Below, in pieces: positions 1 through 64,000 of a stretch of 64,000 bases of DNA. The first letter of the stretch is position 1, and every line of letters starts with the position of its first letter. The stretch comes from an uncultured Alphaproteobacteria bacterium (lineage in GTDB: Bacteria; Pseudomonadota; Alphaproteobacteria; RF32; CAG-239), in the NCBI GenBank assembly GCA_944391515.1, contig CALXTW010000008.1:1-64000 (forward strand), given 5' to 3'. Both the position numbers and the translations under genes were made by a program. The notes under the pieces were generated by a model. That model worked only from the letters and a program-made list of their open reading frames with translations, had not been told where the DNA came from and made no database searches.

Positions 1-54
1 ACTCGCTAGGTCTTTGTCCGCTCGGCTTTTCTCAAGCTCCGCTCCCCAGCGACA
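1..54 (-). ncRNA. Possible structured RNA, 5' part only, leaving the window
   Basis: This is the stretch just downstream of a near-consensus leftward promoter. It is visibly richer in G and C than the flanking AT-rich DNA. It can fold: CGCT near positions 4-7 pairs with AGCG near 48-51, and an inner GCTT/AAGC stem closes a five-base loop. No start codon with a ribosome site is visible. The composition and the strong promoter fit a stable RNA or an rRNA/tRNA leader, but I do not recognise a family, and the RNA would continue beyond the left edge. Confidence 0.25.
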
Positions 55-60
55 AGGGCG

Positions 61-89
61 TTTATATGTCATCATTTAGACATTGTCAA
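61..89 (-). promoter_or_regulatory. Strong sigma70-type promoter reading leftward
   Basis: On the minus strand TTGACA (84-89) and TATAAA (61-66) are separated by exactly 17 bases, almost the ideal housekeeping promoter. Transcription would start near position 54 and run off the left edge. Confidence 0.6.
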
Positions 90-224
90 CACAAAAAATA
101 AAAAATTTTTGATTTTTTTTCACTTTTTTTCTAAGCACCTGAATCTTTTAAAAAATTTTTTTAAAAAATTTCTTTTCTCTCTTGTTCGCTTATTTTCTTT
201 TTTTTAACTTTATAGACTTATTAT

Positions 225-253
225 GTATGCAATATATTGGTATAATTGCATAC
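225..253 (+). promoter_or_regulatory. Extended -10 promoter inside a perfect 9-bp dyad (operator)
   Basis: GTATGCAAT (225-233) and ATTGCATAC (245-253) are perfect inverted repeats with an 11-base spacer. The spacer contains TGG directly before TATAAT (241-246), an extended -10 element. The half-sites are 20 bases centre to centre, two helical turns, as expected for a dimeric repressor covering the promoter of the lipoprotein gene at 268. No good -35 box is seen. The regulator is unknown. Confidence 0.5.
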
Positions 254-267
254 TAAAGGTGATAATA

Positions 268-702
268 ATGCTAAAAAACAAATGGTTATCTCTAATTCTT
301 ATTATATTCCTCTCTGCTTGTGCCTCGGAAGAACGTCCGATTTTAAAGGGAGTCGATGGTTCCGTACTTCCGCCGGCCTTCGCTAGTTTTCCTGATATTC
401 CGTTTCCGGAACCCTCTTATATAGACATGGATGAAACAAGGACTTTAGGTAGTGGAAACAATTGGAATGGGAGTCTTATTTTTACAACGCCTTTCCCGGC
501 TGACGGAATTTATGATTTCTATGTCTCTGAAATGCCTAAATTAAATTGGTCTGAAGTGGCAGTGGTTCGTGCTAAAATAAGCCATATGACTTATTTAAGA
601 GATAGAAGAGCCGTGCAGATTCTTATAGAAAGACTCGATGATGACGAATCCTTGGTAACCATTACAGCTATCCCAAATGAGACTGGAGTCAGAGTAAAGT
701 AA
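268..702 (+). CDS. Small lipoprotein of unknown function
   Basis: The protein has 144 residues and a lipoprotein signal peptide: basic N-terminus, hydrophobic core and lipobox LSAC, so the mature protein begins at the Cys. The first in-frame ATG lies at 223, inside the promoter dyad; ATG 268, preceded by AAGGTGAT, is preferred because it gives a normal-length signal peptide. After a proline-rich linker there is a compact domain of about 90 residues containing FYVSEMPKLNW and a YLRDRRAVQI segment, of the alpha/beta type common in small envelope lipoproteins. I cannot name the family. It lies 15 bases upstream of the hydrolase-like gene and is probably cotranscribed with it from the dyad-controlled promoter. 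Confidence 0.7.
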   Translation: MLKNKWLSLILIIFLSACASEERPILKGVDGSVLPPAFASFPDIPFPEPSYIDMDETRTLGSGNNWNGSLIFTTPFPADGIYDFYVSEMPKLNWSEVAVVRAKISHMTYLRDRRAVQILIERLDDDESLVTITAIPNETGVRVK

Positions 703-717
703 AAATAGGAGTCGGTT

Positions 718-1563
718 ATGAGTTTTAATTTTTATACGCTCGGTGGAAGTCAATTTTGGGAAGATGTTTTCTATTATCAAAAATGGCGAATCCAGAGAAA
801 TTATAAAACCAAAAAGTATCGTCTGCTTGATAACTGGGACATTAGGCGTGCAGAAGGGACTTTTGATAACTGCAGAAGAGCCTTTTTGAAGTATATTGAG
901 GTGTTTCAACTTTCTCGCCAGAAAGGACATATGGTGATATTGCTACATGGACTCGGAGATAGCAAAAACATTTTCAAACCTTTATGGCGAGAAATAACTA
1001 AAAAAGGACTTTCTGCTGCAGCTCTCAATTATCCGTCAACCAGAAAAAGAATCGACGGACATGTTCGACAACTTGACTTCTTTATGAATCATCTGGAGGA
1101 CATTGATGAGGTTTCTTTTGTTACAAAGGGAATCGGGGGATTGATTTTGAGAAAACTTCTCTCTTTTGATTCTCCTTGGCGGCATAGAATAAAAATCCAA
1201 CATATTGTTGAAATTAATCCAACGAATTCCGATACTCTCTTATTTGAAAAAATGTCAAAATTTCAATTATGTAATCGCATTTTAGGACCAATTTTACAAG
1301 ACCTAACGCCTAAAAATATTGAGACAATTCCTCCATTCAAAGAACCTAATCGCGTAGGCATCATACAATATAATTCTTTATGGGCGCGAATCTCACAGTG
1401 GTTCCCTCAAAGCCTTCGGAAGTATTTTCCTCATGCAGAAAATACTAATCTAAATGAAATAAAAAATATCATAAGCATTAATGGATATCGTATTTGCCCG
1501 ATAAAGAATGAACAAGTGGTTTTGAAATGTGTGAAATTTTTAACTCAGGGAAAGTTTCGCTAA
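718..1563 (+). CDS. Alpha/beta-hydrolase-like protein lacking the nucleophile serine
   Basis: This 281-residue protein has no signal peptide. ATG 718 follows TAGGAG. The oxyanion-hole region HGLG (residues 77-80) and the following hydrophobic strands match the lipase/esterase alpha/beta-hydrolase fold. Where the nucleophile elbow GHSxGG should be, the sequence reads VTKGIGG (135-141), so the catalytic Ser is replaced by Gly138. It is therefore probably a non-catalytic relative with a binding role, unless another residue takes over. A poor C-terminal match to known hydrolases leaves the last 80 residues undescribed. It follows the lipoprotein gene by 15 bases and precedes the VirB6 block. Confidence 0.7.
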   Translation: MSFNFYTLGGSQFWEDVFYYQKWRIQRNYKTKKYRLLDNWDIRRAEGTFDNCRRAFLKYIEVFQLSRQKGHMVILLHGLGDSKNIFKPLWREITKKGLSAAALNYPSTRKRIDGHVRQLDFFMNHLEDIDEVSFVTKGIGGLILRKLLSFDSPWRHRIKIQHIVEINPTNSDTLLFEKMSKFQLCNRILGPILQDLTPKNIETIPPFKEPNRVGIIQYNSLWARISQWFPQSLRKYFPHAENTNLNEIKNIISINGYRICPIKNEQVVLKCVKFLTQGKFR

Positions 1564-1655
1564 TGAAAAAATCAAAAAACTGTAACAAATTTTTTTACTT
1601 TTTTGTGGTAGAATAAATATAGCTTGGAATAGAAGCTGGCAGAATCGGAGTAGAT

Positions 1656-1847
1656 ATGCGTACAATTTTGGTGAATATTATAATTTTTGCGGCAGTAATT
1701 GCCGTATGGTATTTTAACATTTTTGAAGTATTCACCATGAAATATGCGTTTTGGGTTGCTTTGATTTTGGTGATTGCGGTGCTGGGGCTTGCGCTGAAAG
1801 TGCTTGGGAATCCTTTTGCCGGAGGAGATAATGATGAAAATAGCTAA
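1656..1847 (+). CDS. Small membrane protein, first gene of the VirB6 block
   Basis: The protein has 63 residues. The first 27 are hydrophobic, and a second hydrophobic segment covers about residues 30-52, so two membrane helices are likely. The C-terminus is polar (GGDNDENS). GGAG lies eight bases before ATG 1656. The stop codon overlaps the start of the next gene and the Shine-Dalgarno of that gene lies inside this coding region, which indicates translational coupling. No family is recognised. Its position suggests an accessory inner-membrane subunit of the secretion channel. Confidence 0.7.
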   Translation: MRTILVNIIIFAAVIAVWYFNIFEVFTMKYAFWVALILVIAVLGLALKVLGNPFAGGDNDENS

Positions 1848-4638
1848 TATAATTAAATTTACCTCCCTTGCCGTTTTGGGGACTTGGATGCTTGTTGCTC
1901 CAAGCTCTAATGCTTTTGCCGCAAATCAACAAGTTGAAGATGAAGTGCATAAAAGAGTGAACTCTATAATGCAAAAAACGACAGATTCTACCGGTGCTAA
2001 AAAATTAAAAAATGAAGAATTGGCAATTAAAAGAGGAGAGCTAACATCTAAAGTTAATGAACTCAAGGCTGAATATAAAAAAAATATAACCAGCATTGAA
2101 AGTTACCAAAAACAACTAAAAGGTATTGTTGAAAAAGCCCATGAAATTGAAGAAGAAATTAGCACCTTTGTTTGGACAGGTGTTGCGTCCGGCTTAATTG
2201 TTTTAGCTACAGGAGCTCTGCTGGCATTAGGGACGGTAACCACCGGTGGTATTCTACCTATTCTTATCGGTATTATCGGCGCTGCTGGCTCTTATTATGG
2301 TTATCAAGCTGAAAATGATCCAGAAAAATTACGCTCTATGGTAAATGGTAGCTACACTTGGGCAACCAAGCAATTAATGGAAAAAACAGTTCAGATTGAC
2401 TTAACTAAAATTACTAATATTGATTTATCTCAAGTTACGGACCCAAAACAAAAATCTCAACTACAATCTGTTATGGCTAAGACTTCGGGCATTGTAGCAG
2501 AATACAATTCAATTGCTACCAAGTTAAATACTTTAGCTCAAAGTGCTTTAAAATCAGCAATGGATTTAGATCAAAAAATTGACGAACTTAATTCAATGCC
2601 TTTAACAATTGGTGCAGGACAAGAGTTATATACATATCAAGTTTGGGGAAAAGATACCCAAGGAAAACCTGTATTACTTAGTGAGTTTTATTTTGTGATG
2701 GATAAAGATGGCTCCTTAAACTCTATCGGGGGTGTTTCAAGAGGCTGCATTCCGTTACCAGCCAAATTAGCAGAAGCCCAAAGTTGTATTTATTGCCCAT
2801 TATTTAAAACTATTTTTAATGCAGCTCAAAGTATGTCTACAAAATCATATGATAAGTTGGCATCCCCGATTGCTAATATCTTACTCATTGGTTTTGCGTT
2901 AATTATCGCTTTTATGGTTCTTAAAAGTGTGAGTTCCTTTACTAAACAAGATGCGCCAAAATTCATTACTGAATTATTGGTAAATATGTTTAAGGTATTG
3001 GTAGCTTATTATATGCTCAAAAATTCGAGTGTCGTTTACGGGTACATTATCGGCCCTGTTCTAAAAGCCGGATTTGAATTTGGTTCAAGTCTTCTCTTTG
3101 CTACAGATAATAACTATCTTTCTTCTTGCGCGGCAATGAAGCTTCCGGCAAATCCGATGCCTGGAGTTATGCCTGCATATCTCTATACCAACCTCGACTG
3201 TTTTATCCGTGCTGTACAAGCAGAAGTAGCTGTTCCGCAAAGTATTGGCTCTTCATTAATGTGTATTGCCAGAAACGCAGGAAAAGTCAGTATTGGCCCA
3301 TTAAGAAACGTTATGTGGGATTTTGGCATGATGTTCCAAGGATTTGCTATTTGGGTAATGGGATGGATTATTTCTTTAGCTTTTGCTTTCTATTTGATTG
3401 ATGCAACAATTCAATTAGGTATTCTTGGAGCTTTGATGCCTTTCTTAATTGCATGTTGGCCTTTCAAAGTAACAAATTCATACACCAAAAAAGGTTGGGG
3501 TATGTTTATGAATACTTTCTTTGTTTATGTATTTATGGGATTAGTCGTTAGCATAAATGTTGAACTTTTAGGACAAGGATTAACCGGAGCATCTGGTGGA
3601 TTTGATGCTGTTGAAGATGCGATTAATGGTAACGATATTTCTACTTTGAGAGACTTGTTAGATATTGGTTTTGCCGGTTTCTTGGTCTTAGTTGCATGCT
3701 GTTTGTTTGCATTTAAGTTAACTGGTCAAGCCTCCTCTCTGGCCGGAACTATGGCCGGTGGTGGTGGACCTTCAATCGGTGCTAATATCGGCGGACTTGC
3801 TTATGGTACGGCAACAAAAGGTGTCCAAGGTACACTTAAAACAGGTCTTAAAGCAGGTAAAGCATTTAGTGATAAAACGGGTCTCACCGGCTTGTATAAT
3901 AAAGGTAAAGATGCTGTTTGGAATGGAGCCCTGAGCATGATTGGATTGGGTAGGAAAAGTGGTGCTGCAGGCAATAAAGCTGCGCAAAATTCTTTCAAAA
4001 AGTCTCAAACAGCTCCTGACGGCAGCACACCAACAAACAATAATTTAAATCCGTCTGTTCCAAACAACAGTACCCCAAATAATCAACCGGGTAATAATCC
4101 TGTTGCTCAAAATCAACTTAAGAAAATGTCTCAAGTTGGTTCTAGAGCTCAGACGCCGGCGACACCAAAGCCTGATACTCCCAATGCGCAAACGCAAAAT
4201 TCGGGAACAACTCCTCAAGCTTCTACGCAGCCGAAGCCAGCTGATGATGCACAACTCAGACAGCAATTGGAACAAGCTTATCAAAATACAGATAACGGCA
4301 AAGCTGGTCAACAAATGATAGATAATCAAGCTGCGGATGTTGCACAAAAGAAAAAAGTTGAGGCTGAAGCGCTAGGTAAAATGAATTACCATAATCGTCG
4401 TGCTGATGAATATTTGAAAAAATCTCAAACAGCAACAGATTCGGCTCAAAAGAAAAACTTTGAGAATTTGGCAAATGCTCAATTTGAAGAAGCTGTTAAA
4501 GCAGAAGCGGCTTACAATAAAGCTAAAGCTGACACATTGAAGTCTCAAAATGAGCTTAATGCAATTAAGCAAGAAAATGAGCGTGCCAAAAATGAGTTTG
4601 TTCAACAAGAATTAAACAAAAGAACGCAACCCAAATAA
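1834..4638 (+). CDS. VirB6-like channel protein 1 (signal peptide, coiled coil, polytopic)
   Basis: The protein has about 934 residues. ATG 1834 is chosen because GGAGGA (1821-1826) sits seven bases upstream; ATG 1831 is also possible. A Sec signal peptide ends near SNAFA, followed by an alpha-helical region, a hydrophobic hairpin around residues 115-160, then CIYC and a polytopic core (about residues 345-640) with the segments typical of VirB6/TrbL proteins, including GALMPFLIACWPF. The last 280 residues are hydrophilic: a Pro/Asn/Gln-rich linker and an Ala/Glu/Lys coiled coil. VirB6 forms part of the inner-membrane T4SS channel. Large, signal-peptide-bearing VirB6 proteins in tandem are known from Rickettsiales. 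It is the first of four paralogues in one operon. Confidence 0.75.
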   Translation: MKIANIIKFTSLAVLGTWMLVAPSSNAFAANQQVEDEVHKRVNSIMQKTTDSTGAKKLKNEELAIKRGELTSKVNELKAEYKKNITSIESYQKQLKGIVEKAHEIEEEISTFVWTGVASGLIVLATGALLALGTVTTGGILPILIGIIGAAGSYYGYQAENDPEKLRSMVNGSYTWATKQLMEKTVQIDLTKITNIDLSQVTDPKQKSQLQSVMAKTSGIVAEYNSIATKLNTLAQSALKSAMDLDQKIDELNSMPLTIGAGQELYTYQVWGKDTQGKPVLLSEFYFVMDKDGSLNSIGGVSRGCIPLPAKLAEAQSCIYCPLFKTIFNAAQSMSTKSYDKLASPIANILLIGFALIIAFMVLKSVSSFTKQDAPKFITELLVNMFKVLVAYYMLKNSSVVYGYIIGPVLKAGFEFGSSLLFATDNNYLSSCAAMKLPANPMPGVMPAYLYTNLDCFIRAVQAEVAVPQSIGSSLMCIARNAGKVSIGPLRNVMWDFGMMFQGFAIWVMGWIISLAFAFYLIDATIQLGILGALMPFLIACWPFKVTNSYTKKGWGMFMNTFFVYVFMGLVVSINVELLGQGLTGASGGFDAVEDAINGNDISTLRDLLDIGFAGFLVLVACCLFAFKLTGQASSLAGTMAGGGGPSIGANIGGLAYGTATKGVQGTLKTGLKAGKAFSDKTGLTGLYNKGKDAVWNGALSMIGLGRKSGAAGNKAAQNSFKKSQTAPDGSTPTNNNLNPSVPNNSTPNNQPGNNPVAQNQLKKMSQVGSRAQTPATPKPDTPNAQTQNSGTTPQASTQPKPADDAQLRQQLEQAYQNTDNGKAGQQMIDNQAADVAQKKKVEAEALGKMNYHNRRADEYLKKSQTATDSAQKKNFENLANAQFEEAVKAEAAYNKAKADTLKSQNELNAIKQENERAKNEFVQQELNKRTQPK

Positions 4639-4656
4639 CAAAAGTGAGTAATCATT

Positions 4657-5973
4657 ATGTGGAAGCAAATTAACATAGCAAAAATTTTCAAGCTACTGAG
4701 TATCGCAGTAGTAGCTATGTTTATGCTTACTTCTTGTGGGGGAGACGAAAATGATACTAAACGTGCCGCGATGCAAGGAAATGAGATTAGCGCGGCAAAT
4801 GAACAAGCTACCTGTTGGCAGAATTTTATTATTGATACTTTATATGATAATATGGGTAAGGTTGCTTTAGGAACTTACAGTAAAATTACAAATGGCGCAT
4901 TGGTTTTTATGATGGTTGCCTTTGCTGTATGGTTATCCCTACGTTTGCTAAAACACGTTGGTTCCTTCACTGAAGAAAATCTCGGAGAGGTTTGGACCGA
5001 GATATCTAGGAAACTCTTTTTATGCCTTTTTTGTGGTTATTTAGCCTCCTCAACAGACGGGCTGCTGTATTTTATGGATATGATTGTTTTTCCGGTTTAT
5101 AATGCTTTTTTGGAATTTTCCAGCGCTCTTTTAGCCCAAGCAAGTGTAACATCTACTAATTATCAAGACCTGTCTGTGTTTGGCTTTAAATTTTCCAGTG
5201 GAGAGCCTATTATTTGCAAAGCTTCATCGGTTGTTAAAAGCACTTCTTTAGATGGTTTTCCCAGTGCTCCTAAAGAAATGATGAATTGTATGGTGTGTGC
5301 AATGAACGACCGTATGAATTTGGGACTTACAATGGCTTATAAAGTATTGAAAGCTCCAGGTTTTATGGCTACAATTGTCGGCTTGATGATTATTGCTTGC
5401 TTTACTTTTGTAAAATTGGGATTTGTTTTTTACTTGGTCGATTCAATCTTTCGATTTACAGTTATGGTTGTTATGCTCCCTATTCTCATTATGGGATATC
5501 CTTTTAAGTTGACTCATTCTTGGCTCAAACAGGGTTTCTTAACAATGATTAACTCGGCCGGCTTTATGATGTTTATTGCTTTTATGATTGCCATAACTCT
5601 ATTGGCATTAGAACAAGTTATTATTGATAACAGAAATATCTTTATTGATGGAAATGATGAACAGTCCTTTAAAGAATTTAGCGTACCGTTTATGTGTTTA
5701 TTGATGATTGGTTTCTTAATCGTATCTTCTATAGATTTAGCTAAACAAGTTACTGATTCTCTCGTCGGAGGTAACTCTGGAGGTAGCTTTAATGAAAAAG
5801 CTAAAGCTACTATCGTTGGCGGAGCTAAACTTACAGGTATGGTGGCTGGTTGGTTTGGTATGAAAATTTTAACACATACTTCTATGGGCAAAAAAGCCTT
5901 AGAAAAATACCAAGCTGGTAAATCTAAAGTCGAAAACTTTAGAGCTAAAATGAATAATTTTAGGGGAGGATAG
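4657..5973 (+). CDS. VirB6-like channel protein 2, a predicted lipoprotein
   Basis: The protein has 438 residues. It begins with a lipoprotein signal peptide (lipobox LTSC, Cys27), then a short polar stretch and a polytopic core with about six hydrophobic segments, including a VVMLPILIMGYPF segment aligned with the corresponding part of the neighbouring VirB6 proteins. It is the only one of the four paralogues without the CxxC pair in front of the first core helix, and it has almost no soluble extension. A lipobox on a polytopic VirB6 protein is unusual: the N-terminus would be periplasmic and lipid-anchored. It is 18 bases downstream of VirB6-1 and 5 bases upstream of VirB6-3. Confidence 0.7.
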   Translation: MWKQINIAKIFKLLSIAVVAMFMLTSCGGDENDTKRAAMQGNEISAANEQATCWQNFIIDTLYDNMGKVALGTYSKITNGALVFMMVAFAVWLSLRLLKHVGSFTEENLGEVWTEISRKLFLCLFCGYLASSTDGLLYFMDMIVFPVYNAFLEFSSALLAQASVTSTNYQDLSVFGFKFSSGEPIICKASSVVKSTSLDGFPSAPKEMMNCMVCAMNDRMNLGLTMAYKVLKAPGFMATIVGLMIIACFTFVKLGFVFYLVDSIFRFTVMVVMLPILIMGYPFKLTHSWLKQGFLTMINSAGFMMFIAFMIAITLLALEQVIIDNRNIFIDGNDEQSFKEFSVPFMCLLMIGFLIVSSIDLAKQVTDSLVGGNSGGSFNEKAKATIVGGAKLTGMVAGWFGMKILTHTSMGKKALEKYQAGKSKVENFRAKMNNFRGG

Positions 5974-5978
5974 ATAAT

Positions 5979-8078
5979 ATGAATAAACTCCTAAAATTAA
6001 ATAAACTTTTTTGGTCTTGTATCTCATTGGTTTTAGCATGTATTTCACATGCTCAAGCTATGGATCATTCAGATTATTGCGGTTTTATGGAAAATAATTT
6101 GGATGTTTATTATGGTCAACTGAGTTCATCTGCATCACATATTGCAGAAAACTTTGATTCTGAAGAAACAAAAGCCAAAAAAAATGATCTTAAAAAGACA
6201 GAAGATAAAGTTAAAGATTTTTGTAAACGCTTAGAAAAACATTTAAAAAATATACCTGATAACAAAAAATATAAAGATTTTGATGATGAAGTATATCGTC
6301 AACAAGACTGGTTTGTCAGACGTAATGTAGAAAATTATGATTTATATAATAGTCGTTTTGAAAAAATATTAGAAAACAACCCTGAATTTAAAAAAGAATA
6401 TGAAGAATTGCAACTTGAACATAACAAAATATATGATGAAATCAAACAACTTGAGAAAGAACAACTAAATAAACATCAAAATGCCGTTAAAGCTGGAGAA
6501 TATCAGCCTTGCGGAGATCAATATCCTTATGGCTGTCCTAAAGGTCAGAGTTGTTTTTGGGAAGATAATCTTCAAGTATCCTACGGATCTTCGATTACAG
6601 GAAACTATGGAACTAGCGGCACAACTAAAACTAAGCGACCTGTTTGTTTAGATCCTAACAGCAAAAGAGCTAAAGAACTTGTTGCTGTTAAACAGGGCGA
6701 AGAAACGATTAAGACTGTTGAAACAACCACTGTAGGATTTGGTTCATCTAAAACAATTACAAATGAACAAGGAAAGGTAAAAGTATTAAGCGGCACTAAA
6801 ATTACTAGAGGTGACAACGCCAAGTGTCGCATTGATGATATGCAACAACAATATCAATCAACTTGTTATTCTTGTAAAATAATATTAACGCTTATTACTT
6901 CTTTTATGAATGCTTGTGGTAAAGTATATGATTTAACGCGTGAGGCCGGAAGCAAGCTATTGGTTATCGGTTCTTTATTCTGGCTGGCAGCTTTTTCTCT
7001 TAAATTGGTTTCAGCCTTTACCAATCAAGAACCTATGCAAATTGCAAATACGCTTCTTATCTTTATGTTTAAGGTTGCGGCCGCTTATATTGTGATTAAC
7101 GTGGGAATCGGCGCCATTGTCGATTTGTTTGTAAATCCACTATTGGGTGCCGGTGCCGATTATGGTTTAGGATTACTGCAAGCTGCAAATCAAGGAATTA
7201 TTAATGTTCCTACCTCTTCTAGTTTCCCTTATCAAGGTTCTGAAATTATAGATTCCAATGTTATTAATAAAATTATGGCTCTGGCTGAAGGCATTGATAA
7301 AACGGTATCAACCAATTTGGTTATCGGACATGCTCTAACTTGCCATTCTTTTAATGCGGGTATGATTACTCTTGTTGATACTGAAGCTTTGGGTGTGTCC
7401 ATTACTTTAAGAATTCCTGATTTTTGGGTCTGGTTATGCGGTGCTGTAATTTGGTTTTGCGGATTTATGTTATCGTTCGGTGTAGGCTATTATTTGCTAG
7501 ATGTGTGTTTCAAAATCGGTTTTTGCATTATTGCATTACCAATTGTTATTGGACTTTGGCCTTTTGGTCCTACAAGCGATAAATTTAAGGCTTGTATGAG
7601 TATTATTTTACGCTCGGCCGCTCTGTTTGCATCTTTAGCTTTGGTCGTTTCTTATGCTCTATCTATTATTAGTGCTTCTTTGGGGGATATAACAACCTTT
7701 TTCGCAAAAATAAAAGCTAATGATGCTGAATGGGTTGCTAACATGTTTTCAATCTTTAGCGCAAGCTTCATCATCATTCTGTTTGCTTACTTATATTCAA
7801 TTAAGCTGGTAGGAACTGCAACTGAGTACACTGGAAAATTCTTTGGAGATAGTGTTTTTGGAAATGCTTCACCAATTCACAGTAAAGCAACACAAATGAC
7901 TGACTTCGTTAAACAAAAAGCTATGCAACCGGTGAAGTATGCCGGAGGGGTGGTCGCGCATCAAACGACAAGAGCGGCTGTTGCGGTTGCTGCAGCCCCA
8001 GTTAATTACTTAAAAAATAGGTTTAGTCGCTCTAAAAAATCTTCAAAAGAAGATTCCAAAGAAAAAGATAAAAAATAG
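5979..8078 (+). CDS. VirB6-like channel protein 3
   Basis: The protein has 699 residues. The signal peptide is cleaved near SHAQA. A Lys/Glu-rich helical region follows (about residues 55-165), then a Cys-containing segment (CGDQYPYGCPKGQSC), then CYSC just before the polytopic VirB6 core (about residues 300-625) with hydrophobic segments and the conserved IALPIVIGLWPF stretch. The C-terminal 70 residues are basic and probably cytoplasmic. GGGGAGG ends ten bases before the ATG, in the end of the previous gene. The core aligns by eye with VirB6-1 and VirB6-4 (KLLVIGSLFWLAAFSLKLVSAF). It probably forms part of a hetero-oligomeric inner-membrane channel. Confidence 0.75.
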   Translation: MNKLLKLNKLFWSCISLVLACISHAQAMDHSDYCGFMENNLDVYYGQLSSSASHIAENFDSEETKAKKNDLKKTEDKVKDFCKRLEKHLKNIPDNKKYKDFDDEVYRQQDWFVRRNVENYDLYNSRFEKILENNPEFKKEYEELQLEHNKIYDEIKQLEKEQLNKHQNAVKAGEYQPCGDQYPYGCPKGQSCFWEDNLQVSYGSSITGNYGTSGTTKTKRPVCLDPNSKRAKELVAVKQGEETIKTVETTTVGFGSSKTITNEQGKVKVLSGTKITRGDNAKCRIDDMQQQYQSTCYSCKIILTLITSFMNACGKVYDLTREAGSKLLVIGSLFWLAAFSLKLVSAFTNQEPMQIANTLLIFMFKVAAAYIVINVGIGAIVDLFVNPLLGAGADYGLGLLQAANQGIINVPTSSSFPYQGSEIIDSNVINKIMALAEGIDKTVSTNLVIGHALTCHSFNAGMITLVDTEALGVSITLRIPDFWVWLCGAVIWFCGFMLSFGVGYYLLDVCFKIGFCIIALPIVIGLWPFGPTSDKFKACMSIILRSAALFASLALVVSYALSIISASLGDITTFFAKIKANDAEWVANMFSIFSASFIIILFAYLYSIKLVGTATEYTGKFFGDSVFGNASPIHSKATQMTDFVKQKAMQPVKYAGGVVAHQTTRAAVAVAAAPVNYLKNRFSRSKKSSKEDSKEKDKK

Positions 8079-8086
8079 GTGCTGAG

Positions 8087-11000
8087 ATGGACAATGCTCT
8101 TTATAAAACATATACAAAAGAAATTCTTTCAAGAGTAAGGACTCTTGGAGTAATGTTTTGTATGCTTTTTGTTTTAGTTTGTTCAGCTCATGCTGCTGAT
8201 GTGGTTGATGCTTGTTCGGTTAATATGAGCATGTGTAAAATTGGTTACCAACAACCATCAGAGTCTCTTTATCCTAGTTCTAGAATAAAAGATATTCAAA
8301 ATTCGGGAAAAAACGGATGTTTTAACCCTATGCCAACAAATGTTTCGGAAGTGAGAGAAGAAGTTTGTCTTCGCCCTGATGATTGCGCACAATATCCTAA
8401 TAAACCGAGAATTATTGAAGGTCCATATGCTGGAAAATGTTTACGTCCACATAATGGTATGGATTTATCTGCTCCTAAGGGGACCCCGGTTACAGCCGCT
8501 GCTGATGGATATATTGTTCAAACTTCAACTTGCTTTTCAGGTGGCGGAAACACGATTATTATGAAACATAAAAAAGCAGGAGGGGGATATTATACAACAA
8601 CCTATATGCATCTTCTGAAATTTGCCGATTTTGTTAATGACTATGCAGGACTCGATAAAGTTGTTCCCAAAGGCTCGGTTATTGGTTATGTAGGTGGCTC
8701 TGGATGTTCTAAAAATGGTACATTACAGCAAGATGTTTATGGGAATCACTTACATATTGAACTTCGAGATGGAGATACTGGAAAAGGGGCTATTATGTCA
8801 CCGACTTGTGCTTCCGTGCAAGCTCTTTGTGATGGAAACGCCCCTGTCACGGAAGAACCTATCCAAGATTCCTACACTCCGGCTACAACAACTGCCGCTG
8901 CAACATTAACCGGATGCGGTAAATTATATCCTGAAGATAATCTATCCGCTTTTCACCAACAAGGAGAATCCAAAGGTGATGCCGGTGCATTCAACAAATG
9001 CTGGGCTGAGGATAAGGGAGGGTGTTCTTACGGCTTATCTCAGATGAGTTGCCGTAGAGATTCGTCCGAATGGAATAATTCCACCGTGGCAGATTATTTA
9101 CGTTACTTGCAAAAAAATGATCCCCAAAAATATAAAGCTCTTGAAATCGGAGGGTCATTAAACAATACTATTCAGGCAGCTTGTAACCCTGCCACAGCTA
9201 ATTCTTTTGCTCAAAAATGGCAAGCCTTAGCGGCAAGTGATGCTTCTTTCGGCTCTTCTCAAACCCAATATATTGAAGATTATTACCTGTCTTATGGTCA
9301 AAATGTTCTTAAAAATGCCGGTATGGGGGCTTTGTTAAATCGCTCTCCCGAAATGGATATGGTGATTTTGGCAGGTTCAGTGGCAAGTGCCGGAGCAATG
9401 CGAGATAATTTTAAGGCCGTACAAAAAGCAATTGCACCTAAAACTTTGGCTACTGCTACAGATGAAGAGATTATTGCTGCTTTTTATGATAGCTATGCTG
9501 AAGTTATGTATAAAAGTTATGATCCGAAAACATCTTACATAAAGCGGGCGGCAAGAGACAAAGAATCAGCCCTTGAATCTCTTGCTATTAGAAATGAGAT
9601 TAAAAATGGTTCTACCCTTGAGGAAGCCAGCAAAAAAGTTACAGGTAAGCGCGCTTGTGAAGAAAACGAAATGCCGACGGCTAAGGTTTCTTTAGGTAAA
9701 GCTTCTAGAACATCAACTTTTGTGCCTTATAAGGGAGCAGAAAGTTCTGAAGTAAGATATGAAGTTGATAAAGAATGCAGTACCAAATCTTATCGTGACA
9801 GTTTTCAGACTTGCATCTTTTGTGATATTTTTGAAGTTCTCTTTAATACGGCCAGTGCCGTTGCAAAAAAATCATACAATGCACTCGCTAATGGGGTAAT
9901 CTTATTGGTTTGCGTTGGATTTGCTTTGTGGCTTGGTCTTACAGTTATGCAATTTATTTCTTCTATGGAGCAAAAGAATCCTAGCATTTTAGTTAAGACA
10001 ATATTAAATAAAGCATTTGTGGTTTTGATTGTGGTTATGATTCTTCGTCTCGACTCTGTTGAATTTTTCCGACTTGCTTTAGAGCCTTTATTTAATACAG
10101 GATTTAAACTCGCTCAGTTGGTTATGGAAGGCTATAATGGTGCAACTTGTAGCGGAGAATATAATATCTTAACCTCTGAAGAAGGGGGCGGATTACCTTC
10201 TACCATGGGGGTTAGCATTATTTGTACAATTGAAACAATTCAAGACAAACTCCTTGACATTATGGCTTTAGGATCAACTTCTCTTTGCGTCGCCGTACAT
10301 AAAGAAGCTTATTTTGAAATTCCTATCTTTCCACATATTGGATACTTGATTGTTGGCATTTGCTTGTGGTTAGCTGCAATTATGTTAATGGTTATCTACC
10401 CATTCTTACTCATAGATTCAGTTTTGCAACTTTGCGTCGCAACGGCCTTGTTACCGGCTGCCGTGGGTGCATATGCTTTCAAATCGACACAACAATACGT
10501 ACGCAAAGTTTGGGATGTGTTCTTAAATTGTATGTTTAATTTCATTTTCTTAGCTTTAATTATGTTTATTTTGACAGCAGGATTAGATTCTATCTTAGTA
10601 GATGTTGGTCTTTCTCCTAATTCGCCTCTGAGAGATGCCGGTGAAGGTACTTCTTATAAAATAATCATACAAGATATGGCTTGGTGGGGAATAAACTTCT
10701 TAAAACTCGTGTTCTATATGGTTTTGAGTTGGGCCGTATTAGGTGAAGCGAATTCTTTTGCCGGAAGTTTTGCAAAAGGTGCCGGAATCAAAGGAATCGG
10801 CGCAAATGTCGGTGGACTCGCGGCCTCAACGGCTACAAAAATTGGTCTCGGAACTTTGGGTACAGCTTGGGATTCCTCTATGAAAATTGGAGGTGCCGTT
10901 AAAGACCGCGGAAGCGAATTATTTAATACGCATGTTAAGGCTCCTTACCAGCAAATGAAGGCTAATCGTCGCGCTGATAGAATTGAAAATAGCGATAAAA

Positions 11001-11830
11001 CAACTATTGATGCTAACGGTAATAAATCCTTACAACATCGTACTTGGTATGGTCGTAAAGTTACAGATACATTGCAAGTAAATCCTGACGGCAGTAAAAA
11101 AGTCGTACGCACAAAAAATTCTTTGCTTGGAAGCAAAGCAAGCTCCGTTGAAAATGATAAGTTTATTCAAAGTAAAAAAACTTATGATAAAGACGGAAAC
11201 GTCATCAAAGAAGAAACCAGAATGAATACCGCCGCCGGAAAAACACTATTAAACCGTGACGGGACTCGAAATGAAGTTGCAATTCATGCCATTAGAACAG
11301 GTAGCTCTATGTCGCAAGATGATATTGACAAGGCGTTAATGCAACAAATGATGAGTGAACGTATGGGCGGTATTCTCGGTGCCGATATGAATAAGGAATT
11401 CAAGAGCAGGTCTATGGAAAGATCCTTAGATGATAAGGGTCGTGAAGTTGTTACCGTTAAACAGATTAATACTGATGGCTCGACCAGCATCTTCCAAATG
11501 ACAAAAGGAGAGAAGAGAGATATGCTTTCTTATACTCGCATTGCTAAAAACGGAAAGGCTGAAAGCTATTCTTCTGATGGTATTATTAACAAAAAATCAT
11601 CTTTCAAAATGGACAAAGATGGTAAAATAGACGCTAAGAGTGTTAAAAACAATTATGCTTTTGCGAAGAATTATAACCACGCCACGACACGTTCTATGGA
11701 CAGTAATGGTAAATTTAATCGCGATATTCCTGCTGATCAAATTATGATGAGTGAGGAGGATATGGCTTTGTTTAGAGAGCAAATTGCCACTTATGGAAAA
11801 GATGCTCCTATGGCAGAATTTGGAAAATAG
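8087..11830 (+). CDS. VirB6-like protein 4 fused to M23 peptidase and lysozyme-like domains
   Basis: This 1247-residue multidomain protein has a signal peptide ending near SAHAA. Residues about 115-245 form an M23/LytM endopeptidase with the zinc ligands in HNGMD (122-126) and HLH (221-223), plus His175, so it looks active. Residues about 275-480 resemble a lysozyme/transglycosylase-like domain: Glu293 in GESKGD, followed by SYGLSQM. After CIFC (about 580) comes a polytopic VirB6 core to about residue 920. The hydrophilic tail (about 950-1247) is rich in DG-containing turns. The protein would open peptidoglycan on the periplasmic side while sitting in the channel, replacing a separate VirB1. 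It is the last gene of the VirB6 block and is followed by a terminator. Confidence 0.8.
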   Translation: MDNALYKTYTKEILSRVRTLGVMFCMLFVLVCSAHAADVVDACSVNMSMCKIGYQQPSESLYPSSRIKDIQNSGKNGCFNPMPTNVSEVREEVCLRPDDCAQYPNKPRIIEGPYAGKCLRPHNGMDLSAPKGTPVTAAADGYIVQTSTCFSGGGNTIIMKHKKAGGGYYTTTYMHLLKFADFVNDYAGLDKVVPKGSVIGYVGGSGCSKNGTLQQDVYGNHLHIELRDGDTGKGAIMSPTCASVQALCDGNAPVTEEPIQDSYTPATTTAAATLTGCGKLYPEDNLSAFHQQGESKGDAGAFNKCWAEDKGGCSYGLSQMSCRRDSSEWNNSTVADYLRYLQKNDPQKYKALEIGGSLNNTIQAACNPATANSFAQKWQALAASDASFGSSQTQYIEDYYLSYGQNVLKNAGMGALLNRSPEMDMVILAGSVASAGAMRDNFKAVQKAIAPKTLATATDEEIIAAFYDSYAEVMYKSYDPKTSYIKRAARDKESALESLAIRNEIKNGSTLEEASKKVTGKRACEENEMPTAKVSLGKASRTSTFVPYKGAESSEVRYEVDKECSTKSYRDSFQTCIFCDIFEVLFNTASAVAKKSYNALANGVILLVCVGFALWLGLTVMQFISSMEQKNPSILVKTILNKAFVVLIVVMILRLDSVEFFRLALEPLFNTGFKLAQLVMEGYNGATCSGEYNILTSEEGGGLPSTMGVSIICTIETIQDKLLDIMALGSTSLCVAVHKEAYFEIPIFPHIGYLIVGICLWLAAIMLMVIYPFLLIDSVLQLCVATALLPAAVGAYAFKSTQQYVRKVWDVFLNCMFNFIFLALIMFILTAGLDSILVDVGLSPNSPLRDAGEGTSYKIIIQDMAWWGINFLKLVFYMVLSWAVLGEANSFAGSFAKGAGIKGIGANVGGLAASTATKIGLGTLGTAWDSSMKIGGAVKDRGSELFNTHVKAPYQQMKANRRADRIENSDKTTIDANGNKSLQHRTWYGRKVTDTLQVNPDGSKKVVRTKNSLLGSKASSVENDKFIQSKKTYDKDGNVIKEETRMNTAAGKTLLNRDGTRNEVAIHAIRTGSSMSQDDIDKALMQQMMSERMGGILGADMNKEFKSRSMERSLDDKGREVVTVKQINTDGSTSIFQMTKGEKRDMLSYTRIAKNGKAESYSSDGIINKKSSFKMDKDGKIDAKSVKNNYAFAKNYNHATTRSMDSNGKFNRDIPADQIMMSEEDMALFREQIATYGKDAPMAEFGK

Positions 11831-11847
11831 CACTCACTCCTTTTTGC

Positions 11848-11880
11848 TTAAAGCCGGAATTCATTTCCGGCTTTAAGTTT
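11848..11880 (+). terminator. Rho-independent terminator of the VirB6 operon
   Basis: TTAAAGCCGGAA (11848-11859) and TTCCGGCTTTAA (11865-11876) form a perfect 12-bp stem with a five-base loop, followed by GTTTATATTT. It lies 18 bases after the stop of the VirB6 fusion gene. Confidence 0.8.
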
Positions 11881-11883
11881 ATA

Positions 11884-11911
11884 TTTGTACACAAATTGTC
11901 TTTTTTTGTAC
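11884..11911 (+). repeat. Two direct TTTGTAC repeats upstream of the regulator gene
   Basis: TTTGTAC occurs at 11884-11890 and again at 11905-11911, 21 bases apart (two helical turns), just upstream of the -35 box of the regulator promoter. The first copy is also half of an inverted repeat (TTTGT AC ACAAA). These are possible autoregulatory sites of the HTH protein. This is inference from spacing only. Confidence 0.35.
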
Positions 11912-11919
11912 TAATTTTC

Positions 11920-11947
11920 TTGATTAATATCTTGCTTATATTATGAT
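11920..11947 (+). promoter_or_regulatory. Putative promoter of the HTH regulator
   Basis: TTGATT (11920-11925) and TATGAT (11942-11947) are separated by 16 bases and lie about 50 bases upstream of ATG 12000. Confidence 0.45.
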
Positions 11948-11999
11948 AACTTCAAATTAAGATGTTGTGTTTATTACAATAACAAAGGTGGATAAAGCA

Positions 12000-12971
12000 A
12001 TGGAAGAAATTATTTTCCCGAATCAAATCAGAATGTACAGAAGACTTCGCGGGCGCTCGATGCAAGAGCTTGCGGATCATTTGTCTGTCAGTCTTTCCGC
12101 TATCTCTAAAATTGAAAAGGGTTATCGCCGTGTTGACCAAGAGCAACTTGTTCGTGTGGCTGAGTTTTTGGATTGCCCTTTGCAAGATTTGTTTGTTAAT
12201 GAACAAAACTCTCAGCAAGAAGTTGTTCAATCTTGGCGCAGAGAGCAAGAAAGAAGAAATAAAATTAATGAAAAAAGCGGCTTAAAAACTTTGGGCGCAG
12301 GTTTAAGACAAATCAGAAACGAGAAAAACCTTACTCTTATTGAAGTAGCTGAAAGTGCTGATATGACTTTGTCCGTTTATCATAGAATAGAAATGGGACA
12401 ACGCGAAGTTTCTGATAAAGAATTTAAGAATATTGCTAAAGCCATCAACATGGAACCTGATGAGCTGAGAGAACAAATTAAAGCTCTTGAAGAAAAAGGT
12501 ATGTTGGAAGAAATTATTCAACGCAATGATGCTAAATACAAACTTCTTTCAACTCCGAGAGGCGCTATTTCTGCCTTTGGTAACACTAACCAAGATGGTG
12601 TTAAGATTTCTGTTTATGGCGTTGCCGGAAAAGATGGCGATGTGATTGTTGAATTTAGTCAAGAAACAAAAAAAGTTCAACGTCCGCCTCAACTCTACAA
12701 CAAAAAAGAAGCTTATGCTCTTAACTTATGCACCAGACGTTTAGGCAGTTTGCTTCCGACACGTTCAATCTTGTTTGTTGATCCGCAAGATGTTGTCAGC
12801 GTTGGAGATATTGCTGTTTACTACACAACAGAAAACGAAGCAAAAATCATCAGCATTCGTGAAGATGAAAATGGTCAACTTTATGGATTGAGATGGAATC
12901 CTGACGAAAGAATCGAAATCGGAAATAATGATTTGCATAACTTACACAAAGTAGTGGCTATCTACTTGTAA
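12000..12971 (+). CDS. XRE-family regulator with two HTH domains and a degenerate S24-like domain
   Basis: The protein has 323 residues. ATG 12000 is preferred to an upstream GTG because GGTGG lies eight bases before it. Two Cro/C1-type helix-turn-helix domains occupy about residues 9-65 (SVSLSAISKIEKGYR) and 100-155 (MTLSVYHRIEMGQRE). The C-terminal 130 residues resemble the LexA/S24 fold, but the Ser and Lys expected for self-cleavage are not evident (NLCTRRL at the Ser position), so it is probably a dimerisation domain and not a peptidase. It stands alone with its own promoter and terminator between two blocks of secretion genes. That makes it the best local candidate for controlling them. 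The target is unknown. Confidence 0.75.
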   Translation: MEEIIFPNQIRMYRRLRGRSMQELADHLSVSLSAISKIEKGYRRVDQEQLVRVAEFLDCPLQDLFVNEQNSQQEVVQSWRREQERRNKINEKSGLKTLGAGLRQIRNEKNLTLIEVAESADMTLSVYHRIEMGQREVSDKEFKNIAKAINMEPDELREQIKALEEKGMLEEIIQRNDAKYKLLSTPRGAISAFGNTNQDGVKISVYGVAGKDGDVIVEFSQETKKVQRPPQLYNKKEAYALNLCTRRLGSLLPTRSILFVDPQDVVSVGDIAVYYTTENEAKIISIREDENGQLYGLRWNPDERIEIGNNDLHNLHKVVAIYL

Positions 12972-12982
12972 TAAAAAATATA

Positions 12983-13012
12983 AAAAAGCTCCGGAAACGG
13001 AGCTTTTTTTTT
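12983..13012 (+). terminator. Rho-independent terminator of the regulator gene
   Basis: AGCTCCG and CGGAGCT form the GC-rich stem around a GAAA loop (12994-12997), flanked by an A-run and a T-run of eight or more. Confidence 0.85.
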
Positions 13013-13121
13013 GTGTTTTCTTTAATCTTGAGCCCTTTTATTAACCTGAAATTTACAACATTCGCCCTAATATTGGTATGGTGGATGAATTTTATAGTGT
13101 AGAATTTTAGGCAATTCAAAA

Positions 13122-16100
13122 GTGGTTGAGAGCACAGATAAAATTAAAATCAAAAAAGACTATAATAAAATCGGGACAGAAGATGACCCGATTATTATAG
13201 CTCAACGCTTTTTAAATATTTTCCGCCAACTACATATTTTTACGGACGAAAGAAAGCAAGCCTTTAATCAAATGATTCTGGAACAACCGCCTGAAGTCAG
13301 GGGAAGTTTCAGTTCTTTGCCCGGAGGGGGAGTATTGCAACAATATGTTGACGATTTAGAGGCTAAAAACGGAATCATCAGAAGCATCCCTGACGCTGCT
13401 CCTCAAATTGACTATGAAGAAGAAGCAAAGGCAAAAATATTAGCCACCGCTTTAGCTGAAGCCAACAATCAGCAAAAAAGCGGCAACGACAATTCTGCGC
13501 TCTTAGCTGCACAAATGGCTGCAGAATCCGCCGCAAAAGTTGCCGCAGAGGCCCAAGTAAAAATGGCTGAGCGTGCTGCGTTAGAAGCAAAAGCTGCCGC
13601 GGCTAAAGCTCAAGAACAATTGCAGGCTCAGGCAAAGGCTCTCGCCCAATTTCAAGAGTTGTTAAAAAATAAAAGCATCAATAAAGAGGATATTGATGTC
13701 GGGAAAGTTACGCCAACAGCAATCTTTCAGCCAATCAGCTCCACCGTTACGGCTGACGGTGACTTTGCCAAAGAAATAGCCTCTGCTTTGAAAGAAGCCA
13801 TTTCCGTTACTGATGACAATCGTAAAAAAGATTCTGAGAATCTGACTAAGGCCATTATTGATTCTCAAAATAAACTAGCGGAAATTATGGCTCAAAATAA
13901 TTCGGCAAATATTGAGGCGCAAAATCGCTTGGCTCAGATGTTGGTGCAAAACAATACCGCCAACACTGCCACTAATGCAAATGCCAACAATATTCAAATC
14001 AACACGGCTGCAACTTTTCCTCCGGTTGAGGAAATGATTAGCGGAATCGTGAAAGTTCAATCCGAATTATTTAAGGAAATGGCAAAAACACAAACATCCG
14101 AATTGTCTGCCATTATTTCTTTGGCTCTTAAAGAAAGCCAGCAACTTTCTACACAATCAATTATTACTGCAATTAAAGAAATGCAAAAAGAGAATCTTAA
14201 ATTTTTGCAGATGCACCCTGTTGTTTATAGTTCAAGAACTGAACCTCAAAAGCCTGTTCATCCTTCTGAAGTGCAAAATAAAGTCATTGATGAACAAGAT
14301 GTTATATTGTCGCCTGAATTAACTGATGATGAAGGAAGTATATTAGCGACAGATATGGTTGTTGATTCTGTTTCTGAAAACGACCTAGATGAGTCAACAT
14401 CTAAGAAAAAGAAAAAAAAGAAGAAAAAGAAAAAAAATCAAGATGGCCTCTCTTTGGACGGGATTGCCTCGTCTTTATTGGATAAAGTCAGTTCTTTGAC
14501 CGATAAAGTCACATCTTTAACAACTAAAAAAGATGATGATATTGAGCTTCCCAAACTTGAGAATGATAACAATGGCTTAGATATGTCATTGTTTGATAGC
14601 AATCCTGAAAAAGCTGCCCCTCAAGTTGAAGATATTCAAGGTTTTTCTGACACTACGTCATCTACGGAAGATGCAAACAAAAATGTTTCTGCCGATGAAG
14701 ATGTGGAGTGGGAATATGAGGAAGTTCCGGCTGAAGAAATTTTGCAACAGTTGAATAATTTTTCAACTGACGAAGAGAAAGATACTTCTTTAACATCTTC
14801 TACAAATGATTTTCAGGCAGACAATAGTCTTAGTGAAGCAGCTGATTCTGATGCAAGTTGGCATAGAGTTTCTTTTGCGAGCGAAGATTCTTCTGAGCTC
14901 GATAATAATGCATTAGATGTCACCCCTGCTCTTTCAGAAGGTCTTGAAGAAGAAAAGATTGAAACCTTTACAAACGACGAACAACCTTTAACGGATGAAA
15001 ATAGTTGGATAGAAGAGAATCCTACTACAGACGAAATTATTGTCCCTGAGGAAGAAAACTTTGAAGAAAATGCCAGCACAGATGCATTTTTCAATAGCAA
15101 TACTTCTTTAAGCAACGGCAATGATGACAACGGGGTTGATATTCAAGAAACTGCATCAGCTGAAGAGCAAACATTTAATTCTTTTGATGAAGCTGCGAGC
15201 GACATAGATAATAACCCTACGCAAATAGCCGATACGGAAAATTTTGCCGAACAACAAAATTACGAGCAAGACGAGACACCTTTGTCTCAAGAAATACCTG
15301 CTGAGTCTGAAAATGCTGATGGACAAGATTGGGAATGGGAGTACGAAGAAACCCCTGAAGATGATGTTCAAGCAACGGAACAAGTCGCAGCTTCTGAGCC
15401 TGAAAATGCTGATGGGCAAGATTGGGAGTGGGAGTACGAAGAAACCCCTGAAGGTGATGTTCAAGCAACGGAACAAGTCGCAGCTTCTGAGCCTGAAAAT
15501 GCTGATGGGCAAGATTGGGAGTGGGAATACGAAGAAATTCCTGAAGATGAAGCTCAGGCAACCGAACAAGTTGCAGCACCTGAGGCTGAAAACGCCGATG
15601 GGCAAGATTGGGAGTGGGAATACGAAGAAGTTCCTGAAGATGAAACTCAGCCAAGCGAACAAGTTGCAGCGTCTGAAGCTGAAAACGCCGATGGACAAGA
15701 TTGGGAGTGGGAATACGAAGAAGTTCCTGAAGGCGAAGCTCAGGCAACCGAACAAGTTGCAGCGTCTGAAGCTGAAAACGCCGATGGGCAAGATTGGGAG
15801 TGGGACTACGAAGAAGTTCCTGAAGATGAAAGCCAAGCTACAATGCAAGTTGCCGGTGCTGAAGGTACCGAAGGACAAGATTGGGAATGGGAATATGAAG
15901 AAGTACCAGAAGGAAGTGAAGGTACTCAAGCACTTACTGAACAGCTCCAAGAAGCTGATGGAGAAAATTCAATTAAATTCTCAAACACACTTGATGACCC
16001 TTATCATCCCGAAAACGCCTCAAATTCTGAAGAATCCTCTCCATTGAGCTCTATTTATAATGGAGAAGTTTATTTTCAGGATACAGTCTATCAACAACCA

Positions 16101-16211
16101 AATGAGAATGGCTCTTCTCACATTGATATTCCGGAAAATATTGCTGATAACTTTCCGTTATCCGATACCGATGACAAAGATGAACCCTACAAGCCTAAAA
16201 CAACGATATAG
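13122..16211 (+). CDS. Large acidic cytoplasmic repeat protein, unknown function
   Basis: The protein has 1029 residues, starts with GTG (13122) with little ribosome-site support, and has no signal peptide or membrane segment. The N-terminal 100 residues look folded. Residues about 105-190 are an Ala/Glu/Lys/Gln helix, probably a coiled coil. Further helical stretches follow, then a run of about a dozen lysines near residue 430, then a strongly acidic low-complexity half. Residues 729-938 are seven tandem 31-residue repeats with the core GQDWEWEYEE; a degenerate copy of the WEYEE core lies near residue 528. I do not recognise a family. The location between the regulator and envelope genes suggests a cytoplasmic scaffold, chaperone-like partner or secreted substrate; nothing in the sequence decides between them. 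Confidence 0.65.
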   Translation: MVESTDKIKIKKDYNKIGTEDDPIIIAQRFLNIFRQLHIFTDERKQAFNQMILEQPPEVRGSFSSLPGGGVLQQYVDDLEAKNGIIRSIPDAAPQIDYEEEAKAKILATALAEANNQQKSGNDNSALLAAQMAAESAAKVAAEAQVKMAERAALEAKAAAAKAQEQLQAQAKALAQFQELLKNKSINKEDIDVGKVTPTAIFQPISSTVTADGDFAKEIASALKEAISVTDDNRKKDSENLTKAIIDSQNKLAEIMAQNNSANIEAQNRLAQMLVQNNTANTATNANANNIQINTAATFPPVEEMISGIVKVQSELFKEMAKTQTSELSAIISLALKESQQLSTQSIITAIKEMQKENLKFLQMHPVVYSSRTEPQKPVHPSEVQNKVIDEQDVILSPELTDDEGSILATDMVVDSVSENDLDESTSKKKKKKKKKKKNQDGLSLDGIASSLLDKVSSLTDKVTSLTTKKDDDIELPKLENDNNGLDMSLFDSNPEKAAPQVEDIQGFSDTTSSTEDANKNVSADEDVEWEYEEVPAEEILQQLNNFSTDEEKDTSLTSSTNDFQADNSLSEAADSDASWHRVSFASEDSSELDNNALDVTPALSEGLEEEKIETFTNDEQPLTDENSWIEENPTTDEIIVPEEENFEENASTDAFFNSNTSLSNGNDDNGVDIQETASAEEQTFNSFDEAASDIDNNPTQIADTENFAEQQNYEQDETPLSQEIPAESENADGQDWEWEYEETPEDDVQATEQVAASEPENADGQDWEWEYEETPEGDVQATEQVAASEPENADGQDWEWEYEEIPEDEAQATEQVAAPEAENADGQDWEWEYEEVPEDETQPSEQVAASEAENADGQDWEWEYEEVPEGEAQATEQVAASEAENADGQDWEWDYEEVPEDESQATMQVAGAEGTEGQDWEWEYEEVPEGSEGTQALTEQLQEADGENSIKFSNTLDDPYHPENASNSEESSPLSSIYNGEVYFQDTVYQQPNENGSSHIDIPENIADNFPLSDTDDKDEPYKPKTTI
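15306..15935 (+). repeat. Seven tandem 93-bp coding repeats
   Basis: The unit encodes 31 residues centred on ENADGQDWEWEYEE, followed by a PE(D/G) turn and a QATEQVAA-like segment. Copies 1-6 are strictly 93 bp and highly similar at DNA level; copy 7 is diverged (GTEGQDWEWEYEEVPEG). The similarity suggests recent expansion and likely length variation between strains. Confidence 0.85.
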
Positions 16212-16286
16212 TTGGGTAAAGGTTGGAGAAAATAATTTACAAACCTTAACAGCTAAATTAAATTGAATAGAGAATTAGGAGCTGAT

Positions 16287-16949
16287 ATGGAACAAAATAC
16301 CAATACCGAACATAATCCTTTGCAACAACAGAGCAAAGAACAAGTTCAAATGAATAAGCCTACACAAAATGTTCAGGCTTCTGCTGGTGTGCAACAAAAT
16401 GCTCCCGCTCCTTCAAAAGAAAGTCTTTGGTACGTTGATAATTATATCTTACTGAAAGATTATTACGATCGTACTATCTCCAGAATCGCAGCAAGATGTG
16501 TCCGTATGGGGAATATTGCCATGGAGGAATATCCCTTTTATGGTTACATCTTAGATGTTTTGGAAGAAATTAGTGATACTGGAGATTATATTCTGCAACA
16601 CAAAGAGCTCTATCCTTATGTGGAAAAGAAAATTGCCGGCGGCATTAATGATTTGAAAAAAACTTTAGCCGAATACCAAGAAGAATTACGCAATAATTCA
16701 TCTCCGGATATGATTAAAGAAGATGAATCCGAAATTGAAAAGATGAAAGAGGCTTTAGGTGCAGTAGCTACGGTAGCTGATGACCCAACAGTTGGAGCCG
16801 GTATGAATATGGACCAATTAATGGATAAGTTAATGGCTCAAGATCAAGCTCAAAAAATCGTCAAAAAAGTTATCAAAATCAGAAAACCTATTAATCAGGA
16901 AGGTAACGTTGCTGTTCCCCCTAAAGAGGAAGGAACTGAACAAAAATGA
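16287..16949 (+). CDS. Soluble helical protein of the secretion cluster, unknown function
   Basis: The protein has 220 residues. ATG 16287 is chosen over an upstream TTG because TAGGAG lies six bases before it. The first 40 residues are Gln/Asn/Pro-rich and probably disordered. The core, from SLWYVDNYILLKDYYDR to about residue 170, is predicted all-helical with alternating charge, and the basic C-terminus contains KKVIKIRKP. There is no signal peptide or membrane segment, so it should act in the cytoplasm. The stop overlaps the start of the secretin-like lipoprotein gene (ATGA), implying coupled translation. No family is recognised. Confidence 0.65.
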   Translation: MEQNTNTEHNPLQQQSKEQVQMNKPTQNVQASAGVQQNAPAPSKESLWYVDNYILLKDYYDRTISRIAARCVRMGNIAMEEYPFYGYILDVLEEISDTGDYILQHKELYPYVEKKIAGGINDLKKTLAEYQEELRNNSSPDMIKEDESEIEKMKEALGAVATVADDPTVGAGMNMDQLMDKLMAQDQAQKIVKKVIKIRKPINQEGNVAVPPKEEGTEQK

Positions 16950-18208
16950 GAAATCGTTTTGGGGAAATAAATCTTATTTTAGGTGTAATGTTGGTAACGG
17001 CATTACTTTCGGCTTGTGCGCCTAAACAAAAGCCAAGAGAACTTGATTTTGAAGAAAAAATTGCCTCAGACACTATTTTACCTCAGGACCCTAATATGAT
17101 TAGGACTTCTCAAGGAGCTCGCGCTCTTGACCTTGAGACACCATTACGCTGTTATGTTAATTGGAAAACACAGGAAATGATTACGTCTATTCCCTATAAC
17201 GTAAAAGCGTTTAATTTAGTCCGTAATGGCAAAAATGATATGTTGCCCAGATTTGAGGTTACAGGATTTACATTTTCAACCATGCCGACTGAAAAAGCTA
17301 TGTATAAACTAACTAAAGAGGCAGGCATAAAGTTGGTTGCAAAAGATGCTCCTTATGCTAGCATTTCGGCAGAAAATTTGCGCGGAGAGCTTTCTGAAGT
17401 TATTGGTATGATTGCTGATGCAGCTGAAATCTATTATTCTTATGATGCCGACAGAAAGACTCTAACCTTAAGCCGAAAAGCTAATTTTAGCTTGTTTGTT
17501 CCTAAATCAAGACCTATCATTTTGGCTTTGCTCGATGTACTCAGAGGGTCCGGAATCACCGATATGACAACCGATTGGTCAGACTATTCGGTTACCTTTG
17601 ATGCCGACTTTGAACTCAGAAATAAGATTAACAAGCTGGTTAACTCTTTTGAAGATAATCCCACTCTGATTGCTTTTGATGTAAAAGTTTTTAGAATTTA
17701 TCCTTATGGCAAACATGATGTGGAATGGCAAAACTTGTTGCAAACATTTGAGTTTGGTACAATTAAAACCACTAAGACAGGTGTTATCGGGCGTTCTCTT
17801 ACAACGTCAAATGACCTCAATATCTCAACGCTTAGAAGCTTTTTGGGGCAACAAGCTTTAGTCGTACCTGTTGCAGAGGGAAAATTCGTCGTACCTAACT
17901 TGTGGTTCGCTCGTTTTGATATAGGTAGGTGCAGTGCTAGAGATTCTATTGAAACGGGTTTATCTGTTTTGGCGAAAGCTTCTTTGGAACACAATAATCG
18001 TATCTTTTCAGATGTTACTCTGGAAGCTACAAATGGGGAAATTACCCAATTTAAGGTTCGTAGTCGAATTGGGGAAAATTTTATGATTATCGGTATTCCT
18101 AATCAAATTTTTGATAAGAATTCTGCAAAATCAGAAACAGTCGTCTTTATGGTTCCGAGAATTATCAGAACCATGAAATCGTCAAAACCAATACAAAATA
18201 ATTTGTAA
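16946..18208 (+). CDS. Secretin-like outer-membrane lipoprotein
   Basis: The protein has 420 residues with a lipoprotein signal peptide (lipobox LSAC, Cys24). An N0/STN-like domain appears at about residues 90-175 (FTFSTMPTEKAMYKL...). It is followed by a second small alpha/beta domain, then LIAFDVKVFRIYP and a beta-rich C-terminal half ending in FMIIGIPNQ...VFMVPRIIR, the order seen in PilN-type secretins. The predicted beta domain is shorter and more divergent than that of the canonical PilN at 50951. It may form or cap an outer-membrane ring for the T4SS, in a role like DotD/DotC of type IVB systems; this is inference. It overlaps the preceding gene by 4 bp and is 9 bp from the next. Confidence 0.6.
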   Translation: MRNRFGEINLILGVMLVTALLSACAPKQKPRELDFEEKIASDTILPQDPNMIRTSQGARALDLETPLRCYVNWKTQEMITSIPYNVKAFNLVRNGKNDMLPRFEVTGFTFSTMPTEKAMYKLTKEAGIKLVAKDAPYASISAENLRGELSEVIGMIADAAEIYYSYDADRKTLTLSRKANFSLFVPKSRPIILALLDVLRGSGITDMTTDWSDYSVTFDADFELRNKINKLVNSFEDNPTLIAFDVKVFRIYPYGKHDVEWQNLLQTFEFGTIKTTKTGVIGRSLTTSNDLNISTLRSFLGQQALVVPVAEGKFVVPNLWFARFDIGRCSARDSIETGLSVLAKASLEHNNRIFSDVTLEATNGEITQFKVRSRIGENFMIIGIPNQIFDKNSAKSETVVFMVPRIIRTMKSSKPIQNNL

Positions 18209-18217
18209 GGATTGATT

Positions 18218-18922
18218 ATGGATGATATGACACAAAATAACGCTAATATGCCGCAAAATTTTGATCCGACACGTCGCTTAAAAAAGGTTAAACGCCCAAT
18301 TAAGCGAATCGTTCCGGGGCAGATGTCTCAACCAGTAACACCAAATAATATTGCTGGTAATAATATGGCATATTCGTCTCAAACTAATGGCCAAAGTAAC
18401 TTTAGTATTGACGATATTTTAGATGGAAATACAAATTTACCTGTTTCGGTAGATGAAGCTAACATGTCTAATCAAGACAATGATTTTCAGCCACAATTTA
18501 TTAATGATAGCGATATTACGCCTCCAAAGCTCTCTTTGGCGGAGCAGCTTATGCAAGGAAATATGTTTACCATGAAAGGAATGTCGCTCATTGCTTTGTT
18601 GGTATTCATTCTTGGTCTGTTTTTTGCAAAATTCTTTTTTACACAACAAACCGTCGTACGTGATGGTTTACAAGGCGTGGTTTTCAATCCTGAAGTGCCA
18701 AGAGGTCGCGCTCGTTGCGGCGTAGCTGAAAGAACTCAAGGCTGTGTTTTATACATTATGAATCCACAACGCCAAGAGCTCACAGGACGCGACTTTTATG
18801 ATTTGGCATCACAACTAACAAGTCGCCAAAGATTTGTTATTGAGACCGGAAATATGCGTTATTCTAACGTTAAAATTCGTCCGGGTGATATTGCTCAACT
18901 CAATATTCCACCTTTGCAATAA
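18218..18922 (+). CDS. Bitopic inner-membrane protein, unknown function
   Basis: The protein has 234 residues. ATG 18218 follows TAAGGA at a spacing of six. The N-terminal 125 residues are hydrophilic, Asn/Pro/Gln-rich, with a basic patch (RRLKKVKRPIKRI), and should be cytoplasmic. One membrane helix is at about residues 128-150. The periplasmic part (about 80 residues) has two Cys (RCGVAERTQGC), perhaps a disulphide, and ends in RPGDIAQLNIPPLQ. The topology resembles IcmG/DotF or PilO/PilP-type linkers, but no sequence match supports a name. It is the last gene of the plus-strand block, before a shared terminator. Confidence 0.65.
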   Translation: MDDMTQNNANMPQNFDPTRRLKKVKRPIKRIVPGQMSQPVTPNNIAGNNMAYSSQTNGQSNFSIDDILDGNTNLPVSVDEANMSNQDNDFQPQFINDSDITPPKLSLAEQLMQGNMFTMKGMSLIALLVFILGLFFAKFFFTQQTVVRDGLQGVVFNPEVPRGRARCGVAERTQGCVLYIMNPQRQELTGRDFYDLASQLTSRQRFVIETGNMRYSNVKIRPGDIAQLNIPPLQ

Positions 18923-18935
18923 TTATTCAGATGAT

Positions 18936-18964
18936 AAAAAAGAGGGCAATAGCCCTCTTTTTTT
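18936..18964. terminator. Bidirectional terminator between convergent operons
   Basis: AAAAAGAGGGC and GCCCTCTTTTT around an AATA loop, with A- and T-runs on both sides, can terminate the plus-strand operon. It also overlaps the 3' end of the minus-strand virB11 gene. Confidence 0.8.
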
Positions 18965-19931
18965 ATGTGACTTCGGTAACAGCACGTAGGTTACCATCAC
19001 GATTAATTTGCACCACTCTTAGTTTACGGTGCATTTCTTTAATGGTTTTTTCGCGGTCAATTGTCGGATAGCTATGCAAAATACGGTCAACAAAGGCCTC
19101 ATAGGCAGCCTCAGAACTCTCGGCGTGAATGGTCGCCAAACAGTTATCGTGGCCAGACCCCATAAGCTCCCACAAAGCTCCGGCATTGTTGGTTGAAATC
19201 TCACCTCCAATAATGGCGTCAGGCGTAAAACGTACTACCAAGTCGATGATTTTTGAATAGTCAAACTCGTTGGTTTGTTCGGTACGTGACATTACTACAT
19301 GGACACGGTTAGGATGCGGAACTAAAAGTTCTCGGGTATCTTCAATGGTAATAATTCTTTTATGAATATCTAAGATTTTTAACAAGTTATTTAAAAAGGT
19401 GGTTTTACCTGTTGCCGTTGCACCGGATACCAATATGTGGTCACCTCTTTTAATGCTAAGTAATAACCTCTCATAAGGATCTTCCGGATCTTGAATATCC
19501 TTCAATGGATTGATTTTATGCAGGCTTTCTCCTTGTTTTAAGCCATAATCTTGCAGACCAAAGGCAACATCATCACTATGAACACGAATGGTTAAAGCTA
19601 CGCCTCCGGTCAAGTCATCTTGATCGTACATCACATTTCGCCCACTTATGGCTGAAAAACGGTGATCTCCAGGTATCGTTGCATAAACCACCGGTGTACC
19701 TTGAACTGGATCAAATGGCAATTCATAAGTGTTTGCAATGATATAAAGCAAATCTGTCAGATATTCTTTAGTTAGTTTCTCATCTTTATACATTACCCAA
19801 GGATAGGCCCTTTTTCCTCGCAAACGAAGCCAAACTTGTCCCGAGCGGTTAATTGCTACTTCCTCAATATTTTCTTGATTATACCAATAAGCCAAAGGGC
19901 GTAATACTGATTCCAAAACCTTAAAACTCAT
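18963..19931 (-). CDS. virB11: VirB11 T4SS ATPase
   Basis: This 322-residue cytoplasmic hexameric ATPase energises pilus assembly and substrate transfer. An N-terminal domain (about 1-150) is followed by Walker A GATATGKT (170-177), an Asp box around ITIEDTREL (195-203), Walker B around DAIIGGEIS (238-246) and the His box region SGHDNCLATIHAES (259-272). The length and N-terminal domain match VirB11 better than the PilT/DotB group, which is represented separately at 58870. It is the last gene of the VirB minus-strand operon, 12 bases after the VirB10 C-terminal gene, and its stop codon lies in the shared terminator. Confidence 0.92.
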   Translation of the reverse strand: MSFKVLESVLRPLAYWYNQENIEEVAINRSGQVWLRLRGKRAYPWVMYKDEKLTKEYLTDLLYIIANTYELPFDPVQGTPVVYATIPGDHRFSAISGRNVMYDQDDLTGGVALTIRVHSDDVAFGLQDYGLKQGESLHKINPLKDIQDPEDPYERLLLSIKRGDHILVSGATATGKTTFLNNLLKILDIHKRIITIEDTRELLVPHPNRVHVVMSRTEQTNEFDYSKIIDLVVRFTPDAIIGGEISTNNAGALWELMGSGHDNCLATIHAESSEAAYEAFVDRILHSYPTIDREKTIKEMHRKLRVVQINRDGNLRAVTEVT

Positions 19932-19943
19932 ATCTTTACTCCC

Positions 19944-22900
19944 TTAAAACAGTTGAGGAACACTACTATCTGTTTTTTGTGTATTATTCGTTGTTGCAGC
20001 ACCAGGTGTACTTGAGGTTGCAAATGATGGTGGCGGCGGAGGGGTCGCTCCAGCTGCAGTACTAGAAATTAGTTGCGGATTGTTATTATTTGCTTGATTA
20101 TTCTTCTTAGTATCTGCTTCGTTTAACAATGCCGGAGAGCGGCTTTGGATTTCCATATTTGGCCCTTGTGACTGATAAACTACATTTCCTCCTACAGGAG
20201 CATCTCGACGGTTCTTTTCACGTACTGTTGCTACTTCTGCCGAATTAATCAAAATATTGGATCTTCTCTTTTCAGGATCAACTTTCGGATTACGTTCTCT
20301 GGTTCTCATCCACAAATCAACATTCGGATAAACGATAATACGAGTACCGGCCGGAACATATGTCAAAGGACGAATATTGGTTTTATCTGATAAAATTTGT
20401 TCGAATACTTGATTCATCTGATCCAAGAAGTTTTGACGAGCATCATTAGCAGCTTGTTGTTTTGGCGTTTCTGTTAAGCTCGAATCATCATTTTCATCAT
20501 CAGCCATCATATAAGAGGTATAGCTGGTTAAAGCCGTGGTTAAGATTGGTAAAGTATATTTTTTGAACAATTGTTGATCTAAGTATCCAAGTGCGCCACC
20601 TCGACCTTGTGCATCTCCTGTTACACCACTAAATACAAACAGCGAGCCATCTGGACAAATTAACCTCTCCCATGAGATTTGAACTTTTGCAGACTGTGAA
20701 GTAGTTTCTGATGTTCCGGTTAAATTGCCCAATGTTCCCATAAGCCTGCTTCCGGCAGGAATAATGATATTTCTTCCTTCTTCAGCATAAATGTTTCTTT
20801 CAACATATGCCGTAACAGGTGTTGGATTATTACTGTCAATTGAACGTGCAATTACTGCCGGAATTGGTTTATCGGCAAATATCATTTCACTTAAGTTAAC
20901 TCGCCATGAAGATATTGCCTTTTTAATTCCTTGTTCTTCCCAATCTTTTTGCATTCCGTCAAAAGTATCCGGGCTAATATTGCTACTTATTTTTCCAACC
21001 TGCATATTACTGCGACGTTCTTGTTGAGCTGCGTCTAAAGCCATGGCGCGTTGTGGGTCATATCTTTCTCCTGGACCAAAACCTCCTCCCGGACCAAGAT
21101 TTCCTCCTGGACCACTACCTGTGCCGTATGCTCCGCCTTGTCCAAAGGTGCCGGCGGGGATAAACATGTCTTCGGCTGATGGTTTTGCGCTTTCTTCAAT
21201 TCCTATAAGAGCACCTTCGTCATCTATAACTAATCCGTCAGGCATGCGATGACCGACCACTTTTCCCTCTTTATTGACGACACTTCCGTCTTCCATGATC
21301 TCGCCTAAATATTCTCCATCCGGAGTTAAGGCTATTCCTAATGAACGGCGATACTTTTCCGTCATTTTTTCTTCTTCAGGAGAAAGTCCAATTTCCGGTA
21401 TTGCACTGGGCGCTTTGTACCATCCCTGTTTGTCGGACGGCGTTTCCGGAGCAATTATTGTACCAATGGTATTGCCATTGGCATCTATAATTGCACCATT
21501 TTCACCTATTTTACCAATGATTTTACCTGCATTATCTATAACGCTTCCGTCAGGCAATACTTTACCTATTATATTACCATTTGCATCGTAAGCTACTTTA
21601 TTGCTGGCTAATTCTCCGACAACATTACCTTTTTCATCAACCACTTTACCATTTTTAACAGTACCGATAATGTTTCCTCTTTCATCGCTAACAGTTCCGT
21701 CTGGGTTTGCATAACCAATGAGGTTACCATTCACATCAAAAACTTTTTCTCGTTCTGCTATTTCTCCATAATATTGCAAAGGTTTTGCCATCGCAATCAC
21801 TCGGCCATTACTATCTATTATACTGCCGCTTTTGGTAATGGTTCCTAATACTGAGTTATTTATATCTCTCAATTCTCCATTGAAAAGCAATTCACCCAAA
21901 ATGCGGTTAGAATCGTCTCTAATATAAAAATCTCTATTTCCGCGACCCTTTACCTCGCCATTTTTATCCAATAGAAAACCTCTGCTCAAACGCCCTAAAT
22001 TCTGGTTTACAAATGACAATATACTACCATCTTTCTGGATAACACCTATAGCCTCAAAATCATTATCGTAAATATAAAAATCATATAATGCATAACCGAT
22101 TTTATAGTTGTCTTTAATCACATTTCCTTCAAAGTCAACTTGTCCGATATTATTGTCTTGGTTGTCTAAAACAGCCCCTTCTTCGGTTATCCGTCCAATG
22201 TATTTATCTGCCAAGCTAAATGCGTAGCGGTATTTAAACAAATGACCTATTGGAGCTCCAGTTTTTGAATTTACATTGCCGTTGGCTTGTTGATATCCGA
22301 TAAATTGGTTCTCCGTATTTACTATTTGTCCATCTAAAACACTACGTCCTAAAATAACACCATTAAAATTCATTACAGGATAGTATTCAATTGTGTGGGC
22401 AAGAGAAACACCTTCGTCATTTTTTAGAAAACCGCGTTTATCAATGCAGCCTAAATTATTATTTCCATAATTCAAGACTTGTCCGTTAGATGAAACTGTG
22501 CCGATAATATTGCCATTATAATCTATAACTGCTGTCGGATTAATACTATAACCTATGTAAGAGCCGTTTTCAGATACAACCTGTCCATTAAGTAAAGGAC
22601 GTCCCATTACGGTATCTCTATAATTTCGAACCTCTCCGCGTGAGGTGACAACACCCAAGAAGGAGCATTTATCGTCTATGCTTGTCGTGTAATTTATGAC
22701 TCCGCCGATTGCTGAACCGGAATTGTCCAATAATGCGCCCTCTGCAGTTATTTTACCAAGATTAGCACCTCCAAAATCTTTAACTACACCTAAATCATTA
22801 ACATAACCGGCTAAGCGTCCATTAAACAATAAAGCTAATGAGGCTGAACTTCCCTTACCTTGCTGTGGCATCATATTGACCGAAGTGTTATCTTGAGATG

Positions 22901-24494
22901 TTACCACTGAACCATCAGGGATATATTTTCCAGTAATACTTCCATCTGCCTTTTGAATAAGATTTTCGTTATTTTCTAAACCTATTGAAGAACCTTTAGA
23001 ATCTACAAAATACCCATTTTCAAGGTTCTTTCCGATTATGAGATTACGCTCATCTACATTAAAACCTGATTGTGTTAACTTTCCTAAAGCGGCAACGTTT
23101 TTGTTGGTTAACTGACCATTAGGCATTATTTGTGCAACAGGTGTACCCGTAATGTTATAAATAGAAGAGAGATTTAGGCCTCGTCCTGAAGATTTACCAT
23201 CTGCCGAAAACAGATATCCAAACGGGGACATATATTTTTTCTCTTCTCCGTCCATAACAGAGCCACTGATACCAACCATTCCTAAAACCTGATTATTAGC
23301 ATTAACGGCTAATAAATTCTTCATTGTCGCACCAATAGCTCGTCCGGTATTTTCATAAGCAATATTATCCATAATATAACCGGCCGGCGTTCCCTCCATA
23401 GTAACGATTGAACCATTTTTCAACGCGTGTGCTTTAAGAGTACCTTTATAATCAAAAACCGGACCTGCTTTAATTATCTTACCAATGAGTTCTCCGTTTT
23501 CAGATAAGATTACCCCTCCTGAGCCGACACGACCTATATCATCTTTGCTCTTACGGACTTTTCCCTGTGGCACAATTCGTCCTAAATATTTTCCGTTTAA
23601 ATCTGTTGCTGTTGCTGAAAAATCAACAATGGAACCTATTATCTCGCCTTTTGTATTTACGATTGTTTCATCAGCTTGAACGCGACCAACAACATTATTT
23701 TTTTCAACAACTTCACCATTGTAAGTTACAAATCCTAGGTATTTTCCGGAATTATCCAAAGCATAGCTTGAGCGAACTATGCTGCCAATCACTTGATTAT
23801 CTTTATTATAGACAAAGCCATTGGCTTTAACATAACCGATTGTTTGGGTCTCAAAATTTGTAACATTTCCACCAGGGGCAACGCTACCTATAAATTCACC
23901 ACTTAGTGATACAACCATTTTTGAGGAAATAAGACGGCCATCCAATATATAATCCTGACCAACTTTACGATATGCATAACCATCGGGAGAGACAAATCCT
24001 ATCGCTTGCCCTTGCAGATTGGTATATAAACCATCGCCGGTCAAGCGTCCGATTGTCTTACCATCATCAGAATAAATCAATCCAGGAAACAAAACTGAGC
24101 CGACAACATTAAAAAAGTCATCTAACACCAGACCATTCGGTAAAACTTTTGCGATGATTTTTCCTGAAGCCAAACGAACAGAACCATCGTTATTTACTTT
24201 TCCTAAAGGCTTATTATCATTTCCGATTGCAATACCTTGAGGAACAACACCGCCGATGATTTCACCATCAAAATCCAAAATTAAGCTGTCTGCCGTTACA
24301 TTGCCGATTAATTGATTATCAAAACTTACAACTTTACCATCGGGAATGACTTTACCTATCAGTTCTCCGTTAAAGTCAACAGCTGTAATCTCCTGAGCTT
24401 GAGCATTAGCGCAAAAAAGCAACATTCCTAACAGAATGCTGGTAATTTTCAGTCTTTTGGCACAGTTTTTCTTTTTTGTTACTTCCCGTCCCAA
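19944..24494 (-). CDS. virB10: VirB10 outer-membrane half: exported 17-residue repeats plus TrbI domain
   Basis: The protein has about 1516 residues. Translation probably starts at TTG 24494, one base after the previous stop and six bases after GGAGGA; the open frame extends 16 codons upstream but inside the neighbour gene. It has its own signal peptide (hydrophobic core SILLGMLLFCANAQA). Residues about 35-1100 are tandem imperfect 17-residue repeats of the form G-hydrophobic-V-x-x-DG-x-V-x-D-x-x-G-x-x-I/V-G. A Gly/Pro linker follows (about 1115-1145). The VirB10/TrbI C-terminal domain at about 1190-1420 contains IPAGSRLMGT, the VQISWERL-PDG segment and a hydrophobic antenna-like stretch around TLPILTTALTSYTSYMM. 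There is no cytoplasmic N-terminus or inner-membrane anchor; those are on the preceding gene. Confidence 0.85.
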   Translation of the reverse strand: MGREVTKKKNCAKRLKITSILLGMLLFCANAQAQEITAVDFNGELIGKVIPDGKVVSFDNQLIGNVTADSLILDFDGEIIGGVVPQGIAIGNDNKPLGKVNNDGSVRLASGKIIAKVLPNGLVLDDFFNVVGSVLFPGLIYSDDGKTIGRLTGDGLYTNLQGQAIGFVSPDGYAYRKVGQDYILDGRLISSKMVVSLSGEFIGSVAPGGNVTNFETQTIGYVKANGFVYNKDNQVIGSIVRSSYALDNSGKYLGFVTYNGEVVEKNNVVGRVQADETIVNTKGEIIGSIVDFSATATDLNGKYLGRIVPQGKVRKSKDDIGRVGSGGVILSENGELIGKIIKAGPVFDYKGTLKAHALKNGSIVTMEGTPAGYIMDNIAYENTGRAIGATMKNLLAVNANNQVLGMVGISGSVMDGEEKKYMSPFGYLFSADGKSSGRGLNLSSIYNITGTPVAQIMPNGQLTNKNVAALGKLTQSGFNVDERNLIIGKNLENGYFVDSKGSSIGLENNENLIQKADGSITGKYIPDGSVVTSQDNTSVNMMPQQGKGSSASLALLFNGRLAGYVNDLGVVKDFGGANLGKITAEGALLDNSGSAIGGVINYTTSIDDKCSFLGVVTSRGEVRNYRDTVMGRPLLNGQVVSENGSYIGYSINPTAVIDYNGNIIGTVSSNGQVLNYGNNNLGCIDKRGFLKNDEGVSLAHTIEYYPVMNFNGVILGRSVLDGQIVNTENQFIGYQQANGNVNSKTGAPIGHLFKYRYAFSLADKYIGRITEEGAVLDNQDNNIGQVDFEGNVIKDNYKIGYALYDFYIYDNDFEAIGVIQKDGSILSFVNQNLGRLSRGFLLDKNGEVKGRGNRDFYIRDDSNRILGELLFNGELRDINNSVLGTITKSGSIIDSNGRVIAMAKPLQYYGEIAEREKVFDVNGNLIGYANPDGTVSDERGNIIGTVKNGKVVDEKGNVVGELASNKVAYDANGNIIGKVLPDGSVIDNAGKIIGKIGENGAIIDANGNTIGTIIAPETPSDKQGWYKAPSAIPEIGLSPEEEKMTEKYRRSLGIALTPDGEYLGEIMEDGSVVNKEGKVVGHRMPDGLVIDDEGALIGIEESAKPSAEDMFIPAGTFGQGGAYGTGSGPGGNLGPGGGFGPGERYDPQRAMALDAAQQERRSNMQVGKISSNISPDTFDGMQKDWEEQGIKKAISSWRVNLSEMIFADKPIPAVIARSIDSNNPTPVTAYVERNIYAEEGRNIIIPAGSRLMGTLGNLTGTSETTSQSAKVQISWERLICPDGSLFVFSGVTGDAQGRGGALGYLDQQLFKKYTLPILTTALTSYTSYMMADDENDDSSLTETPKQQAANDARQNFLDQMNQVFEQILSDKTNIRPLTYVPAGTRIIVYPNVDLWMRTRERNPKVDPEKRRSNILINSAEVATVREKNRRDAPVGGNVVYQSQGPNMEIQSRSPALLNEADTKKNNQANNNNPQLISSTAAGATPPPPPSFATSSTPGAATTNNTQKTDSSVPQLF
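21190..24390 (-). repeat. Array of about sixty 17-residue coding repeats (VirB10 C-terminal gene)
   Basis: The 51-bp coding units share the pattern DxxGxxIGxVxxDGxVxx. They are more diverged than those in the upstream gene; the copies nearest the TrbI domain (around 21450-21720) are closest to the consensus. The count is estimated from the span, not enumerated. Confidence 0.8.
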
Positions 24495-24495
24495 C

Positions 24496-27400
24496 TCAGT
24501 TCCTCCGGTTCTTTGCAACTTCCTGCAATGCATAGCCTGCAACTTTCTTGTCTAAATTTATGTATGAGCCATTATTTTTCAGATAGCCGACGTTTTGCCC
24601 TGTAGCATCTTGAACCACACCTTCAGCAGTTAGGCGACCGATATAGCTTCCGTCATTTCCTAAAATTGTAGCTCCAATCTTATAAATTTTGCCAATAATA
24701 TTGTCATTGTTATCTATTGCCAAATCCCCTGAAATGGCTCGACCAATCAGGCTTCCTTCTTTATCCCTGATTTTACCATCAAAATTTACATAGCCTACTA
24801 CTTTATCTGAGTTATCAATAACTATATCACCGTGAACGACTTCTCCGATTAATTTTCCTGAGGCACTTATTACATTGCCATCCGATAATACTCGGCCAAC
24901 AACTACATTTTCTTTATCTATTACTTGTCCATTGGGCAAAACTGAACCTATTGTATTTCCTCCAAAATCTATAACAGCTCCTCTTTTTAAGAGACTTAGA
25001 TTTTTATCAGTTGAACCTCCAGGCAAGACTGCTGTTATTACCTCATTTTTCAAGTCTATAACATCGCCAACCGAGTTTACACGACCTTTGTAATTTCCCC
25101 ATATATCAACAACGATATTTTCTGGGATAACTTCACCTATTACCGTTCCTTTTAAATCGACTACCTTACCATCTGAACTGGTGGTGCCGACTTTGGTTCC
25201 TTCCATGCTGATAACAGTTCCATCCGTAGTGGCATACCCTAAAAATGCCCCATCATAACCAATGGCACTTCCTCTTGATATTACTCCGCCACGATAATCT
25301 CCTTTATTATCAATAAAATTACCTTTAGCGTCAATTCGGCCTAAATTTTCACCAAAGCGAGTAATAACTTGTCCGTCATGTGTAACTTGTCCTATTGTTT
25401 TGCCAGCAAAGTCTGCAACAAAACCTTTCTTTACCAAGTTACCAATTAAAAAATTATAAAAATTCATACCATCGCCATGGAGTTTGCCTACCGCATTTCC
25501 CTTAGAATCGTATATCTCTCCATTTGGAAATAGTCTCCCTTTGAAATTGCCTTCAGGCGAGATAACGCTGGCTTTTTCATCCATGAGCACGCCTAAAATT
25601 TCATTGCGATTATTGGCTAAAAGATTATTTGCATATAATTTAGCATCCGGTTGTCCGCTTATAGAGACTTTTCCGTTCGGCCCAACAAGATTTAAGAAAT
25701 TCCCATGTAAATCATAGGCTTGAGTCTTATCTAAAACGCGACCGATATATGCTCCGTCTTTATTAAAGACATCTCCATAGATGCCGACGCACCCAACGGG
25801 AAGTTGAGAAAGAGCTATAACCAATCCATCTGCAGAAACTTGACCTAAATATTCACCGTCGTAGGCTAGTGCTACTCCTTCGCGTGCGACACTGCCGATA
25901 ACATCCCCTTTTTCGCTTAAAACCGTACCATCGGGATTAACACATCCAACATATACTCCTTCCGGTGAGCGAACTATTCCATCGGTACTGACATCACCCA
26001 TGTAGGTACAGTTATTATCAAACACTTTACCCGTTCTGAGAACTTCACCAACATAATTGTTTTCATTATCTACAATAATGCCATTGGGCATGGGTTTGAG
26101 TTTCGTTTCTGTATTACCTTTTTTTATCTTTCCGTCAGAATCCAAATAGCCTACATTTTTACAGCCATATCCAACAACCAAACCGCCTCTTATTAATCGG
26201 GCGACAATTTCTGAACCTGAAGGATCTCTAACCAAGCCGTTAGATAATACCCGCCCTACAATCTTGTTGTTTTGAACAACCGTTCCATCATTATTTAGTT
26301 TACCTAAAACAGTTCCTTTAGGAGTAATCGGAAGCATTCGCGTTTGAACCAAAGCGCCTAATGTTTTGTCTTGCGAACTTACAATATTACCATTTTCATC
26401 AACATAACCTATTTCATTGCCTTCAAGGTCAAATACCTTGCCGTTGGCATCTACAAAACCAACAATTTTACCATCCTTATCCAATACAAGGTTGACGAGC
26501 TCGCCGGCTTTGCCAATCACATTTCCTTCTAAATCAACCAAGGTTCCATCATCGAGCATTTTGCCTATGATATTACCATTAAAGTCAACAACATTGCCGT
26601 TTTCATCAATATAGCCGATTACATTGCCATCCTTATCATAAGCTAGGCGACGTTGTGCGCCGATATTCATATCGGCGACTTTACCGATAACATTACCATT
26701 ATTGTCAACCACCGTTCCGTCCGGCAATACGCGACCAATAATATTACCATTGGCATCGCGGACATTACCGTCCTCATCAACATAGCCTATAACATTACCA
26801 TCTTTATCATAAACCAAACGTCTTCCGGGAACATTGGCAGCTTGACCTATTATATTCCCTTCTGCATCAACAATTGTCCCATCGGGGAGAACTTTGCCTA
26901 TGATATTACCATTGAAATCTACAACATTTCCATTTTCATCAACGTAGCCGATTACATTACCATCTTTATCATAAGCTAAGCGTCTTTGAGGAACTGTGGT
27001 CGATTTGCCTAAAACATTACCATTTTCATCAACAATATTTCCGGCGGCATCCGTTCTTCCAATCACATTTCCGTTCGAATCGATTACATTTCCGTTACCA
27101 TCTACAAAACCTAAAACTTTGCCATTTTTATCGTAAGCTAATTTAACAGAACCTCCGGCATTTCCTAAGACATTTTTGCCAACAACTTTTCCGTTCTCAT
27201 CGACATATCCGACAACATTTCCGTTTTTATCCACAACCGAACCATCAGGCATTACCACGCCCAAAACATTTCCGTTGGCATCAACAGCAGCCCGACCTTG
27301 CTTACTTACCCGACCGATAACGTTACCATTTGCATCTACCACTTCACCATTTGCGTTTAACTTACCTATAACATTACCGTTCATGTCAACAACTGTACCG

Positions 27401-28419
27401 TCAGGCATTACACGCCCTATAATGTTGCCATTTTCATCATAGACAAACCCGGCATCGACTGCTTTACCTATCACATTACCATTCAAATCTACAACTGTTC
27501 CGTCCGGAAGAACTCGCCCTATGATATTGCCATCCTTATCGACCACCGTACCATCCGGATTTACATAGCCAATAACATTACCATTGGCATCATAAACCAA
27601 ACGGCGATTTTCACCGACACCTATTACATTACCATTTTCATCAACAATCATTCCAGCCGAGTTGGCTCGCCCGATAACATTTCCATTGGCATCACGGACA
27701 TAACCATCTTCATCCATGGTTCCGATTACTTCACCATTCGGACCTATTGCATTTCTAGTTCTAAGTCCCTTGGCATCGTTTTCTTTATCTTTTGAGATAT
27801 TCTCTGTAGGAACTTGCTCACAAAAATTACAGTCTTCTTTACGGATTGCATTTCCTTCAACAGGAACCTTGGCTGATTTTGCATTGGCAGATGTTAAATT
27901 GGCTTCATGCCAAGTAATAATAAAATTATTTTGAACATTTCCCGGTACAACTGGCGTCCAGCTCATTGTAATGTCGCAAGTCTCATGGCCTCTTAACTCT
28001 TTGTCCGTACAGTCATCCTTAAATGTAAATCCATCGAAAGGAGGTTCTGCCAATTGAACGGAAACAATTTTTATTGATGCTTTAGCGTTTGTCCCCACCG
28101 TCAATACATTTTTTGCATCTGTTCCTAAAACAACTTGTCCCATTTGAACCGGATTGGGGGTGGTCGTAATCGGAGGTTCTTTATCCTCTATCATACCAAA
28201 TTCAATATTCGTTGCCGGGCCGTTATCAATAGCTAAATTCAAAGCATCGTCATTAGAGGTAAACACAGGTTCCGTATATTCATTTTCTACCGGACCGCTT
28301 TGCATTAATAGCATAACACCAAACACAAAAATTACAAAAGAGGTAATACCAACCACAAAGATTATGCGGTTGGTCTTTTTGATATAACTCTCCGAATGTG
28401 TTAAGACCTCTTTGCTCAT
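24496..28419 (-). CDS. VirB10 inner-membrane half: anchor, Ig-like domain and 17-residue repeats
   Basis: The protein has 1307 residues. A short cytoplasmic N-terminus is followed by one membrane helix (about residues 18-40), as in VirB10/DotG. There is then an Ig-like domain (about 70-185; FTFKDDCTDKELRGHETC and MSWTPVVPG resemble ASH/choice-of-anchor folds) and an NFCEQ cysteine pair. From about residue 215 to the end there are roughly 63 repeats of 17 residues such as VVDKDGNIIGRVLPDGT. There is no TrbI C-terminal domain; that lies on the next gene with its own signal peptide. The start overlaps the virB9 stop by 4 bp (ATGA), with AAGGA upstream. It probably pairs with the following protein to span the periplasm. 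Confidence 0.8.
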   Translation of the reverse strand: MSKEVLTHSESYIKKTNRIIFVVGITSFVIFVFGVMLLMQSGPVENEYTEPVFTSNDDALNLAIDNGPATNIEFGMIEDKEPPITTTPNPVQMGQVVLGTDAKNVLTVGTNAKASIKIVSVQLAEPPFDGFTFKDDCTDKELRGHETCDITMSWTPVVPGNVQNNFIITWHEANLTSANAKSAKVPVEGNAIRKEDCNFCEQVPTENISKDKENDAKGLRTRNAIGPNGEVIGTMDEDGYVRDANGNVIGRANSAGMIVDENGNVIGVGENRRLVYDANGNVIGYVNPDGTVVDKDGNIIGRVLPDGTVVDLNGNVIGKAVDAGFVYDENGNIIGRVMPDGTVVDMNGNVIGKLNANGEVVDANGNVIGRVSKQGRAAVDANGNVLGVVMPDGSVVDKNGNVVGYVDENGKVVGKNVLGNAGGSVKLAYDKNGKVLGFVDGNGNVIDSNGNVIGRTDAAGNIVDENGNVLGKSTTVPQRRLAYDKDGNVIGYVDENGNVVDFNGNIIGKVLPDGTIVDAEGNIIGQAANVPGRRLVYDKDGNVIGYVDEDGNVRDANGNIIGRVLPDGTVVDNNGNVIGKVADMNIGAQRRLAYDKDGNVIGYIDENGNVVDFNGNIIGKMLDDGTLVDLEGNVIGKAGELVNLVLDKDGKIVGFVDANGKVFDLEGNEIGYVDENGNIVSSQDKTLGALVQTRMLPITPKGTVLGKLNNDGTVVQNNKIVGRVLSNGLVRDPSGSEIVARLIRGGLVVGYGCKNVGYLDSDGKIKKGNTETKLKPMPNGIIVDNENNYVGEVLRTGKVFDNNCTYMGDVSTDGIVRSPEGVYVGCVNPDGTVLSEKGDVIGSVAREGVALAYDGEYLGQVSADGLVIALSQLPVGCVGIYGDVFNKDGAYIGRVLDKTQAYDLHGNFLNLVGPNGKVSISGQPDAKLYANNLLANNRNEILGVLMDEKASVISPEGNFKGRLFPNGEIYDSKGNAVGKLHGDGMNFYNFLIGNLVKKGFVADFAGKTIGQVTHDGQVITRFGENLGRIDAKGNFIDNKGDYRGGVISRGSAIGYDGAFLGYATTDGTVISMEGTKVGTTSSDGKVVDLKGTVIGEVIPENIVVDIWGNYKGRVNSVGDVIDLKNEVITAVLPGGSTDKNLSLLKRGAVIDFGGNTIGSVLPNGQVIDKENVVVGRVLSDGNVISASGKLIGEVVHGDIVIDNSDKVVGYVNFDGKIRDKEGSLIGRAISGDLAIDNNDNIIGKIYKIGATILGNDGSYIGRLTAEGVVQDATGQNVGYLKNNGSYINLDKKVAGYALQEVAKNRRN
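24560..27780 (-). repeat. Array of about sixty-three 17-residue coding repeats (VirB10 N-terminal gene)
   Basis: The 51-bp units have the consensus VVDxNGNVIGRVxPDGT. Those between about 26350 and 27720 are nearly uniform, including larger duplicated blocks such as RRLAYDKDGNVIGYVDENGN; those nearer the 3' end are diverged. The uniform part suggests recent expansion. The count is estimated from the span. Confidence 0.85.
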
Positions 28420-30050
28420 TGCGTCCTTACTACGCTACAAAATACTCCGTTTCTTCCTAAACGACTGCACACATTGTCGCCGGATTCTAAACTTTTTACC
28501 GGACCGACGCGCAAGTGAAATAGCTCTTTTCCTTGCCCATCCGCAGGCGCATCCACCGAGAAAAATGGCTCGTAGCGGTTCAAAACGTCAGGATACTTTT
28601 TGGAAAGCTCGCTCCACAAATTCTCTAAATTAGAGACATTGGCGTCCGTTCCAAGTTCAATCGAGATATTTGAACTATCAGCATCTACGAAACCTGAACC
28701 AAAACCATAGGTCCCTGAATTGGGATTTTGCCCTACAGAATTGTTTGCATAGCGATTATTGTTTTTTATATGCTGCATCTTTGAATAATCATAGCCGTCA
28801 TTAGGTGGTTGGGAACCCGCAGTAACACCATTGCCGACTCCAGACATGTTATTACCATAACGAGGAACGACTATTTCACTTTGGCCAACCTGAATATCAT
28901 ACTGACCGGGCATTCCGTTAGCCGATGAATTAAATTCACTATTATTTCCCGTTCCGCCAGCAGGGCGTCTTCCGCCTCCTGGTATTGGAGCTGGTACATC
29001 CCATGCGGCATCATCAAAATCCGTTGCATAAGTTGCATATTCTAGGCCAGCATCATCTGAACGACGCATTTTCAAACAAACCAGTCTTTTTCCATTTCTT
29101 AAAACCATATCGCCAATACCTTCAACAATTATCAAGCGATTATTAGGACCTTTGGTTCTAAATCCGACCGGAACCTCTATTCTTTCCACAATTAGCGTGA
29201 CTATTGGGCGTTGGGTCATATTCAGGGCTTTTTCGCCAAAGTCAATGTAAGTGAAGATATCATCTCTCCAGACTCTTTCCGGTGCAATAACTACGTCATC
29301 CGGGTTAGGAACATAAACTTCAATATCAAAGCGAAATTTACTCGGGTCAACGGGAATGTCTTTAATCCAATCACTTCTTTGAAAACTTTTAGTAAAAAGG
29401 GAATCTACCGAACGAGAGTTTCCTGACTTAAATGTCGAAGCATTAACGCCAGAACCTCCACCGACACTACCACCGTTTACCCCGGCTCCTCTTGAGCCTG
29501 CGGGACCGTCAATAACATCAATATCAATAATGGAGTTGGTTAAGCGCTCGGTATTAACACCCTCACTTTTGACATAAAATACATATTTGTTTCCGGAACG
29601 ACCAAATATAATGATATTGGTATCAACACCAACATTTGCTCCCTTACGAGGATATAGCAAAATTGTATTTGGCCCTGAGATTTGCCCGTCAAATGTCGCG
29701 TTATCACCGATATACATGTCTTCAATTAACTCCCAAGAAGGGAAGTTTAGCAATGTTATCATTCCTTCACGCAAGCGTATCGGTAAAATCAAATCCGGGG
29801 ACCAATAATATTTTGAATAAGCCGGTTTGCTTTGACCTTCGCCTAAATTTTGGAGCGGGTCTAGCCACGCAGCCTGCGTCATTCCTAAAGAATTAAAGCC
29901 AGCATAACCAAGGTTCATCGGCATATATTGCCCTTGACTCTGGTCGGCATTTTGATCCAAGCTTCCCATCGTGGCTTGAGAAAGAGCATTACGGCTCATG
30001 ACTAATGCCATCGCCGCTATTAATAAACTTTTGCCAACTTTCAAAATCAT
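28416..30050 (-). CDS. virB9: VirB9-like outer-membrane core protein with C-terminal SPOR domain
   Basis: The protein has 544 residues with a signal peptide (cleavage near NALSQA). Residues about 75-180 match the VirB9/DotH N-terminal domain: LREGMITLLNFPSWE, YIGDNATFDG, then a TNIIIF-KYVFYVKSEG strand pair. Residues about 240-335 match the C-terminal VirB9 domain: PERVWRDDIFTYIDFG...GDMVLRNGKRLVCLKM. After a Gly/Asn-rich linker, residues about 462-544 look like a SPOR domain (ISIELGTDAN...LFHLRVGPV...CSRLGRNGVFCSVV), which binds denuded peptidoglycan. VirB9 with VirB7 and VirB10 forms the outer-membrane complex. SPOR is not part of usual VirB9 proteins. The gene lies between virB8a and the two VirB10 halves. 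Confidence 0.85.
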   Translation of the reverse strand: MILKVGKSLLIAAMALVMSRNALSQATMGSLDQNADQSQGQYMPMNLGYAGFNSLGMTQAAWLDPLQNLGEGQSKPAYSKYYWSPDLILPIRLREGMITLLNFPSWELIEDMYIGDNATFDGQISGPNTILLYPRKGANVGVDTNIIIFGRSGNKYVFYVKSEGVNTERLTNSIIDIDVIDGPAGSRGAGVNGGSVGGGSGVNASTFKSGNSRSVDSLFTKSFQRSDWIKDIPVDPSKFRFDIEVYVPNPDDVVIAPERVWRDDIFTYIDFGEKALNMTQRPIVTLIVERIEVPVGFRTKGPNNRLIIVEGIGDMVLRNGKRLVCLKMRRSDDAGLEYATYATDFDDAAWDVPAPIPGGGRRPAGGTGNNSEFNSSANGMPGQYDIQVGQSEIVVPRYGNNMSGVGNGVTAGSQPPNDGYDYSKMQHIKNNNRYANNSVGQNPNSGTYGFGSGFVDADSSNISIELGTDANVSNLENLWSELSKKYPDVLNRYEPFFSVDAPADGQGKELFHLRVGPVKSLESGDNVCSRLGRNGVFCSVVRTQ

Positions 30051-30070
30051 CGTCTAATACCTTAACCTAC

Positions 30071-30805
30071 CTATTGAACCCTATTTAGCGTCAAAGAATA
30101 TCTATCCACCGTAAATCCTACCGGATTATTTAAACGCTCACCATATTTTACACTTTTTCTAACATAGCGAACCCGAAGCGAAGCTGTCCAATAATTTATT
30201 TCCGGCTTTGTGGAATCCGGATACATGTCTTGGGTCTCATATTCTACCTGCCACAAACCTTGTCCCAGCTCATTTACAGTTAAAATACGAACATTTCTTT
30301 GTAAACTTTTAGCTCTTATTAACTCTATCGCGCGTCTTGCAGTCTTATTCAAAAACTCTTGATAGACCGCGGGAGAAGACATTTCTTGAATTGGACCTCC
30401 CGGCATCCAACGGGCTTCCATCTCCGGTATATCTCTATCAAAAGAACTCCTTTGCAAGACATACTCTCGCACAAACACTTCGGTAATTGCCTTTTCATCG
30501 GCCAAATTACCTCTAACCGGAACAATATTGTATACTTGTTCCCCCTTTGCTTGGAATGTTAACAAAAAAGGCTCTATGCGAAATAGGGGCATAACCTGAA
30601 CAATCGCCAAGAACAACACAACATTACAGCACAAACTTATCGCCGTAATTACCGCGAAAGCACGCGCCGTCCACAAATATCTTTTTTCGCCAACGTTTGC
30701 TACAAAAACATCTTCATTGGCGCGAGACTTAACCGTTTGTTGAGGACGAGATTGCCCTCCACCAATAAGGCGTTGTTGCGTATTATTTCCTAAACGATTA
30801 TCCAT
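30071..30805 (-). CDS. virB8: VirB8-like inner-membrane protein, copy a
   Basis: The protein has 244 residues: a cytoplasmic N-terminus, one membrane helix at about 48-73, and a periplasmic VirB8/DotI-type domain of about 165 residues ending in NPVGFTVDRYSL, the characteristic final strand region. VirB8 bridges the inner-membrane ATPase complex and the outer core. AGGA precedes ATG 30805. It is 8 bases downstream of the small lipoprotein and 20 bases upstream of virB9. A second copy lies at 31116-31874; both share EPFL after the membrane helix and NP-I/V-GFTV-RYS near the end. Confidence 0.88.
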   Translation of the reverse strand: MDNRLGNNTQQRLIGGGQSRPQQTVKSRANEDVFVANVGEKRYLWTARAFAVITAISLCCNVVLFLAIVQVMPLFRIEPFLLTFQAKGEQVYNIVPVRGNLADEKAITEVFVREYVLQRSSFDRDIPEMEARWMPGGPIQEMSSPAVYQEFLNKTARRAIELIRAKSLQRNVRILTVNELGQGLWQVEYETQDMYPDSTKPEINYWTASLRVRYVRKSVKYGERLNNPVGFTVDRYSLTLNRVQ

Positions 30806-30813
30806 TGGTCGTC

Positions 30814-31002
30814 CTAAATTGTTTCAACAAACCAATCCGGAAGATTTTTCGGCAATTCAACCTGCATACAAGCGCAGGGAGAGAGCTTCAACTCATCTAC
30901 ACCTTTACCAACACCGACAGGTTCTGCCTCATAATATGAACCAAAAATGCCGCAAGATGACAACAGCATTAGTACAAAAAGCATAATTATCTTTTTTGAC
31001 AT
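30814..31002 (-). CDS. virB7: VirB7-like small lipoprotein
   Basis: The protein has 62 residues with a lipoprotein signal peptide (lipobox LSSC, Cys17). The mature part has two further Cys close together (CAC) and the stretch VELPKNLPDWFVETI. Size, lipobox and position just upstream of virB8a and virB9 fit VirB7, which anchors VirB9 in the outer membrane. The sequence is too short for a firm family match, so the assignment rests mainly on context. AAGGA lies eight bases before ATG 31002, and a TATAAT-containing promoter lies about 50 bases upstream. Confidence 0.7.
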   Translation of the reverse strand: MSKKIIMLFVLMLLSSCGIFGSYYEAEPVGVGKGVDELKLSPCACMQVELPKNLPDWFVETI

Positions 31003-31052
31003 GTCTTATTTCCTTATCTATATCATTCGAGTACTCTTATAGATATTATGAA

Positions 31053-31079
31053 ATTATACTCTTTTTCATTAAAAGTCTA
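31053..31079 (-). promoter_or_regulatory. Putative internal promoter for virB7-8a-9-10-11
   Basis: On the minus strand TATAAT (31053-31058) is preceded by TAGACT (31074-31079) at a spacing of 15. It lies in the only sizeable gap (113 bases) of the block, and the first start codon is about 45 bases downstream of the expected transcription start. The -35 box is weak. Confidence 0.4.
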
Positions 31080-31115
31080 ATACCCTGTTGCGAAAATCCC
31101 CAACTTATCAACAAG

Positions 31116-31874
31116 CTATAATATCTCAACTTCGGCTTGAGAATATCGCGTAACAGTAAAGCCTATGGGGTTAATCAACCTCAAACCGGTAAATTCACGC
31201 CCGGGAATAAAAAATGCTGTAACTGATGCTGTCCAATATTTAACTGTCATAATTCTAGCCCTGGTCTGACTATCTACCGCATTTCTTGACAATTCATAGG
31301 TTTTAAAGTCAACTTTCCAGACAGGGCTCCTTTCTCCGCCCTGTTTACCTATCGAAATTATCTCCACCTCTCGAACTATACCATTCTTCCGCATTGTTCC
31401 CCATATACTCTCTCTGTACTGCGAAAATTCATTATAAACTCTCGGGGCTGAAAGAAAATTTATCATTCCTCCGTCATACCAACGGACTTGCATTTCCCTT
31501 TCATCGTCGATTATGGTATTGCGGAGAATTACAAATTGAGCCACAAAAATTTCCATTAATTTATTTTTAGACGCCATTCGATTTGTAATGGCCTCTGCTC
31601 GAACTATACCTTCAGATGTATCTTGATTAATGATTAAAAACGGCTCTACTGAAACTTGAGGTGCCAGCTTAAACAACGCCAGAGAAAGACTCATAAACAT
31701 TAAAAGCGAAAGAATTGCAAAGAAGATAAAAAGTCTGGAAAGCCACATGTAATATTTGAGCTTAAAACCTTCTTTTTCTTCCTCAGTTTCACTGATGAAC
31801 TCATGAGTCTGACCATTGGAATCCGTCAATGACAGAACTTTTGCGCCTTCCAACTGCGGATTTATGCCGTTCAT
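31116..31874 (-). CDS. virB8: VirB8-like inner-membrane protein, copy b
   Basis: The protein has 252 residues: a cytoplasmic N-terminus of about 44, one membrane helix (about 45-70) and a periplasmic VirB8-type domain containing VEPFLI, RWYDGGMINFLSAPRVYNEF and the terminal INPIGFTVTRYSQ. It aligns over its whole length with the copy at 30071-30805 but is clearly diverged, so it is an old duplication, possibly giving a mixed ring. It is 14 bases downstream of the 1544-residue coiled-coil gene and the last gene before the internal promoter. Confidence 0.85.
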   Translation of the reverse strand: MNGINPQLEGAKVLSLTDSNGQTHEFISETEEEKEGFKLKYYMWLSRLFIFFAILSLLMFMSLSLALFKLAPQVSVEPFLIINQDTSEGIVRAEAITNRMASKNKLMEIFVAQFVILRNTIIDDEREMQVRWYDGGMINFLSAPRVYNEFSQYRESIWGTMRKNGIVREVEIISIGKQGGERSPVWKVDFKTYELSRNAVDSQTRARIMTVKYWTASVTAFFIPGREFTGLRLINPIGFTVTRYSQAEVEIL

Positions 31875-31888
31875 CTTTCCCTCTTGCT

Positions 31889-34800
31889 CTAATATGCCGC
31901 GCAGAATGGTATCGGGTATGAGTTTATTTGTTTTTCAAATTCTTCATCGGCTTTTTTCTTATATTCCGATGTTGCTTTGCGATTGACTTCTTCCGTCTTT
32001 ATTTGCTCATCTAATTCCGAACCACTATCCGTAGCATCGTTTAATGATATGTATGCTTCTTTATCTTTGCGCAAAGCAGTAAATATATTCTTAATCTTAT
32101 TTACTCTTTCTTCAATTACTTCATTTTGGCTTGCTTTAATTGATGTTAACCCTTCAGTTCCCTCATTAAGAAGCGTATTTTTGTAGCGAGTAAGTGTTTC
32201 TTTCGTTAAATCATAATCTGATTGTTTTGCTAAATCATAATCAGCACTCGGGACAAAGCCTATTTTATCAAATTGTTCGAACAAATCTGCCTTTGCCTCA
32301 TCTACACTTAATTTCATTTCTTCAAGGGCTTGTCGATAACTTATTTCTTGCTCCACAAAGCTTAAGAAATTACCAATTTGGTTATGATTAAATAATGTTT
32401 TTTCATAAATAATATCGCGCATATTTTTATCCGTAACTTTATCTTTTTGCTCATCTGCCATTTTGGACAATCTTGTAAATACCGTGTTGGGAGCATCATT
32501 AAAATATAATCCAGAATTAGTGGCTTTTAAGAAAGAACCTAATCCACTGTGCATTTTTGCTCCAGAATAAGCTTGGAAGACCGTACCATATGCAGATCCC
32601 GTAACATCCTCTATTTTATCCCTAACTGTAATATAGAGTTTATCAAAAATTCCTCCGTTATCTTCAACAATAATCTCATTACATTCCGGAAGTTGATACA
32701 TTCCTGCTGGTCGATAAGCACGTTCCTCATCCGTTGCATCTTCAGAAAGGGCTTTCTCTGTATATACTACAAAGTTGCCTGATGTATTATTTACATCTAT
32801 AATTCTATCATCCAGGCGACAAGGATAACGCCCTCCACGCATAAAGGTTGCTGTCTCTCCACCTTCAGAAAGTAAAGCCTTTAAATCAACCCCTTTTTCA
32901 ACAAACACTTTATCGTTGAGTATTAATTTCCAAATAGAGGGATATTTTCCTCCACTGTTGAGAAAACCATCCTTGCTCACTCCTCCGTCGGCTGATTTTT
33001 CTACATTATCGTAATCAACATCATCAAAGTAAACAATTTCTCTTAATGGAGGCAAATATTCTTTAAGAGAGTTTTTAGGTGCCATGAAATCGCGTTCTTT
33101 GCCGTACGAACCTACAAAATATTCACTATCCGCTTGCATACAGCTATCCCCGACGCAGGCTTTTTCAATCAACGCCTTTTGAAACATGGTGGTCAGAGGT
33201 TTAATTATGGATTGTGTCTTTGCATAGCGCCCAATAGAAGATGAAAATTCTTGCAACCCTTCTATCGGCAGTGATTTTAATTTCGTCATCAGCTCTTGGT
33301 GGAGACTTAATATTTTATTTCCATAGGCTCCTATGTAAACCCCTTCACCTAAATTCATAATTGCATTTTGAGTGTCATCAACCAGCTGAATTGCATAGCT
33401 ACGCGTATCCTCGGTTAAACCATTGGCTACCTGCAATACATTTAATAAGCTAAATGGAGGAATAATACCATCAACCCCTGCAACGGGAAGCCCTATTTTA
33501 TCTTTGTAATAAGACAATAAATCTAAAGTTTCCTTTGCTCTTCTTTTTGCTTCAATATATTTTTTTGCCTCTTCTAGCTTTTGATTATAAGCTTGTTCTA
33601 TTTGTTGTACCTGTGCAACATAATTTTTTTCTACTGAAGCTATATCTGCATCTATTGCCTCGATTTGCTTAGTCAAAGAATTAACCTCTTGATTTTTGCT
33701 ATCAACTTGTACTTTTAAGCTTGCAGAAACTTCCTTGTTTTTAGCTATTTCTGTTTGCTGTTGATTAATTAGTTCTTTGGTCAAAGCCATTTCTTCAGAA
33801 TCTTCCAAATTAAGTACTTCTTGTTCGGAAGTTTCACTTTCCGTGTATTCTGCTGTTTGAGCTTCTTGTGTTACTTCTTCAACTTTATCCGTTGTTTCCA
33901 GTGTTTGATATTCTGTCGTTTCTGTTGTTTTTGCATCTAATTCTGCGTCTAACTTGGCTTTTTCTTGAGCGTAGTTAAAGGTATTATATTGAGCCCCAAA
34001 ATATAATGTATGGCTAAGGCTGTATTTGGATAAAACAGAGGGCGCATAATCACTGTTATCACTAAACGGACGACGACGAAACAGCGTCTTTTTCTCATTA
34101 CTTGTAGATGTGGAAGGGACCAGCTTTTCCTCTGGATATAAGCTCAAAGAGCCATCCGGATTACTGTTAATATTTGTGGGTTGCAGATTTTGCTTTTCTA
34201 TATTTTGTTGTTGCTTAGCTCGGTAATTTAATTTGCTCATTTTATCTTTATATTCGGAAATTGCCGAACTGGTATCAAAAAGCATTTTTTGCTTTGTATT
34301 TTCTTGATATTCCGTTGAGTGAACCTGTTTGGTGGTTTCCGGAGTTATCTCATAAGTTTGACTTGTAAACTCAACGTCACTTTGTTTTACCATATTATCT
34401 TCCATCTCACCGCGACGTTCTTCTTGATACTTGAGTTGCTTGTTCATGGTATCAATTTGTGCTTGAGCCGTAAATTGATTTTCATTAGCGGTATTTAACT
34501 GCTCCGAATAATCAGACAGTAAGCTAGAGGCTCTGTCTAATTGAGTTTGAAGGCTTTTTTTGCGATTTTCTAGATTTTGTACCTGAGATTGCTTGTTCTT
34601 TAAGGCTTGTTGCAATAAATCGTTTTTATTTTTTTCTAAACTTTCTAAAACCGTTGCAGGGTCAGAATTGGCGTTTTCCGCTTCGAGTTTTGCTGCTAAA
34701 CGGTCAAGTCCTGAACGATTATTGCTTCTTTCTTCCTCATCTTCTGTTAAAATATCATTCAATGGATAAGCTATTTCTACAATCAGTGAGGTGATGTCAT

Positions 34801-36523
34801 ATTGTTGCAGATAATCTTTAATATTGCCATATTTTCCACTCAGATATTGATTATAAAAATTGATTTGGTCATTCCATATTGGGAATTTTTGATTTGGCGT
34901 TCCCCATTTGGGGGTACTTGAATATTGGTCTTCCACCAGCATTTGGGCGGCCTCAGCTCCAATATTAAAGGAAATCATTTGTGATTCTCGGGTCGATTTT
35001 TCTATTTCTTCTGTCTGGCTTGCATCGGTCAGGCCTGTATTTCCTTTTTGCTCCAATTCCTTTTGGACAGACTGAAAACCATTAGCGTCATTTATATCTA
35101 CGTCCATATTCACCTCAATCGTTCCCAAATTTTCTGGTTCTATCGGCGTACTTTCTTCTGATTTGGCAAGTTCAAAGGCTTTAATTGCCCAACCCGACAA
35201 TCCTTTGCGCGCATCATAGTCATTGACGGCCGCATCAGGCATAGTACCTTTCCACACTGTTTCAGGTGACGAATAACGGCGGCTTAAATATTGAATTACA
35301 CATTGATCCGCGGATGCTACAGCTTCAATTGATTTTTGGTGTAGCCTTTTATATTGGTTATAACTCTTAAAAATTTCCTGATAACTATCAAGGGCTTGTA
35401 TTAAATTATGCACCTCTAAGGCTTCTTGAGCGGTTTCATATACAGGGGTTATTTTTTCCAACTCTTGTATATTTGCTTCATTCCCGGCAAATGGCGAATC
35501 GATATTGGGCTTTGTGGCTTCCCCAAATGTTACATTGCCATATAGTGAGGGATTATAAACATAATCTTCATCATCATCTTCTTCTATTGTGGCTTGTTTG
35601 CTTGCCTCTTCTTTAAGCTTAAAATCGGCTTGCGTGATAAAACCCAGTTGGCCAAACATTAGAGTTTCTTGACGGGAAATGATTCCGGTTGAAGCAAACT
35701 TTAATTCCTCTTGCTTGGTATTAAACGATGTTTTTTCTTGCGCTGCTTTTTCTTTGGCTTCTCTTTCTTTTTTGCTGACATAGCCCGCCGGAGTAATCTG
35801 ATTATGCAGTAAAAGTGCTGCTTCGTATTGAACTTTCATGGCAAACACTTCTTGCGTAATCTTTAAGATACTATCCATGGTTTCATAGGCATTAAAAGCG
35901 TTTTTCCATGCGCCGTTTTCATCATCTCCGCTTTCAGCTCCGTCAGCACCGGAACTGCCGCCTGCAAAAGTTGTTGAAAGTTTGTCAACTTCTTGGGTTA
36001 GAGTTTCAAGCTCTGTTTCTAACTGTCTGGATGATGTATAAATTTCAATGACCGTATCTTCATAAAACTCTTGGGCTTTGGTTTCATAAGCGCGGCACTG
36101 ATCATATTCATCGGCCCCCTTATCACAATCGACCGGATAAGCTAAAAACAGCTCATATAAAGCTTGTTTTACAGAATTGGCATCGTAAATATCGGCAATT
36201 TTAGATTCTTCAATCTCTTTTGAACCAGGCATATCTTGTTTTTCTTTTTTCTGAAACAGACCGCCCATCCAACCAGTAAATTTATCCATATATTTCTTTT
36301 TAGCGGCTTTTACCTTGGCTGTTGCCGTATTGGTATAGGCTTGAGCTTGAGCCGCTACATTTTGAGCCGTTGCACCAACATTTTCTACCACAGCCATGGC
36401 ATCTGTTGGTCCATCTATTGTTGGTGTAATGGGGCCTGGGGGTAAAAGAAACGCACGAGAAGATAAAGCCGAACCAAAGATCAGCAAAGAAGAAAGAGCA
36501 ATTATTTTTAATAGTTTAATCAT
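31889..36523 (-). CDS. Giant exported coiled-coil protein (1544 residues)
   Basis: A Sec signal peptide ends near ALSSRA. Most of the sequence is Glu/Gln/Lys/Ala-rich, with long predicted coiled coils around residues 620-780 and 890-1000. The region from about residue 110 to 190 (VKQALYELFLAYPVDCDKG and following helices) is reminiscent of VirB5-type helical proteins. The middle holds short motifs repeated in neighbour proteins (TLMFGQ and TLYFGAQ; RRRPF). Residues about 1120-1320 form a Cys-containing globular section. No named family. It is presumably a periplasmic or surface-exposed structural part of the T4SS, far larger than a normal VirB5 (about 220 residues). It overlaps the 618-residue gene by 8 bp. 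Confidence 0.65.
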   Translation of the reverse strand: MIKLLKIIALSSLLIFGSALSSRAFLLPPGPITPTIDGPTDAMAVVENVGATAQNVAAQAQAYTNTATAKVKAAKKKYMDKFTGWMGGLFQKKEKQDMPGSKEIEESKIADIYDANSVKQALYELFLAYPVDCDKGADEYDQCRAYETKAQEFYEDTVIEIYTSSRQLETELETLTQEVDKLSTTFAGGSSGADGAESGDDENGAWKNAFNAYETMDSILKITQEVFAMKVQYEAALLLHNQITPAGYVSKKEREAKEKAAQEKTSFNTKQEELKFASTGIISRQETLMFGQLGFITQADFKLKEEASKQATIEEDDDEDYVYNPSLYGNVTFGEATKPNIDSPFAGNEANIQELEKITPVYETAQEALEVHNLIQALDSYQEIFKSYNQYKRLHQKSIEAVASADQCVIQYLSRRYSSPETVWKGTMPDAAVNDYDARKGLSGWAIKAFELAKSEESTPIEPENLGTIEVNMDVDINDANGFQSVQKELEQKGNTGLTDASQTEEIEKSTRESQMISFNIGAEAAQMLVEDQYSSTPKWGTPNQKFPIWNDQINFYNQYLSGKYGNIKDYLQQYDITSLIVEIAYPLNDILTEDEEERSNNRSGLDRLAAKLEAENANSDPATVLESLEKNKNDLLQQALKNKQSQVQNLENRKKSLQTQLDRASSLLSDYSEQLNTANENQFTAQAQIDTMNKQLKYQEERRGEMEDNMVKQSDVEFTSQTYEITPETTKQVHSTEYQENTKQKMLFDTSSAISEYKDKMSKLNYRAKQQQNIEKQNLQPTNINSNPDGSLSLYPEEKLVPSTSTSNEKKTLFRRRPFSDNSDYAPSVLSKYSLSHTLYFGAQYNTFNYAQEKAKLDAELDAKTTETTEYQTLETTDKVEEVTQEAQTAEYTESETSEQEVLNLEDSEEMALTKELINQQQTEIAKNKEVSASLKVQVDSKNQEVNSLTKQIEAIDADIASVEKNYVAQVQQIEQAYNQKLEEAKKYIEAKRRAKETLDLLSYYKDKIGLPVAGVDGIIPPFSLLNVLQVANGLTEDTRSYAIQLVDDTQNAIMNLGEGVYIGAYGNKILSLHQELMTKLKSLPIEGLQEFSSSIGRYAKTQSIIKPLTTMFQKALIEKACVGDSCMQADSEYFVGSYGKERDFMAPKNSLKEYLPPLREIVYFDDVDYDNVEKSADGGVSKDGFLNSGGKYPSIWKLILNDKVFVEKGVDLKALLSEGGETATFMRGGRYPCRLDDRIIDVNNTSGNFVVYTEKALSEDATDEERAYRPAGMYQLPECNEIIVEDNGGIFDKLYITVRDKIEDVTGSAYGTVFQAYSGAKMHSGLGSFLKATNSGLYFNDAPNTVFTRLSKMADEQKDKVTDKNMRDIIYEKTLFNHNQIGNFLSFVEQEISYRQALEEMKLSVDEAKADLFEQFDKIGFVPSADYDLAKQSDYDLTKETLTRYKNTLLNEGTEGLTSIKASQNEVIEERVNKIKNIFTALRKDKEAYISLNDATDSGSELDEQIKTEEVNRKATSEYKKKADEEFEKQINSYPIPFCAAY

Positions 36524-38372
36524 TCTTTTTCTCCTGTTTTAGCTTTTCTAATACAGAGGACCTTTGTTGTTCTAATTCTTGTATTCTCTGTTCCTGTTTT
36601 TGTATTGTCTGTTCTAGTTCTTGTTTCTTTTCCATGAGACCTTGAGCATGTTTTACAACACTAACCATTTCGCCTTTCGCTATTTGATCAACATAAGATG
36701 TATCTATTCCGCTATTCTTCAACATCTCGACATCATCTTGTGTCGCTCCGCTTTGAATTATTCTTAAGGCATCCTCTTTCGATACTCCGTTCATATTCAT
36801 AACCACCAAGGTTTCTGTTACATCTGTTCCCTTTAAACTTTCTAATGTTTCTATTTCTCCTAATGTTAAGTTATAGGGGAAGTTTGTTTGGGGACTTGTT
36901 TGTGTTGTTTCTTGCTCATCGTCTGACAATGAATTTTCTGACCATAAATCATCGGATTTGTCTTGATTTATATCCTCAGTACTACTATTGCCACCTGATT
37001 GACTATTCATGATTGCTTTAGCCTCTCCGACAGCTGATTGCGTCGCTGACAGCCCCTCTTTAGCTGTGCTTAATCCAGATTTGGCTTTATCCGCCATATC
37101 TGTCAAATTATCTTTACTGAAAAAGCTTGGCTTCTCATATTCATAGTCATCTAAATTAAACTGTGTTACAGCTTTGTTAGGATTATTAAGTTTTCCAGCT
37201 TTCATATTGGCTAAATCTGAAGCACTTTTTATTTTCATCTCCTGAATTAGCAATTTGGTGTAATCTAATAAGACTTTCATATTTTGAACTTTTAACTGTG
37301 TATCCATTACGATTGCAGCACTGGAACCATCCATCATTGGCACACTGGAAGCCGTTTCGTCGGCTTTTTCAATGTTTGAACCTCTTTCGGCGCGTATTTT
37401 TTGAGCTAAAGCATAAGCATAAAGAATATCTTCTGCTTTGGTTCTTTGGCGATAATTTTCAACTTTTTTCATATTATCAGAAGTAAGTTGCGCTTTTTCA
37501 GGCACAAAGTTATTGGCAATAGTTTTATTAAGAGCTTCGGCTGATTGATTTTTATCACCAAACAGAGATTTAGCCGCACCCAAACCATCTTTGGCAAGAC
37601 TCAAACTTTCTTGGGCTGCCGCCTCTTGAAGTGTTGCTATTTGTTGGTCAATATTGGCCACTCGTGTTTGATAAGAAGCTCTCTCCTTTTCCTCGTTGGC
37701 TTCATAATCAGCTTGAAGTTTTTGTATTGCCTCATTATTTGCAGCTATTTGGCTCTCTAACGCATCTTTTTGAGAAGGATCTTGAGCTATTTGTTGTTGA
37801 TAGACGGCATTATTATCCTGATAAGATTTTACTTTTCCTTCATATTCAGTTTTTCGTGCTTCCGCCGCCGTATTATATTCTGATTCAAGTGAGGCCTTTT
37901 CATTTTTAAGGCTTAATAGTTGTTGTGCGGATTGCGTATTGCCGGCAACACCTCCCGCTACATCGCCAACGGCTCCAGATGCTGAACCGGCGACATCACC
38001 TACTGTACCACTTATTTCACCGGAAACGCTGCCCACGGTAGATGTGGCGGTGTTTTGAATATCACTCACAGCTCCGGTAACATTATTTACAGCTCCAGTA
38101 ACAGTTCCGGTAGCTTGATTAACAGTATCTTTTACCATGTTAATTTGGGCATCCATTTGTTTTTTTGCCTCAATGGCACCTTTTCCCAAAGCCTGCATGG
38201 TTTGAAAAGTGGTGGATTCTTCTATTAATTTTTGCGCCTGACCAGCCCATTCTGTTACTGTTCCTTGAACTTTATTGGCGGTATTGGTAAAATCAAACTT
38301 AATTCCGGCTTGGCAAGGTGTCACCCAAACCGTCATTTCCCAACAAATCAAAGCAAAAACAACCTTTTTCAT
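36516..38372 (-). CDS. VirB5-like exported coiled-coil protein (618 residues)
   Basis: The signal peptide ends near TPCQA. A helical N-terminus is followed by a low-complexity Gly/Val/Ala/Thr segment with repeats of the type GAVGDVAG (about residues 85-145), a coiled coil (about 150-250), a helical domain (about 290-390, with DTQLKVQNMKVLLDYTKLL) that recalls the last helices of VirB5, and a second coiled coil at the C-terminus. VirB5 is a minor pilus-tip component. The extra coils are not usual. It overlaps both neighbours by a few bases, so it is tightly coupled in the operon. Assignment to VirB5 is by fold impression and position only. Confidence 0.6.
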   Translation of the reverse strand: MKKVVFALICWEMTVWVTPCQAGIKFDFTNTANKVQGTVTEWAGQAQKLIEESTTFQTMQALGKGAIEAKKQMDAQINMVKDTVNQATGTVTGAVNNVTGAVSDIQNTATSTVGSVSGEISGTVGDVAGSASGAVGDVAGGVAGNTQSAQQLLSLKNEKASLESEYNTAAEARKTEYEGKVKSYQDNNAVYQQQIAQDPSQKDALESQIAANNEAIQKLQADYEANEEKERASYQTRVANIDQQIATLQEAAAQESLSLAKDGLGAAKSLFGDKNQSAEALNKTIANNFVPEKAQLTSDNMKKVENYRQRTKAEDILYAYALAQKIRAERGSNIEKADETASSVPMMDGSSAAIVMDTQLKVQNMKVLLDYTKLLIQEMKIKSASDLANMKAGKLNNPNKAVTQFNLDDYEYEKPSFFSKDNLTDMADKAKSGLSTAKEGLSATQSAVGEAKAIMNSQSGGNSSTEDINQDKSDDLWSENSLSDDEQETTQTSPQTNFPYNLTLGEIETLESLKGTDVTETLVVMNMNGVSKEDALRIIQSGATQDDVEMLKNSGIDTSYVDQIAKGEMVSVVKHAQGLMEKKQELEQTIQKQEQRIQELEQQRSSVLEKLKQEKKND

Positions 38373-39139
38373 GAATCCTCCTCGGCATAACTAAATTGCC
38401 TTGCTTGTTGGGTAGCGTTAAACTCAAAGAGCATGGTTTCCATCAGCATAATTTTACGAAATCGCTTAGCCATTTCCATTGATTTTGTTTTGGTGCTTTG
38501 AATAATATCACGCGTGTTTTCTTTTTTTGAATCTTCTGATTCTTCTTTTGCTAAATTAGCGCGAATGCTAAAAGCGGTTGCATAAAGTTTGGCAAAGTTT
38601 TCTCGCTGAATCTCATTCATTTTTTCCTCTTGAGCTTGGTAAAGCGCCGTGACATTGGCATCTTCTGTCGAAGTTTCATTGCTATCTGTTTCTGAAGAGG
38701 AAGTGTTGGAACTTGATTTGGGTCGTTGCATAAAATAATTGGTTTGAACTGATGCACTCAGAGCTTGGGAATCATTCATATCAATCTTGGTTGCAAAACC
38801 CGGCATTGAACTTCCCAATGTACTAAGTGAGCCTTCCGGATTATTGGCAAAATTTTGAGCAGCATCTATCTTTCCTTTGGCAGCATCAATATTACTCTGC
38901 GCCTCATTTTTTATAGAATTGGCCGTGCTAACGGCATCTTTTATAGGGCCGGTAATTCCTCCGGCTAGATTTCGCATATCTTCTTGTATTTGATTTAATT
39001 CATCTTGGATAGATTGCGCTGTTTTGATGCCTTTTTTTATAGGTCCCACAACAGCTCCCTGTATGGCTTCAATATCCGCATAAGATATTTGCGGGCAGAA
39101 CATCATGGCTAAAAGAATATATGTTATTTTTTTTAACAT
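38369..39139 (-). CDS. VirB5-like exported helical protein (256 residues)
   Basis: The signal peptide ends near QISYA. The mature protein is nearly all helical: an N-terminal amphipathic region (IKKGIKTAQSIQDELNQIQEDM), a Ser/Thr/Asn-rich linker near residue 150, and a C-terminal helix pair with MAKRFRKIMLMETMLFEFN. Length and pattern are close to VirB5. It contains NYFMQRP, a variant of the FG/RRP motif of its neighbours. Its ATG shares one base with the stop codon of the upstream gene (TAATG) and its stop overlaps the start of the next gene. Confidence 0.6.
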   Translation of the reverse strand: MLKKITYILLAMMFCPQISYADIEAIQGAVVGPIKKGIKTAQSIQDELNQIQEDMRNLAGGITGPIKDAVSTANSIKNEAQSNIDAAKGKIDAAQNFANNPEGSLSTLGSSMPGFATKIDMNDSQALSASVQTNYFMQRPKSSSNTSSSETDSNETSTEDANVTALYQAQEEKMNEIQRENFAKLYATAFSIRANLAKEESEDSKKENTRDIIQSTKTKSMEMAKRFRKIMLMETMLFEFNATQQARQFSYAEEDS

Positions 39140-41079
39140 TACTCTTCTCCCGTATCACCTGTTTCACCTAGACTTTCTGTAGTTAAACTACCTAATTGTC
39201 CCAATGCGGTCTGTGATAATTGTGCGGCTTGCATGGTTATCAGTTTATTAAGCAATGATTGTATTTCTTTGTTGGTTTGAGCCAAAACAGCACTGTCGTC
39301 ACGTGTTGTTGATGCACTGCTTGCCTGTTCATCAAATTTATTTAAAACTTCTTCTTCATAATTAGCGGCAACGTTCTTCATTTGCATACTTTCTGAAACT
39401 GTTGCTACTATATTTTCTGCAACGATTTTATTACAAATACTTTTACCTTCTGCCGCAACCTGACTGTCTGAATCTGACATGTGGCGAATGAGTTTTTTCA
39501 AACATTCCATCATCACTGTCGGATCTTGGAGTTTATCAACGCCAATATTACAATAGTCAACTAAAGATTCTGGAATAATAGTTTCCTCATATACGCCATT
39601 ATTGACAACACCATCCGGAATATAATCTTCCGCACCAAACATTAAGGTTTGAGATGATTTATAAGATGCTAATTTTACGACTTGTTTAATATCAAGGTTT
39701 GCACCTTTGTCTAAAGGAGCATTGTTTTTAATAGTGGCTCTTTGGCGAAATCCTTTAGAAATGCTTGCTTTGCTTGATGAAGTTGGGGTTGTTTTTGACA
39801 AGGTTGCATTTCCGGTAGCAAGCGAAGACGTTGCTTGCGGCAAAACAGTCGGTGTAACTTTACCATTAGATAAGCGCTCTGCCGCAACCGGCTTGATTTC
39901 TGCTGTAGTTTTTACAGCATTCATGGTATTCAACTTAAGTTGCGCAGAAGGCGTAGCTTTATTTATTTGTGCACCTTCGTTGCTTGATTTTTGAACATTT
40001 ATTGTTGTATTTCCAGTTACAGAGTTCTTGTTAGCATTTTGCGATAAATCACTGGCTGTTGTGGCTTCTTGAACCTTGTTTGGCGATAATTGCTTGTTCG
40101 CCCCAAAGGGTCGACGAAAACTTTTACCTGACTGAGACGGAAGTTGTTGTGTTGCCACGTCTGGGATTATTTCTACTTTATCGTCTGTTACACTAATTGG
40201 AGTATTGGATGTTTGAGTTGTTTCTTCTCCTTTTCTAGCAACAGTGTCACTACCTTCAGATATCAGTTGTTCTTCAACACTTTCTGCATTCTGCATAACC
40301 TCTGGAATTTGAACGGTTTCTTCTGAAATTCCATCAATCATTTGCGGTTGTTTTATTGCTGTTGCAGGCAAGCTATTATCATAAATTTTGGCATTAGAAT
40401 TAATTCCGGCCTCGTATGCTGCAACATAATCTTCTACGAAAGTATCATCTGAGCTTGGAGCTGAAGTTACATTTCCGGCTCCTGTTACACCTCCAACTTC
40501 TGTGCGGACATCATCTACTTTATTTTGAACACTTGATACTTTGTCTTGTGCCAAATCTTTTGCCGCACTTACGGTATCTTTTGCCTCATTCATGGTATCT
40601 TTGGCTTCATTCACCATTGCTTTTGCATCATCTACTTGCGACTTAACATCGTTAACAGTTTCTTTTGCCTTTTCTACCTCTTGTTTGGCTTTCGCTATCT
40701 CTTGTTGTGCTTTTTCATATTTTTCTTTGGCTTTTTCGGCTTTTTCTTTGGCTTTTTCTATTTTTTCTTTTTGTTTTTCAAGACGTTCTTTTTCTTTTTG
40801 CAATTTTTCGGCTTGCTTCTTAGCCTTTTCAATCGTATCTCCGGCAAATTTAGACATAGAGGCCTTTGCATCACCAATAGTACTGTTCATTTTGCCGGCT
40901 AATTGTGTGGTTTGGGTTACGATTTTTGATTGTTTTACCAACTCTATTTTGGAGGATATACCTTCTTTGATGGCGGCAATATCCAATGTTGGCCATTGGG
41001 CTTGTGCTCCAGAGGTTATAGACATAACCATCGCTATCCCTAAAAGAGATACTAACATGTTGCGTTGTGTAATCTTCAT
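39139..41079 (-). CDS. VirB5-like exported coiled-coil protein (646 residues)
   Basis: ATG 41079 is chosen because GGAGG lies five bases upstream and a signal peptide (SLLGIAMVMSITSGAQA) follows directly; the open frame extends 29 codons further with no support. Residues about 65-170 are an uninterrupted Lys/Glu/Ala coiled coil of heptads such as EKAKEKAEKAKEKYEKAQ. A long Ser/Thr/Asn-rich disordered middle contains FRRPFGANK and TLMFGAE. The C-terminal 130 residues, with three Cys and a final helix (LLNKLITMQAAQLSQTALGQL), resemble the end of VirB5. It follows virB4 by 83 bases. Confidence 0.65.
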   Translation of the reverse strand: MKITQRNMLVSLLGIAMVMSITSGAQAQWPTLDIAAIKEGISSKIELVKQSKIVTQTTQLAGKMNSTIGDAKASMSKFAGDTIEKAKKQAEKLQKEKERLEKQKEKIEKAKEKAEKAKEKYEKAQQEIAKAKQEVEKAKETVNDVKSQVDDAKAMVNEAKDTMNEAKDTVSAAKDLAQDKVSSVQNKVDDVRTEVGGVTGAGNVTSAPSSDDTFVEDYVAAYEAGINSNAKIYDNSLPATAIKQPQMIDGISEETVQIPEVMQNAESVEEQLISEGSDTVARKGEETTQTSNTPISVTDDKVEIIPDVATQQLPSQSGKSFRRPFGANKQLSPNKVQEATTASDLSQNANKNSVTGNTTINVQKSSNEGAQINKATPSAQLKLNTMNAVKTTAEIKPVAAERLSNGKVTPTVLPQATSSLATGNATLSKTTPTSSSKASISKGFRQRATIKNNAPLDKGANLDIKQVVKLASYKSSQTLMFGAEDYIPDGVVNNGVYEETIIPESLVDYCNIGVDKLQDPTVMMECLKKLIRHMSDSDSQVAAEGKSICNKIVAENIVATVSESMQMKNVAANYEEEVLNKFDEQASSASTTRDDSAVLAQTNKEIQSLLNKLITMQAAQLSQTALGQLGSLTTESLGETGDTGEE

Positions 41080-41162
41080 CATAACCTCCATACGACCATA
41101 AAACCGTATATATCTTCTATAATACCAAATTTTCCGCCATTTATAAATGACTATTATGTTTA

Positions 41163-43595
41163 TCACGCAATATTTAAATATTTTGTAACAAAGTTTTCTT
41201 CGCCATATTCTTTTATTAACTCTTCTACCAACAACACATTCTTTCTGCCCGAGTTATACAACTTCAAATATGGCCCTAAACCGCTTAAATCAACGTCCAA
41301 AATTACGGATTCACCCGTTGCCGGACGGGAAAGCAATATCGCATACGGAAAATCTCGATAGCTCTTACCAAAAATAAAATCGATTTCTCGTTGAGTTAAA
41401 TTCCAGTTTGCATAGTCTTCCGGCATAGCTTGCGGGTTACGAAAGAAAATTACTGTTTGACATTGTCCGCGAATAACCTCACCAACGCCTAATTTATCAA
41501 TAATATTTGGCTGTTGGAAAGCACACAAGTAAGCTTGGCGTTTTTTACGTCCTTCTTGAAGACCAATAATAAAGTAATCCCTAAACATCGGGTGTTTTAA
41601 CATCGGCGCCGTTTCATCAATCATAATGAGCGAAGGAACACCTGTATCACCCGTTTCAGACATAATACGATGCATAATATAACTAATTACTGCAGGAGCT
41701 AAGGTTTCATCTTCAAAAATATGTGTAAAGTCAAAGGCCATAAAGCGCTTGCTGGCCAAATCCAAACTATCATTCTCTGCATTAAAAATATTGCCGTATT
41801 GATCCGGATTTATCCAACGAAATAGTTCGCGTCTCATATTACCTGTCGGTGAAAAACAGCTTTTATAAAGATTTTTTAATATCCGCTCTTCGGGTTTTAA
41901 GTAATCAAATGATGTCGTTACCGCACGTCCTATTTCTTTTTCTGATAAAGCATCGTCAACCATGGTGATGGATTTCAGCCATCTTCTTAAAAATGCTCGG
42001 TTATTGGGTGTATTTCTACAGTCAAATGGATTTAATGATACGTTCTTTTCATCTCCATCAAAACCAACATATGCTCCTTGTACTGCGCGGGTAAAAATTT
42101 CAGCACCACGGTGACGGTCAAAGAAGAAGACCTTCAAATCACGATGTCTCATGGCTTGTCCTGCCAAAAATGTCAGCAATGTGGTTTTACCTTGTCCGGT
42201 CGGACCAATAATACAACAGTGCGCAACCGCGGAATCTTCTGTTGAAACGTGGAATTGAAAACGATAGGCCGAACCAGAGGTGGTTCTGAAAATAGAAATT
42301 GCACCAGGACCCCAGTCACTCTTTGGCAAACCTTCTGATGGTTTATCAAACGAAATCGCTGCCGCAACTACCCTTGACAAATAACGATATGTTCTAGGAT
42401 AGGCATCATATGTCGGGAATTGGTTAAAAAATGCGGCTTGGGCAACCCAGCCTTCCCTTACCGGCGTAACACTAAATAAACGACAAATTCTTTGGACTTC
42501 GCTTTCCCCAAAGTTAATCTCTTCCATGCTATCACCACGAATAATAATATCCATGGCATATTCTGTTAATGATTGATAGTCTGCATCACTATCTTCAATT
42601 GCTGACAAAGCCTCCGAATATTGACTAACCACATCGGCCGAAAAACTTGTTGCTGTTGCCATTCTTTGTTGTTGCATCAGCAAGGCTCTTGCTTGCGGCT
42701 TAAACATTGGTTTTATGTTGTGCAATAAGGTCAGTTCACAATCAATAGCCAATAGAGAAGCTATCATACTTTCGTCCATATAGTCACCGGATGTGCGAAT
42801 CCCCATAACAATTTCGTATAGCTCTTTATCGCCTGAGAAAAATTTAATTATACCATTTTCACCGGTAAAATGTATATGGTCAGACGTTAAAAGCTCATTT
42901 AACTGATAACCGCTGGCACCTCGAACTTTTGGCAAAGGCTTAGAAACTGGACTGCATATTTTGGAAAAGATATATAGAGGACTATCCGTTGCCGCACTAT
43001 CTTCTGTTTCAAACATCGGCTTAACACCATAATCGTTTAATGTGGCCAAGAGAGACTGAGATGCATAGTTTAAATCTTTTAAAGCGTCTGGTCGATCGAC
43101 AACCGATAATATAATATAGTGTTTATTACTATAAACCCTATCCAGATTGTTACGCCAAGTCATTGATATCTGTTCTAGCAATTGATTCCCGAAATCGCCC
43201 GCATCCTCTTCCATCGGAATTCGCTCACGCAATGTCAGAACACGGCAAATTATCTGCATATCAGACATCGAATCTATCCATGACTTACGCGCTTCCATCA
43301 TGGCCATGTTTTTTTCTTCTGTAACAAAAGATAAATCTACACCCTCAACACGAAAGACTCTTGCAAATGCTCCATTATAACAACGGATTGTTATTCCGTC
43401 CGCCATAAGTTTATTAAACGGCAAAAAGTCTACTACTCGGGATTCTTGCGGCTGAGGCAATATTATCCGACCCAATTTAGTTGCCCATAATCCAGCAAAA
43501 GCCGCAGCGGAAACAAAACCAATTACGGCAACAACTACTTCTATATTCGACAATCCTTGAACAAAGATTGTAAAAAAATCAAAATCAGGGCGCAA
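41163..43595 (-). CDS. virB4: VirB4 T4SS ATPase
   Basis: This 810-residue protein is the main inner-membrane-associated ATPase of the T4SS. It has a hydrophobic N-terminal segment (about residues 18-38), a CagE/TrbE-type N-terminal domain, Walker A GPTGQGKT (464-471), Walker B LIMIDE (656-661), and the conserved EGRKKRQAYLCAFQQP stretch after Walker B. The length is normal for VirB4. A GGGGAATAAG ribosome site and the start lie inside the end of virB3 (11-bp overlap), the usual virB3-virB4 arrangement. Confidence 0.95.
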   Translation of the reverse strand: MRPDFDFFTIFVQGLSNIEVVVAVIGFVSAAAFAGLWATKLGRIILPQPQESRVVDFLPFNKLMADGITIRCYNGAFARVFRVEGVDLSFVTEEKNMAMMEARKSWIDSMSDMQIICRVLTLRERIPMEEDAGDFGNQLLEQISMTWRNNLDRVYSNKHYIILSVVDRPDALKDLNYASQSLLATLNDYGVKPMFETEDSAATDSPLYIFSKICSPVSKPLPKVRGASGYQLNELLTSDHIHFTGENGIIKFFSGDKELYEIVMGIRTSGDYMDESMIASLLAIDCELTLLHNIKPMFKPQARALLMQQQRMATATSFSADVVSQYSEALSAIEDSDADYQSLTEYAMDIIIRGDSMEEINFGESEVQRICRLFSVTPVREGWVAQAAFFNQFPTYDAYPRTYRYLSRVVAAAISFDKPSEGLPKSDWGPGAISIFRTTSGSAYRFQFHVSTEDSAVAHCCIIGPTGQGKTTLLTFLAGQAMRHRDLKVFFFDRHRGAEIFTRAVQGAYVGFDGDEKNVSLNPFDCRNTPNNRAFLRRWLKSITMVDDALSEKEIGRAVTTSFDYLKPEERILKNLYKSCFSPTGNMRRELFRWINPDQYGNIFNAENDSLDLASKRFMAFDFTHIFEDETLAPAVISYIMHRIMSETGDTGVPSLIMIDETAPMLKHPMFRDYFIIGLQEGRKKRQAYLCAFQQPNIIDKLGVGEVIRGQCQTVIFFRNPQAMPEDYANWNLTQREIDFIFGKSYRDFPYAILLSRPATGESVILDVDLSGLGPYLKLYNSGRKNVLLVEELIKEYGEENFVTKYLNIA

Positions 43596-43875
43596 ACTTA
43601 TTCCCCTTTTCTTTATAAAGATTGTTACTTATTCGGCGTGTTTGACCAAAAGCTTGCATCATTGAAGATATATGGGGCTCCTTATTTCCTAAATATATCA
43701 CAAAAGCATGACCTAGGACAATTGTAATCATAAATATTAAAGGATTTGTCTGAAACACACCTAAACACATAAACATAAAAGGAAATTGTATACCAAGATT
43801 AAGCATCGTCGGCAAAAAAGGCCCCCACAATATTTTAGGGGGATTAGCTACTGCTTTTAGTATCATTTCCCTCAT
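43585..43875 (-). CDS. virB3: VirB3 inner-membrane protein
   Basis: The protein has 96 residues, starting at ATG 43875 after AAGGGA; the frame is open 25 codons further upstream but overlaps the promoter. Two adjacent hydrophobic segments (TMLNLGIQFPFMFMCLGVF and LIFMITIVLGHAFVIYLG), followed by a short polar tail with a basic end, match VirB3 in size and topology. Its position directly before virB4 with overlap supports the call. It is the first gene of the minus-strand core operon. Confidence 0.85.
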   Translation of the reverse strand: MREMILKAVANPPKILWGPFLPTMLNLGIQFPFMFMCLGVFQTNPLIFMITIVLGHAFVIYLGNKEPHISSMMQAFGQTRRISNNLYKEKGNKFAP

Positions 43876-43901
43876 GGTTTTCTTTCCCTTAGTTTTTTTA
43901 G

Positions 43902-43929
43902 ATTCTAGCTCATTTTTATTTTGTTGCAA
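43902..43929 (-). promoter_or_regulatory. Putative promoter of the virB3-virB4 operon
   Basis: On the minus strand TTGCAA (43924-43929) and TAGAAT (43902-43907) have a 16-base spacer, about 25 bases before the virB3 ATG. Confidence 0.45.
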
Positions 43930-44025
43930 TATCGTATGAAAAATTAACAACAGACATTTCCCAGAATCCTACAAAAGCTTTTCTTATTTTTTAGTGTAAC
44001 TTTTTTTTATGAATATTCTATTAAC

Positions 44026-44057
44026 AAAAAAAGGCACCACAGGGTGCCTTTTTTTGT
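44026..44057 (-). terminator. Terminator after the VirB2-chimera gene
   Basis: GGCACC (44033-44038) and GGTGCC (44043-44048) form a stem with a four-base loop, extended by seven A/T pairs, with a run of T on the minus strand after the stem. It starts one base past the stop of the 996-residue gene and separates the VirB2 group from virB3-virB4. Confidence 0.85.
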
Positions 44058-44058
44058 T

Positions 44059-47049
44059 TTATACTTTATTATATTTATTATAAAAGTCTTTTATAAACTC
44101 TTTCATTTTTTGATTTATCTCTTCTTTTGTTTTCACGCTAGATATCAGAGCTTTACAATCAGACAAGCATTGCTCTTTTCGTTTAGCACTCTGACATTGA
44201 TTTTGGCATCGCGCATCTTTTTGTTGATTTGTTACCTCTGCAGCAGCTTCTGCGGCATCTTTTTCTTGTTGTCTTTTTTCATAATTACATTTTGCGCAAG
44301 CTTCTTTTGGCTCTCCGGTATCAAAACAATTTTGTTTAAATTTTGTATCATTGCATTGATATATTTCTTTTGATTCTTGTGCTACTGCTTGCATGCAACT
44401 ATTTATTTCTGAAGTTGTTGTCTTACTCAAACATGCCTCACATTTACCTTTAAGAGCAATATAGTCTCCAGTGTATTTAGAGCATTGCTGTTTTAGCGCA
44501 TTTTTTTGTTCATCACTTATAGCTTTAGGTTTTTCCTCTGCTTTTTCTTCAGTTTTTTCTTCAGTTTTTTCTTCTGCTACTTCTGTTGGTTTAGCTGTTT
44601 GTTGAGTGCCTTTATTTAGCGCCTCCTGCATACTCTCTGATGTCGGACGATTATACGGATTTACCAACTCGGTACTTACCTTTTCTCCTTTTGAATTATA
44701 AGTTATTTTATTGCCTTGATTATCGGTCACAACTTTCGAACCATCTTTATTTTTGACAATCGTAGAACCATCTTTGCCGGTAATGGTTGTTGTACCATCT
44801 GTATTAATAACCGTCGTTGTACCTGTCTTTTCATTAATGGTCTTAATACTGCCATCGCCTAAATTTTGAATCGTAGTATCCCCGTTTTTGGTTTCACTCT
44901 TGACATAACCAGCTGATTGTTGGAATTTTTCCTGCTCCGCTTGAGCCTTTTCTTCTCGTTTAGTCTCTTCACTACGGAAATCAAAAGCTCCGCTTTCTTT
45001 ACCTTCTGAAACAGTGTCCACTCCTTCAATGATACCAGTTCCAACACCAAATCCAACCCCTAAAATAGACCCTAAAGCGCCGTCTCCTCCTATAGATTGG
45101 CCTGTCTTTGCGGCATCCGTTGTTTTTCTTACAGAATCTGCAGCATTGCTAACAATATTTTCAGTTTTGTTAATTCCAGAAAGAATTGTAGCTCCTCCGC
45201 CTTTACCGTCATTTTCCAACCATTGATTAACGGCTGTTTTGTTTGCTTCAACTTGTTGCTGCATCATTTCCAAATACTGCTTTTCTGTCTGGCTACAATT
45301 TCCTGACGAGCATTTCTTTTCTAATTCTTTTGTATCTTGTTCTAATTGAGCTCTAGCTTCCCGTTCTGCATTCGTCAGTCCAGCATCTTGAATATTGCTT
45401 GATAATTTTCCTGTATTCGTCGCCAAATTATTAGCTAAATTTTGAGTCGAGTAAGCAACATTTCCTGCTGTATTAGCAATTGCTCCAGCTGCATTAATAA
45501 TTCCATCAAGACCTCCACCGCTTGCTGCTATTTGCGATTTCATATTTGATATTTGATTTGAAACATTTTCCACAGTATATTTGGTTGTTTTGTACATATC
45601 ATGTGCTGTTTTGACTGCATTTATTCCTGCTTGAATTGAGCCTTTCAAATCCTTGAGTGACCATTTTTCTTTTTGAGCTGTCACAACTACCTCCGGAAGC
45701 ATCTGGCTACACATTCCAGATCCTGTACTTTCATCACAATCAATGACTTGTCCGTCACTTCCTTGAATATCCGAAAATCCTGCCGGCAAGTATTTTCCAA
45801 ACATCAATGTTCCTTTTTGACCTGTTGTAAAATATTCAATAAACGGCGTCATCATTGATAACAAGAATAAGCCTATACCTATATTTGCCAAATGCTTAAA
45901 GTTCATTTTACCAAATATTGCAGCATAAGCTAAAGCTATCATACCAAAGCCTGAAATAATGTACGCAATTACTCGCAAGTCCGCCAAAGTAATCATGGCT
46001 TTACAAGCAATAAGCAAGAAAATATTTCCTTCTACTTCACTACACATTTTGGGCGCAGCAGTCTGTGCTGCATTGATGTCTTTCATAGCTTCTGCTAGCT
46101 CTTTATCTGCACTTGCCGCTTCTGCCAAAGCGTTTTCTTGCGCTTCAGCAGCTGCTATTTCAGCATCACGAGCCTCTACATATTCTTGAGCCGCTAAATC
46201 ATCATCTTGAGCATTAAAAGCGGCTGCTTTTTGGTTGGCATTATCAAGAGCGACTTGCGCATTGGCCGCAGCCTCTCTCGCAGCTGCCAAATCTTCCAAA
46301 TCCTTATCATCGCACTTTCCCTTAGCGCATTTCTTTTCTAATTTTTTTATTTTTTTATTCGCGTCTTTTAAGTCGTCTTCAGCCCTATCTATTTCCTTGT
46401 CTATGGCTTTCTTTTGCGCTTTTTGCTCTTTCTCTAAAGCTTTTTGTTGCTTTTTTACGGATTTATCCATTGCATCAATTTGTTTTTCTGCTTTTTTATC
46501 AAGCTCTTTATTGGCCTTTTTAACTTCTTTTTCTACATCTTTTTGAGCATCTTCTGCTTGTTCCAGATTTTCTTTAGCTTGCTTCAATGCGTCATTAGCT
46601 GCTTTCATTTCTTCTGGAGTACTAGCATTTTTTAATCTTTCTTGAGCAGCCGTATATTCCTGACGCGCAATATCTGTCTGAGCTTGCATATTAGCAACAC
46701 GCTCATTATTTTTAGCCTTTTCAGCATCTGTTTTTTGTTGAATTGCAGCTGCATTGCTATCTCTTATTGCCTGGTTGCTTTTTTGCTGGTCTATTCTTTG
46801 TTGTTGTGCATCATAAATAGCCTCTGCTTCAGAATTGCCTCCTGTTGCACTATTTCTTGCTTGATTTTTCCCTATGGTGTTTTGAGTTGCCTTATCCAGT
46901 GTATTCCAACCACCAACTTGCTCTTCTTCAGGTGCTTCTTCCTCTATAATATCAATTGCGGCAGATGGTTGCGCCAGCAAAATATTCCATGTTAAACAAA
47001 AACAAAGAAGGTATAATGCTTCTTTCAAGAACTTAGCTAAATTTCTCAT
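44059..47049 (-). CDS. Chimeric VirB2-like protein: coiled coil, pilin hairpin, Cys-rich tail
   Basis: The protein has 996 residues. GGGGAGG lies six bases before the ATG. A signal peptide ends near AQPSAA. Residues about 75-335 are an Ala/Glu/Lys/Gln coiled coil. Residues about 345-410 are a VirB2-type double hydrophobic hairpin (ISGFGMIALAYAAIFGKMNFKHLANIGIGLFLLS) with the same spacing as the three small VirB2 proteins in this window. TLMFGKYLPAGF follows, then helices, a block of DG-type beta repeats (about 780-850, NTDGTTTITGKDGST...) and a C-terminal domain with about 16 cysteines, several as CxxC or CxxxC. Placed as the third VirB2-type gene in a row, it may be a surface or pilus-base subunit. 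No known family has this architecture to my knowledge. Confidence 0.75.
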   Translation of the reverse strand: MRNLAKFLKEALYLLCFCLTWNILLAQPSAAIDIIEEEAPEEEQVGGWNTLDKATQNTIGKNQARNSATGGNSEAEAIYDAQQQRIDQQKSNQAIRDSNAAAIQQKTDAEKAKNNERVANMQAQTDIARQEYTAAQERLKNASTPEEMKAANDALKQAKENLEQAEDAQKDVEKEVKKANKELDKKAEKQIDAMDKSVKKQQKALEKEQKAQKKAIDKEIDRAEDDLKDANKKIKKLEKKCAKGKCDDKDLEDLAAAREAAANAQVALDNANQKAAAFNAQDDDLAAQEYVEARDAEIAAAEAQENALAEAASADKELAEAMKDINAAQTAAPKMCSEVEGNIFLLIACKAMITLADLRVIAYIISGFGMIALAYAAIFGKMNFKHLANIGIGLFLLSMMTPFIEYFTTGQKGTLMFGKYLPAGFSDIQGSDGQVIDCDESTGSGMCSQMLPEVVVTAQKEKWSLKDLKGSIQAGINAVKTAHDMYKTTKYTVENVSNQISNMKSQIAASGGGLDGIINAAGAIANTAGNVAYSTQNLANNLATNTGKLSSNIQDAGLTNAEREARAQLEQDTKELEKKCSSGNCSQTEKQYLEMMQQQVEANKTAVNQWLENDGKGGGATILSGINKTENIVSNAADSVRKTTDAAKTGQSIGGDGALGSILGVGFGVGTGIIEGVDTVSEGKESGAFDFRSEETKREEKAQAEQEKFQQSAGYVKSETKNGDTTIQNLGDGSIKTINEKTGTTTVINTDGTTTITGKDGSTIVKNKDGSKVVTDNQGNKITYNSKGEKVSTELVNPYNRPTSESMQEALNKGTQQTAKPTEVAEEKTEEKTEEKAEEKPKAISDEQKNALKQQCSKYTGDYIALKGKCEACLSKTTTSEINSCMQAVAQESKEIYQCNDTKFKQNCFDTGEPKEACAKCNYEKRQQEKDAAEAAAEVTNQQKDARCQNQCQSAKRKEQCLSDCKALISSVKTKEEINQKMKEFIKDFYNKYNKV

Positions 47050-47084
47050 GGTAAACCTCCCCGTTTCAGTCTTTCTTAAAATAA

Positions 47085-47534
47085 TTATTTGGCCGAGACC
47101 AGACTATCTGTTATCATTTTATCGGTTATCACTTCGCTATCAACCATATAGTTGATAATTCCCGCGGTTGTTGCTATTACAAACAAACCAATAATAATTG
47201 CCACGAGCCATTTCCAGTTCATCGTTCCAAAAAAAGCTCCGACGGCAATTGCAACCACACCAAAACCTGACACAGCATAGATAATTTCTCGCATACCGCC
47301 AAAAATTTCTATCCCTTTATTTGTCAAGTCACTAAACAGAACCCCATCTTCAGCATAGGAGTTTGTTGCAAATAAAATTGAAGAAACTGCAAAAATCATT
47401 ACAGAAAGAACAAGAAATTTCTTTAATTTTACGCACAACATATTCTCATCCCTTTTTTGAAAAATTTGTTTTATTTTTGAGACACAGATAGCAAAAGGGA
47501 AGGATTTTGGTTGCTTTGTATTTAAGTTTTCCAT
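47085..47534 (-). CDS. virB2: VirB2-like pilin, copy 2
   Basis: The protein has 149 residues. ATG 47534 has a very strong ribosome site (GGGGAGG, five bases away), giving a long leader before the hydrophobic signal region, as in some conjugative pilins. An internal ATG at 47441 (118 residues) with GGGATGAG is the alternative. After cleavage near NSYA, two hydrophobic segments (YAVSGFGVVAIAVGAFFG and WLVAIIIGLFVIATTAGII) match VirB2. It lies between the 112-residue VirB2 and the chimera. Confidence 0.75.
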   Translation of the reverse strand: MENLNTKQPKSFPFAICVSKIKQIFQKRDENMLCVKLKKFLVLSVMIFAVSSILFATNSYAEDGVLFSDLTNKGIEIFGGMREIIYAVSGFGVVAIAVGAFFGTMNWKWLVAIIIGLFVIATTAGIINYMVDSEVITDKMITDSLVSAK

Positions 47535-47587
47535 GTTATCCTCCCCTTTTGTTTCTATTTCTACTTAAATTCTCTAATTAATGAGAA

Positions 47588-47926
47588 TTATTTAAATGAT
47601 GTTGTTAAGCCTGACTCTGATGAACCTGTTGCATATTCAACAATAGCACCGGCTGACGCCAAAATTGCCAAACCTACCGCCAAACCTGCAAACCATTTCC
47701 AGTTTACTTTACCAATAATTGCAGAGTAAGCAATACCAACCAAACCGAAACCACCTAAAATAAAGGTAATGGTTTTAACACTATTAAAAACTTCTCGCGT
47801 TTTAGCTTGCGCGTCGCCCATAATAGAACTTCCCGTTGCTTGAGCCAATGCTTCTCCTCCAAAACCCATTGCCATAAATAAAGTTAAACAGCAAAGAGTT
47901 AAAATGTTTTTCTTTAAAAATTTCAT
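47588..47926 (-). CDS. virB2: VirB2-like pilin, copy 1
   Basis: The protein has 112 residues. AAGGAG is six bases before ATG 47926. The signal peptide ends near EALAQA. Two hydrophobic segments (TFILGGFGLVGIAYSAIIG and WFAGLAVGLAILASAGAIV) with the short polar loop KVNWK are typical of VirB2, the major T4SS pilus subunit. It is about 79% identical by eye to the pilin at 60027, and it is the first gene of the minus-strand VirB2 group. Its leader contains a 23-base sequence repeated after the other copy. Confidence 0.85.
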   Translation of the reverse strand: MKFLKKNILTLCCLTLFMAMGFGGEALAQATGSSIMGDAQAKTREVFNSVKTITFILGGFGLVGIAYSAIIGKVNWKWFAGLAVGLAILASAGAIVEYATGSSESGLTTSFK

Positions 47927-47932
47927 TTTCTT

Positions 47933-47957
47933 TCTCCTTAATAAATCGCAAAACTTC
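47933..47957 (-). repeat. Leader sequence shared with the region after the second virB2 copy
   Basis: On the minus strand it reads GAAGTTTTGCGATTT, two extra bases, then TAAGGAGA, and includes the virB2 ribosome site. The same sequence without the two bases lies at 60396-60418. Confidence 0.7.
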
Positions 47958-48056
47958 TTATACTCTTTTAGGATAGCTAATTTTTGGCTTTTTGACCAGA
48001 AGAAAGAGCAATACCTAAAATTCTATAATCCATTGTTTTTACTAAATATATTCTCC

Positions 48057-48074
48057 TGTAACAAAAAATTCACA
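48057..48074 (+). promoter_or_regulatory. 18-base element, copy 1
   Basis: TGTAACAAAAAATTCACA here differs at one base from the element at 59912-59929, and both sit upstream of a virB2 copy. On the opposite strand it has the TGTGA...TTACA form of an imperfect dyad. Function unknown. Confidence 0.4.
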
Positions 48075-48264
48075 GAACTGAAATACATAAAAACATCTTA
48101 TTTTTAATGCTAAAAGGTAAATTTTTCTCTAACAGATTGAGCTTATTTTTGATTTTCATCCTCCGTAAAAGATATTTTTCGTTTCATTTTGTGTATAATT
48201 TTATATCTGCCTTGCCAAGAGTCGTATATTGAATTATCAAGGGTTTAGAGGGGTTTTTATTTTG

Positions 48265-50202
48265 ATGGGAAAAACAGGTTTAAAAACTTTTGTTTGTAGT
48301 TTTACTTTTTCTTTGTTTGCCTTTGTTGGGGCGGGCAAGGAATTGTTTAGTATATCCCCAAACACTCAAGACAACATCATTATTCCCAACAAAAACATTT
48401 CTTTATTTATCAAAGGAATAGACCCTCAAACTGTCTCCTCAAAAACTGCCCCGATAAAAAAGATTGCGCTATCTGCTCCTCTTGTTATGTCTAAAGATGA
48501 GGTTAAAGAACCATCAACCAATAAAGCTACTGACAAACAACCCTCTGTTGAGGGAAAAGACTTTATCCCTCTTACTTTTGCAGAAAACAATATTGAAATT
48601 ATTTCAGAGGCTCAAAAGGAATTTTCCGAAGAGATTAATGATATTAAGTCAAAATCGAATAAAATGCTGGACAATGAGCCAAAAAAAATTGCCCAGAATT
48701 TTCAAGATTTTAAAACTCACAAGCCTGATATTTCCGAAATAAAAGTACGCGAAGCTGAAGAACTTCCCTCAAATGCGGAAGAAATAAACTTTTTTGCAAA
48801 CAAAACCCTGGAAGCAAATGTACAAATTATACGTCCTAACGCAAAAAATGTTGATAAATTTCTTAGCTCTAATTCTCAGCAAGATACCTCTAAAACAGAA
48901 CCCAAAGACGATTTCACAAAAAAATCCGAAGAAAAAATTCCATTGCAAGACGCCAAAAACAGCGGCAAATCTCATCAAGAAGAAACTCATGTTATTGCGA
49001 TGGTTCCAGACAACACCTTAGAAGATGAAACAAAAAACAAAGACACATCTGCACCGATTGTTCCGGCATTCAAAGTCGCTTCAGCGAAACCAAACCCCGA
49101 TATTCAAGTCTCCATTAAAAGACCTCACAGCAAGGTTTCTGCTCCTCATCGTGAGCCCAAAAATCTGCTAATTCCTCTTGAAATCACAGAAAAATCAAGT
49201 GGTGAAAATTCAAAAATCATATCTTCTCCTCAAGGAAATAAACTTGCAATGCTTAACAGCAAAGCCCCCATTCACAGCATGGAAGAAACTTTTGCAAAAG
49301 AGACGACGGCTCAACAAACTAATGATACGTCTTCTTGGCAAACAATGGCTCAAAAAAGAAGTTCTAACGAAAGTGCATGGGTTGCCGCTAAAGGAAAAGG
49401 CTACATTCCTAACGACAAATTAAAAGAAGAAAAATTTTTCAAATCTGCCCAAAAGGAAGATTTAAAAATTCTAAAAAAGGATATTAACTTAGACAAACCT
49501 GAAAACGAAATAAAACTCGCCTCAGAGATGGTTGATAACTTGCTTATTCCCATCCCAGACGATATTTTAAATGACCCAAATTTAACACCTCAATTAGTAT
49601 CTTCTGCACAAAACAAAGATTTGGAAGAAAAAGTGACGCAACAAGAAAATAGCACTCATAAAAGTGCAGACAAATCACTAACTTCAGCAAAGGCAGCCGT
49701 TTCTTCCAAAGAAGATACAGAAACTGAAGACAAAAGCTTGCTCAAAAGTTTAACATCAATTTTCAAAAAGTCCAACCCAACAAAAGCTAATGACAACGAA
49801 GATGAAGGATTTTTTGACAGCGTTAAAAAAAGTATCAAAAAAGCTCAAACTCCCAGCAAAATCTTACCAACTGAAATTCGTTTGGCTTTTCAACCTAATC
49901 GCGCTGAAATTTCAGGTGTAACCCTAAAATGGTTACAAGCCTTTGCTAACAAAATAAATGAAGATAGAAATGCCGGACTTGAAATTCGAATTGACGGCAG
50001 CAGCTCCTACGAATTACAACAAAAAAGACTAAATCTTCTTAATAATATTTTAGCAAGTAACGGCGTTGACTTTAATAAAGTTAACACAATCTTCACAACA
50101 AGAGAACCAAACTCTTTCATCATAAGAACTGTTCGGATTAACAATGCAAACGGAGGCATAGAGGAAAATAATGATTGGCAAGATTATTATAAGGTGTGGT
50201 AA
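48265..50202 (+). CDS. Exported disordered protein with C-terminal OmpA-like domain
   Basis: The protein has 645 residues. ATG 48265, preceded by GAGGGG, is followed by a signal-peptide-like segment (FVCSFTFSLFAFVGAG); the frame is open from a TTG at 48229. Residues about 70-530 are polar, Lys/Glu/Ser/Pro-rich and probably disordered. The last 110 residues look like an OmpA/MotB peptidoglycan-binding domain: LPTEIRLAFQPNRAEIS, a middle helix, EIRIDGSSSYELQQKRLNLL, where the Arg and final helix fit the family. The protein may tether the pilus machinery to the cell wall. It precedes the pilus operon by about 100 bases and has the same orientation. Confidence 0.65.
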   Translation: MGKTGLKTFVCSFTFSLFAFVGAGKELFSISPNTQDNIIIPNKNISLFIKGIDPQTVSSKTAPIKKIALSAPLVMSKDEVKEPSTNKATDKQPSVEGKDFIPLTFAENNIEIISEAQKEFSEEINDIKSKSNKMLDNEPKKIAQNFQDFKTHKPDISEIKVREAEELPSNAEEINFFANKTLEANVQIIRPNAKNVDKFLSSNSQQDTSKTEPKDDFTKKSEEKIPLQDAKNSGKSHQEETHVIAMVPDNTLEDETKNKDTSAPIVPAFKVASAKPNPDIQVSIKRPHSKVSAPHREPKNLLIPLEITEKSSGENSKIISSPQGNKLAMLNSKAPIHSMEETFAKETTAQQTNDTSSWQTMAQKRSSNESAWVAAKGKGYIPNDKLKEEKFFKSAQKEDLKILKKDINLDKPENEIKLASEMVDNLLIPIPDDILNDPNLTPQLVSSAQNKDLEEKVTQQENSTHKSADKSLTSAKAAVSSKEDTETEDKSLLKSLTSIFKKSNPTKANDNEDEGFFDSVKKSIKKAQTPSKILPTEIRLAFQPNRAEISGVTLKWLQAFANKINEDRNAGLEIRIDGSSSYELQQKRLNLLNNILASNGVDFNKVNTIFTTREPNSFIIRTVRINNANGGIEENNDWQDYYKVW

Positions 50203-50229
50203 GCCTTGGTAATAAGTCGAGTCTGACGC

Positions 50230-50258
50230 TTGATTATTTATTTTTCAATATGTATTAT
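50230..50258 (+). promoter_or_regulatory. Promoter of the type IVb pilus operon
   Basis: TTGATT (50230-50235) and TATTAT (50253-50258) have a 17-base spacer. Transcription would start near 50265. This argues for ATG 50299, rather than the ATG at 50269, as the start of the first gene. Confidence 0.55.
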
Positions 50259-50298
50259 AGGGAAAAATATGACAGAATATAGCTTAGGATTAAAAATT

Positions 50299-50964
50299 AT
50301 GCGCATAAAGCTTCGGTTAATTACCGGATTAATGGGATTATTTATGACTTCCGGGTGCTTAGGCACACTTTCCCACCCTGTTCAAATGCCTCCGGAATCT
50401 GTAGAATGTGATGAAAACGGCAACAGAATTTGCTCAGAAACAAATTCTGCATATCAAAGCTCGTACTCACCTCAAGACAGCGAATTCGTAAATTACACTG
50501 AAGTAGCTGCTGATTATAAAGAATATGGTGAACGAGTTCCTAGAGACCAGAATATCGCTAATGGTGGGGCAGGAAGCAATATTTCATCAGCCATTCCTCC
50601 CACGATAGAAAGTGAAGTTATTGAATATGAGCAAGAAATAACTGAAACCAACGGGAGCAATTCAGATAGTTCTTCAGAATATAGCGCAGAAGATCCGGTT
50701 GAAGATTGGTTAGCAGAAGAAGGACAAACACTTAAAGCTCTTTTAACAGATTGGAGCGAAAGAGCTGGCTGGCGATTGATTTGGAATTCAAATCGAAATT
50801 ACACATTAACTGCCGGAGCTATGTTTAGAGGACGTTTTGCAGATGTCAGCGCTGCACTTATTAGAGCATTTGCTCGTGCGACACCCGCTCCGATTGCTAC
50901 TTTTTACAAAGGAAACCGCGTCTTAGTTGTTGAGACAATGGAGGATGAGAATGCTTATGAATAA
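50299..50964 (+). CDS. TcpQ/PilL-like lipoprotein of the type IVb pilus
   Basis: The protein has 221 residues from ATG 50299 (TTAGGA nine bases upstream; an ATG at 50269 is possible but lies almost at the transcription start). The lipobox SGC ends a short signal peptide. After an acidic Ser/Asn-rich linker, the last 80 residues (TLKALLTDWSERAGWRLIW...FRGRFADVSAALIRAF) match the TcpQ C-terminal domain, an N0-like module that helps the secretin assemble. It overlaps the secretin gene by 14 bp, the usual PilL-PilN order of IncI thin-pilus operons. Confidence 0.75.
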   Translation: MRIKLRLITGLMGLFMTSGCLGTLSHPVQMPPESVECDENGNRICSETNSAYQSSYSPQDSEFVNYTEVAADYKEYGERVPRDQNIANGGAGSNISSAIPPTIESEVIEYEQEITETNGSNSDSSSEYSAEDPVEDWLAEEGQTLKALLTDWSERAGWRLIWNSNRNYTLTAGAMFRGRFADVSAALIRAFARATPAPIATFYKGNRVLVVETMEDENAYE

Positions 50965-52570
50965 AATTACAAAATATAGCTTTGGGGCTTTATTGCTTGT
51001 TGCTGCTAGCTCTTGTTCTTTATCAACAAAAATGGATGCAACCGTTGAGCGTGAAGTAGAGGCTACTACTAAATTAAAAGAAGTAGCTAAAATTCCAGAC
51101 AAGGTATTTAATGATGATGTTGTTAGAGTTAAAAATGATATTTGGCTTGGAGACACCAGTCAAGTTGAATATGACGGGCAGCCAATCCCTGCTTATCTGG
51201 AAAGCAAAGACGGCATTACTTTAATCAGTAATCGCCCGATTACTTTGTATGAAATCGGTGATATGATTAATAAAATTACCGGACTGCGCGTTAGTTACGC
51301 GACTCATTTGGAGAAAGATGTTCTATCAAATGCTTCAAAAAACAAACCTGATGCCGCATCTATTAACGTCGATTGGGCAGATCCGAGTAAGATGTTAGTT
51401 TCTTACCAAGGTCCTTTGAGCGGTTTGCTGAATGAGATTGGTTCTCGTTTTGGTATTTGGTGGAAATATGACAGAAAAGAAATTTATTTTTATAAGTACC
51501 AAACAAAGACCTTCGTTTTATACAGTTTACCGACTGCTCCACAAGTTTCTGTTAATGTTGGTGGTTCGACTCAAGGTTCTGGTGGCTCCTCGCAAATTTC
51601 TTTAACTAGTGGTGCTAAAATGGATTTCTGGAAAAATATTGAGACATCCATTAAGAATATGTTGGATAAAAACTCTAAATATACTATGGATCCATCAAAT
51701 GGTACAATTTCCGTTACGGCAACACCAAATGATATAAGAAAAATTGCGAAGTTTATTAACGAACAAAATGTTCGCTTGTCAAGACAAGTTGCCATCAGCA
51801 TTAAAGTTTTGCAAGTTAGTATAGACGATAGTGATCAATATGGTTTGGATTTATCTGCTATTTGGAAAGATCCGACAGGTGAAAGCGTTGGTATTTCAAG
51901 TATTGCCGGTGGTTTAGGGCAAGATGTCACAAAGAACTTAACGATGACGCTTTTACCGGGTAACGTTTCTATTGATGCGTCTTTGCAGGCGCTATCTACT
52001 CAAGCTACAACTAACTTGATTACAAGTGGTACTGTTACAACGCTGAACAATAAACCTGCACCAATTCAAGTTGTTAAGACACAAAATTATATTTCTGAGA
52101 TTACCAAAACAAATAGTGGTGGTGATGCTAGCTATTACGATGTATCAACTGAGACAGAAGAAATCGAGACAGGTTTTACCATGGACGTATTGCCAAGAAT
52201 TTTGGAACATGGTCGTTTAATGTTGATGTTTAACTTGACCTTGTCTGATTTGATTTCTTTAGAAAAAGTAAGCCTGGACGATAGAGCAGAAGGGGAAACA
52301 AGTGCCGGTGGAGGACAATATATTCAAAACCCCGTTATCGAATCACGCGGTTTCACTCAAGAAGTTGCTATGAAATCAGGACAATCTTTAGTTTTGACCG
52401 GCTACGAAAGAGTTGAAAATACTACCGAAAAGTCAGGCGTTGGTTCTGCTGATAACTCTTTACTCGGAGGAACTGCAAAAGCAGGAAAAGTAAGAAGCCT
52501 GTTGGTTATTATTTTGACTCCAGTAGTTTTGGATTCTCCATTATCTCCCGAATCGAGAATGAAAGAATAA
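50951..52570 (+). CDS. pilN: PilN-type secretin lipoprotein
   Basis: The protein has 539 residues. ATG 50951 has GGAGGA five bases upstream, inside the preceding gene. The lipobox SSC lies near residue 22. N0-like (about 85-190) and N1-like (about 240-300) domains precede the secretin beta domain: VAISIKVLQVSIDDSDQYG, VSIDASLQALSTQATTNLITSGTVTTLNNKPAPIQV, ETGFTMDVLPRILEHGRLML, and QSLVLTGYE near the C-terminus. This forms the outer-membrane pore through which the pilus passes. Length and lipoprotein nature agree with R64 PilN. Confidence 0.92.
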   Translation: MLMNKITKYSFGALLLVAASSCSLSTKMDATVEREVEATTKLKEVAKIPDKVFNDDVVRVKNDIWLGDTSQVEYDGQPIPAYLESKDGITLISNRPITLYEIGDMINKITGLRVSYATHLEKDVLSNASKNKPDAASINVDWADPSKMLVSYQGPLSGLLNEIGSRFGIWWKYDRKEIYFYKYQTKTFVLYSLPTAPQVSVNVGGSTQGSGGSSQISLTSGAKMDFWKNIETSIKNMLDKNSKYTMDPSNGTISVTATPNDIRKIAKFINEQNVRLSRQVAISIKVLQVSIDDSDQYGLDLSAIWKDPTGESVGISSIAGGLGQDVTKNLTMTLLPGNVSIDASLQALSTQATTNLITSGTVTTLNNKPAPIQVVKTQNYISEITKTNSGGDASYYDVSTETEEIETGFTMDVLPRILEHGRLMLMFNLTLSDLISLEKVSLDDRAEGETSAGGGQYIQNPVIESRGFTQEVAMKSGQSLVLTGYERVENTTEKSGVGSADNSLLGGTAKAGKVRSLLVIILTPVVLDSPLSPESRMKE

Positions 52571-52581
52571 GGATTTGAGCA

Positions 52582-53859
52582 ATGGTTCTGGAAGATGCTA
52601 AATTTCAAGAACACGATTTTGAAACAGAAGTAAATCGCTCTTGGGCGACAGAATTTACTCTGGAAGGTATTAGTTATGCTACCAGCTTGTTTTGGCAGCC
52701 TTTACAGAATAAAGATGATCCTTATGCTGAAGTTGAAGAAACTGCCGGTAGCGTATTAGAAGGGGCGGATCTCTTTTGCATTAAACCCGGTAAAGCACCT
52801 CAATTTGGTATATGCGTTTCTCAAGAAGGATATAAGAACGGAACTTTAGCTGCTGCTGTTGCGTTATCTACGGCTTTATCAGATCGTTCTTCTTTTGTCG
52901 GTGTGTTTAAGGTAAAAGAAGGGTGGTGGTATACTTGCGTACGTAATGATATTATCCTTTCTGATGGTGATATGCTCTTCTTAAAAGAAGAAGATGCTAA
53001 AAATCAGTTTATGTCTATGTTGGCGGTGCCTGACTGGGGACGGAAAATCGCGCCGCCGGAATGGGAGATTGAAGAAACAGAATATCCTGACCTTGCCAAA
53101 CTCTTACAACGAGGAACTAAAAATAAGCTTCAGAAAATAAAAGCTTTGCGAGGTTCTAAGTTATTTGCTGTGGTTGCCGTATCTGCAATTGTTGGATTGT
53201 GGTTAGTATATAGTATCATCAGTAGCATCTTTTTATCTCCTCCCAAGAGACCAATTATAGCACCTGTTAGACCAAAAGTCGTTAAACCTGTCGAACAACC
53301 GCCAGAGATTAAGCCTTGGGAAAAATTAAAAAATCCGTCTGAAATTATGCTCCAATGTAAGATGGGTGTTGATGCATTGACACACATTCTTCCACCAGGA
53401 TGGAAAATCGGTGGTATTACATGCAACGATTCATCTATTACAACTTCTTGGACCAGAGAAGTCGGGCGTATTAGTTGGATTGACAAAGCTCTTTCGTTGT
53501 CCGGAATTAATTTCTCGGGAAAATCTATTTCTGATGACGGAAATACTGTAGTGGTTTCTGTTCCTTTTAATAAAATAGATATTATCTCTTCTCCTCCTCA
53601 ATATATGGGCGTGGATTTGAAAAATGTCTTGAATAATATGTTCCAAGCTATTGGACAGGATATTTCTTTGCAAAGTTTTTCTTACACCTCTCCACGAAAA
53701 AATGTGTATAGATCTATCAAGTTTCAATTTAGATCTTTGCAAAATCCTTCTGTTTGGAACGATTTATTAATAAAATTTTCAGGACTTGAGATTAATAGTA
53801 TTAAATATGATGTAAATACGAAGCAATGGCATTATGAAGGAGCAATCTATGTCTTATAA
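52582..53859 (+). CDS. pilO: PilO-type pilus assembly protein
   Basis: The protein has 425 residues. TAAGGAT is eight bases before ATG 52582. A cytoplasmic N-terminal domain of about 190 residues is followed by one membrane helix (LFAVVAVSAIVGLWLVYSIISSIFL, about 194-218), a proline-rich linker (PKRPIIAPVRPKVVKPVEQPP) and a periplasmic domain. Topology, length and position between secretin and PilP agree with the IncI PilO (PilO2) family. It probably links the ATPase/platform with the secretin. It overlaps the PilP gene by 11 bp. Confidence 0.82.
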   Translation: MVLEDAKFQEHDFETEVNRSWATEFTLEGISYATSLFWQPLQNKDDPYAEVEETAGSVLEGADLFCIKPGKAPQFGICVSQEGYKNGTLAAAVALSTALSDRSSFVGVFKVKEGWWYTCVRNDIILSDGDMLFLKEEDAKNQFMSMLAVPDWGRKIAPPEWEIEETEYPDLAKLLQRGTKNKLQKIKALRGSKLFAVVAVSAIVGLWLVYSIISSIFLSPPKRPIIAPVRPKVVKPVEQPPEIKPWEKLKNPSEIMLQCKMGVDALTHILPPGWKIGGITCNDSSITTSWTREVGRISWIDKALSLSGINFSGKSISDDGNTVVVSVPFNKIDIISSPPQYMGVDLKNVLNNMFQAIGQDISLQSFSYTSPRKNVYRSIKFQFRSLQNPSVWNDLLIKFSGLEINSIKYDVNTKQWHYEGAIYVL

Positions 53860-55360
53860 TATAAATTACAAATTGTACTTTGCAGCTATGGCTCTGTTGT
53901 TGGCAACAACGCAAGGACAAAAAGCGTGGGCTGTACTCCCTTTAGATGCTGAACAAAATCAACCGGCAATTGTTCCGTTGATTCCTGATGAAATTTCATT
54001 AAACGACACGTCGAATGCTAATGATTTATTAGCTCCTCCTACACTAAATAACAATCCCAATAGCCCTGACAAAGGATCTGATGTTATTCCTTTAGATAGT
54101 GCAAATAATTTAGAAACAGGCATTCAAGAATTGAACTTACCTGAGCAGAATGAGCCTGTGGTTTTGCCAGGTCAAGGAAACACTGTATCGGATGCTAAAA
54201 ATTCTTCTAATGAAAAAGTTGCACCTTTGGCGGCAAAATCACCTTCTAAAAATTTGCCAACGCAAGGAAATGAAAAAAAGGATGAAAATGCTTTAAAATT
54301 TCAACAATTACAACTTCTAAAACAGCAAGCAACTACTCCTGAAAGTAACAATTTCGGAGAAGCTATTCTCTCTCAAATTGATAATGATTTGTTTAACCAA
54401 ATGTCTGATTTGGAAAAGCAAACCAGTTTGCTAAGTCTAGAATTGAGAAGAGAAAAAGTAAAAAATGAAATTGAAGCATTGAAAGCGGCAAGACAAAAAT
54501 CTATTGATGATGCAAATGCTCAAAAAGAAGAAAAGAAAAGAAAGCAGCTTGAATGGGAGCAAGAACAACAAAGAAAACTCTTAGTCGAAGAACAAAAATT
54601 AAGAGAACTTAATTTGGCCTACGAAAAGTTGCGGCAAGAAAATGTTATTAAAGCATACAAAGAAGAAATGTTATTAACCAATCAAGCATGGATTGATAAC
54701 AATATAAAATTGTATGATGAACTTACTAAGATGGAGGAATCTCATTCAAAGCAAGTAAAAGACCTAAAATTAAAATTAAATTATTTATTACAGCTCTCTG
54801 AAAAAGCTTCTGAGGCTGCAGAAACGGCCAAACAAAATTATAGTCGAGAACTCACCAATTTACAGACGCAAATTTCCATTCTAAAATCTCGCTTAGAGGC
54901 TGAAAAGGTTGCTCGCCAAGATGTTAGCGTAGGAAAAGATAAAGCTAATCCTTTTGCTTCTATGTCTGAAAATGCTGAGCAAGAGAAAAATAAGAGTCAG
55001 AAATTGTCTGATGAGTATGCGATTATGGAAATTCGCGGTCAAGGAAGTGAGTTATCGGCAAAACTCATAAATAAAAACGGGTCTTCATTTTTGGTACAAA
55101 AAGGCACTGTATTGCAAACAGGGCATAAAGTTGATGAAATTACTCAAACCTATATAACAGCAGTAAAAGATGGGAAAAAAGAATATCTTTATTTTGCTGC
55201 CGGAGGAATTTTAGACAGAGAACCCAAAGCAGTCAGCGCTACTTTAGCTGCCGGCGTTACTCCTTTGCCCAAAAACAAATCTAAAGATTTAGAGCCTTTG
55301 CCGGCTTTAAGTACTAGCCAAGGATTGCCAAGCTTACGTTCCGGTATGTTTGTCAGGTAA
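53849..55360 (+). CDS. pilP: PilP-like pilus protein with long coiled-coil extension
   Basis: The protein has 503 residues. ATG 53849 follows GAAGGAG by six bases. The signal peptide ends near QKAWA. Residues about 155-370 are a Lys/Glu/Gln coiled coil. The C-terminal region (about 395-460; YAIMEIRGQGSELSAKLINKNG, VQKGTVLQTGHKVDEITQTYITA) looks like the PilP/GspC-type beta domain that contacts the secretin. R64 PilP is only about 150 residues, so the coiled coil is an added spacer. The gene order pilO-pilP-pilQ supports the name. Confidence 0.75.
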   Translation: MSYNINYKLYFAAMALLLATTQGQKAWAVLPLDAEQNQPAIVPLIPDEISLNDTSNANDLLAPPTLNNNPNSPDKGSDVIPLDSANNLETGIQELNLPEQNEPVVLPGQGNTVSDAKNSSNEKVAPLAAKSPSKNLPTQGNEKKDENALKFQQLQLLKQQATTPESNNFGEAILSQIDNDLFNQMSDLEKQTSLLSLELRREKVKNEIEALKAARQKSIDDANAQKEEKKRKQLEWEQEQQRKLLVEEQKLRELNLAYEKLRQENVIKAYKEEMLLTNQAWIDNNIKLYDELTKMEESHSKQVKDLKLKLNYLLQLSEKASEAAETAKQNYSRELTNLQTQISILKSRLEAEKVARQDVSVGKDKANPFASMSENAEQEKNKSQKLSDEYAIMEIRGQGSELSAKLINKNGSSFLVQKGTVLQTGHKVDEITQTYITAVKDGKKEYLYFAAGGILDREPKAVSATLAAGVTPLPKNKSKDLEPLPALSTSQGLPSLRSGMFVR

Positions 55361-55368
55361 AATGAAAT

Positions 55369-57033
55369 ATGGCCGAAGAGGAAATAAAAGAAGACACTAA
55401 CACAGAAACAAGCCAAGCTTCCGGGCAAGTTATTGGTGCTTCTGGTGCTGAAGGGCAAAAAAAATATAACCTTATTGAAGATGTATTTAGCAACGGAAAT
55501 AAGTTATTAACTTTGCCCGGTTCTTCTTTAGTAATTAACGATGATACCAGGCGTCTGTTGGCTTTATTTGCTGATGGTCGTTTTTTAGTCGTTGAATCTC
55601 ATAAGTTTGACGGACGCGTTTTGAGCTTTGAGGTTTTAGCGCGCAAGAAACACTTAAATATCAGCAAGCCAACCTATGTTAGTCAAAATGAAATTAACGC
55701 AGTTTATGCTTATGGAGAACGTGCTCAGCCTCTTTCAAACATTGAAGGGGATGAAGATTTAGACCAACTGCAAATGCAGAAAGACTTCGTTAACGTGGTG
55801 GCGAGAGCTGCTGCAATGAAAGTGTCTGACGTGCACGTGGTTGTGGCTGACAGTACGCAAATTATGTTTCGCGTAAATGGTATGATGCAAACCGTTATGG
55901 AATATAATAAAGACTGGGGGGAATCCTTTGTTCGCGCAGCTTTTGCATCTTCCGATATTTCCGATTCAAACTATGCTCAAAATGAATTCCAAGGTGCACA
56001 AAAACTAGGTTCTACGCCTTTGCGCGGTTCTAAAGGTAAGTTAATGTTACCGCACAACGTATTAGCTATTCGTTTGCAATTTAACCCTATTGCATTTGGT
56101 TCTCAATATTTGGTTATGCGTTTGCTTTATGCCGATGAAAACCCTGATGGAAGCGGTGACTTACAAGCTCTTGGTTTTGGGGAATATGAAGAAAATCTAT
56201 TCTATCGTTTGCGTGCTGTGCCTATCGGCTTAAATGTTATTGCCGGACCTACTGGTTCGGGTAAATCAACGACCTTACAGCGCAATATGATTAAACTTCT
56301 TCAAGAGAAAAATTACGAAATTAACCTTATTACCGTGGAAGATCCTCCAGAATATCCTATTCCCGGAGCAAGACAAATGCCGGTTACTAACGCTAATACG
56401 GAAGAAGAAAAAGCCGAAATGTTTACCAAGGCTCTTTCTGCCGCTTTGCGTTCGGACCCTGACGTTATGATGGTGGGAGAAACTCGTGCTTTAGCAACTG
56501 CTGAATTGACATTCAAAGGAGCCCTTTCAGGTCACGGTGTTTGGACAACATTGCACGCTAACAGTGCACCTGCGATTATTACTCGTTTGCGAGATATGGG
56601 TATCCAACCTTATATGTTAGCGGATCCAGAATTGGTCAAAGGCTTAATTTCGCAACGTTTATTCAGAAAGCTTTGTCCTCACTGTCGAGTTTCGGTTAAA
56701 GAAAGACTTAATGATCCAGCCGTTAAAAGGTTACGCGTTGCTTTAGGCGATTTCGGAATCGAAAACACTTTTGTTCGTGGTCCAGGATGTAAATTTTGCG
56801 ACAACAAAGGTATTAAAGGGCGCATGAGTGTACCTGAAATTATTTTGCCTGATGCAGTATTTCTGGAATTGATGATTGCCGGAGAAACCAGAAAAGCTAT
56901 TGATTATTGGACAAGTGATTTGAACGGTAGACCTCTTCGTGATGCTGCGATTGAACGTATGTTAAAAGGTTATATTGATTTAGATGAAGTTGAGCGTTGG
57001 TGTGGATTGCTTGACCAACGTCCGTCTTACTAG
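55369..57033 (+). CDS. pilQ: PilQ-type pilus assembly ATPase (GspE family)
   Basis: This 554-residue cytoplasmic hexameric ATPase drives pilus extension. An N-terminal domain is followed by Walker A GPTGSGKS (293-300), an Asp box at LITVEDPPEYP, Walker B DVMMVGE (365-371), the His-box region WTTLHANS (392-399), and the zinc tetracysteine CPHC (436-439) and CKFC (474-477) typical of extension ATPases. The ribosome site is weak; an 8-base gap follows pilP, so translation may be coupled. Followed by pilR after 11 bases. Confidence 0.93.
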   Translation: MAEEEIKEDTNTETSQASGQVIGASGAEGQKKYNLIEDVFSNGNKLLTLPGSSLVINDDTRRLLALFADGRFLVVESHKFDGRVLSFEVLARKKHLNISKPTYVSQNEINAVYAYGERAQPLSNIEGDEDLDQLQMQKDFVNVVARAAAMKVSDVHVVVADSTQIMFRVNGMMQTVMEYNKDWGESFVRAAFASSDISDSNYAQNEFQGAQKLGSTPLRGSKGKLMLPHNVLAIRLQFNPIAFGSQYLVMRLLYADENPDGSGDLQALGFGEYEENLFYRLRAVPIGLNVIAGPTGSGKSTTLQRNMIKLLQEKNYEINLITVEDPPEYPIPGARQMPVTNANTEEEKAEMFTKALSAALRSDPDVMMVGETRALATAELTFKGALSGHGVWTTLHANSAPAIITRLRDMGIQPYMLADPELVKGLISQRLFRKLCPHCRVSVKERLNDPAVKRLRVALGDFGIENTFVRGPGCKFCDNKGIKGRMSVPEIILPDAVFLELMIAGETRKAIDYWTSDLNGRPLRDAAIERMLKGYIDLDEVERWCGLLDQRPSY

Positions 57034-57044
57034 GGAGTAATTCT

Positions 57045-58166
57045 ATGGCTCAAGAAGAAAAAAAACATTCCGACGCATTAACAAAGGCGATGAAAAAAGT
57101 TGGCGCTATTGAAATTCAATATGCCAAACTTATCACAAAAATGTCAAACAAAACACGCCTTAAGATGTATCGTAAAATCGCGTCTTTGATGTCTAACCGA
57201 TTTTCTTTAATGGATGCCCTTGATTTGCTTTACGATGGTGCCAGCAACGGCGGAAGAAGCCCTAGTGAACCAATTGCAATTGCTATCGCTGCTTGGTCAA
57301 AATCTTTACAAAATGGTTTGACTTTTGCTGAAGCATTAAAAGGATGGGCTCCGGCTCGAGAAAGATTGATGCTTTCGACTGGTGACGTTTCAAACCTTGA
57401 AAGCGCTTTGCTCAACCTTATTAAAGTTACTGAAGGTACGACAAAAATGGTTCGACCGATTGTGGGCGCAATTGCTTATCCGTCATTCTTGATGTTTATG
57501 TCGGTTTTAATTTTGTATGGTATTGGTGCTTACATGGTACCTCCTATGCAAGATGCCGCTCCTAATGTTCGGTGGCGTGGCAGTGCAAGAACTTTGGTAG
57601 ATGTTTCTGATTGGATTAGAACTTATTGGCAAGTAGCCTTTGCCTCTTTACCGGCTACAATGCTAATCATTTATGCAACTATCGGTATTTGGACAGGCTT
57701 CATTCGTGCTTTCTTTGATAGTTTGCCGCCTTGGTCACTATATAAAGTCTTTACCGGTATTAGCTGGTTGTTGGCTATGTCCGCTTTGGTTAAGAGTGGT
57801 ACGCCAGTTTCAACTTCTTTACAGGCTCTAAGGCGTGATGCAAACCCTTATTTACGAGAAAGAATCGATAAGACTCTAATCTTTGTAAACAATGGTGATA
57901 ATTTAGGTCAAGCTTTGGAAAAAACTGGGTTAGAGTTTCCTGATCGTGAAATCATTGCAGACTTAAAAGTTTACTCAGAACTTGATAACTTTGAAGAAGC
58001 TATGGATAAACTTGCTAATGAATGGTTGGAAGAATCTGTTTATATCATTGAACAAAAGGCTAGTATTTTAAATATGATTGCATTACTTTCCGTGGGTGGT
58101 ATTATTGCTTGGGCCGTTATGGGCGTGTTTGATATGCAAGACCAAATTACAGGGGCTATGGGATAA
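57045..58166 (+). CDS. pilR: PilR-type inner-membrane platform protein (GspF family)
   Basis: The protein has 373 residues with the two-repeat GspF layout. A cytoplasmic first domain (MYRKIASLMSNRFSLMDALDLLYDGA, about 45-70) precedes a membrane helix around 150-168 (SFLMFMSVLILYGIGAY). Then come helices around 200-225, a second domain with ISWLLAMSALVKSGTPVSTSLQALRR, and a last helix (ALLSVGGIIAWAVMGVF) near the end. It is the inner-membrane platform on which the PilQ ATPase acts. AGGGAGT precedes ATG 57045. Confidence 0.9.
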   Translation: MAQEEKKHSDALTKAMKKVGAIEIQYAKLITKMSNKTRLKMYRKIASLMSNRFSLMDALDLLYDGASNGGRSPSEPIAIAIAAWSKSLQNGLTFAEALKGWAPARERLMLSTGDVSNLESALLNLIKVTEGTTKMVRPIVGAIAYPSFLMFMSVLILYGIGAYMVPPMQDAAPNVRWRGSARTLVDVSDWIRTYWQVAFASLPATMLIIYATIGIWTGFIRAFFDSLPPWSLYKVFTGISWLLAMSALVKSGTPVSTSLQALRRDANPYLRERIDKTLIFVNNGDNLGQALEKTGLEFPDREIIADLKVYSELDNFEEAMDKLANEWLEESVYIIEQKASILNMIALLSVGGIIAWAVMGVFDMQDQITGAMG

Positions 58167-58170
58167 AGCT

Positions 58171-58770
58171 ATGGAAAAATTTAAGCAATACTTATTTGTC
58201 TATAAACAGAAAATTTTATCTAGTTCGCTTTTTGCAAAGCTCGGGCAAAAAATTATGATTATGATTACGATAATTACGGCTCTTTTGGTCGGAATTTTAG
58301 CTTGGGTTATCAAACCAAATCCTGAAATTAATCAGGCTGCTGTTCAGCTTGCTCAAACAGCTAATAATATTCGTCTGTTTTACCAAACAAAGCCTGGATA
58401 TTGGGGGTTGAGTACAGACAATGTTATTAAAAACAGTCTCTATGCCTCTGATATGTTAAAAGAAGCAAAACTTTATAACTCTTTCGGGAAACCTGTTATT
58501 ATCGGGCAAGATACAGAAGGCAATATTGTAATGCCTGGAAGTCGAAATTTTATGATTACATTTCCGGAGCTCTCCAAGAAAGAATGCACGGCTATGGCAG
58601 CTTTTAAGCTCAATGAGCGAGAAAATCTTACACTTTTGCAAATGGTTATTTTGACAGATGGACAAAGATTTGAGTTTACTTGGGGGGGGAAGCATCCTCT
58701 ACCCGTAACAAAAACTGAAGCCGCAAAATTTTGTGGTAGCAAAAACACTATCGCTTGGAGCTTTGAATAA
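58171..58770 (+). CDS. pilS: PilS-like type IVb (pseudo)pilin
   Basis: The protein has 199 residues. ATG 58171 follows GGGATAAAGCT after the pilR stop; a longer frame starts inside pilR and is a shadow. A basic leader of about 30 residues is followed by one hydrophobic helix (IMIMITIITALLVGILAWVI), then a globular domain with two Cys (KKECTAMA and AAKFCGSKN), as expected for the C-terminal disulphide of type IVb pilins. A Gly (Gly26) precedes the helix, but the Glu usually found five residues after the cleavage site is absent. It may be the major pilin or a pseudopilin. No prepilin peptidase is seen in the window. Confidence 0.75.
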   Translation: MEKFKQYLFVYKQKILSSSLFAKLGQKIMIMITIITALLVGILAWVIKPNPEINQAAVQLAQTANNIRLFYQTKPGYWGLSTDNVIKNSLYASDMLKEAKLYNSFGKPVIIGQDTEGNIVMPGSRNFMITFPELSKKECTAMAAFKLNERENLTLLQMVILTDGQRFEFTWGGKHPLPVTKTEAAKFCGSKNTIAWSFE

Positions 58771-58776
58771 CCCAAT

Positions 58777-58804
58777 TTGTCATAAAAGATTAAACAAATA
58801 TTAT
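58777..58804 (+). promoter_or_regulatory. Putative promoter of the PilT/DotB-like ATPase gene
   Basis: TTGTCA (58777-58782) and TATTAT (58799-58804) have a 16-base spacer, about 65 bases before ATG 58870. It separates this gene from the upstream pilus operon. Confidence 0.5.
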
Positions 58805-58869
58805 TCTTTTTTATGATAGACTGTCGGATATAGTTTTAAGTTCCATTGATTTAAGAGTAAGAGGGCATA

Positions 58870-59832
58870 ATGGTTAAACTCTGTGAAGTTTTGTTTTCAG
58901 ATATTTATATTACTCCAGAAAAAGTAGCTTACATTCCTGATAATGTAACTCCTAACGGGTTAGAAGTTTTAAAAGCCGATGATTTTGAAGATTTCTTTGA
59001 ATTATTGGAACAATCTTGGGATGGGTCGAATCCTAGCTATTCTATTGTATTTGACAATGTTTTTTACCGTGTTGAAAGAACAGTTTCCATTTATGGAATT
59101 CAATATTGCGCACGTAAAATGCCCAAGCAAGTTCCCCCTTTTAGTAGCTTAGGATATCCAATTGAATTAACTAAGTATTTATTATCACTTAGTAATGCTT
59201 CAGGATTAATCCTTTGCGGCGGTCCGACCGGCGCAGGTAAAACAACTACGATTTCCAGTTTACTAAAAGAATATCTGACAATGGAAGGCGGATTTGCCTA
59301 CACAATTGAGGATCCTTCCGAAATGCCTTTAGATGGCGTTTATCACTCAATCGCCGGTGGTTTGGGACTCTGTAAACAAACTTTACCTCCAAACGGAATG
59401 TGGGGAGAAGGTTTGAAATCAGCTTTGCGTTCTAAACCTCGTTTTATTTTGGTTGGTGAGATTCGTACACCTGACACTGCAAGTGAAGTTTTACGTGCTG
59501 CTACTTCAGGACACTTGGTATTATCCACCATTCACGCTAATAATATTACCGATGCAATTAACTCCGTCGTTAAGTATGCATCATCTACATCTATGAGTGA
59601 AGAATTAGCATATGACTTGTTTTCTCGTGGTATGCTTGGCGTATTACACCAAACGCTCATTGGGGTTAAAGATAAAAAACCTTTGGTCAGCTATTTGTTT
59701 GCTAATCCAGATTCCAGCAAAGGTGACCAAGTTCGTGGTATTATTAAGGGTGGAAAACTAAACTTAGGAACATCTATTGAAACGCAAATGACGCGTATGA
59801 GCCGAGGAAAGAATATTTTCCCTGAATTATAA
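58870..59832 (+). CDS. PilT/DotB-like secretion ATPase
   Basis: This 320-residue protein is a single-domain RecA-type ATPase with a short N-terminal PAS-like part. It has Walker A GPTGAGKT (118-125), an Asp box (TIEDPSEMP), Walker B FILVGE (192-197) and STIHANN (219-225). There is no zinc tetracysteine, which separates it from the extension ATPase PilQ. It fits the PilT/DotB/TraJ group: either pilus retraction or a T4SS motor like DotB in type IVB and IncI systems. It has its own promoter and terminator, and a VirB2 pilin follows. AGAGGG lies before ATG 58870. Confidence 0.88.
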   Translation: MVKLCEVLFSDIYITPEKVAYIPDNVTPNGLEVLKADDFEDFFELLEQSWDGSNPSYSIVFDNVFYRVERTVSIYGIQYCARKMPKQVPPFSSLGYPIELTKYLLSLSNASGLILCGGPTGAGKTTTISSLLKEYLTMEGGFAYTIEDPSEMPLDGVYHSIAGGLGLCKQTLPPNGMWGEGLKSALRSKPRFILVGEIRTPDTASEVLRAATSGHLVLSTIHANNITDAINSVVKYASSTSMSEELAYDLFSRGMLGVLHQTLIGVKDKKPLVSYLFANPDSSKGDQVRGIIKGGKLNLGTSIETQMTRMSRGKNIFPEL

Positions 59833-59837
59833 TAGAT

Positions 59838-59867
59838 AAAAAAGCCTCCTAAACGGGAGGTTTTTTT
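59838..59867 (+). terminator. Terminator after the PilT/DotB-like gene
   Basis: CCTCC and GGAGG form the stem around a short loop (TAAACG), preceded by six A and followed by seven T. Confidence 0.8.
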
Positions 59868-59911
59868 ATTCCTAGAAACCTACAATCAATAACTTGATGA
59901 AAAAAGTTTTC

Positions 59912-59929
59912 TGTTACAAAAAATTCACA
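59912..59929 (+). promoter_or_regulatory. 18-base element, copy 2
   Basis: TGTTACAAAAAATTCACA here matches the element at 48057-48074 at 17 of 18 bases. It lies about 100 bases upstream of the second virB2 copy. It may be an operator or part of an unusual promoter. Confidence 0.4.
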
Positions 59930-60026
59930 AAATTTTTAGTGATTTTTTAATAAAAGTATATTACCCTAACAATAGGTTGATTATTTTGTCATCCTTTAGA
60001 AAAATTTTTTGTTAGGGAGAAAGAAA

Positions 60027-60368
60027 ATGAAGTTTATTCGTAAAAACCTTTTAACTCTGTGCAGTTTGGCTTTGATTATTGCAATGGGTTTTAGTGGTGA
60101 GGCTTGGGCTCAATCAACAGGGAGCTCTATTATGAGTGATGCGACGGGTAAAGTAAGGGACGTTTTTAGTAGCGTTAAAACAATTACTTATATTTTAGGT
60201 GGTTTTGGTTTGATTGGTATAGCCTACTCTGCAATTATCGGTAAGGTAAAATGGTCATGGTTTGCAGGTTTAGCTGTTGGTTTGGCGATTTTAGCATCAG
60301 CAGGTGCAATTGTTGAATATGCGACAGGAACTAGTGAATCTGGTTTGGATACTGACTTTAAGGGCTAA
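60027..60368 (+). CDS. virB2: VirB2-like pilin, copy 3 (paralogue outside the core operon)
   Basis: The protein has 113 residues. GGGAGA is six bases before ATG 60027. The signal peptide ends near EAWAQS. Two hydrophobic segments (TYILGGFGLIGIAYSAIIG and WFAGLAVGLAILASAGAIV) are nearly identical to those of the pilin at 47588, and about 79% of positions agree overall, with most differences in the signal peptide and mature N-terminus. It is transcribed alone between two terminators, next to the PilT/DotB-like ATPase. Alternative pilin subunits can differ in surface exposure; whether both are made together is unknown. Confidence 0.88.
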   Translation: MKFIRKNLLTLCSLALIIAMGFSGEAWAQSTGSSIMSDATGKVRDVFSSVKTITYILGGFGLIGIAYSAIIGKVKWSWFAGLAVGLAILASAGAIVEYATGTSESGLDTDFKG

Positions 60369-60395
60369 TTTTTTAAGAGTTTCAATATTATTATG

Positions 60396-60418
60396 TCTCC
60401 TTAAAATCGCAAAACTTC
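60396..60418 (-). repeat. Second copy of the virB2 leader sequence, not followed by a gene
   Basis: These 23 bases match the leader and ribosome site of the virB2 at 47588 except for a two-base gap, but they lie downstream of the other pilin gene and point away from it. No minus-strand start codon with a coding region follows. Confidence 0.65.
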
Positions 60419-60425
60419 AGGAGGA

Positions 60426-60453
60426 AAAAGTCCGTGGAAGCACGGACTTTTTT
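60426..60453 (+). terminator. Terminator after the second virB2 copy
   Basis: GTCCGTG and CACGGAC form a seven-base-pair GC-rich stem around GAAG, flanked by an A-run and a run of seven T. It could also act for the convergent gpt gene. Confidence 0.85.
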
Positions 60454-60536
60454 AGTGTTTGAAACTAATTACTATATAGCCTAGAGCTCAACAAAATTCT
60501 CTTGGCTTCTCTTAGTACTTTATGGATATATTTTTA

Positions 60537-60968
60537 CTATAAATCCCAAGGAAAGACTATCCATTTATCCGGCATTTCTTCAACATAAAAATCAACCAAT
60601 ACTTTTCCTTTTGACTTAGCATAAACTGCTGCAAAATGAGCTTTGGGGAATTCTTGTCTCAAGAGGCGAAAGGTATTGCCGGTGTCAGATAAATCATCTA
60701 TCACTATGGTATGCTCATCTACCTCTCCAACAAAACTTTTGATGTCGATATCGTTTTGAGAACGTTGTTTGTCGCCATCATAAGAACTCATATTAACAAC
60801 TTCTACATTGCGAATGTCCAATTCATAAGCCAAGATTCCGGCGGGCAATAAACCTCCGCGGCTGACCGCGACTATTTTATTCCACTGGCCGTTTTCCTTT
60901 AATTTAACCGCTAATTGTTTGGCGTGTTGATGAAATTCTTCCCAGCTGATATATAATTTTTCAGTCAT
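60537..60968 (-). CDS. gpt: Xanthine(-guanine) phosphoribosyltransferase
   Basis: This 143-residue purine salvage enzyme transfers phosphoribose from PRPP to xanthine or guanine in the cytoplasm. The PRPP loop IVIDDLSDTGNT (88-99) and the substrate-loop region VAVSRGGLLPAGIL (33-46) match the XGPRT group. The length is close to E. coli Gpt (152). The start codon follows the stop of the thioredoxin-like gene directly (TAAATG), so both are cotranscribed. It has no evident link to the secretion system and marks the end of that locus. Confidence 0.88.
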   Translation of the reverse strand: MTEKLYISWEEFHQHAKQLAVKLKENGQWNKIVAVSRGGLLPAGILAYELDIRNVEVVNMSSYDGDKQRSQNDIDIKSFVGEVDEHTIVIDDLSDTGNTFRLLRQEFPKAHFAAVYAKSKGKVLVDFYVEEMPDKWIVFPWDL

Positions 60969-61508
60969 TTAATTTTCTTTCTTGTTTTGTTGTGCTTTTA
61001 TTTTATAAATATATTCAATCACATCCTCATCATCCCAATCAGCGGCACCTCGAATGCGCCCGATTTCTTTTCCTTTATTGATGAGGACATTGTGTGGAGA
61101 AGTGAAAATTCCTAAATCAGCAGATAAATCTCCTTGTTTATCAACGTAAAAATCTAAATCAGGAGCTCGAAAACGCTCCAAAAAATTTTTTTGTTCTTCT
61201 GTGCCGGTCCACTCACTGGCTGGCGAAATAATTACAACCTTTATGCCATTTTCACTAACTTTTTTGCTGAATTCATTCAAATCATCTAATTCGCGAATGC
61301 AGGGAGTGCAATGGCGGGACCAAAAATTGGCTATTACAAATTGGTCTGCAAAATCTGATAACTTATAAGCCTTACCATCTTCCGTATGGCGATAAACGGC
61401 TCTGTCAGGAAGGGTTCTTGGCTCCGGGTATATGTTTACAGGGTCAGAATAGCCCCAACCTCCCAGTGCAAAAACAGAAAAGAATATGTAGAGTAACTTT
61501 TTTGACAT
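60969..61508 (-). CDS. TlpA-like periplasmic thioredoxin
   Basis: The protein has 179 residues with a signal peptide (cleavage near WGYS). It has a thioredoxin fold of the TlpA/ResA class with the redox-active motif CTPC (67-70) after FVIANFWSRH. A later FTSPHNVLINKGKEIGR segment carries the cis-Pro region; the residue before Asn is His, not the usual Thr-Pro, so the cis-Pro is shifted or altered. It probably reduces disulphides in exported proteins, perhaps for cytochrome maturation. The many Cys-rich envelope proteins nearby are possible substrates, but this is inference. It is cotranscribed with gpt. Confidence 0.8.
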   Translation of the reverse strand: MSKKLLYIFFSVFALGGWGYSDPVNIYPEPRTLPDRAVYRHTEDGKAYKLSDFADQFVIANFWSRHCTPCIRELDDLNEFSKKVSENGIKVVIISPASEWTGTEEQKNFLERFRAPDLDFYVDKQGDLSADLGIFTSPHNVLINKGKEIGRIRGAADWDDEDVIEYIYKIKAQQNKKEN

Positions 61509-61559
61509 CTGCCTATTAATAACTGAGTTTTAGTTTTTGTATTTCGCTTCGTTTGAGAG

Positions 61560-61589
61560 TATATATTTATATAATTTCCTATTTGACAA
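61560..61589 (-). promoter_or_regulatory. Possible promoter of the thioredoxin-gpt operon
   Basis: On the minus strand TTGTCA (61584-61589) and TATATA (61560-61565) have an 18-base spacer, about 50 bases before ATG 61508. The -10 is not ideal. Confidence 0.3.
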
Positions 61590-61604
61590 CAAAAAGGTTA
61601 AAAA

Positions 61605-61739
61605 ATGAAAAATTTTTGTAAATTAATCTCAATTTTAGTGTGTGCCTTTTTGGTATTACAGCTGAGCGGTTGCGGTAAAATATCTAATCCTGAACCTATT
61701 GAAGGTAGCGGATATCCGCATCAATATCCCCGCTTTTAA
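61605..61739 (+). CDS. Very small lipoprotein (44 residues)
   Basis: ATG 61605 follows AAAGGTT. A complete lipoprotein signal peptide (CKLISILVCAFLVLQLSGC, lipobox LSGC, Cys23) is followed by only 21 mature residues rich in Pro and Gly (NPEPIEGSGYPHQYPRF). The shape resembles the LptM/YifL-type mini-lipoproteins, where a short Pro-rich tail follows the lipidated Cys, but the sequence is too short for assignment. It lies 14 bases upstream of the VWA gene and may be cotranscribed with it. Confidence 0.65.
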   Translation: MKNFCKLISILVCAFLVLQLSGCGKISNPEPIEGSGYPHQYPRF

Positions 61740-61753
61740 AAAGGAGTTGAATT

Positions 61754-62443
61754 ATGGCTGATGATAATCAATTTGTTGATGAAATGATTCCTTATGTGGA
61801 GTTTGCGGATAATGCAAATGAACGTACGCCTTGTGTCTTGGTTTTGGACTGTTCAGGATCTATGCGAGGTGAGCCAATTAAGCAACTTAATGCCGGACTT
61901 AAAGCTCTGGAAAAAGAGCTAAAAGAAGATATAGATGCCAGCTCTCGCGTGCAACTCTTGATTATTAAAGCCTTCGGAAAAGATGAGGCCGTTGTTTCTT
62001 CAGATTGGATTGATGCCATGAATTTTACCGCTCCCACAATGGAAGCCGGCGGATTAACGCCTCTTGGTAAAGCAATGGAACTCGCTTTGCAAAAAATTGA
62101 AGAGCAAAAATGCCTTTATGACAGTTGCGGTATTACCTCTAAAAGACCATGGATTTTCCTTATCAGTGACGGAGAACCCACTGACTATGATTGGGAAATC
62201 GTCGCTGAAAAATGTCGCTATGCACAGCAAAATAAGAAAGTAGTGATTCATGCCGTTGGCACCCAAGGGGCTAATTTGGATAAATTGGCAAAATTTTCTT
62301 TAATGGCTCCTAAGCGCTTAACCGGTTTGAAGTTTACCGAATTTTTCTTATGGCTTAGCCGTAGCGTTTCTTGTATCTCTAAGGCAGCGCCTAACGTTCC
62401 AGATTTGTTGGAAGATACCGGAGATTGGGATGAAGACAAATAA
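61754..62443 (+). CDS. VWA-domain protein (TerY type)
   Basis: This 229-residue cytoplasmic protein has a von Willebrand A domain with an intact metal-ion site: DCSGSM (residues 32-37), GGLTPLG and ISDGEPTD. The sequence is closest to the TerY group, VWA proteins coupled to phosphatase and kinase genes in tellurite-resistance-like (Ter) stress systems. AAGGAG precedes ATG 61754. It overlaps the phosphatase gene by 14 bp, so translation is coupled. In such triads the VWA protein is thought to be a scaffold or a phosphorylated effector. Confidence 0.85.
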   Translation: MADDNQFVDEMIPYVEFADNANERTPCVLVLDCSGSMRGEPIKQLNAGLKALEKELKEDIDASSRVQLLIIKAFGKDEAVVSSDWIDAMNFTAPTMEAGGLTPLGKAMELALQKIEEQKCLYDSCGITSKRPWIFLISDGEPTDYDWEIVAEKCRYAQQNKKVVIHAVGTQGANLDKLAKFSLMAPKRLTGLKFTEFFLWLSRSVSCISKAAPNVPDLLEDTGDWDEDK

Positions 62444-63173
62444 TATCCGCGTTTTGGCCACAAGTTTGGTCGGACCGATGCACACTGCCAAAAATATGCC
62501 TTGTCAAGACTACTGCAAATATAGTCTCGACGGGAAAAATTTTGTGGCGGTCGTGTCAGATGGTGCCGGCTCTTCAAAATACGGAAAAATCGGCGCAAAA
62601 ATCATTTGCAACACCCTAACAGACTTACTCCCTAATGCTGATTTCAGCAATGCGAAAGAAGCTGTTGTTAAAGCTATTATGATTGCACGGAATAAATTGC
62701 TCCGGCATCGCCTTAACAAAACAAAAAATGAAGCCGGACTTGTGGATTTTGCAGCAACATTAGTTGGTGTTATTTATTGCAGAAACAAAGGTTTATTCTT
62801 TCATATCGGCGATGGCGCGGCTTTAGCTTTTCATCAGGATAATTTTGAGCACTTTACGGCTTCTCGTCCCGAAAACGGCCATTTTTCCTGCGAAACTTAT
62901 TTTTATACCATGGACGACTGGAAAGATAGCCTACGTTTTACCAGTTTTGATAAAGCTCACACCTTGTTTTTGATGAGTGACGGACTTACTAATTTCTCTT
63001 TTTCTAAAGATTATAGTCGTATTGAGAAAAATTTTATTGTGCCGATTGATAATTTTTTGACTAATGCCACCAATAAAAGAAAAGCTAAAAAAGCCTTGGA
63101 AAATACACTCAATAACGCCAAAGCTCGCAAGCTAAATTCTGATGATAAAACTTTGCTATGGGTGAAACTCTAA
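62430..63173 (+). CDS. PP2C-type serine/threonine phosphatase
   Basis: The protein has 247 residues with the compact PP2C (PPM) domain of the TerY-associated type: VVSDGAGSSKYG (42-53), HIGDGAALAF and LFLMSDGLTNF carry the metal-binding aspartates. It starts inside the VWA gene and ends on the start codon of the kinase gene (TAATG). It presumably removes phosphate from the kinase or from its targets, such as the VWA protein. Confidence 0.88.
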   Translation: MKTNNIRVLATSLVGPMHTAKNMPCQDYCKYSLDGKNFVAVVSDGAGSSKYGKIGAKIICNTLTDLLPNADFSNAKEAVVKAIMIARNKLLRHRLNKTKNEAGLVDFAATLVGVIYCRNKGLFFHIGDGAALAFHQDNFEHFTASRPENGHFSCETYFYTMDDWKDSLRFTSFDKAHTLFLMSDGLTNFSFSKDYSRIEKNFIVPIDNFLTNATNKRKAKKALENTLNNAKARKLNSDDKTLLWVKL

Positions 63174-64000
63174 TGGATAGCGATAGTTCTTTGGTTTATA
63201 ACGCCATTTATGGGGACGGACATTTTGAAAAAGTGCAACTTGGCGAGCTCATCAACAAAGGTGGCGCTGCCGGAAAAATTTATTTAGATGCCTCTCACCC
63301 CGGAAGTGTGGCTAAAATCTTTCACAACCGTAACAAAAGCGCTACAAATCGCAAAAAATTGGAGGCTATGCTCCTAAATCGTCCGAACTTCCCCCGAATT
63401 ACAAAAGATGAAAATGGTGTGGAACGGGTTCAAATTGCTTGGCCGGATGCCATTTTGGAAGACGAAAACGGTTTTTGCGTCGGTTACCTTATGCCGATGA
63501 TTAACATGAGCGAGGCGGTATCTCTTGACCACCTTATGCAAAAGGCAATTCGAGCCAAATTAGGTCTACCCGAAAAATATGCTTACCGCGTGTTTGCGGC
63601 ATATAATGTCGCGGCAATGGTTGCAGCAATGCACAAATGCGGACACTATATCGTGGATTTAAAACCCTCAAACGTTTCGGTCTATAAAGACACTATGACC
63701 GTGGCAATGGTGGATTGTGATGGTTTTTCCATTAGAGGTGAAAACAACAACCGATATCCGGCTGAATTTGTCAGTGAAGAATACATTTACCCTGAAGGTA
63801 TGGATTTAGATTGCGAAGAGATGGGCGAAGAGCAAGATAAATTTGCTTTGGCGGTTATCATCTTCAAATTACTCAATAACGGTATTCACCCTTTCTCGGG
63901 AATTCCACGCAAAAATGACGGGGAAATGCTCACCATTCAAAACCGAATCGAGGAATATCATTATGCTTATGGTTTATGGCCGGATACATATCAGGCTCCT
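63173..64000 (+). CDS. Serine/threonine kinase of the TerY triad, 3' end outside the window
   Basis: There are 276 codons to the window edge with no stop. The protein-kinase fold is recognisable: glycine loop around NKGGAAGKIY (29-38), VAKIF with the likely ATP Lys48, catalytic loop VDLKPSN (161-167) with Asp162 and Asn167, and DCDGF (181-185) in place of DFG. HRD is replaced by IVD, common in this subgroup. An insert between residues 52 and 95 is characteristic of the kinases next to VWA and PP2C genes. Related proteins often carry a C-terminal extra domain, which would lie beyond 64000. Confidence 0.85.
   Translation, partial: MDSDSSLVYNAIYGDGHFEKVQLGELINKGGAAGKIYLDASHPGSVAKIFHNRNKSATNRKKLEAMLLNRPNFPRITKDENGVERVQIAWPDAILEDENGFCVGYLMPMINMSEAVSLDHLMQKAIRAKLGLPEKYAYRVFAAYNVAAMVAAMHKCGHYIVDLKPSNVSVYKDTMTVAMVDCDGFSIRGENNNRYPAEFVSEEYIYPEGMDLDCEEMGEEQDKFALAVIIFKLLNNGIHPFSGIPRKNDGEMLTIQNRIEEYHYAYGLWPDTYQAP

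What the first reader, a model, noticed from the sequence alone, without database searches (positions are those of the whole stretch)
19944..28419. VirB10 split into two giant proteins with matching repeats
Seen: the upstream gene has the inner-membrane anchor of VirB10/DotG but no TrbI domain. The downstream gene has its own signal peptide and ribosome site and carries the TrbI domain, but no anchor. Both are filled with the same kind of 17-residue repeats. Known: VirB10 is normally one chain crossing both membranes. Inference: the two repeat arrays may associate in the periplasm and bridge the envelope. The new signal peptide, the start one base after the stop and the GGAGGA site make a simple frameshift unlikely.
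Basis: partly seen in the sequence, partly recalled or inferred. Interest (0 to 1): 0.9.

Follow-up and report, generated by a model that had tools for sequence, protein, structure and literature searches.

The report
Secretion-machine bridge protein split in two
In a large group of uncultured, mostly gut-derived bacteria, the one protein that normally ties the inner and outer membrane parts of a type IV secretion machine together (VirB10) has been cut by evolution into two separately made and separately exported giant proteins, which makes it possible to ask whether the machine needs that physical tie at all.

Summary
Window 24496-28419(-) encodes a 1307-aa protein with the VirB10 inner-membrane anchor, an Ig-like domain and a beta-flower repeat array, but no TrbI domain. 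Window 19944-24494(-) encodes a 1516-aa protein with its own ribosome site, signal peptide and beta-flower array, followed by TrbI. They sit in one operon between VirB9 and VirB11 of a P-type (VirB-like) T4SS. It is not DotG/Dot-Icm.

It is neither an error nor a frameshift. The same split, with a signal peptide, occurs in all 73 non-redundant complete loci examined from the order, including that of Azospirillum sp. CAG:239. The second start lies 0-4 nt after the first stop in nearly all. The gap falls in all three frames, and both genes are under purifying selection. One genome of another family also has it.

Other families of the class carry one uninterrupted protein with the same anchor, Ig-like domain, repeats and TrbI. 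The TrbI tree puts the split as one derived event, so this is a conserved gene fission of VirB10. The summed length of the halves argues against duplication.

Whether the two arrays bind each other in the periplasm is untested. AlphaFold2 predicts each as a continuous ordered beta array. I found no published precedent.

The parts
24496..28419 (-). virB10N: inner-membrane-anchored half of VirB10 (1307 aa), ends ...VAKNRRN
   Evidence: conserved in the order
28300..28365 (-). N-terminal transmembrane helix of VirB10N (residues about 19-40)
   Evidence: sequence; best 19-residue hydropathy mean 2.87 over 73 loci; aligned with the fused homologues
27925..28155 (-). Ig-like (ASH / choice-of-anchor D) domain of VirB10N
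   Evidence: Pfam PF15780 E=0.0013, NF012200 E=0.0009, both below curated cut-offs; aligned with the fused homologues
24511..27750 (-). beta-flower repeat array of VirB10N, 17-residue units, four invariant Cys (residues 753, 804, 826, 877)
   Evidence: PF21785/PF21784; AF2 mean pLDDT 83.9, pTM 0.73
24501..24506 (-). ribosome-binding site GGAGGA of virB10C, lying inside the last codons of virB10N
   Evidence: GGAGG near the stop in 64 of 73 loci
19944..24494 (-). virB10C: exported TrbI half of VirB10 (TTG start, 1516 aa before cleavage)
24393..24494 (-). signal peptide of VirB10C (about 34 aa, ANAQA|Q/E)
21194..24392 (-). beta-flower repeat array of VirB10C, one invariant Cys pair 73 residues apart
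   Evidence: PF21785/PF21784; AF2 mean pLDDT 87.1, pTM 0.77
20310..20882 (-). TrbI (VirB10 C-terminal, outer-membrane ring) domain
   Evidence: PF03743 E=9.3e-37; profile hits ComB10, CagY, VirB10, TraF, TrwE structures
28416..30050 (-). VirB9 (CagX) with C-terminal SPOR domain; stop overlaps virB10N start (ATGA)
18963..19931 (-). VirB11 ATPase, directly downstream
30071..31874 (-). two VirB8 genes (30071-30805, 31116-31874)
41163..43595 (-). VirB4 ATPase
47085..47534 (-). VirB2/TrbC pilin-like (just below the Pfam cut-off)
1804..11830 (+). three VirB6/TrbL-like genes (1804-4638, 5979-8078, 8087-11830)
   Evidence: the middle one is below the Pfam cut-off

Best explanation
This is a VirB10 that underwent gene fission. 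One derived event in an alphaproteobacterial lineage cut the giant beta-flower VirB10 inside its repeat array, and the downstream half acquired a signal peptide and a ribosome site. VirB10N stays in the inner membrane as an N-in anchored protein whose array projects into the periplasm. VirB10C is exported by Sec and forms the outer-membrane ring through TrbI, with its array pointing inward. The most likely mechanism is that the arrays rejoin non-covalently in the periplasm, end to end or side by side, so that the machine keeps a transenvelope link made of two chains whose copy numbers need not match. Shown: the split, its conservation, its polarity and selection on both genes (confidence in these about 0.95). 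Inferred: signal-peptide cleavage, location of each half, and re-association.
For: The split is present in 73 non-redundant loci, each with a signal peptide. In the order survey N and C co-occur in 96 of 125 genomes; 4 have C only, 1 has N only and 24 have neither. Of the three C-only loci inspected, two are cut at a contig end in the repeats. Of 14 genomes lacking both, 13 also lack VirB4, so the pair is lost with the system. Fused outgroups have the same anchor, Ig-like domain, repeats and TrbI in one frame and the same neighbours. Split rows form one side of a branch, support 92/94, or 57/91 with G081 added; one change. Summed length 2525-4110, median 2641, against 2157-2838 for the larger fused forms. 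dN far below dS for both genes. Array structure is predicted as ordered up to the facing ends. Conserved Cys pairs about 73 apart occur in both halves and in most fused forms.
Against: No test of an N-C interaction was possible: the tools give no complex prediction and no coordinates. The exact fission point could not be mapped because repeats cross-match. Nothing shows that the signal peptide is cleaved. Branch support for a single origin is moderate.
Confidence: 0.6

Rival explanations
1. The split is real but the halves do not touch: the outer-membrane ring and the inner-membrane complex are mechanically uncoupled or coupled by other parts (VirB8 arches, VirB9 with its SPOR domain, or the peptidoglycan), and VirB10N is only an inner-membrane regulator.
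For: VirB9 here carries a SPOR domain, and a VirB6-like protein carries M23 and lysozyme-like domains, so cell-wall anchoring is plausible. Two other families of the class have a VirB10 with a lipobox and no TM helix, so a TM-anchored VirB10 is not universal in this class.
Against: Both halves keep long, conserved, ordered arrays of the same type up to the facing ends, which is unexplained if they have no partner.
Confidence: 0.25
2. Tandem duplication of a whole VirB10 followed by reciprocal loss: the first copy lost TrbI, the second lost its TM helix and gained a signal peptide, instead of simple fission.
For: Both halves contain the same repeats; individual repeat windows match several places in the fused proteins.
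Against: The summed length (median 2641) is about that of one large fused protein, not two. No remnant of an Ig-like domain or TrbI in the wrong half.
Confidence: 0.12
3. The hydrophobic stretch of VirB10C is an uncleaved anchor, so both proteins are inner-membrane proteins and the TrbI half still crosses the envelope by itself.
For: Signal peptides and type II anchors look alike; cleavage was not measured.
Against: Short hydrophobic core (best 19-residue mean 1.73 against 2.87 for the VirB10N TM) and a small-x-Ala type cleavage site in nearly all of 73 loci.
Confidence: 0.06
4. Frameshift, sequencing error or programmed frameshift joining the two frames.
For: Start and stop nearly touch. One fused outgroup (G231, L070) does have a plain frameshift.
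Against: Gap length mod 3 is 30/27/16 across 73 loci, with a signal peptide always present; many independent assemblies. G231 lacks a signal peptide and is clearly different.
Confidence: 0.01

Closest known systems
Canonical VirB10 / TrwE / TraF / ComB10 (PF03743)
   Same: TrbI domain, operon position between VirB9 and VirB11, N-terminal single TM (in VirB10N). PDB hits ComB10 2bhv, VirB10 6gyb, TraF 3jqo, TrwE 7o3j.
   Different: Known ones are one chain. [quoted passage not shown] here that chain is two genes. Several times longer, with beta-flower arrays.
Fused giant beta-flower VirB10 of other alphaproteobacterial families (G034, G053, G104, G220, G314, G322, G399)
   Same: Same TM-flanking motif (YxKK[TS]NR), Ig-like domain, PF21785 repeats, TrbI, and same neighbours.
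   Different: Single uninterrupted frame of 1280-2838 residues, no internal signal peptide.
CagY (H. pylori) and DotG/IcmE (Legionella)
   Same: Large VirB10 homologues of expanded T4SSs (CagY with a repeat region: PMC5954226, 6odi; DotG as VirB10 homologue: PMC8486379).
   Different: Both are described as single chains; the CagY repeat region is alpha-helical (title of PMC2581425). DotG repeats are recalled from memory, not tested.
Beta-flower fold (PF21784-PF21786), PMC10584680
   Same: Both arrays score far above the Pfam cut-offs.
   Different: Described there as single shallow barrels of four- to sixfold symmetry; here long continuous arrays. The paper was searched only for the fold's name, and the passages returned make no T4SS link.
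Rhs/YD-repeat cocoons
   Same: Local hairpin-repeat similarity (Foldseek probability up to 0.99, RHS_repeat Pfam hits).
   Different: TM-scores about 0.1 or lower for those matches: no global match to a solved structure.

Membership tests
VirB10 (taking both halves together) | C-terminal TrbI domain | tested here: met
   VirB10C: PF03743 E=1.7e-35, cut-off exceeded
VirB10 (taking both halves together) | N-terminal cytoplasmic tail plus single inner-membrane TM helix | tested here: met
   VirB10N, homologous to the N-terminus of fused VirB10s
VirB10 (taking both halves together) | Both on one polypeptide spanning the envelope | tested here: not met
   Two genes with stop, ribosome site, start and signal peptide between
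VirB10 (taking both halves together) | Operon position next to VirB9 and VirB11 | tested here: met
VirB10 (taking both halves together) | NCBIfam VirB10/ComB10 equivalog score | tested here: not met
   110 of 300 and 91 of 220 bits: divergent member
DotG/IcmE (Dot/Icm, T4BSS) | Dot/Icm-type partner genes | tested here: not met
   The ATPase matches VirB11 (145.8 bits) far better than DotB (15.8 bits), and VirB2/B4/B6/B8/B9 are present
Beta-flower (PF21785) | Profile match above cut-off | tested here: met
   208 and 273 bits, cut-off 38
Beta-flower (PF21785) | Closed four- to sixfold flower barrel | tested here: inconclusive
   AF2 all-beta with high confidence, but coordinates not available; Cys spacing of 73 (about 4.3 units) fits a turn of 4-5 hairpins
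Sec signal peptide (VirB10C) | Positive n-region, short hydrophobic core, small-x-Ala site | tested here: met
   73 loci, length 25-36; by motif and hydropathy only

The most novel reading that the evidence does not exclude
The covalent, and perhaps any direct, VirB10 bridge between the membranes is dispensable: in this lineage the inner- and outer-membrane halves are separate proteins with independent stoichiometry, and signals, if any, pass through contact between two repeat fibres or through the cell wall.
Probability: 0.3. Interest if true: 0.9.

Novelty: new variant of a known kind. Interest (0 to 1): 0.77.

Why it matters
[quoted passage not shown] A natural, conserved two-chain VirB10 makes it directly testable whether that physical continuity is needed for substrate transfer. 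It also suggests a way around the symmetry mismatches reported for these machines (14- and 16-fold layers and a sixfold inner-membrane complex in R388, PMC11294453; 16 copies in the dome against 18 in the periplasmic ring for DotG, PMC8486379), since the two halves could be present in different copy numbers. That last point is inference.

Tried and rejected
Mapping the fission point by sliding repeat profiles over fused homologues: ambiguous, repeats cross-match. Cys landmarks: the order quad-then-pair of N and C is matched by four of six large fused proteins, not all. G231 first looked like an independent split; it is a frameshift of a fused gene without signal peptide. G081's TrbI frame looked fused or broken; reading upstream showed a stop followed by a signal peptide, plus a separate frameshift further on. 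A terminator-like hairpin inside the signal-peptide codons (24420-24441) is within what shuffled sequence gives and was set aside. PDB sequence search of VirB10N: no hits. Foldseek of both models: local Rhs/teneurin hairpins only. Relaxase PF03432 in the genome: none; a VirD4-like coupling protein is on another contig, so cargo type remains open. Literature searches for a split VirB10: no report found in the open-access papers searched.

Full report
Observation. On the minus strand the operon runs VirB8, VirB8, VirB9, VirB10N (24496-28419), VirB10C (19944-24494), VirB11. VirB9 overlaps VirB10N by ATGA; VirB11 starts 12 nt after VirB10C. VirB10N has a TM helix and an Ig-like domain and no TrbI; VirB10C has TrbI (E=1.7e-35) and no TM anchor homologous to VirB10's. 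At the junction the sequence reads ...GTTGCAAAGAACCGGAGGAACTGAgTTG: the ribosome site lies in the last codons of VirB10N, whose C-terminus VAKNRRN is conserved across the family. The 17-residue units are real: 50 and 42 strong units against means of 5.0 and 4.4 in shuffled sequence. Both arrays match the beta-flower families PF21785/PF21784, described in PMC10584680.

Is it an error? No. In 56 related genomes, 36 have TrbI. Loci taken from them and from a scan of named genomes were read frame by frame. After removing duplicates, 73 complete loci have N and C in different frames or reading-frame segments with a signal peptide on C. The start codon is 0-4 nt after the stop in nearly all (TTG 36, GTG 21, ATG 16 over all 73), GGAGG lies near the stop in 64, and the distance from stop to mature protein is 78-112 nt with remainders 30/27/16 modulo 3, so no frame relation is kept. 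Both genes are under purifying selection: window against G006, dN 0.06 for VirB10N and 0.10 for VirB10C, with dS about 2 or saturated.

Distribution. In 125 genomes of the order, the VirB10N domain is found in 97 and the TrbI domain in 100; by comparing the two lists, 96 have both, 4 have C only, 1 has N only and 24 have neither. Of the three C-only loci inspected, G467 and G479 are cut at a contig end inside the repeats; G499 starts on a short contig. Of 14 genomes lacking both, 13 also lack VirB4: the pair tracks the secretion system. In 398 genomes sampled from the phylum, only the window's own genome and one weak hit carry the N domain; in 385 of the class, 18 do.

Polarity. G034, G053, G104, G220, G314, G322 and G399, of four other families, carry one uninterrupted frame of 1280-2838 residues with TM helix, Ig-like domain, beta-flower repeats and TrbI. 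Their N-terminal 200 residues align with VirB10N: 32-35% identity to the window for G053 and G034. A TrbI tree rooted on lipoprotein-type VirB10s puts all split rows on one side of a branch (92/94) and leaves the fused rows paraphyletic; one change suffices. G081, of another family, also shows a stop and a signal peptide between repeats; with it the branch has support 57/91. The fused state is therefore most likely ancestral. Length supports simple fission: N plus mature C is 2525-4110, median 2641; the larger fused proteins are 2157-2838 and G034 is 1280.

Structure. AF2 with 32 orthologues gives VirB10C mature residues 1-1099 (window 21096-24392) mean pLDDT 87.1, pTM 0.77, and VirB10N residues 198-1307 mean pLDDT 83.9, pTM 0.73; both are almost wholly beta hairpins with period 17. 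The conserved C-terminal 600 residues of VirB10N are near or above 90 almost to the last residue, and VirB10C is ordered from its first residues. So both arrays are predicted to be ordered at the ends that face each other. Cys pairs 73 residues apart occur in both halves (2 in C, 4 interleaved in N, in most of 73 loci) and in six of the seven fused proteins examined; 73 is four units plus five residues, which fits neighbours in a turn of four to five hairpins. That reading is inference. Foldseek finds only local resemblance to Rhs/teneurin hairpin repeats, with TM-scores about 0.1 or lower.

Mechanism. Shown: two genes, conserved; derived from one. Follows from family knowledge: TrbI forms the outer-membrane ring, and the VirB10 TM helix sits in the inner-membrane complex (PMC4182333, PMC11294453). 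Inferred: Sec export and cleavage of VirB10C, and rejoining of the arrays. The rival, that the halves stay apart and other parts or the cell wall couple the membranes, cannot be excluded; a VirB9 with SPOR and a VirB6-like protein with M23 and lysozyme-like domains make wall anchoring plausible.

Comparison. Papers searched gave no split VirB10; the library holds open-access papers only. CagY and DotG are large single-chain VirB10 homologues. Filing: VirB10 split into two genes, a new variant of a known kind; it is not a member of DotG.

Noticed in passing
L035 6446-8038(-), L036 (607-aa frame at one contig end); genomes G042, G051: VirB10/TrbI protein that begins with a lipobox (LASC|G, LTAC|G), has an Ig-like domain and TrbI, and no TM helix or repeats: a VirB10 apparently anchored as a lipoprotein, another departure from the standard inner-membrane anchor.
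   Followed up: partly
window 8087-11830 (+): One 1247-aa protein combining an M23 peptidase, a VgrG3-like C-terminal (lysozyme-like) domain and a VirB6/TrbL membrane domain.
   Followed up: no
window 13122-16211 (+): Acidic protein with tandem repeats around DGQDWEWEYEE and a lysine run; no Pfam match.
   Followed up: no
window 48229-59832 (+): Type IVb-like pilus cluster (TcpQ, secretin, PilO, two T2SSE ATPases) beside the T4SS.
   Followed up: no
window 31889-36523 (-): 1544-aa protein with a likely signal peptide in the T4SS operon, no Pfam match; large ORFs sit at the same place in relatives.
   Followed up: no
L070 (G231), junction near minus-strand nt 7380: Fused VirB10 gene broken by a frameshift without a signal peptide.
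   Followed up: yes
L157 (G081), minus strand, first 2 kb: Another family with the same split and signal peptide, plus a later frameshift at VNKIVLDA.
   Followed up: partly
VirB10N residues 753/804/826/877; VirB10C mature residues 576/649: Conserved Cys pairs 73 residues apart, tip DxxC to GC, also in most fused forms; N has two interleaved pairs.
   Followed up: partly
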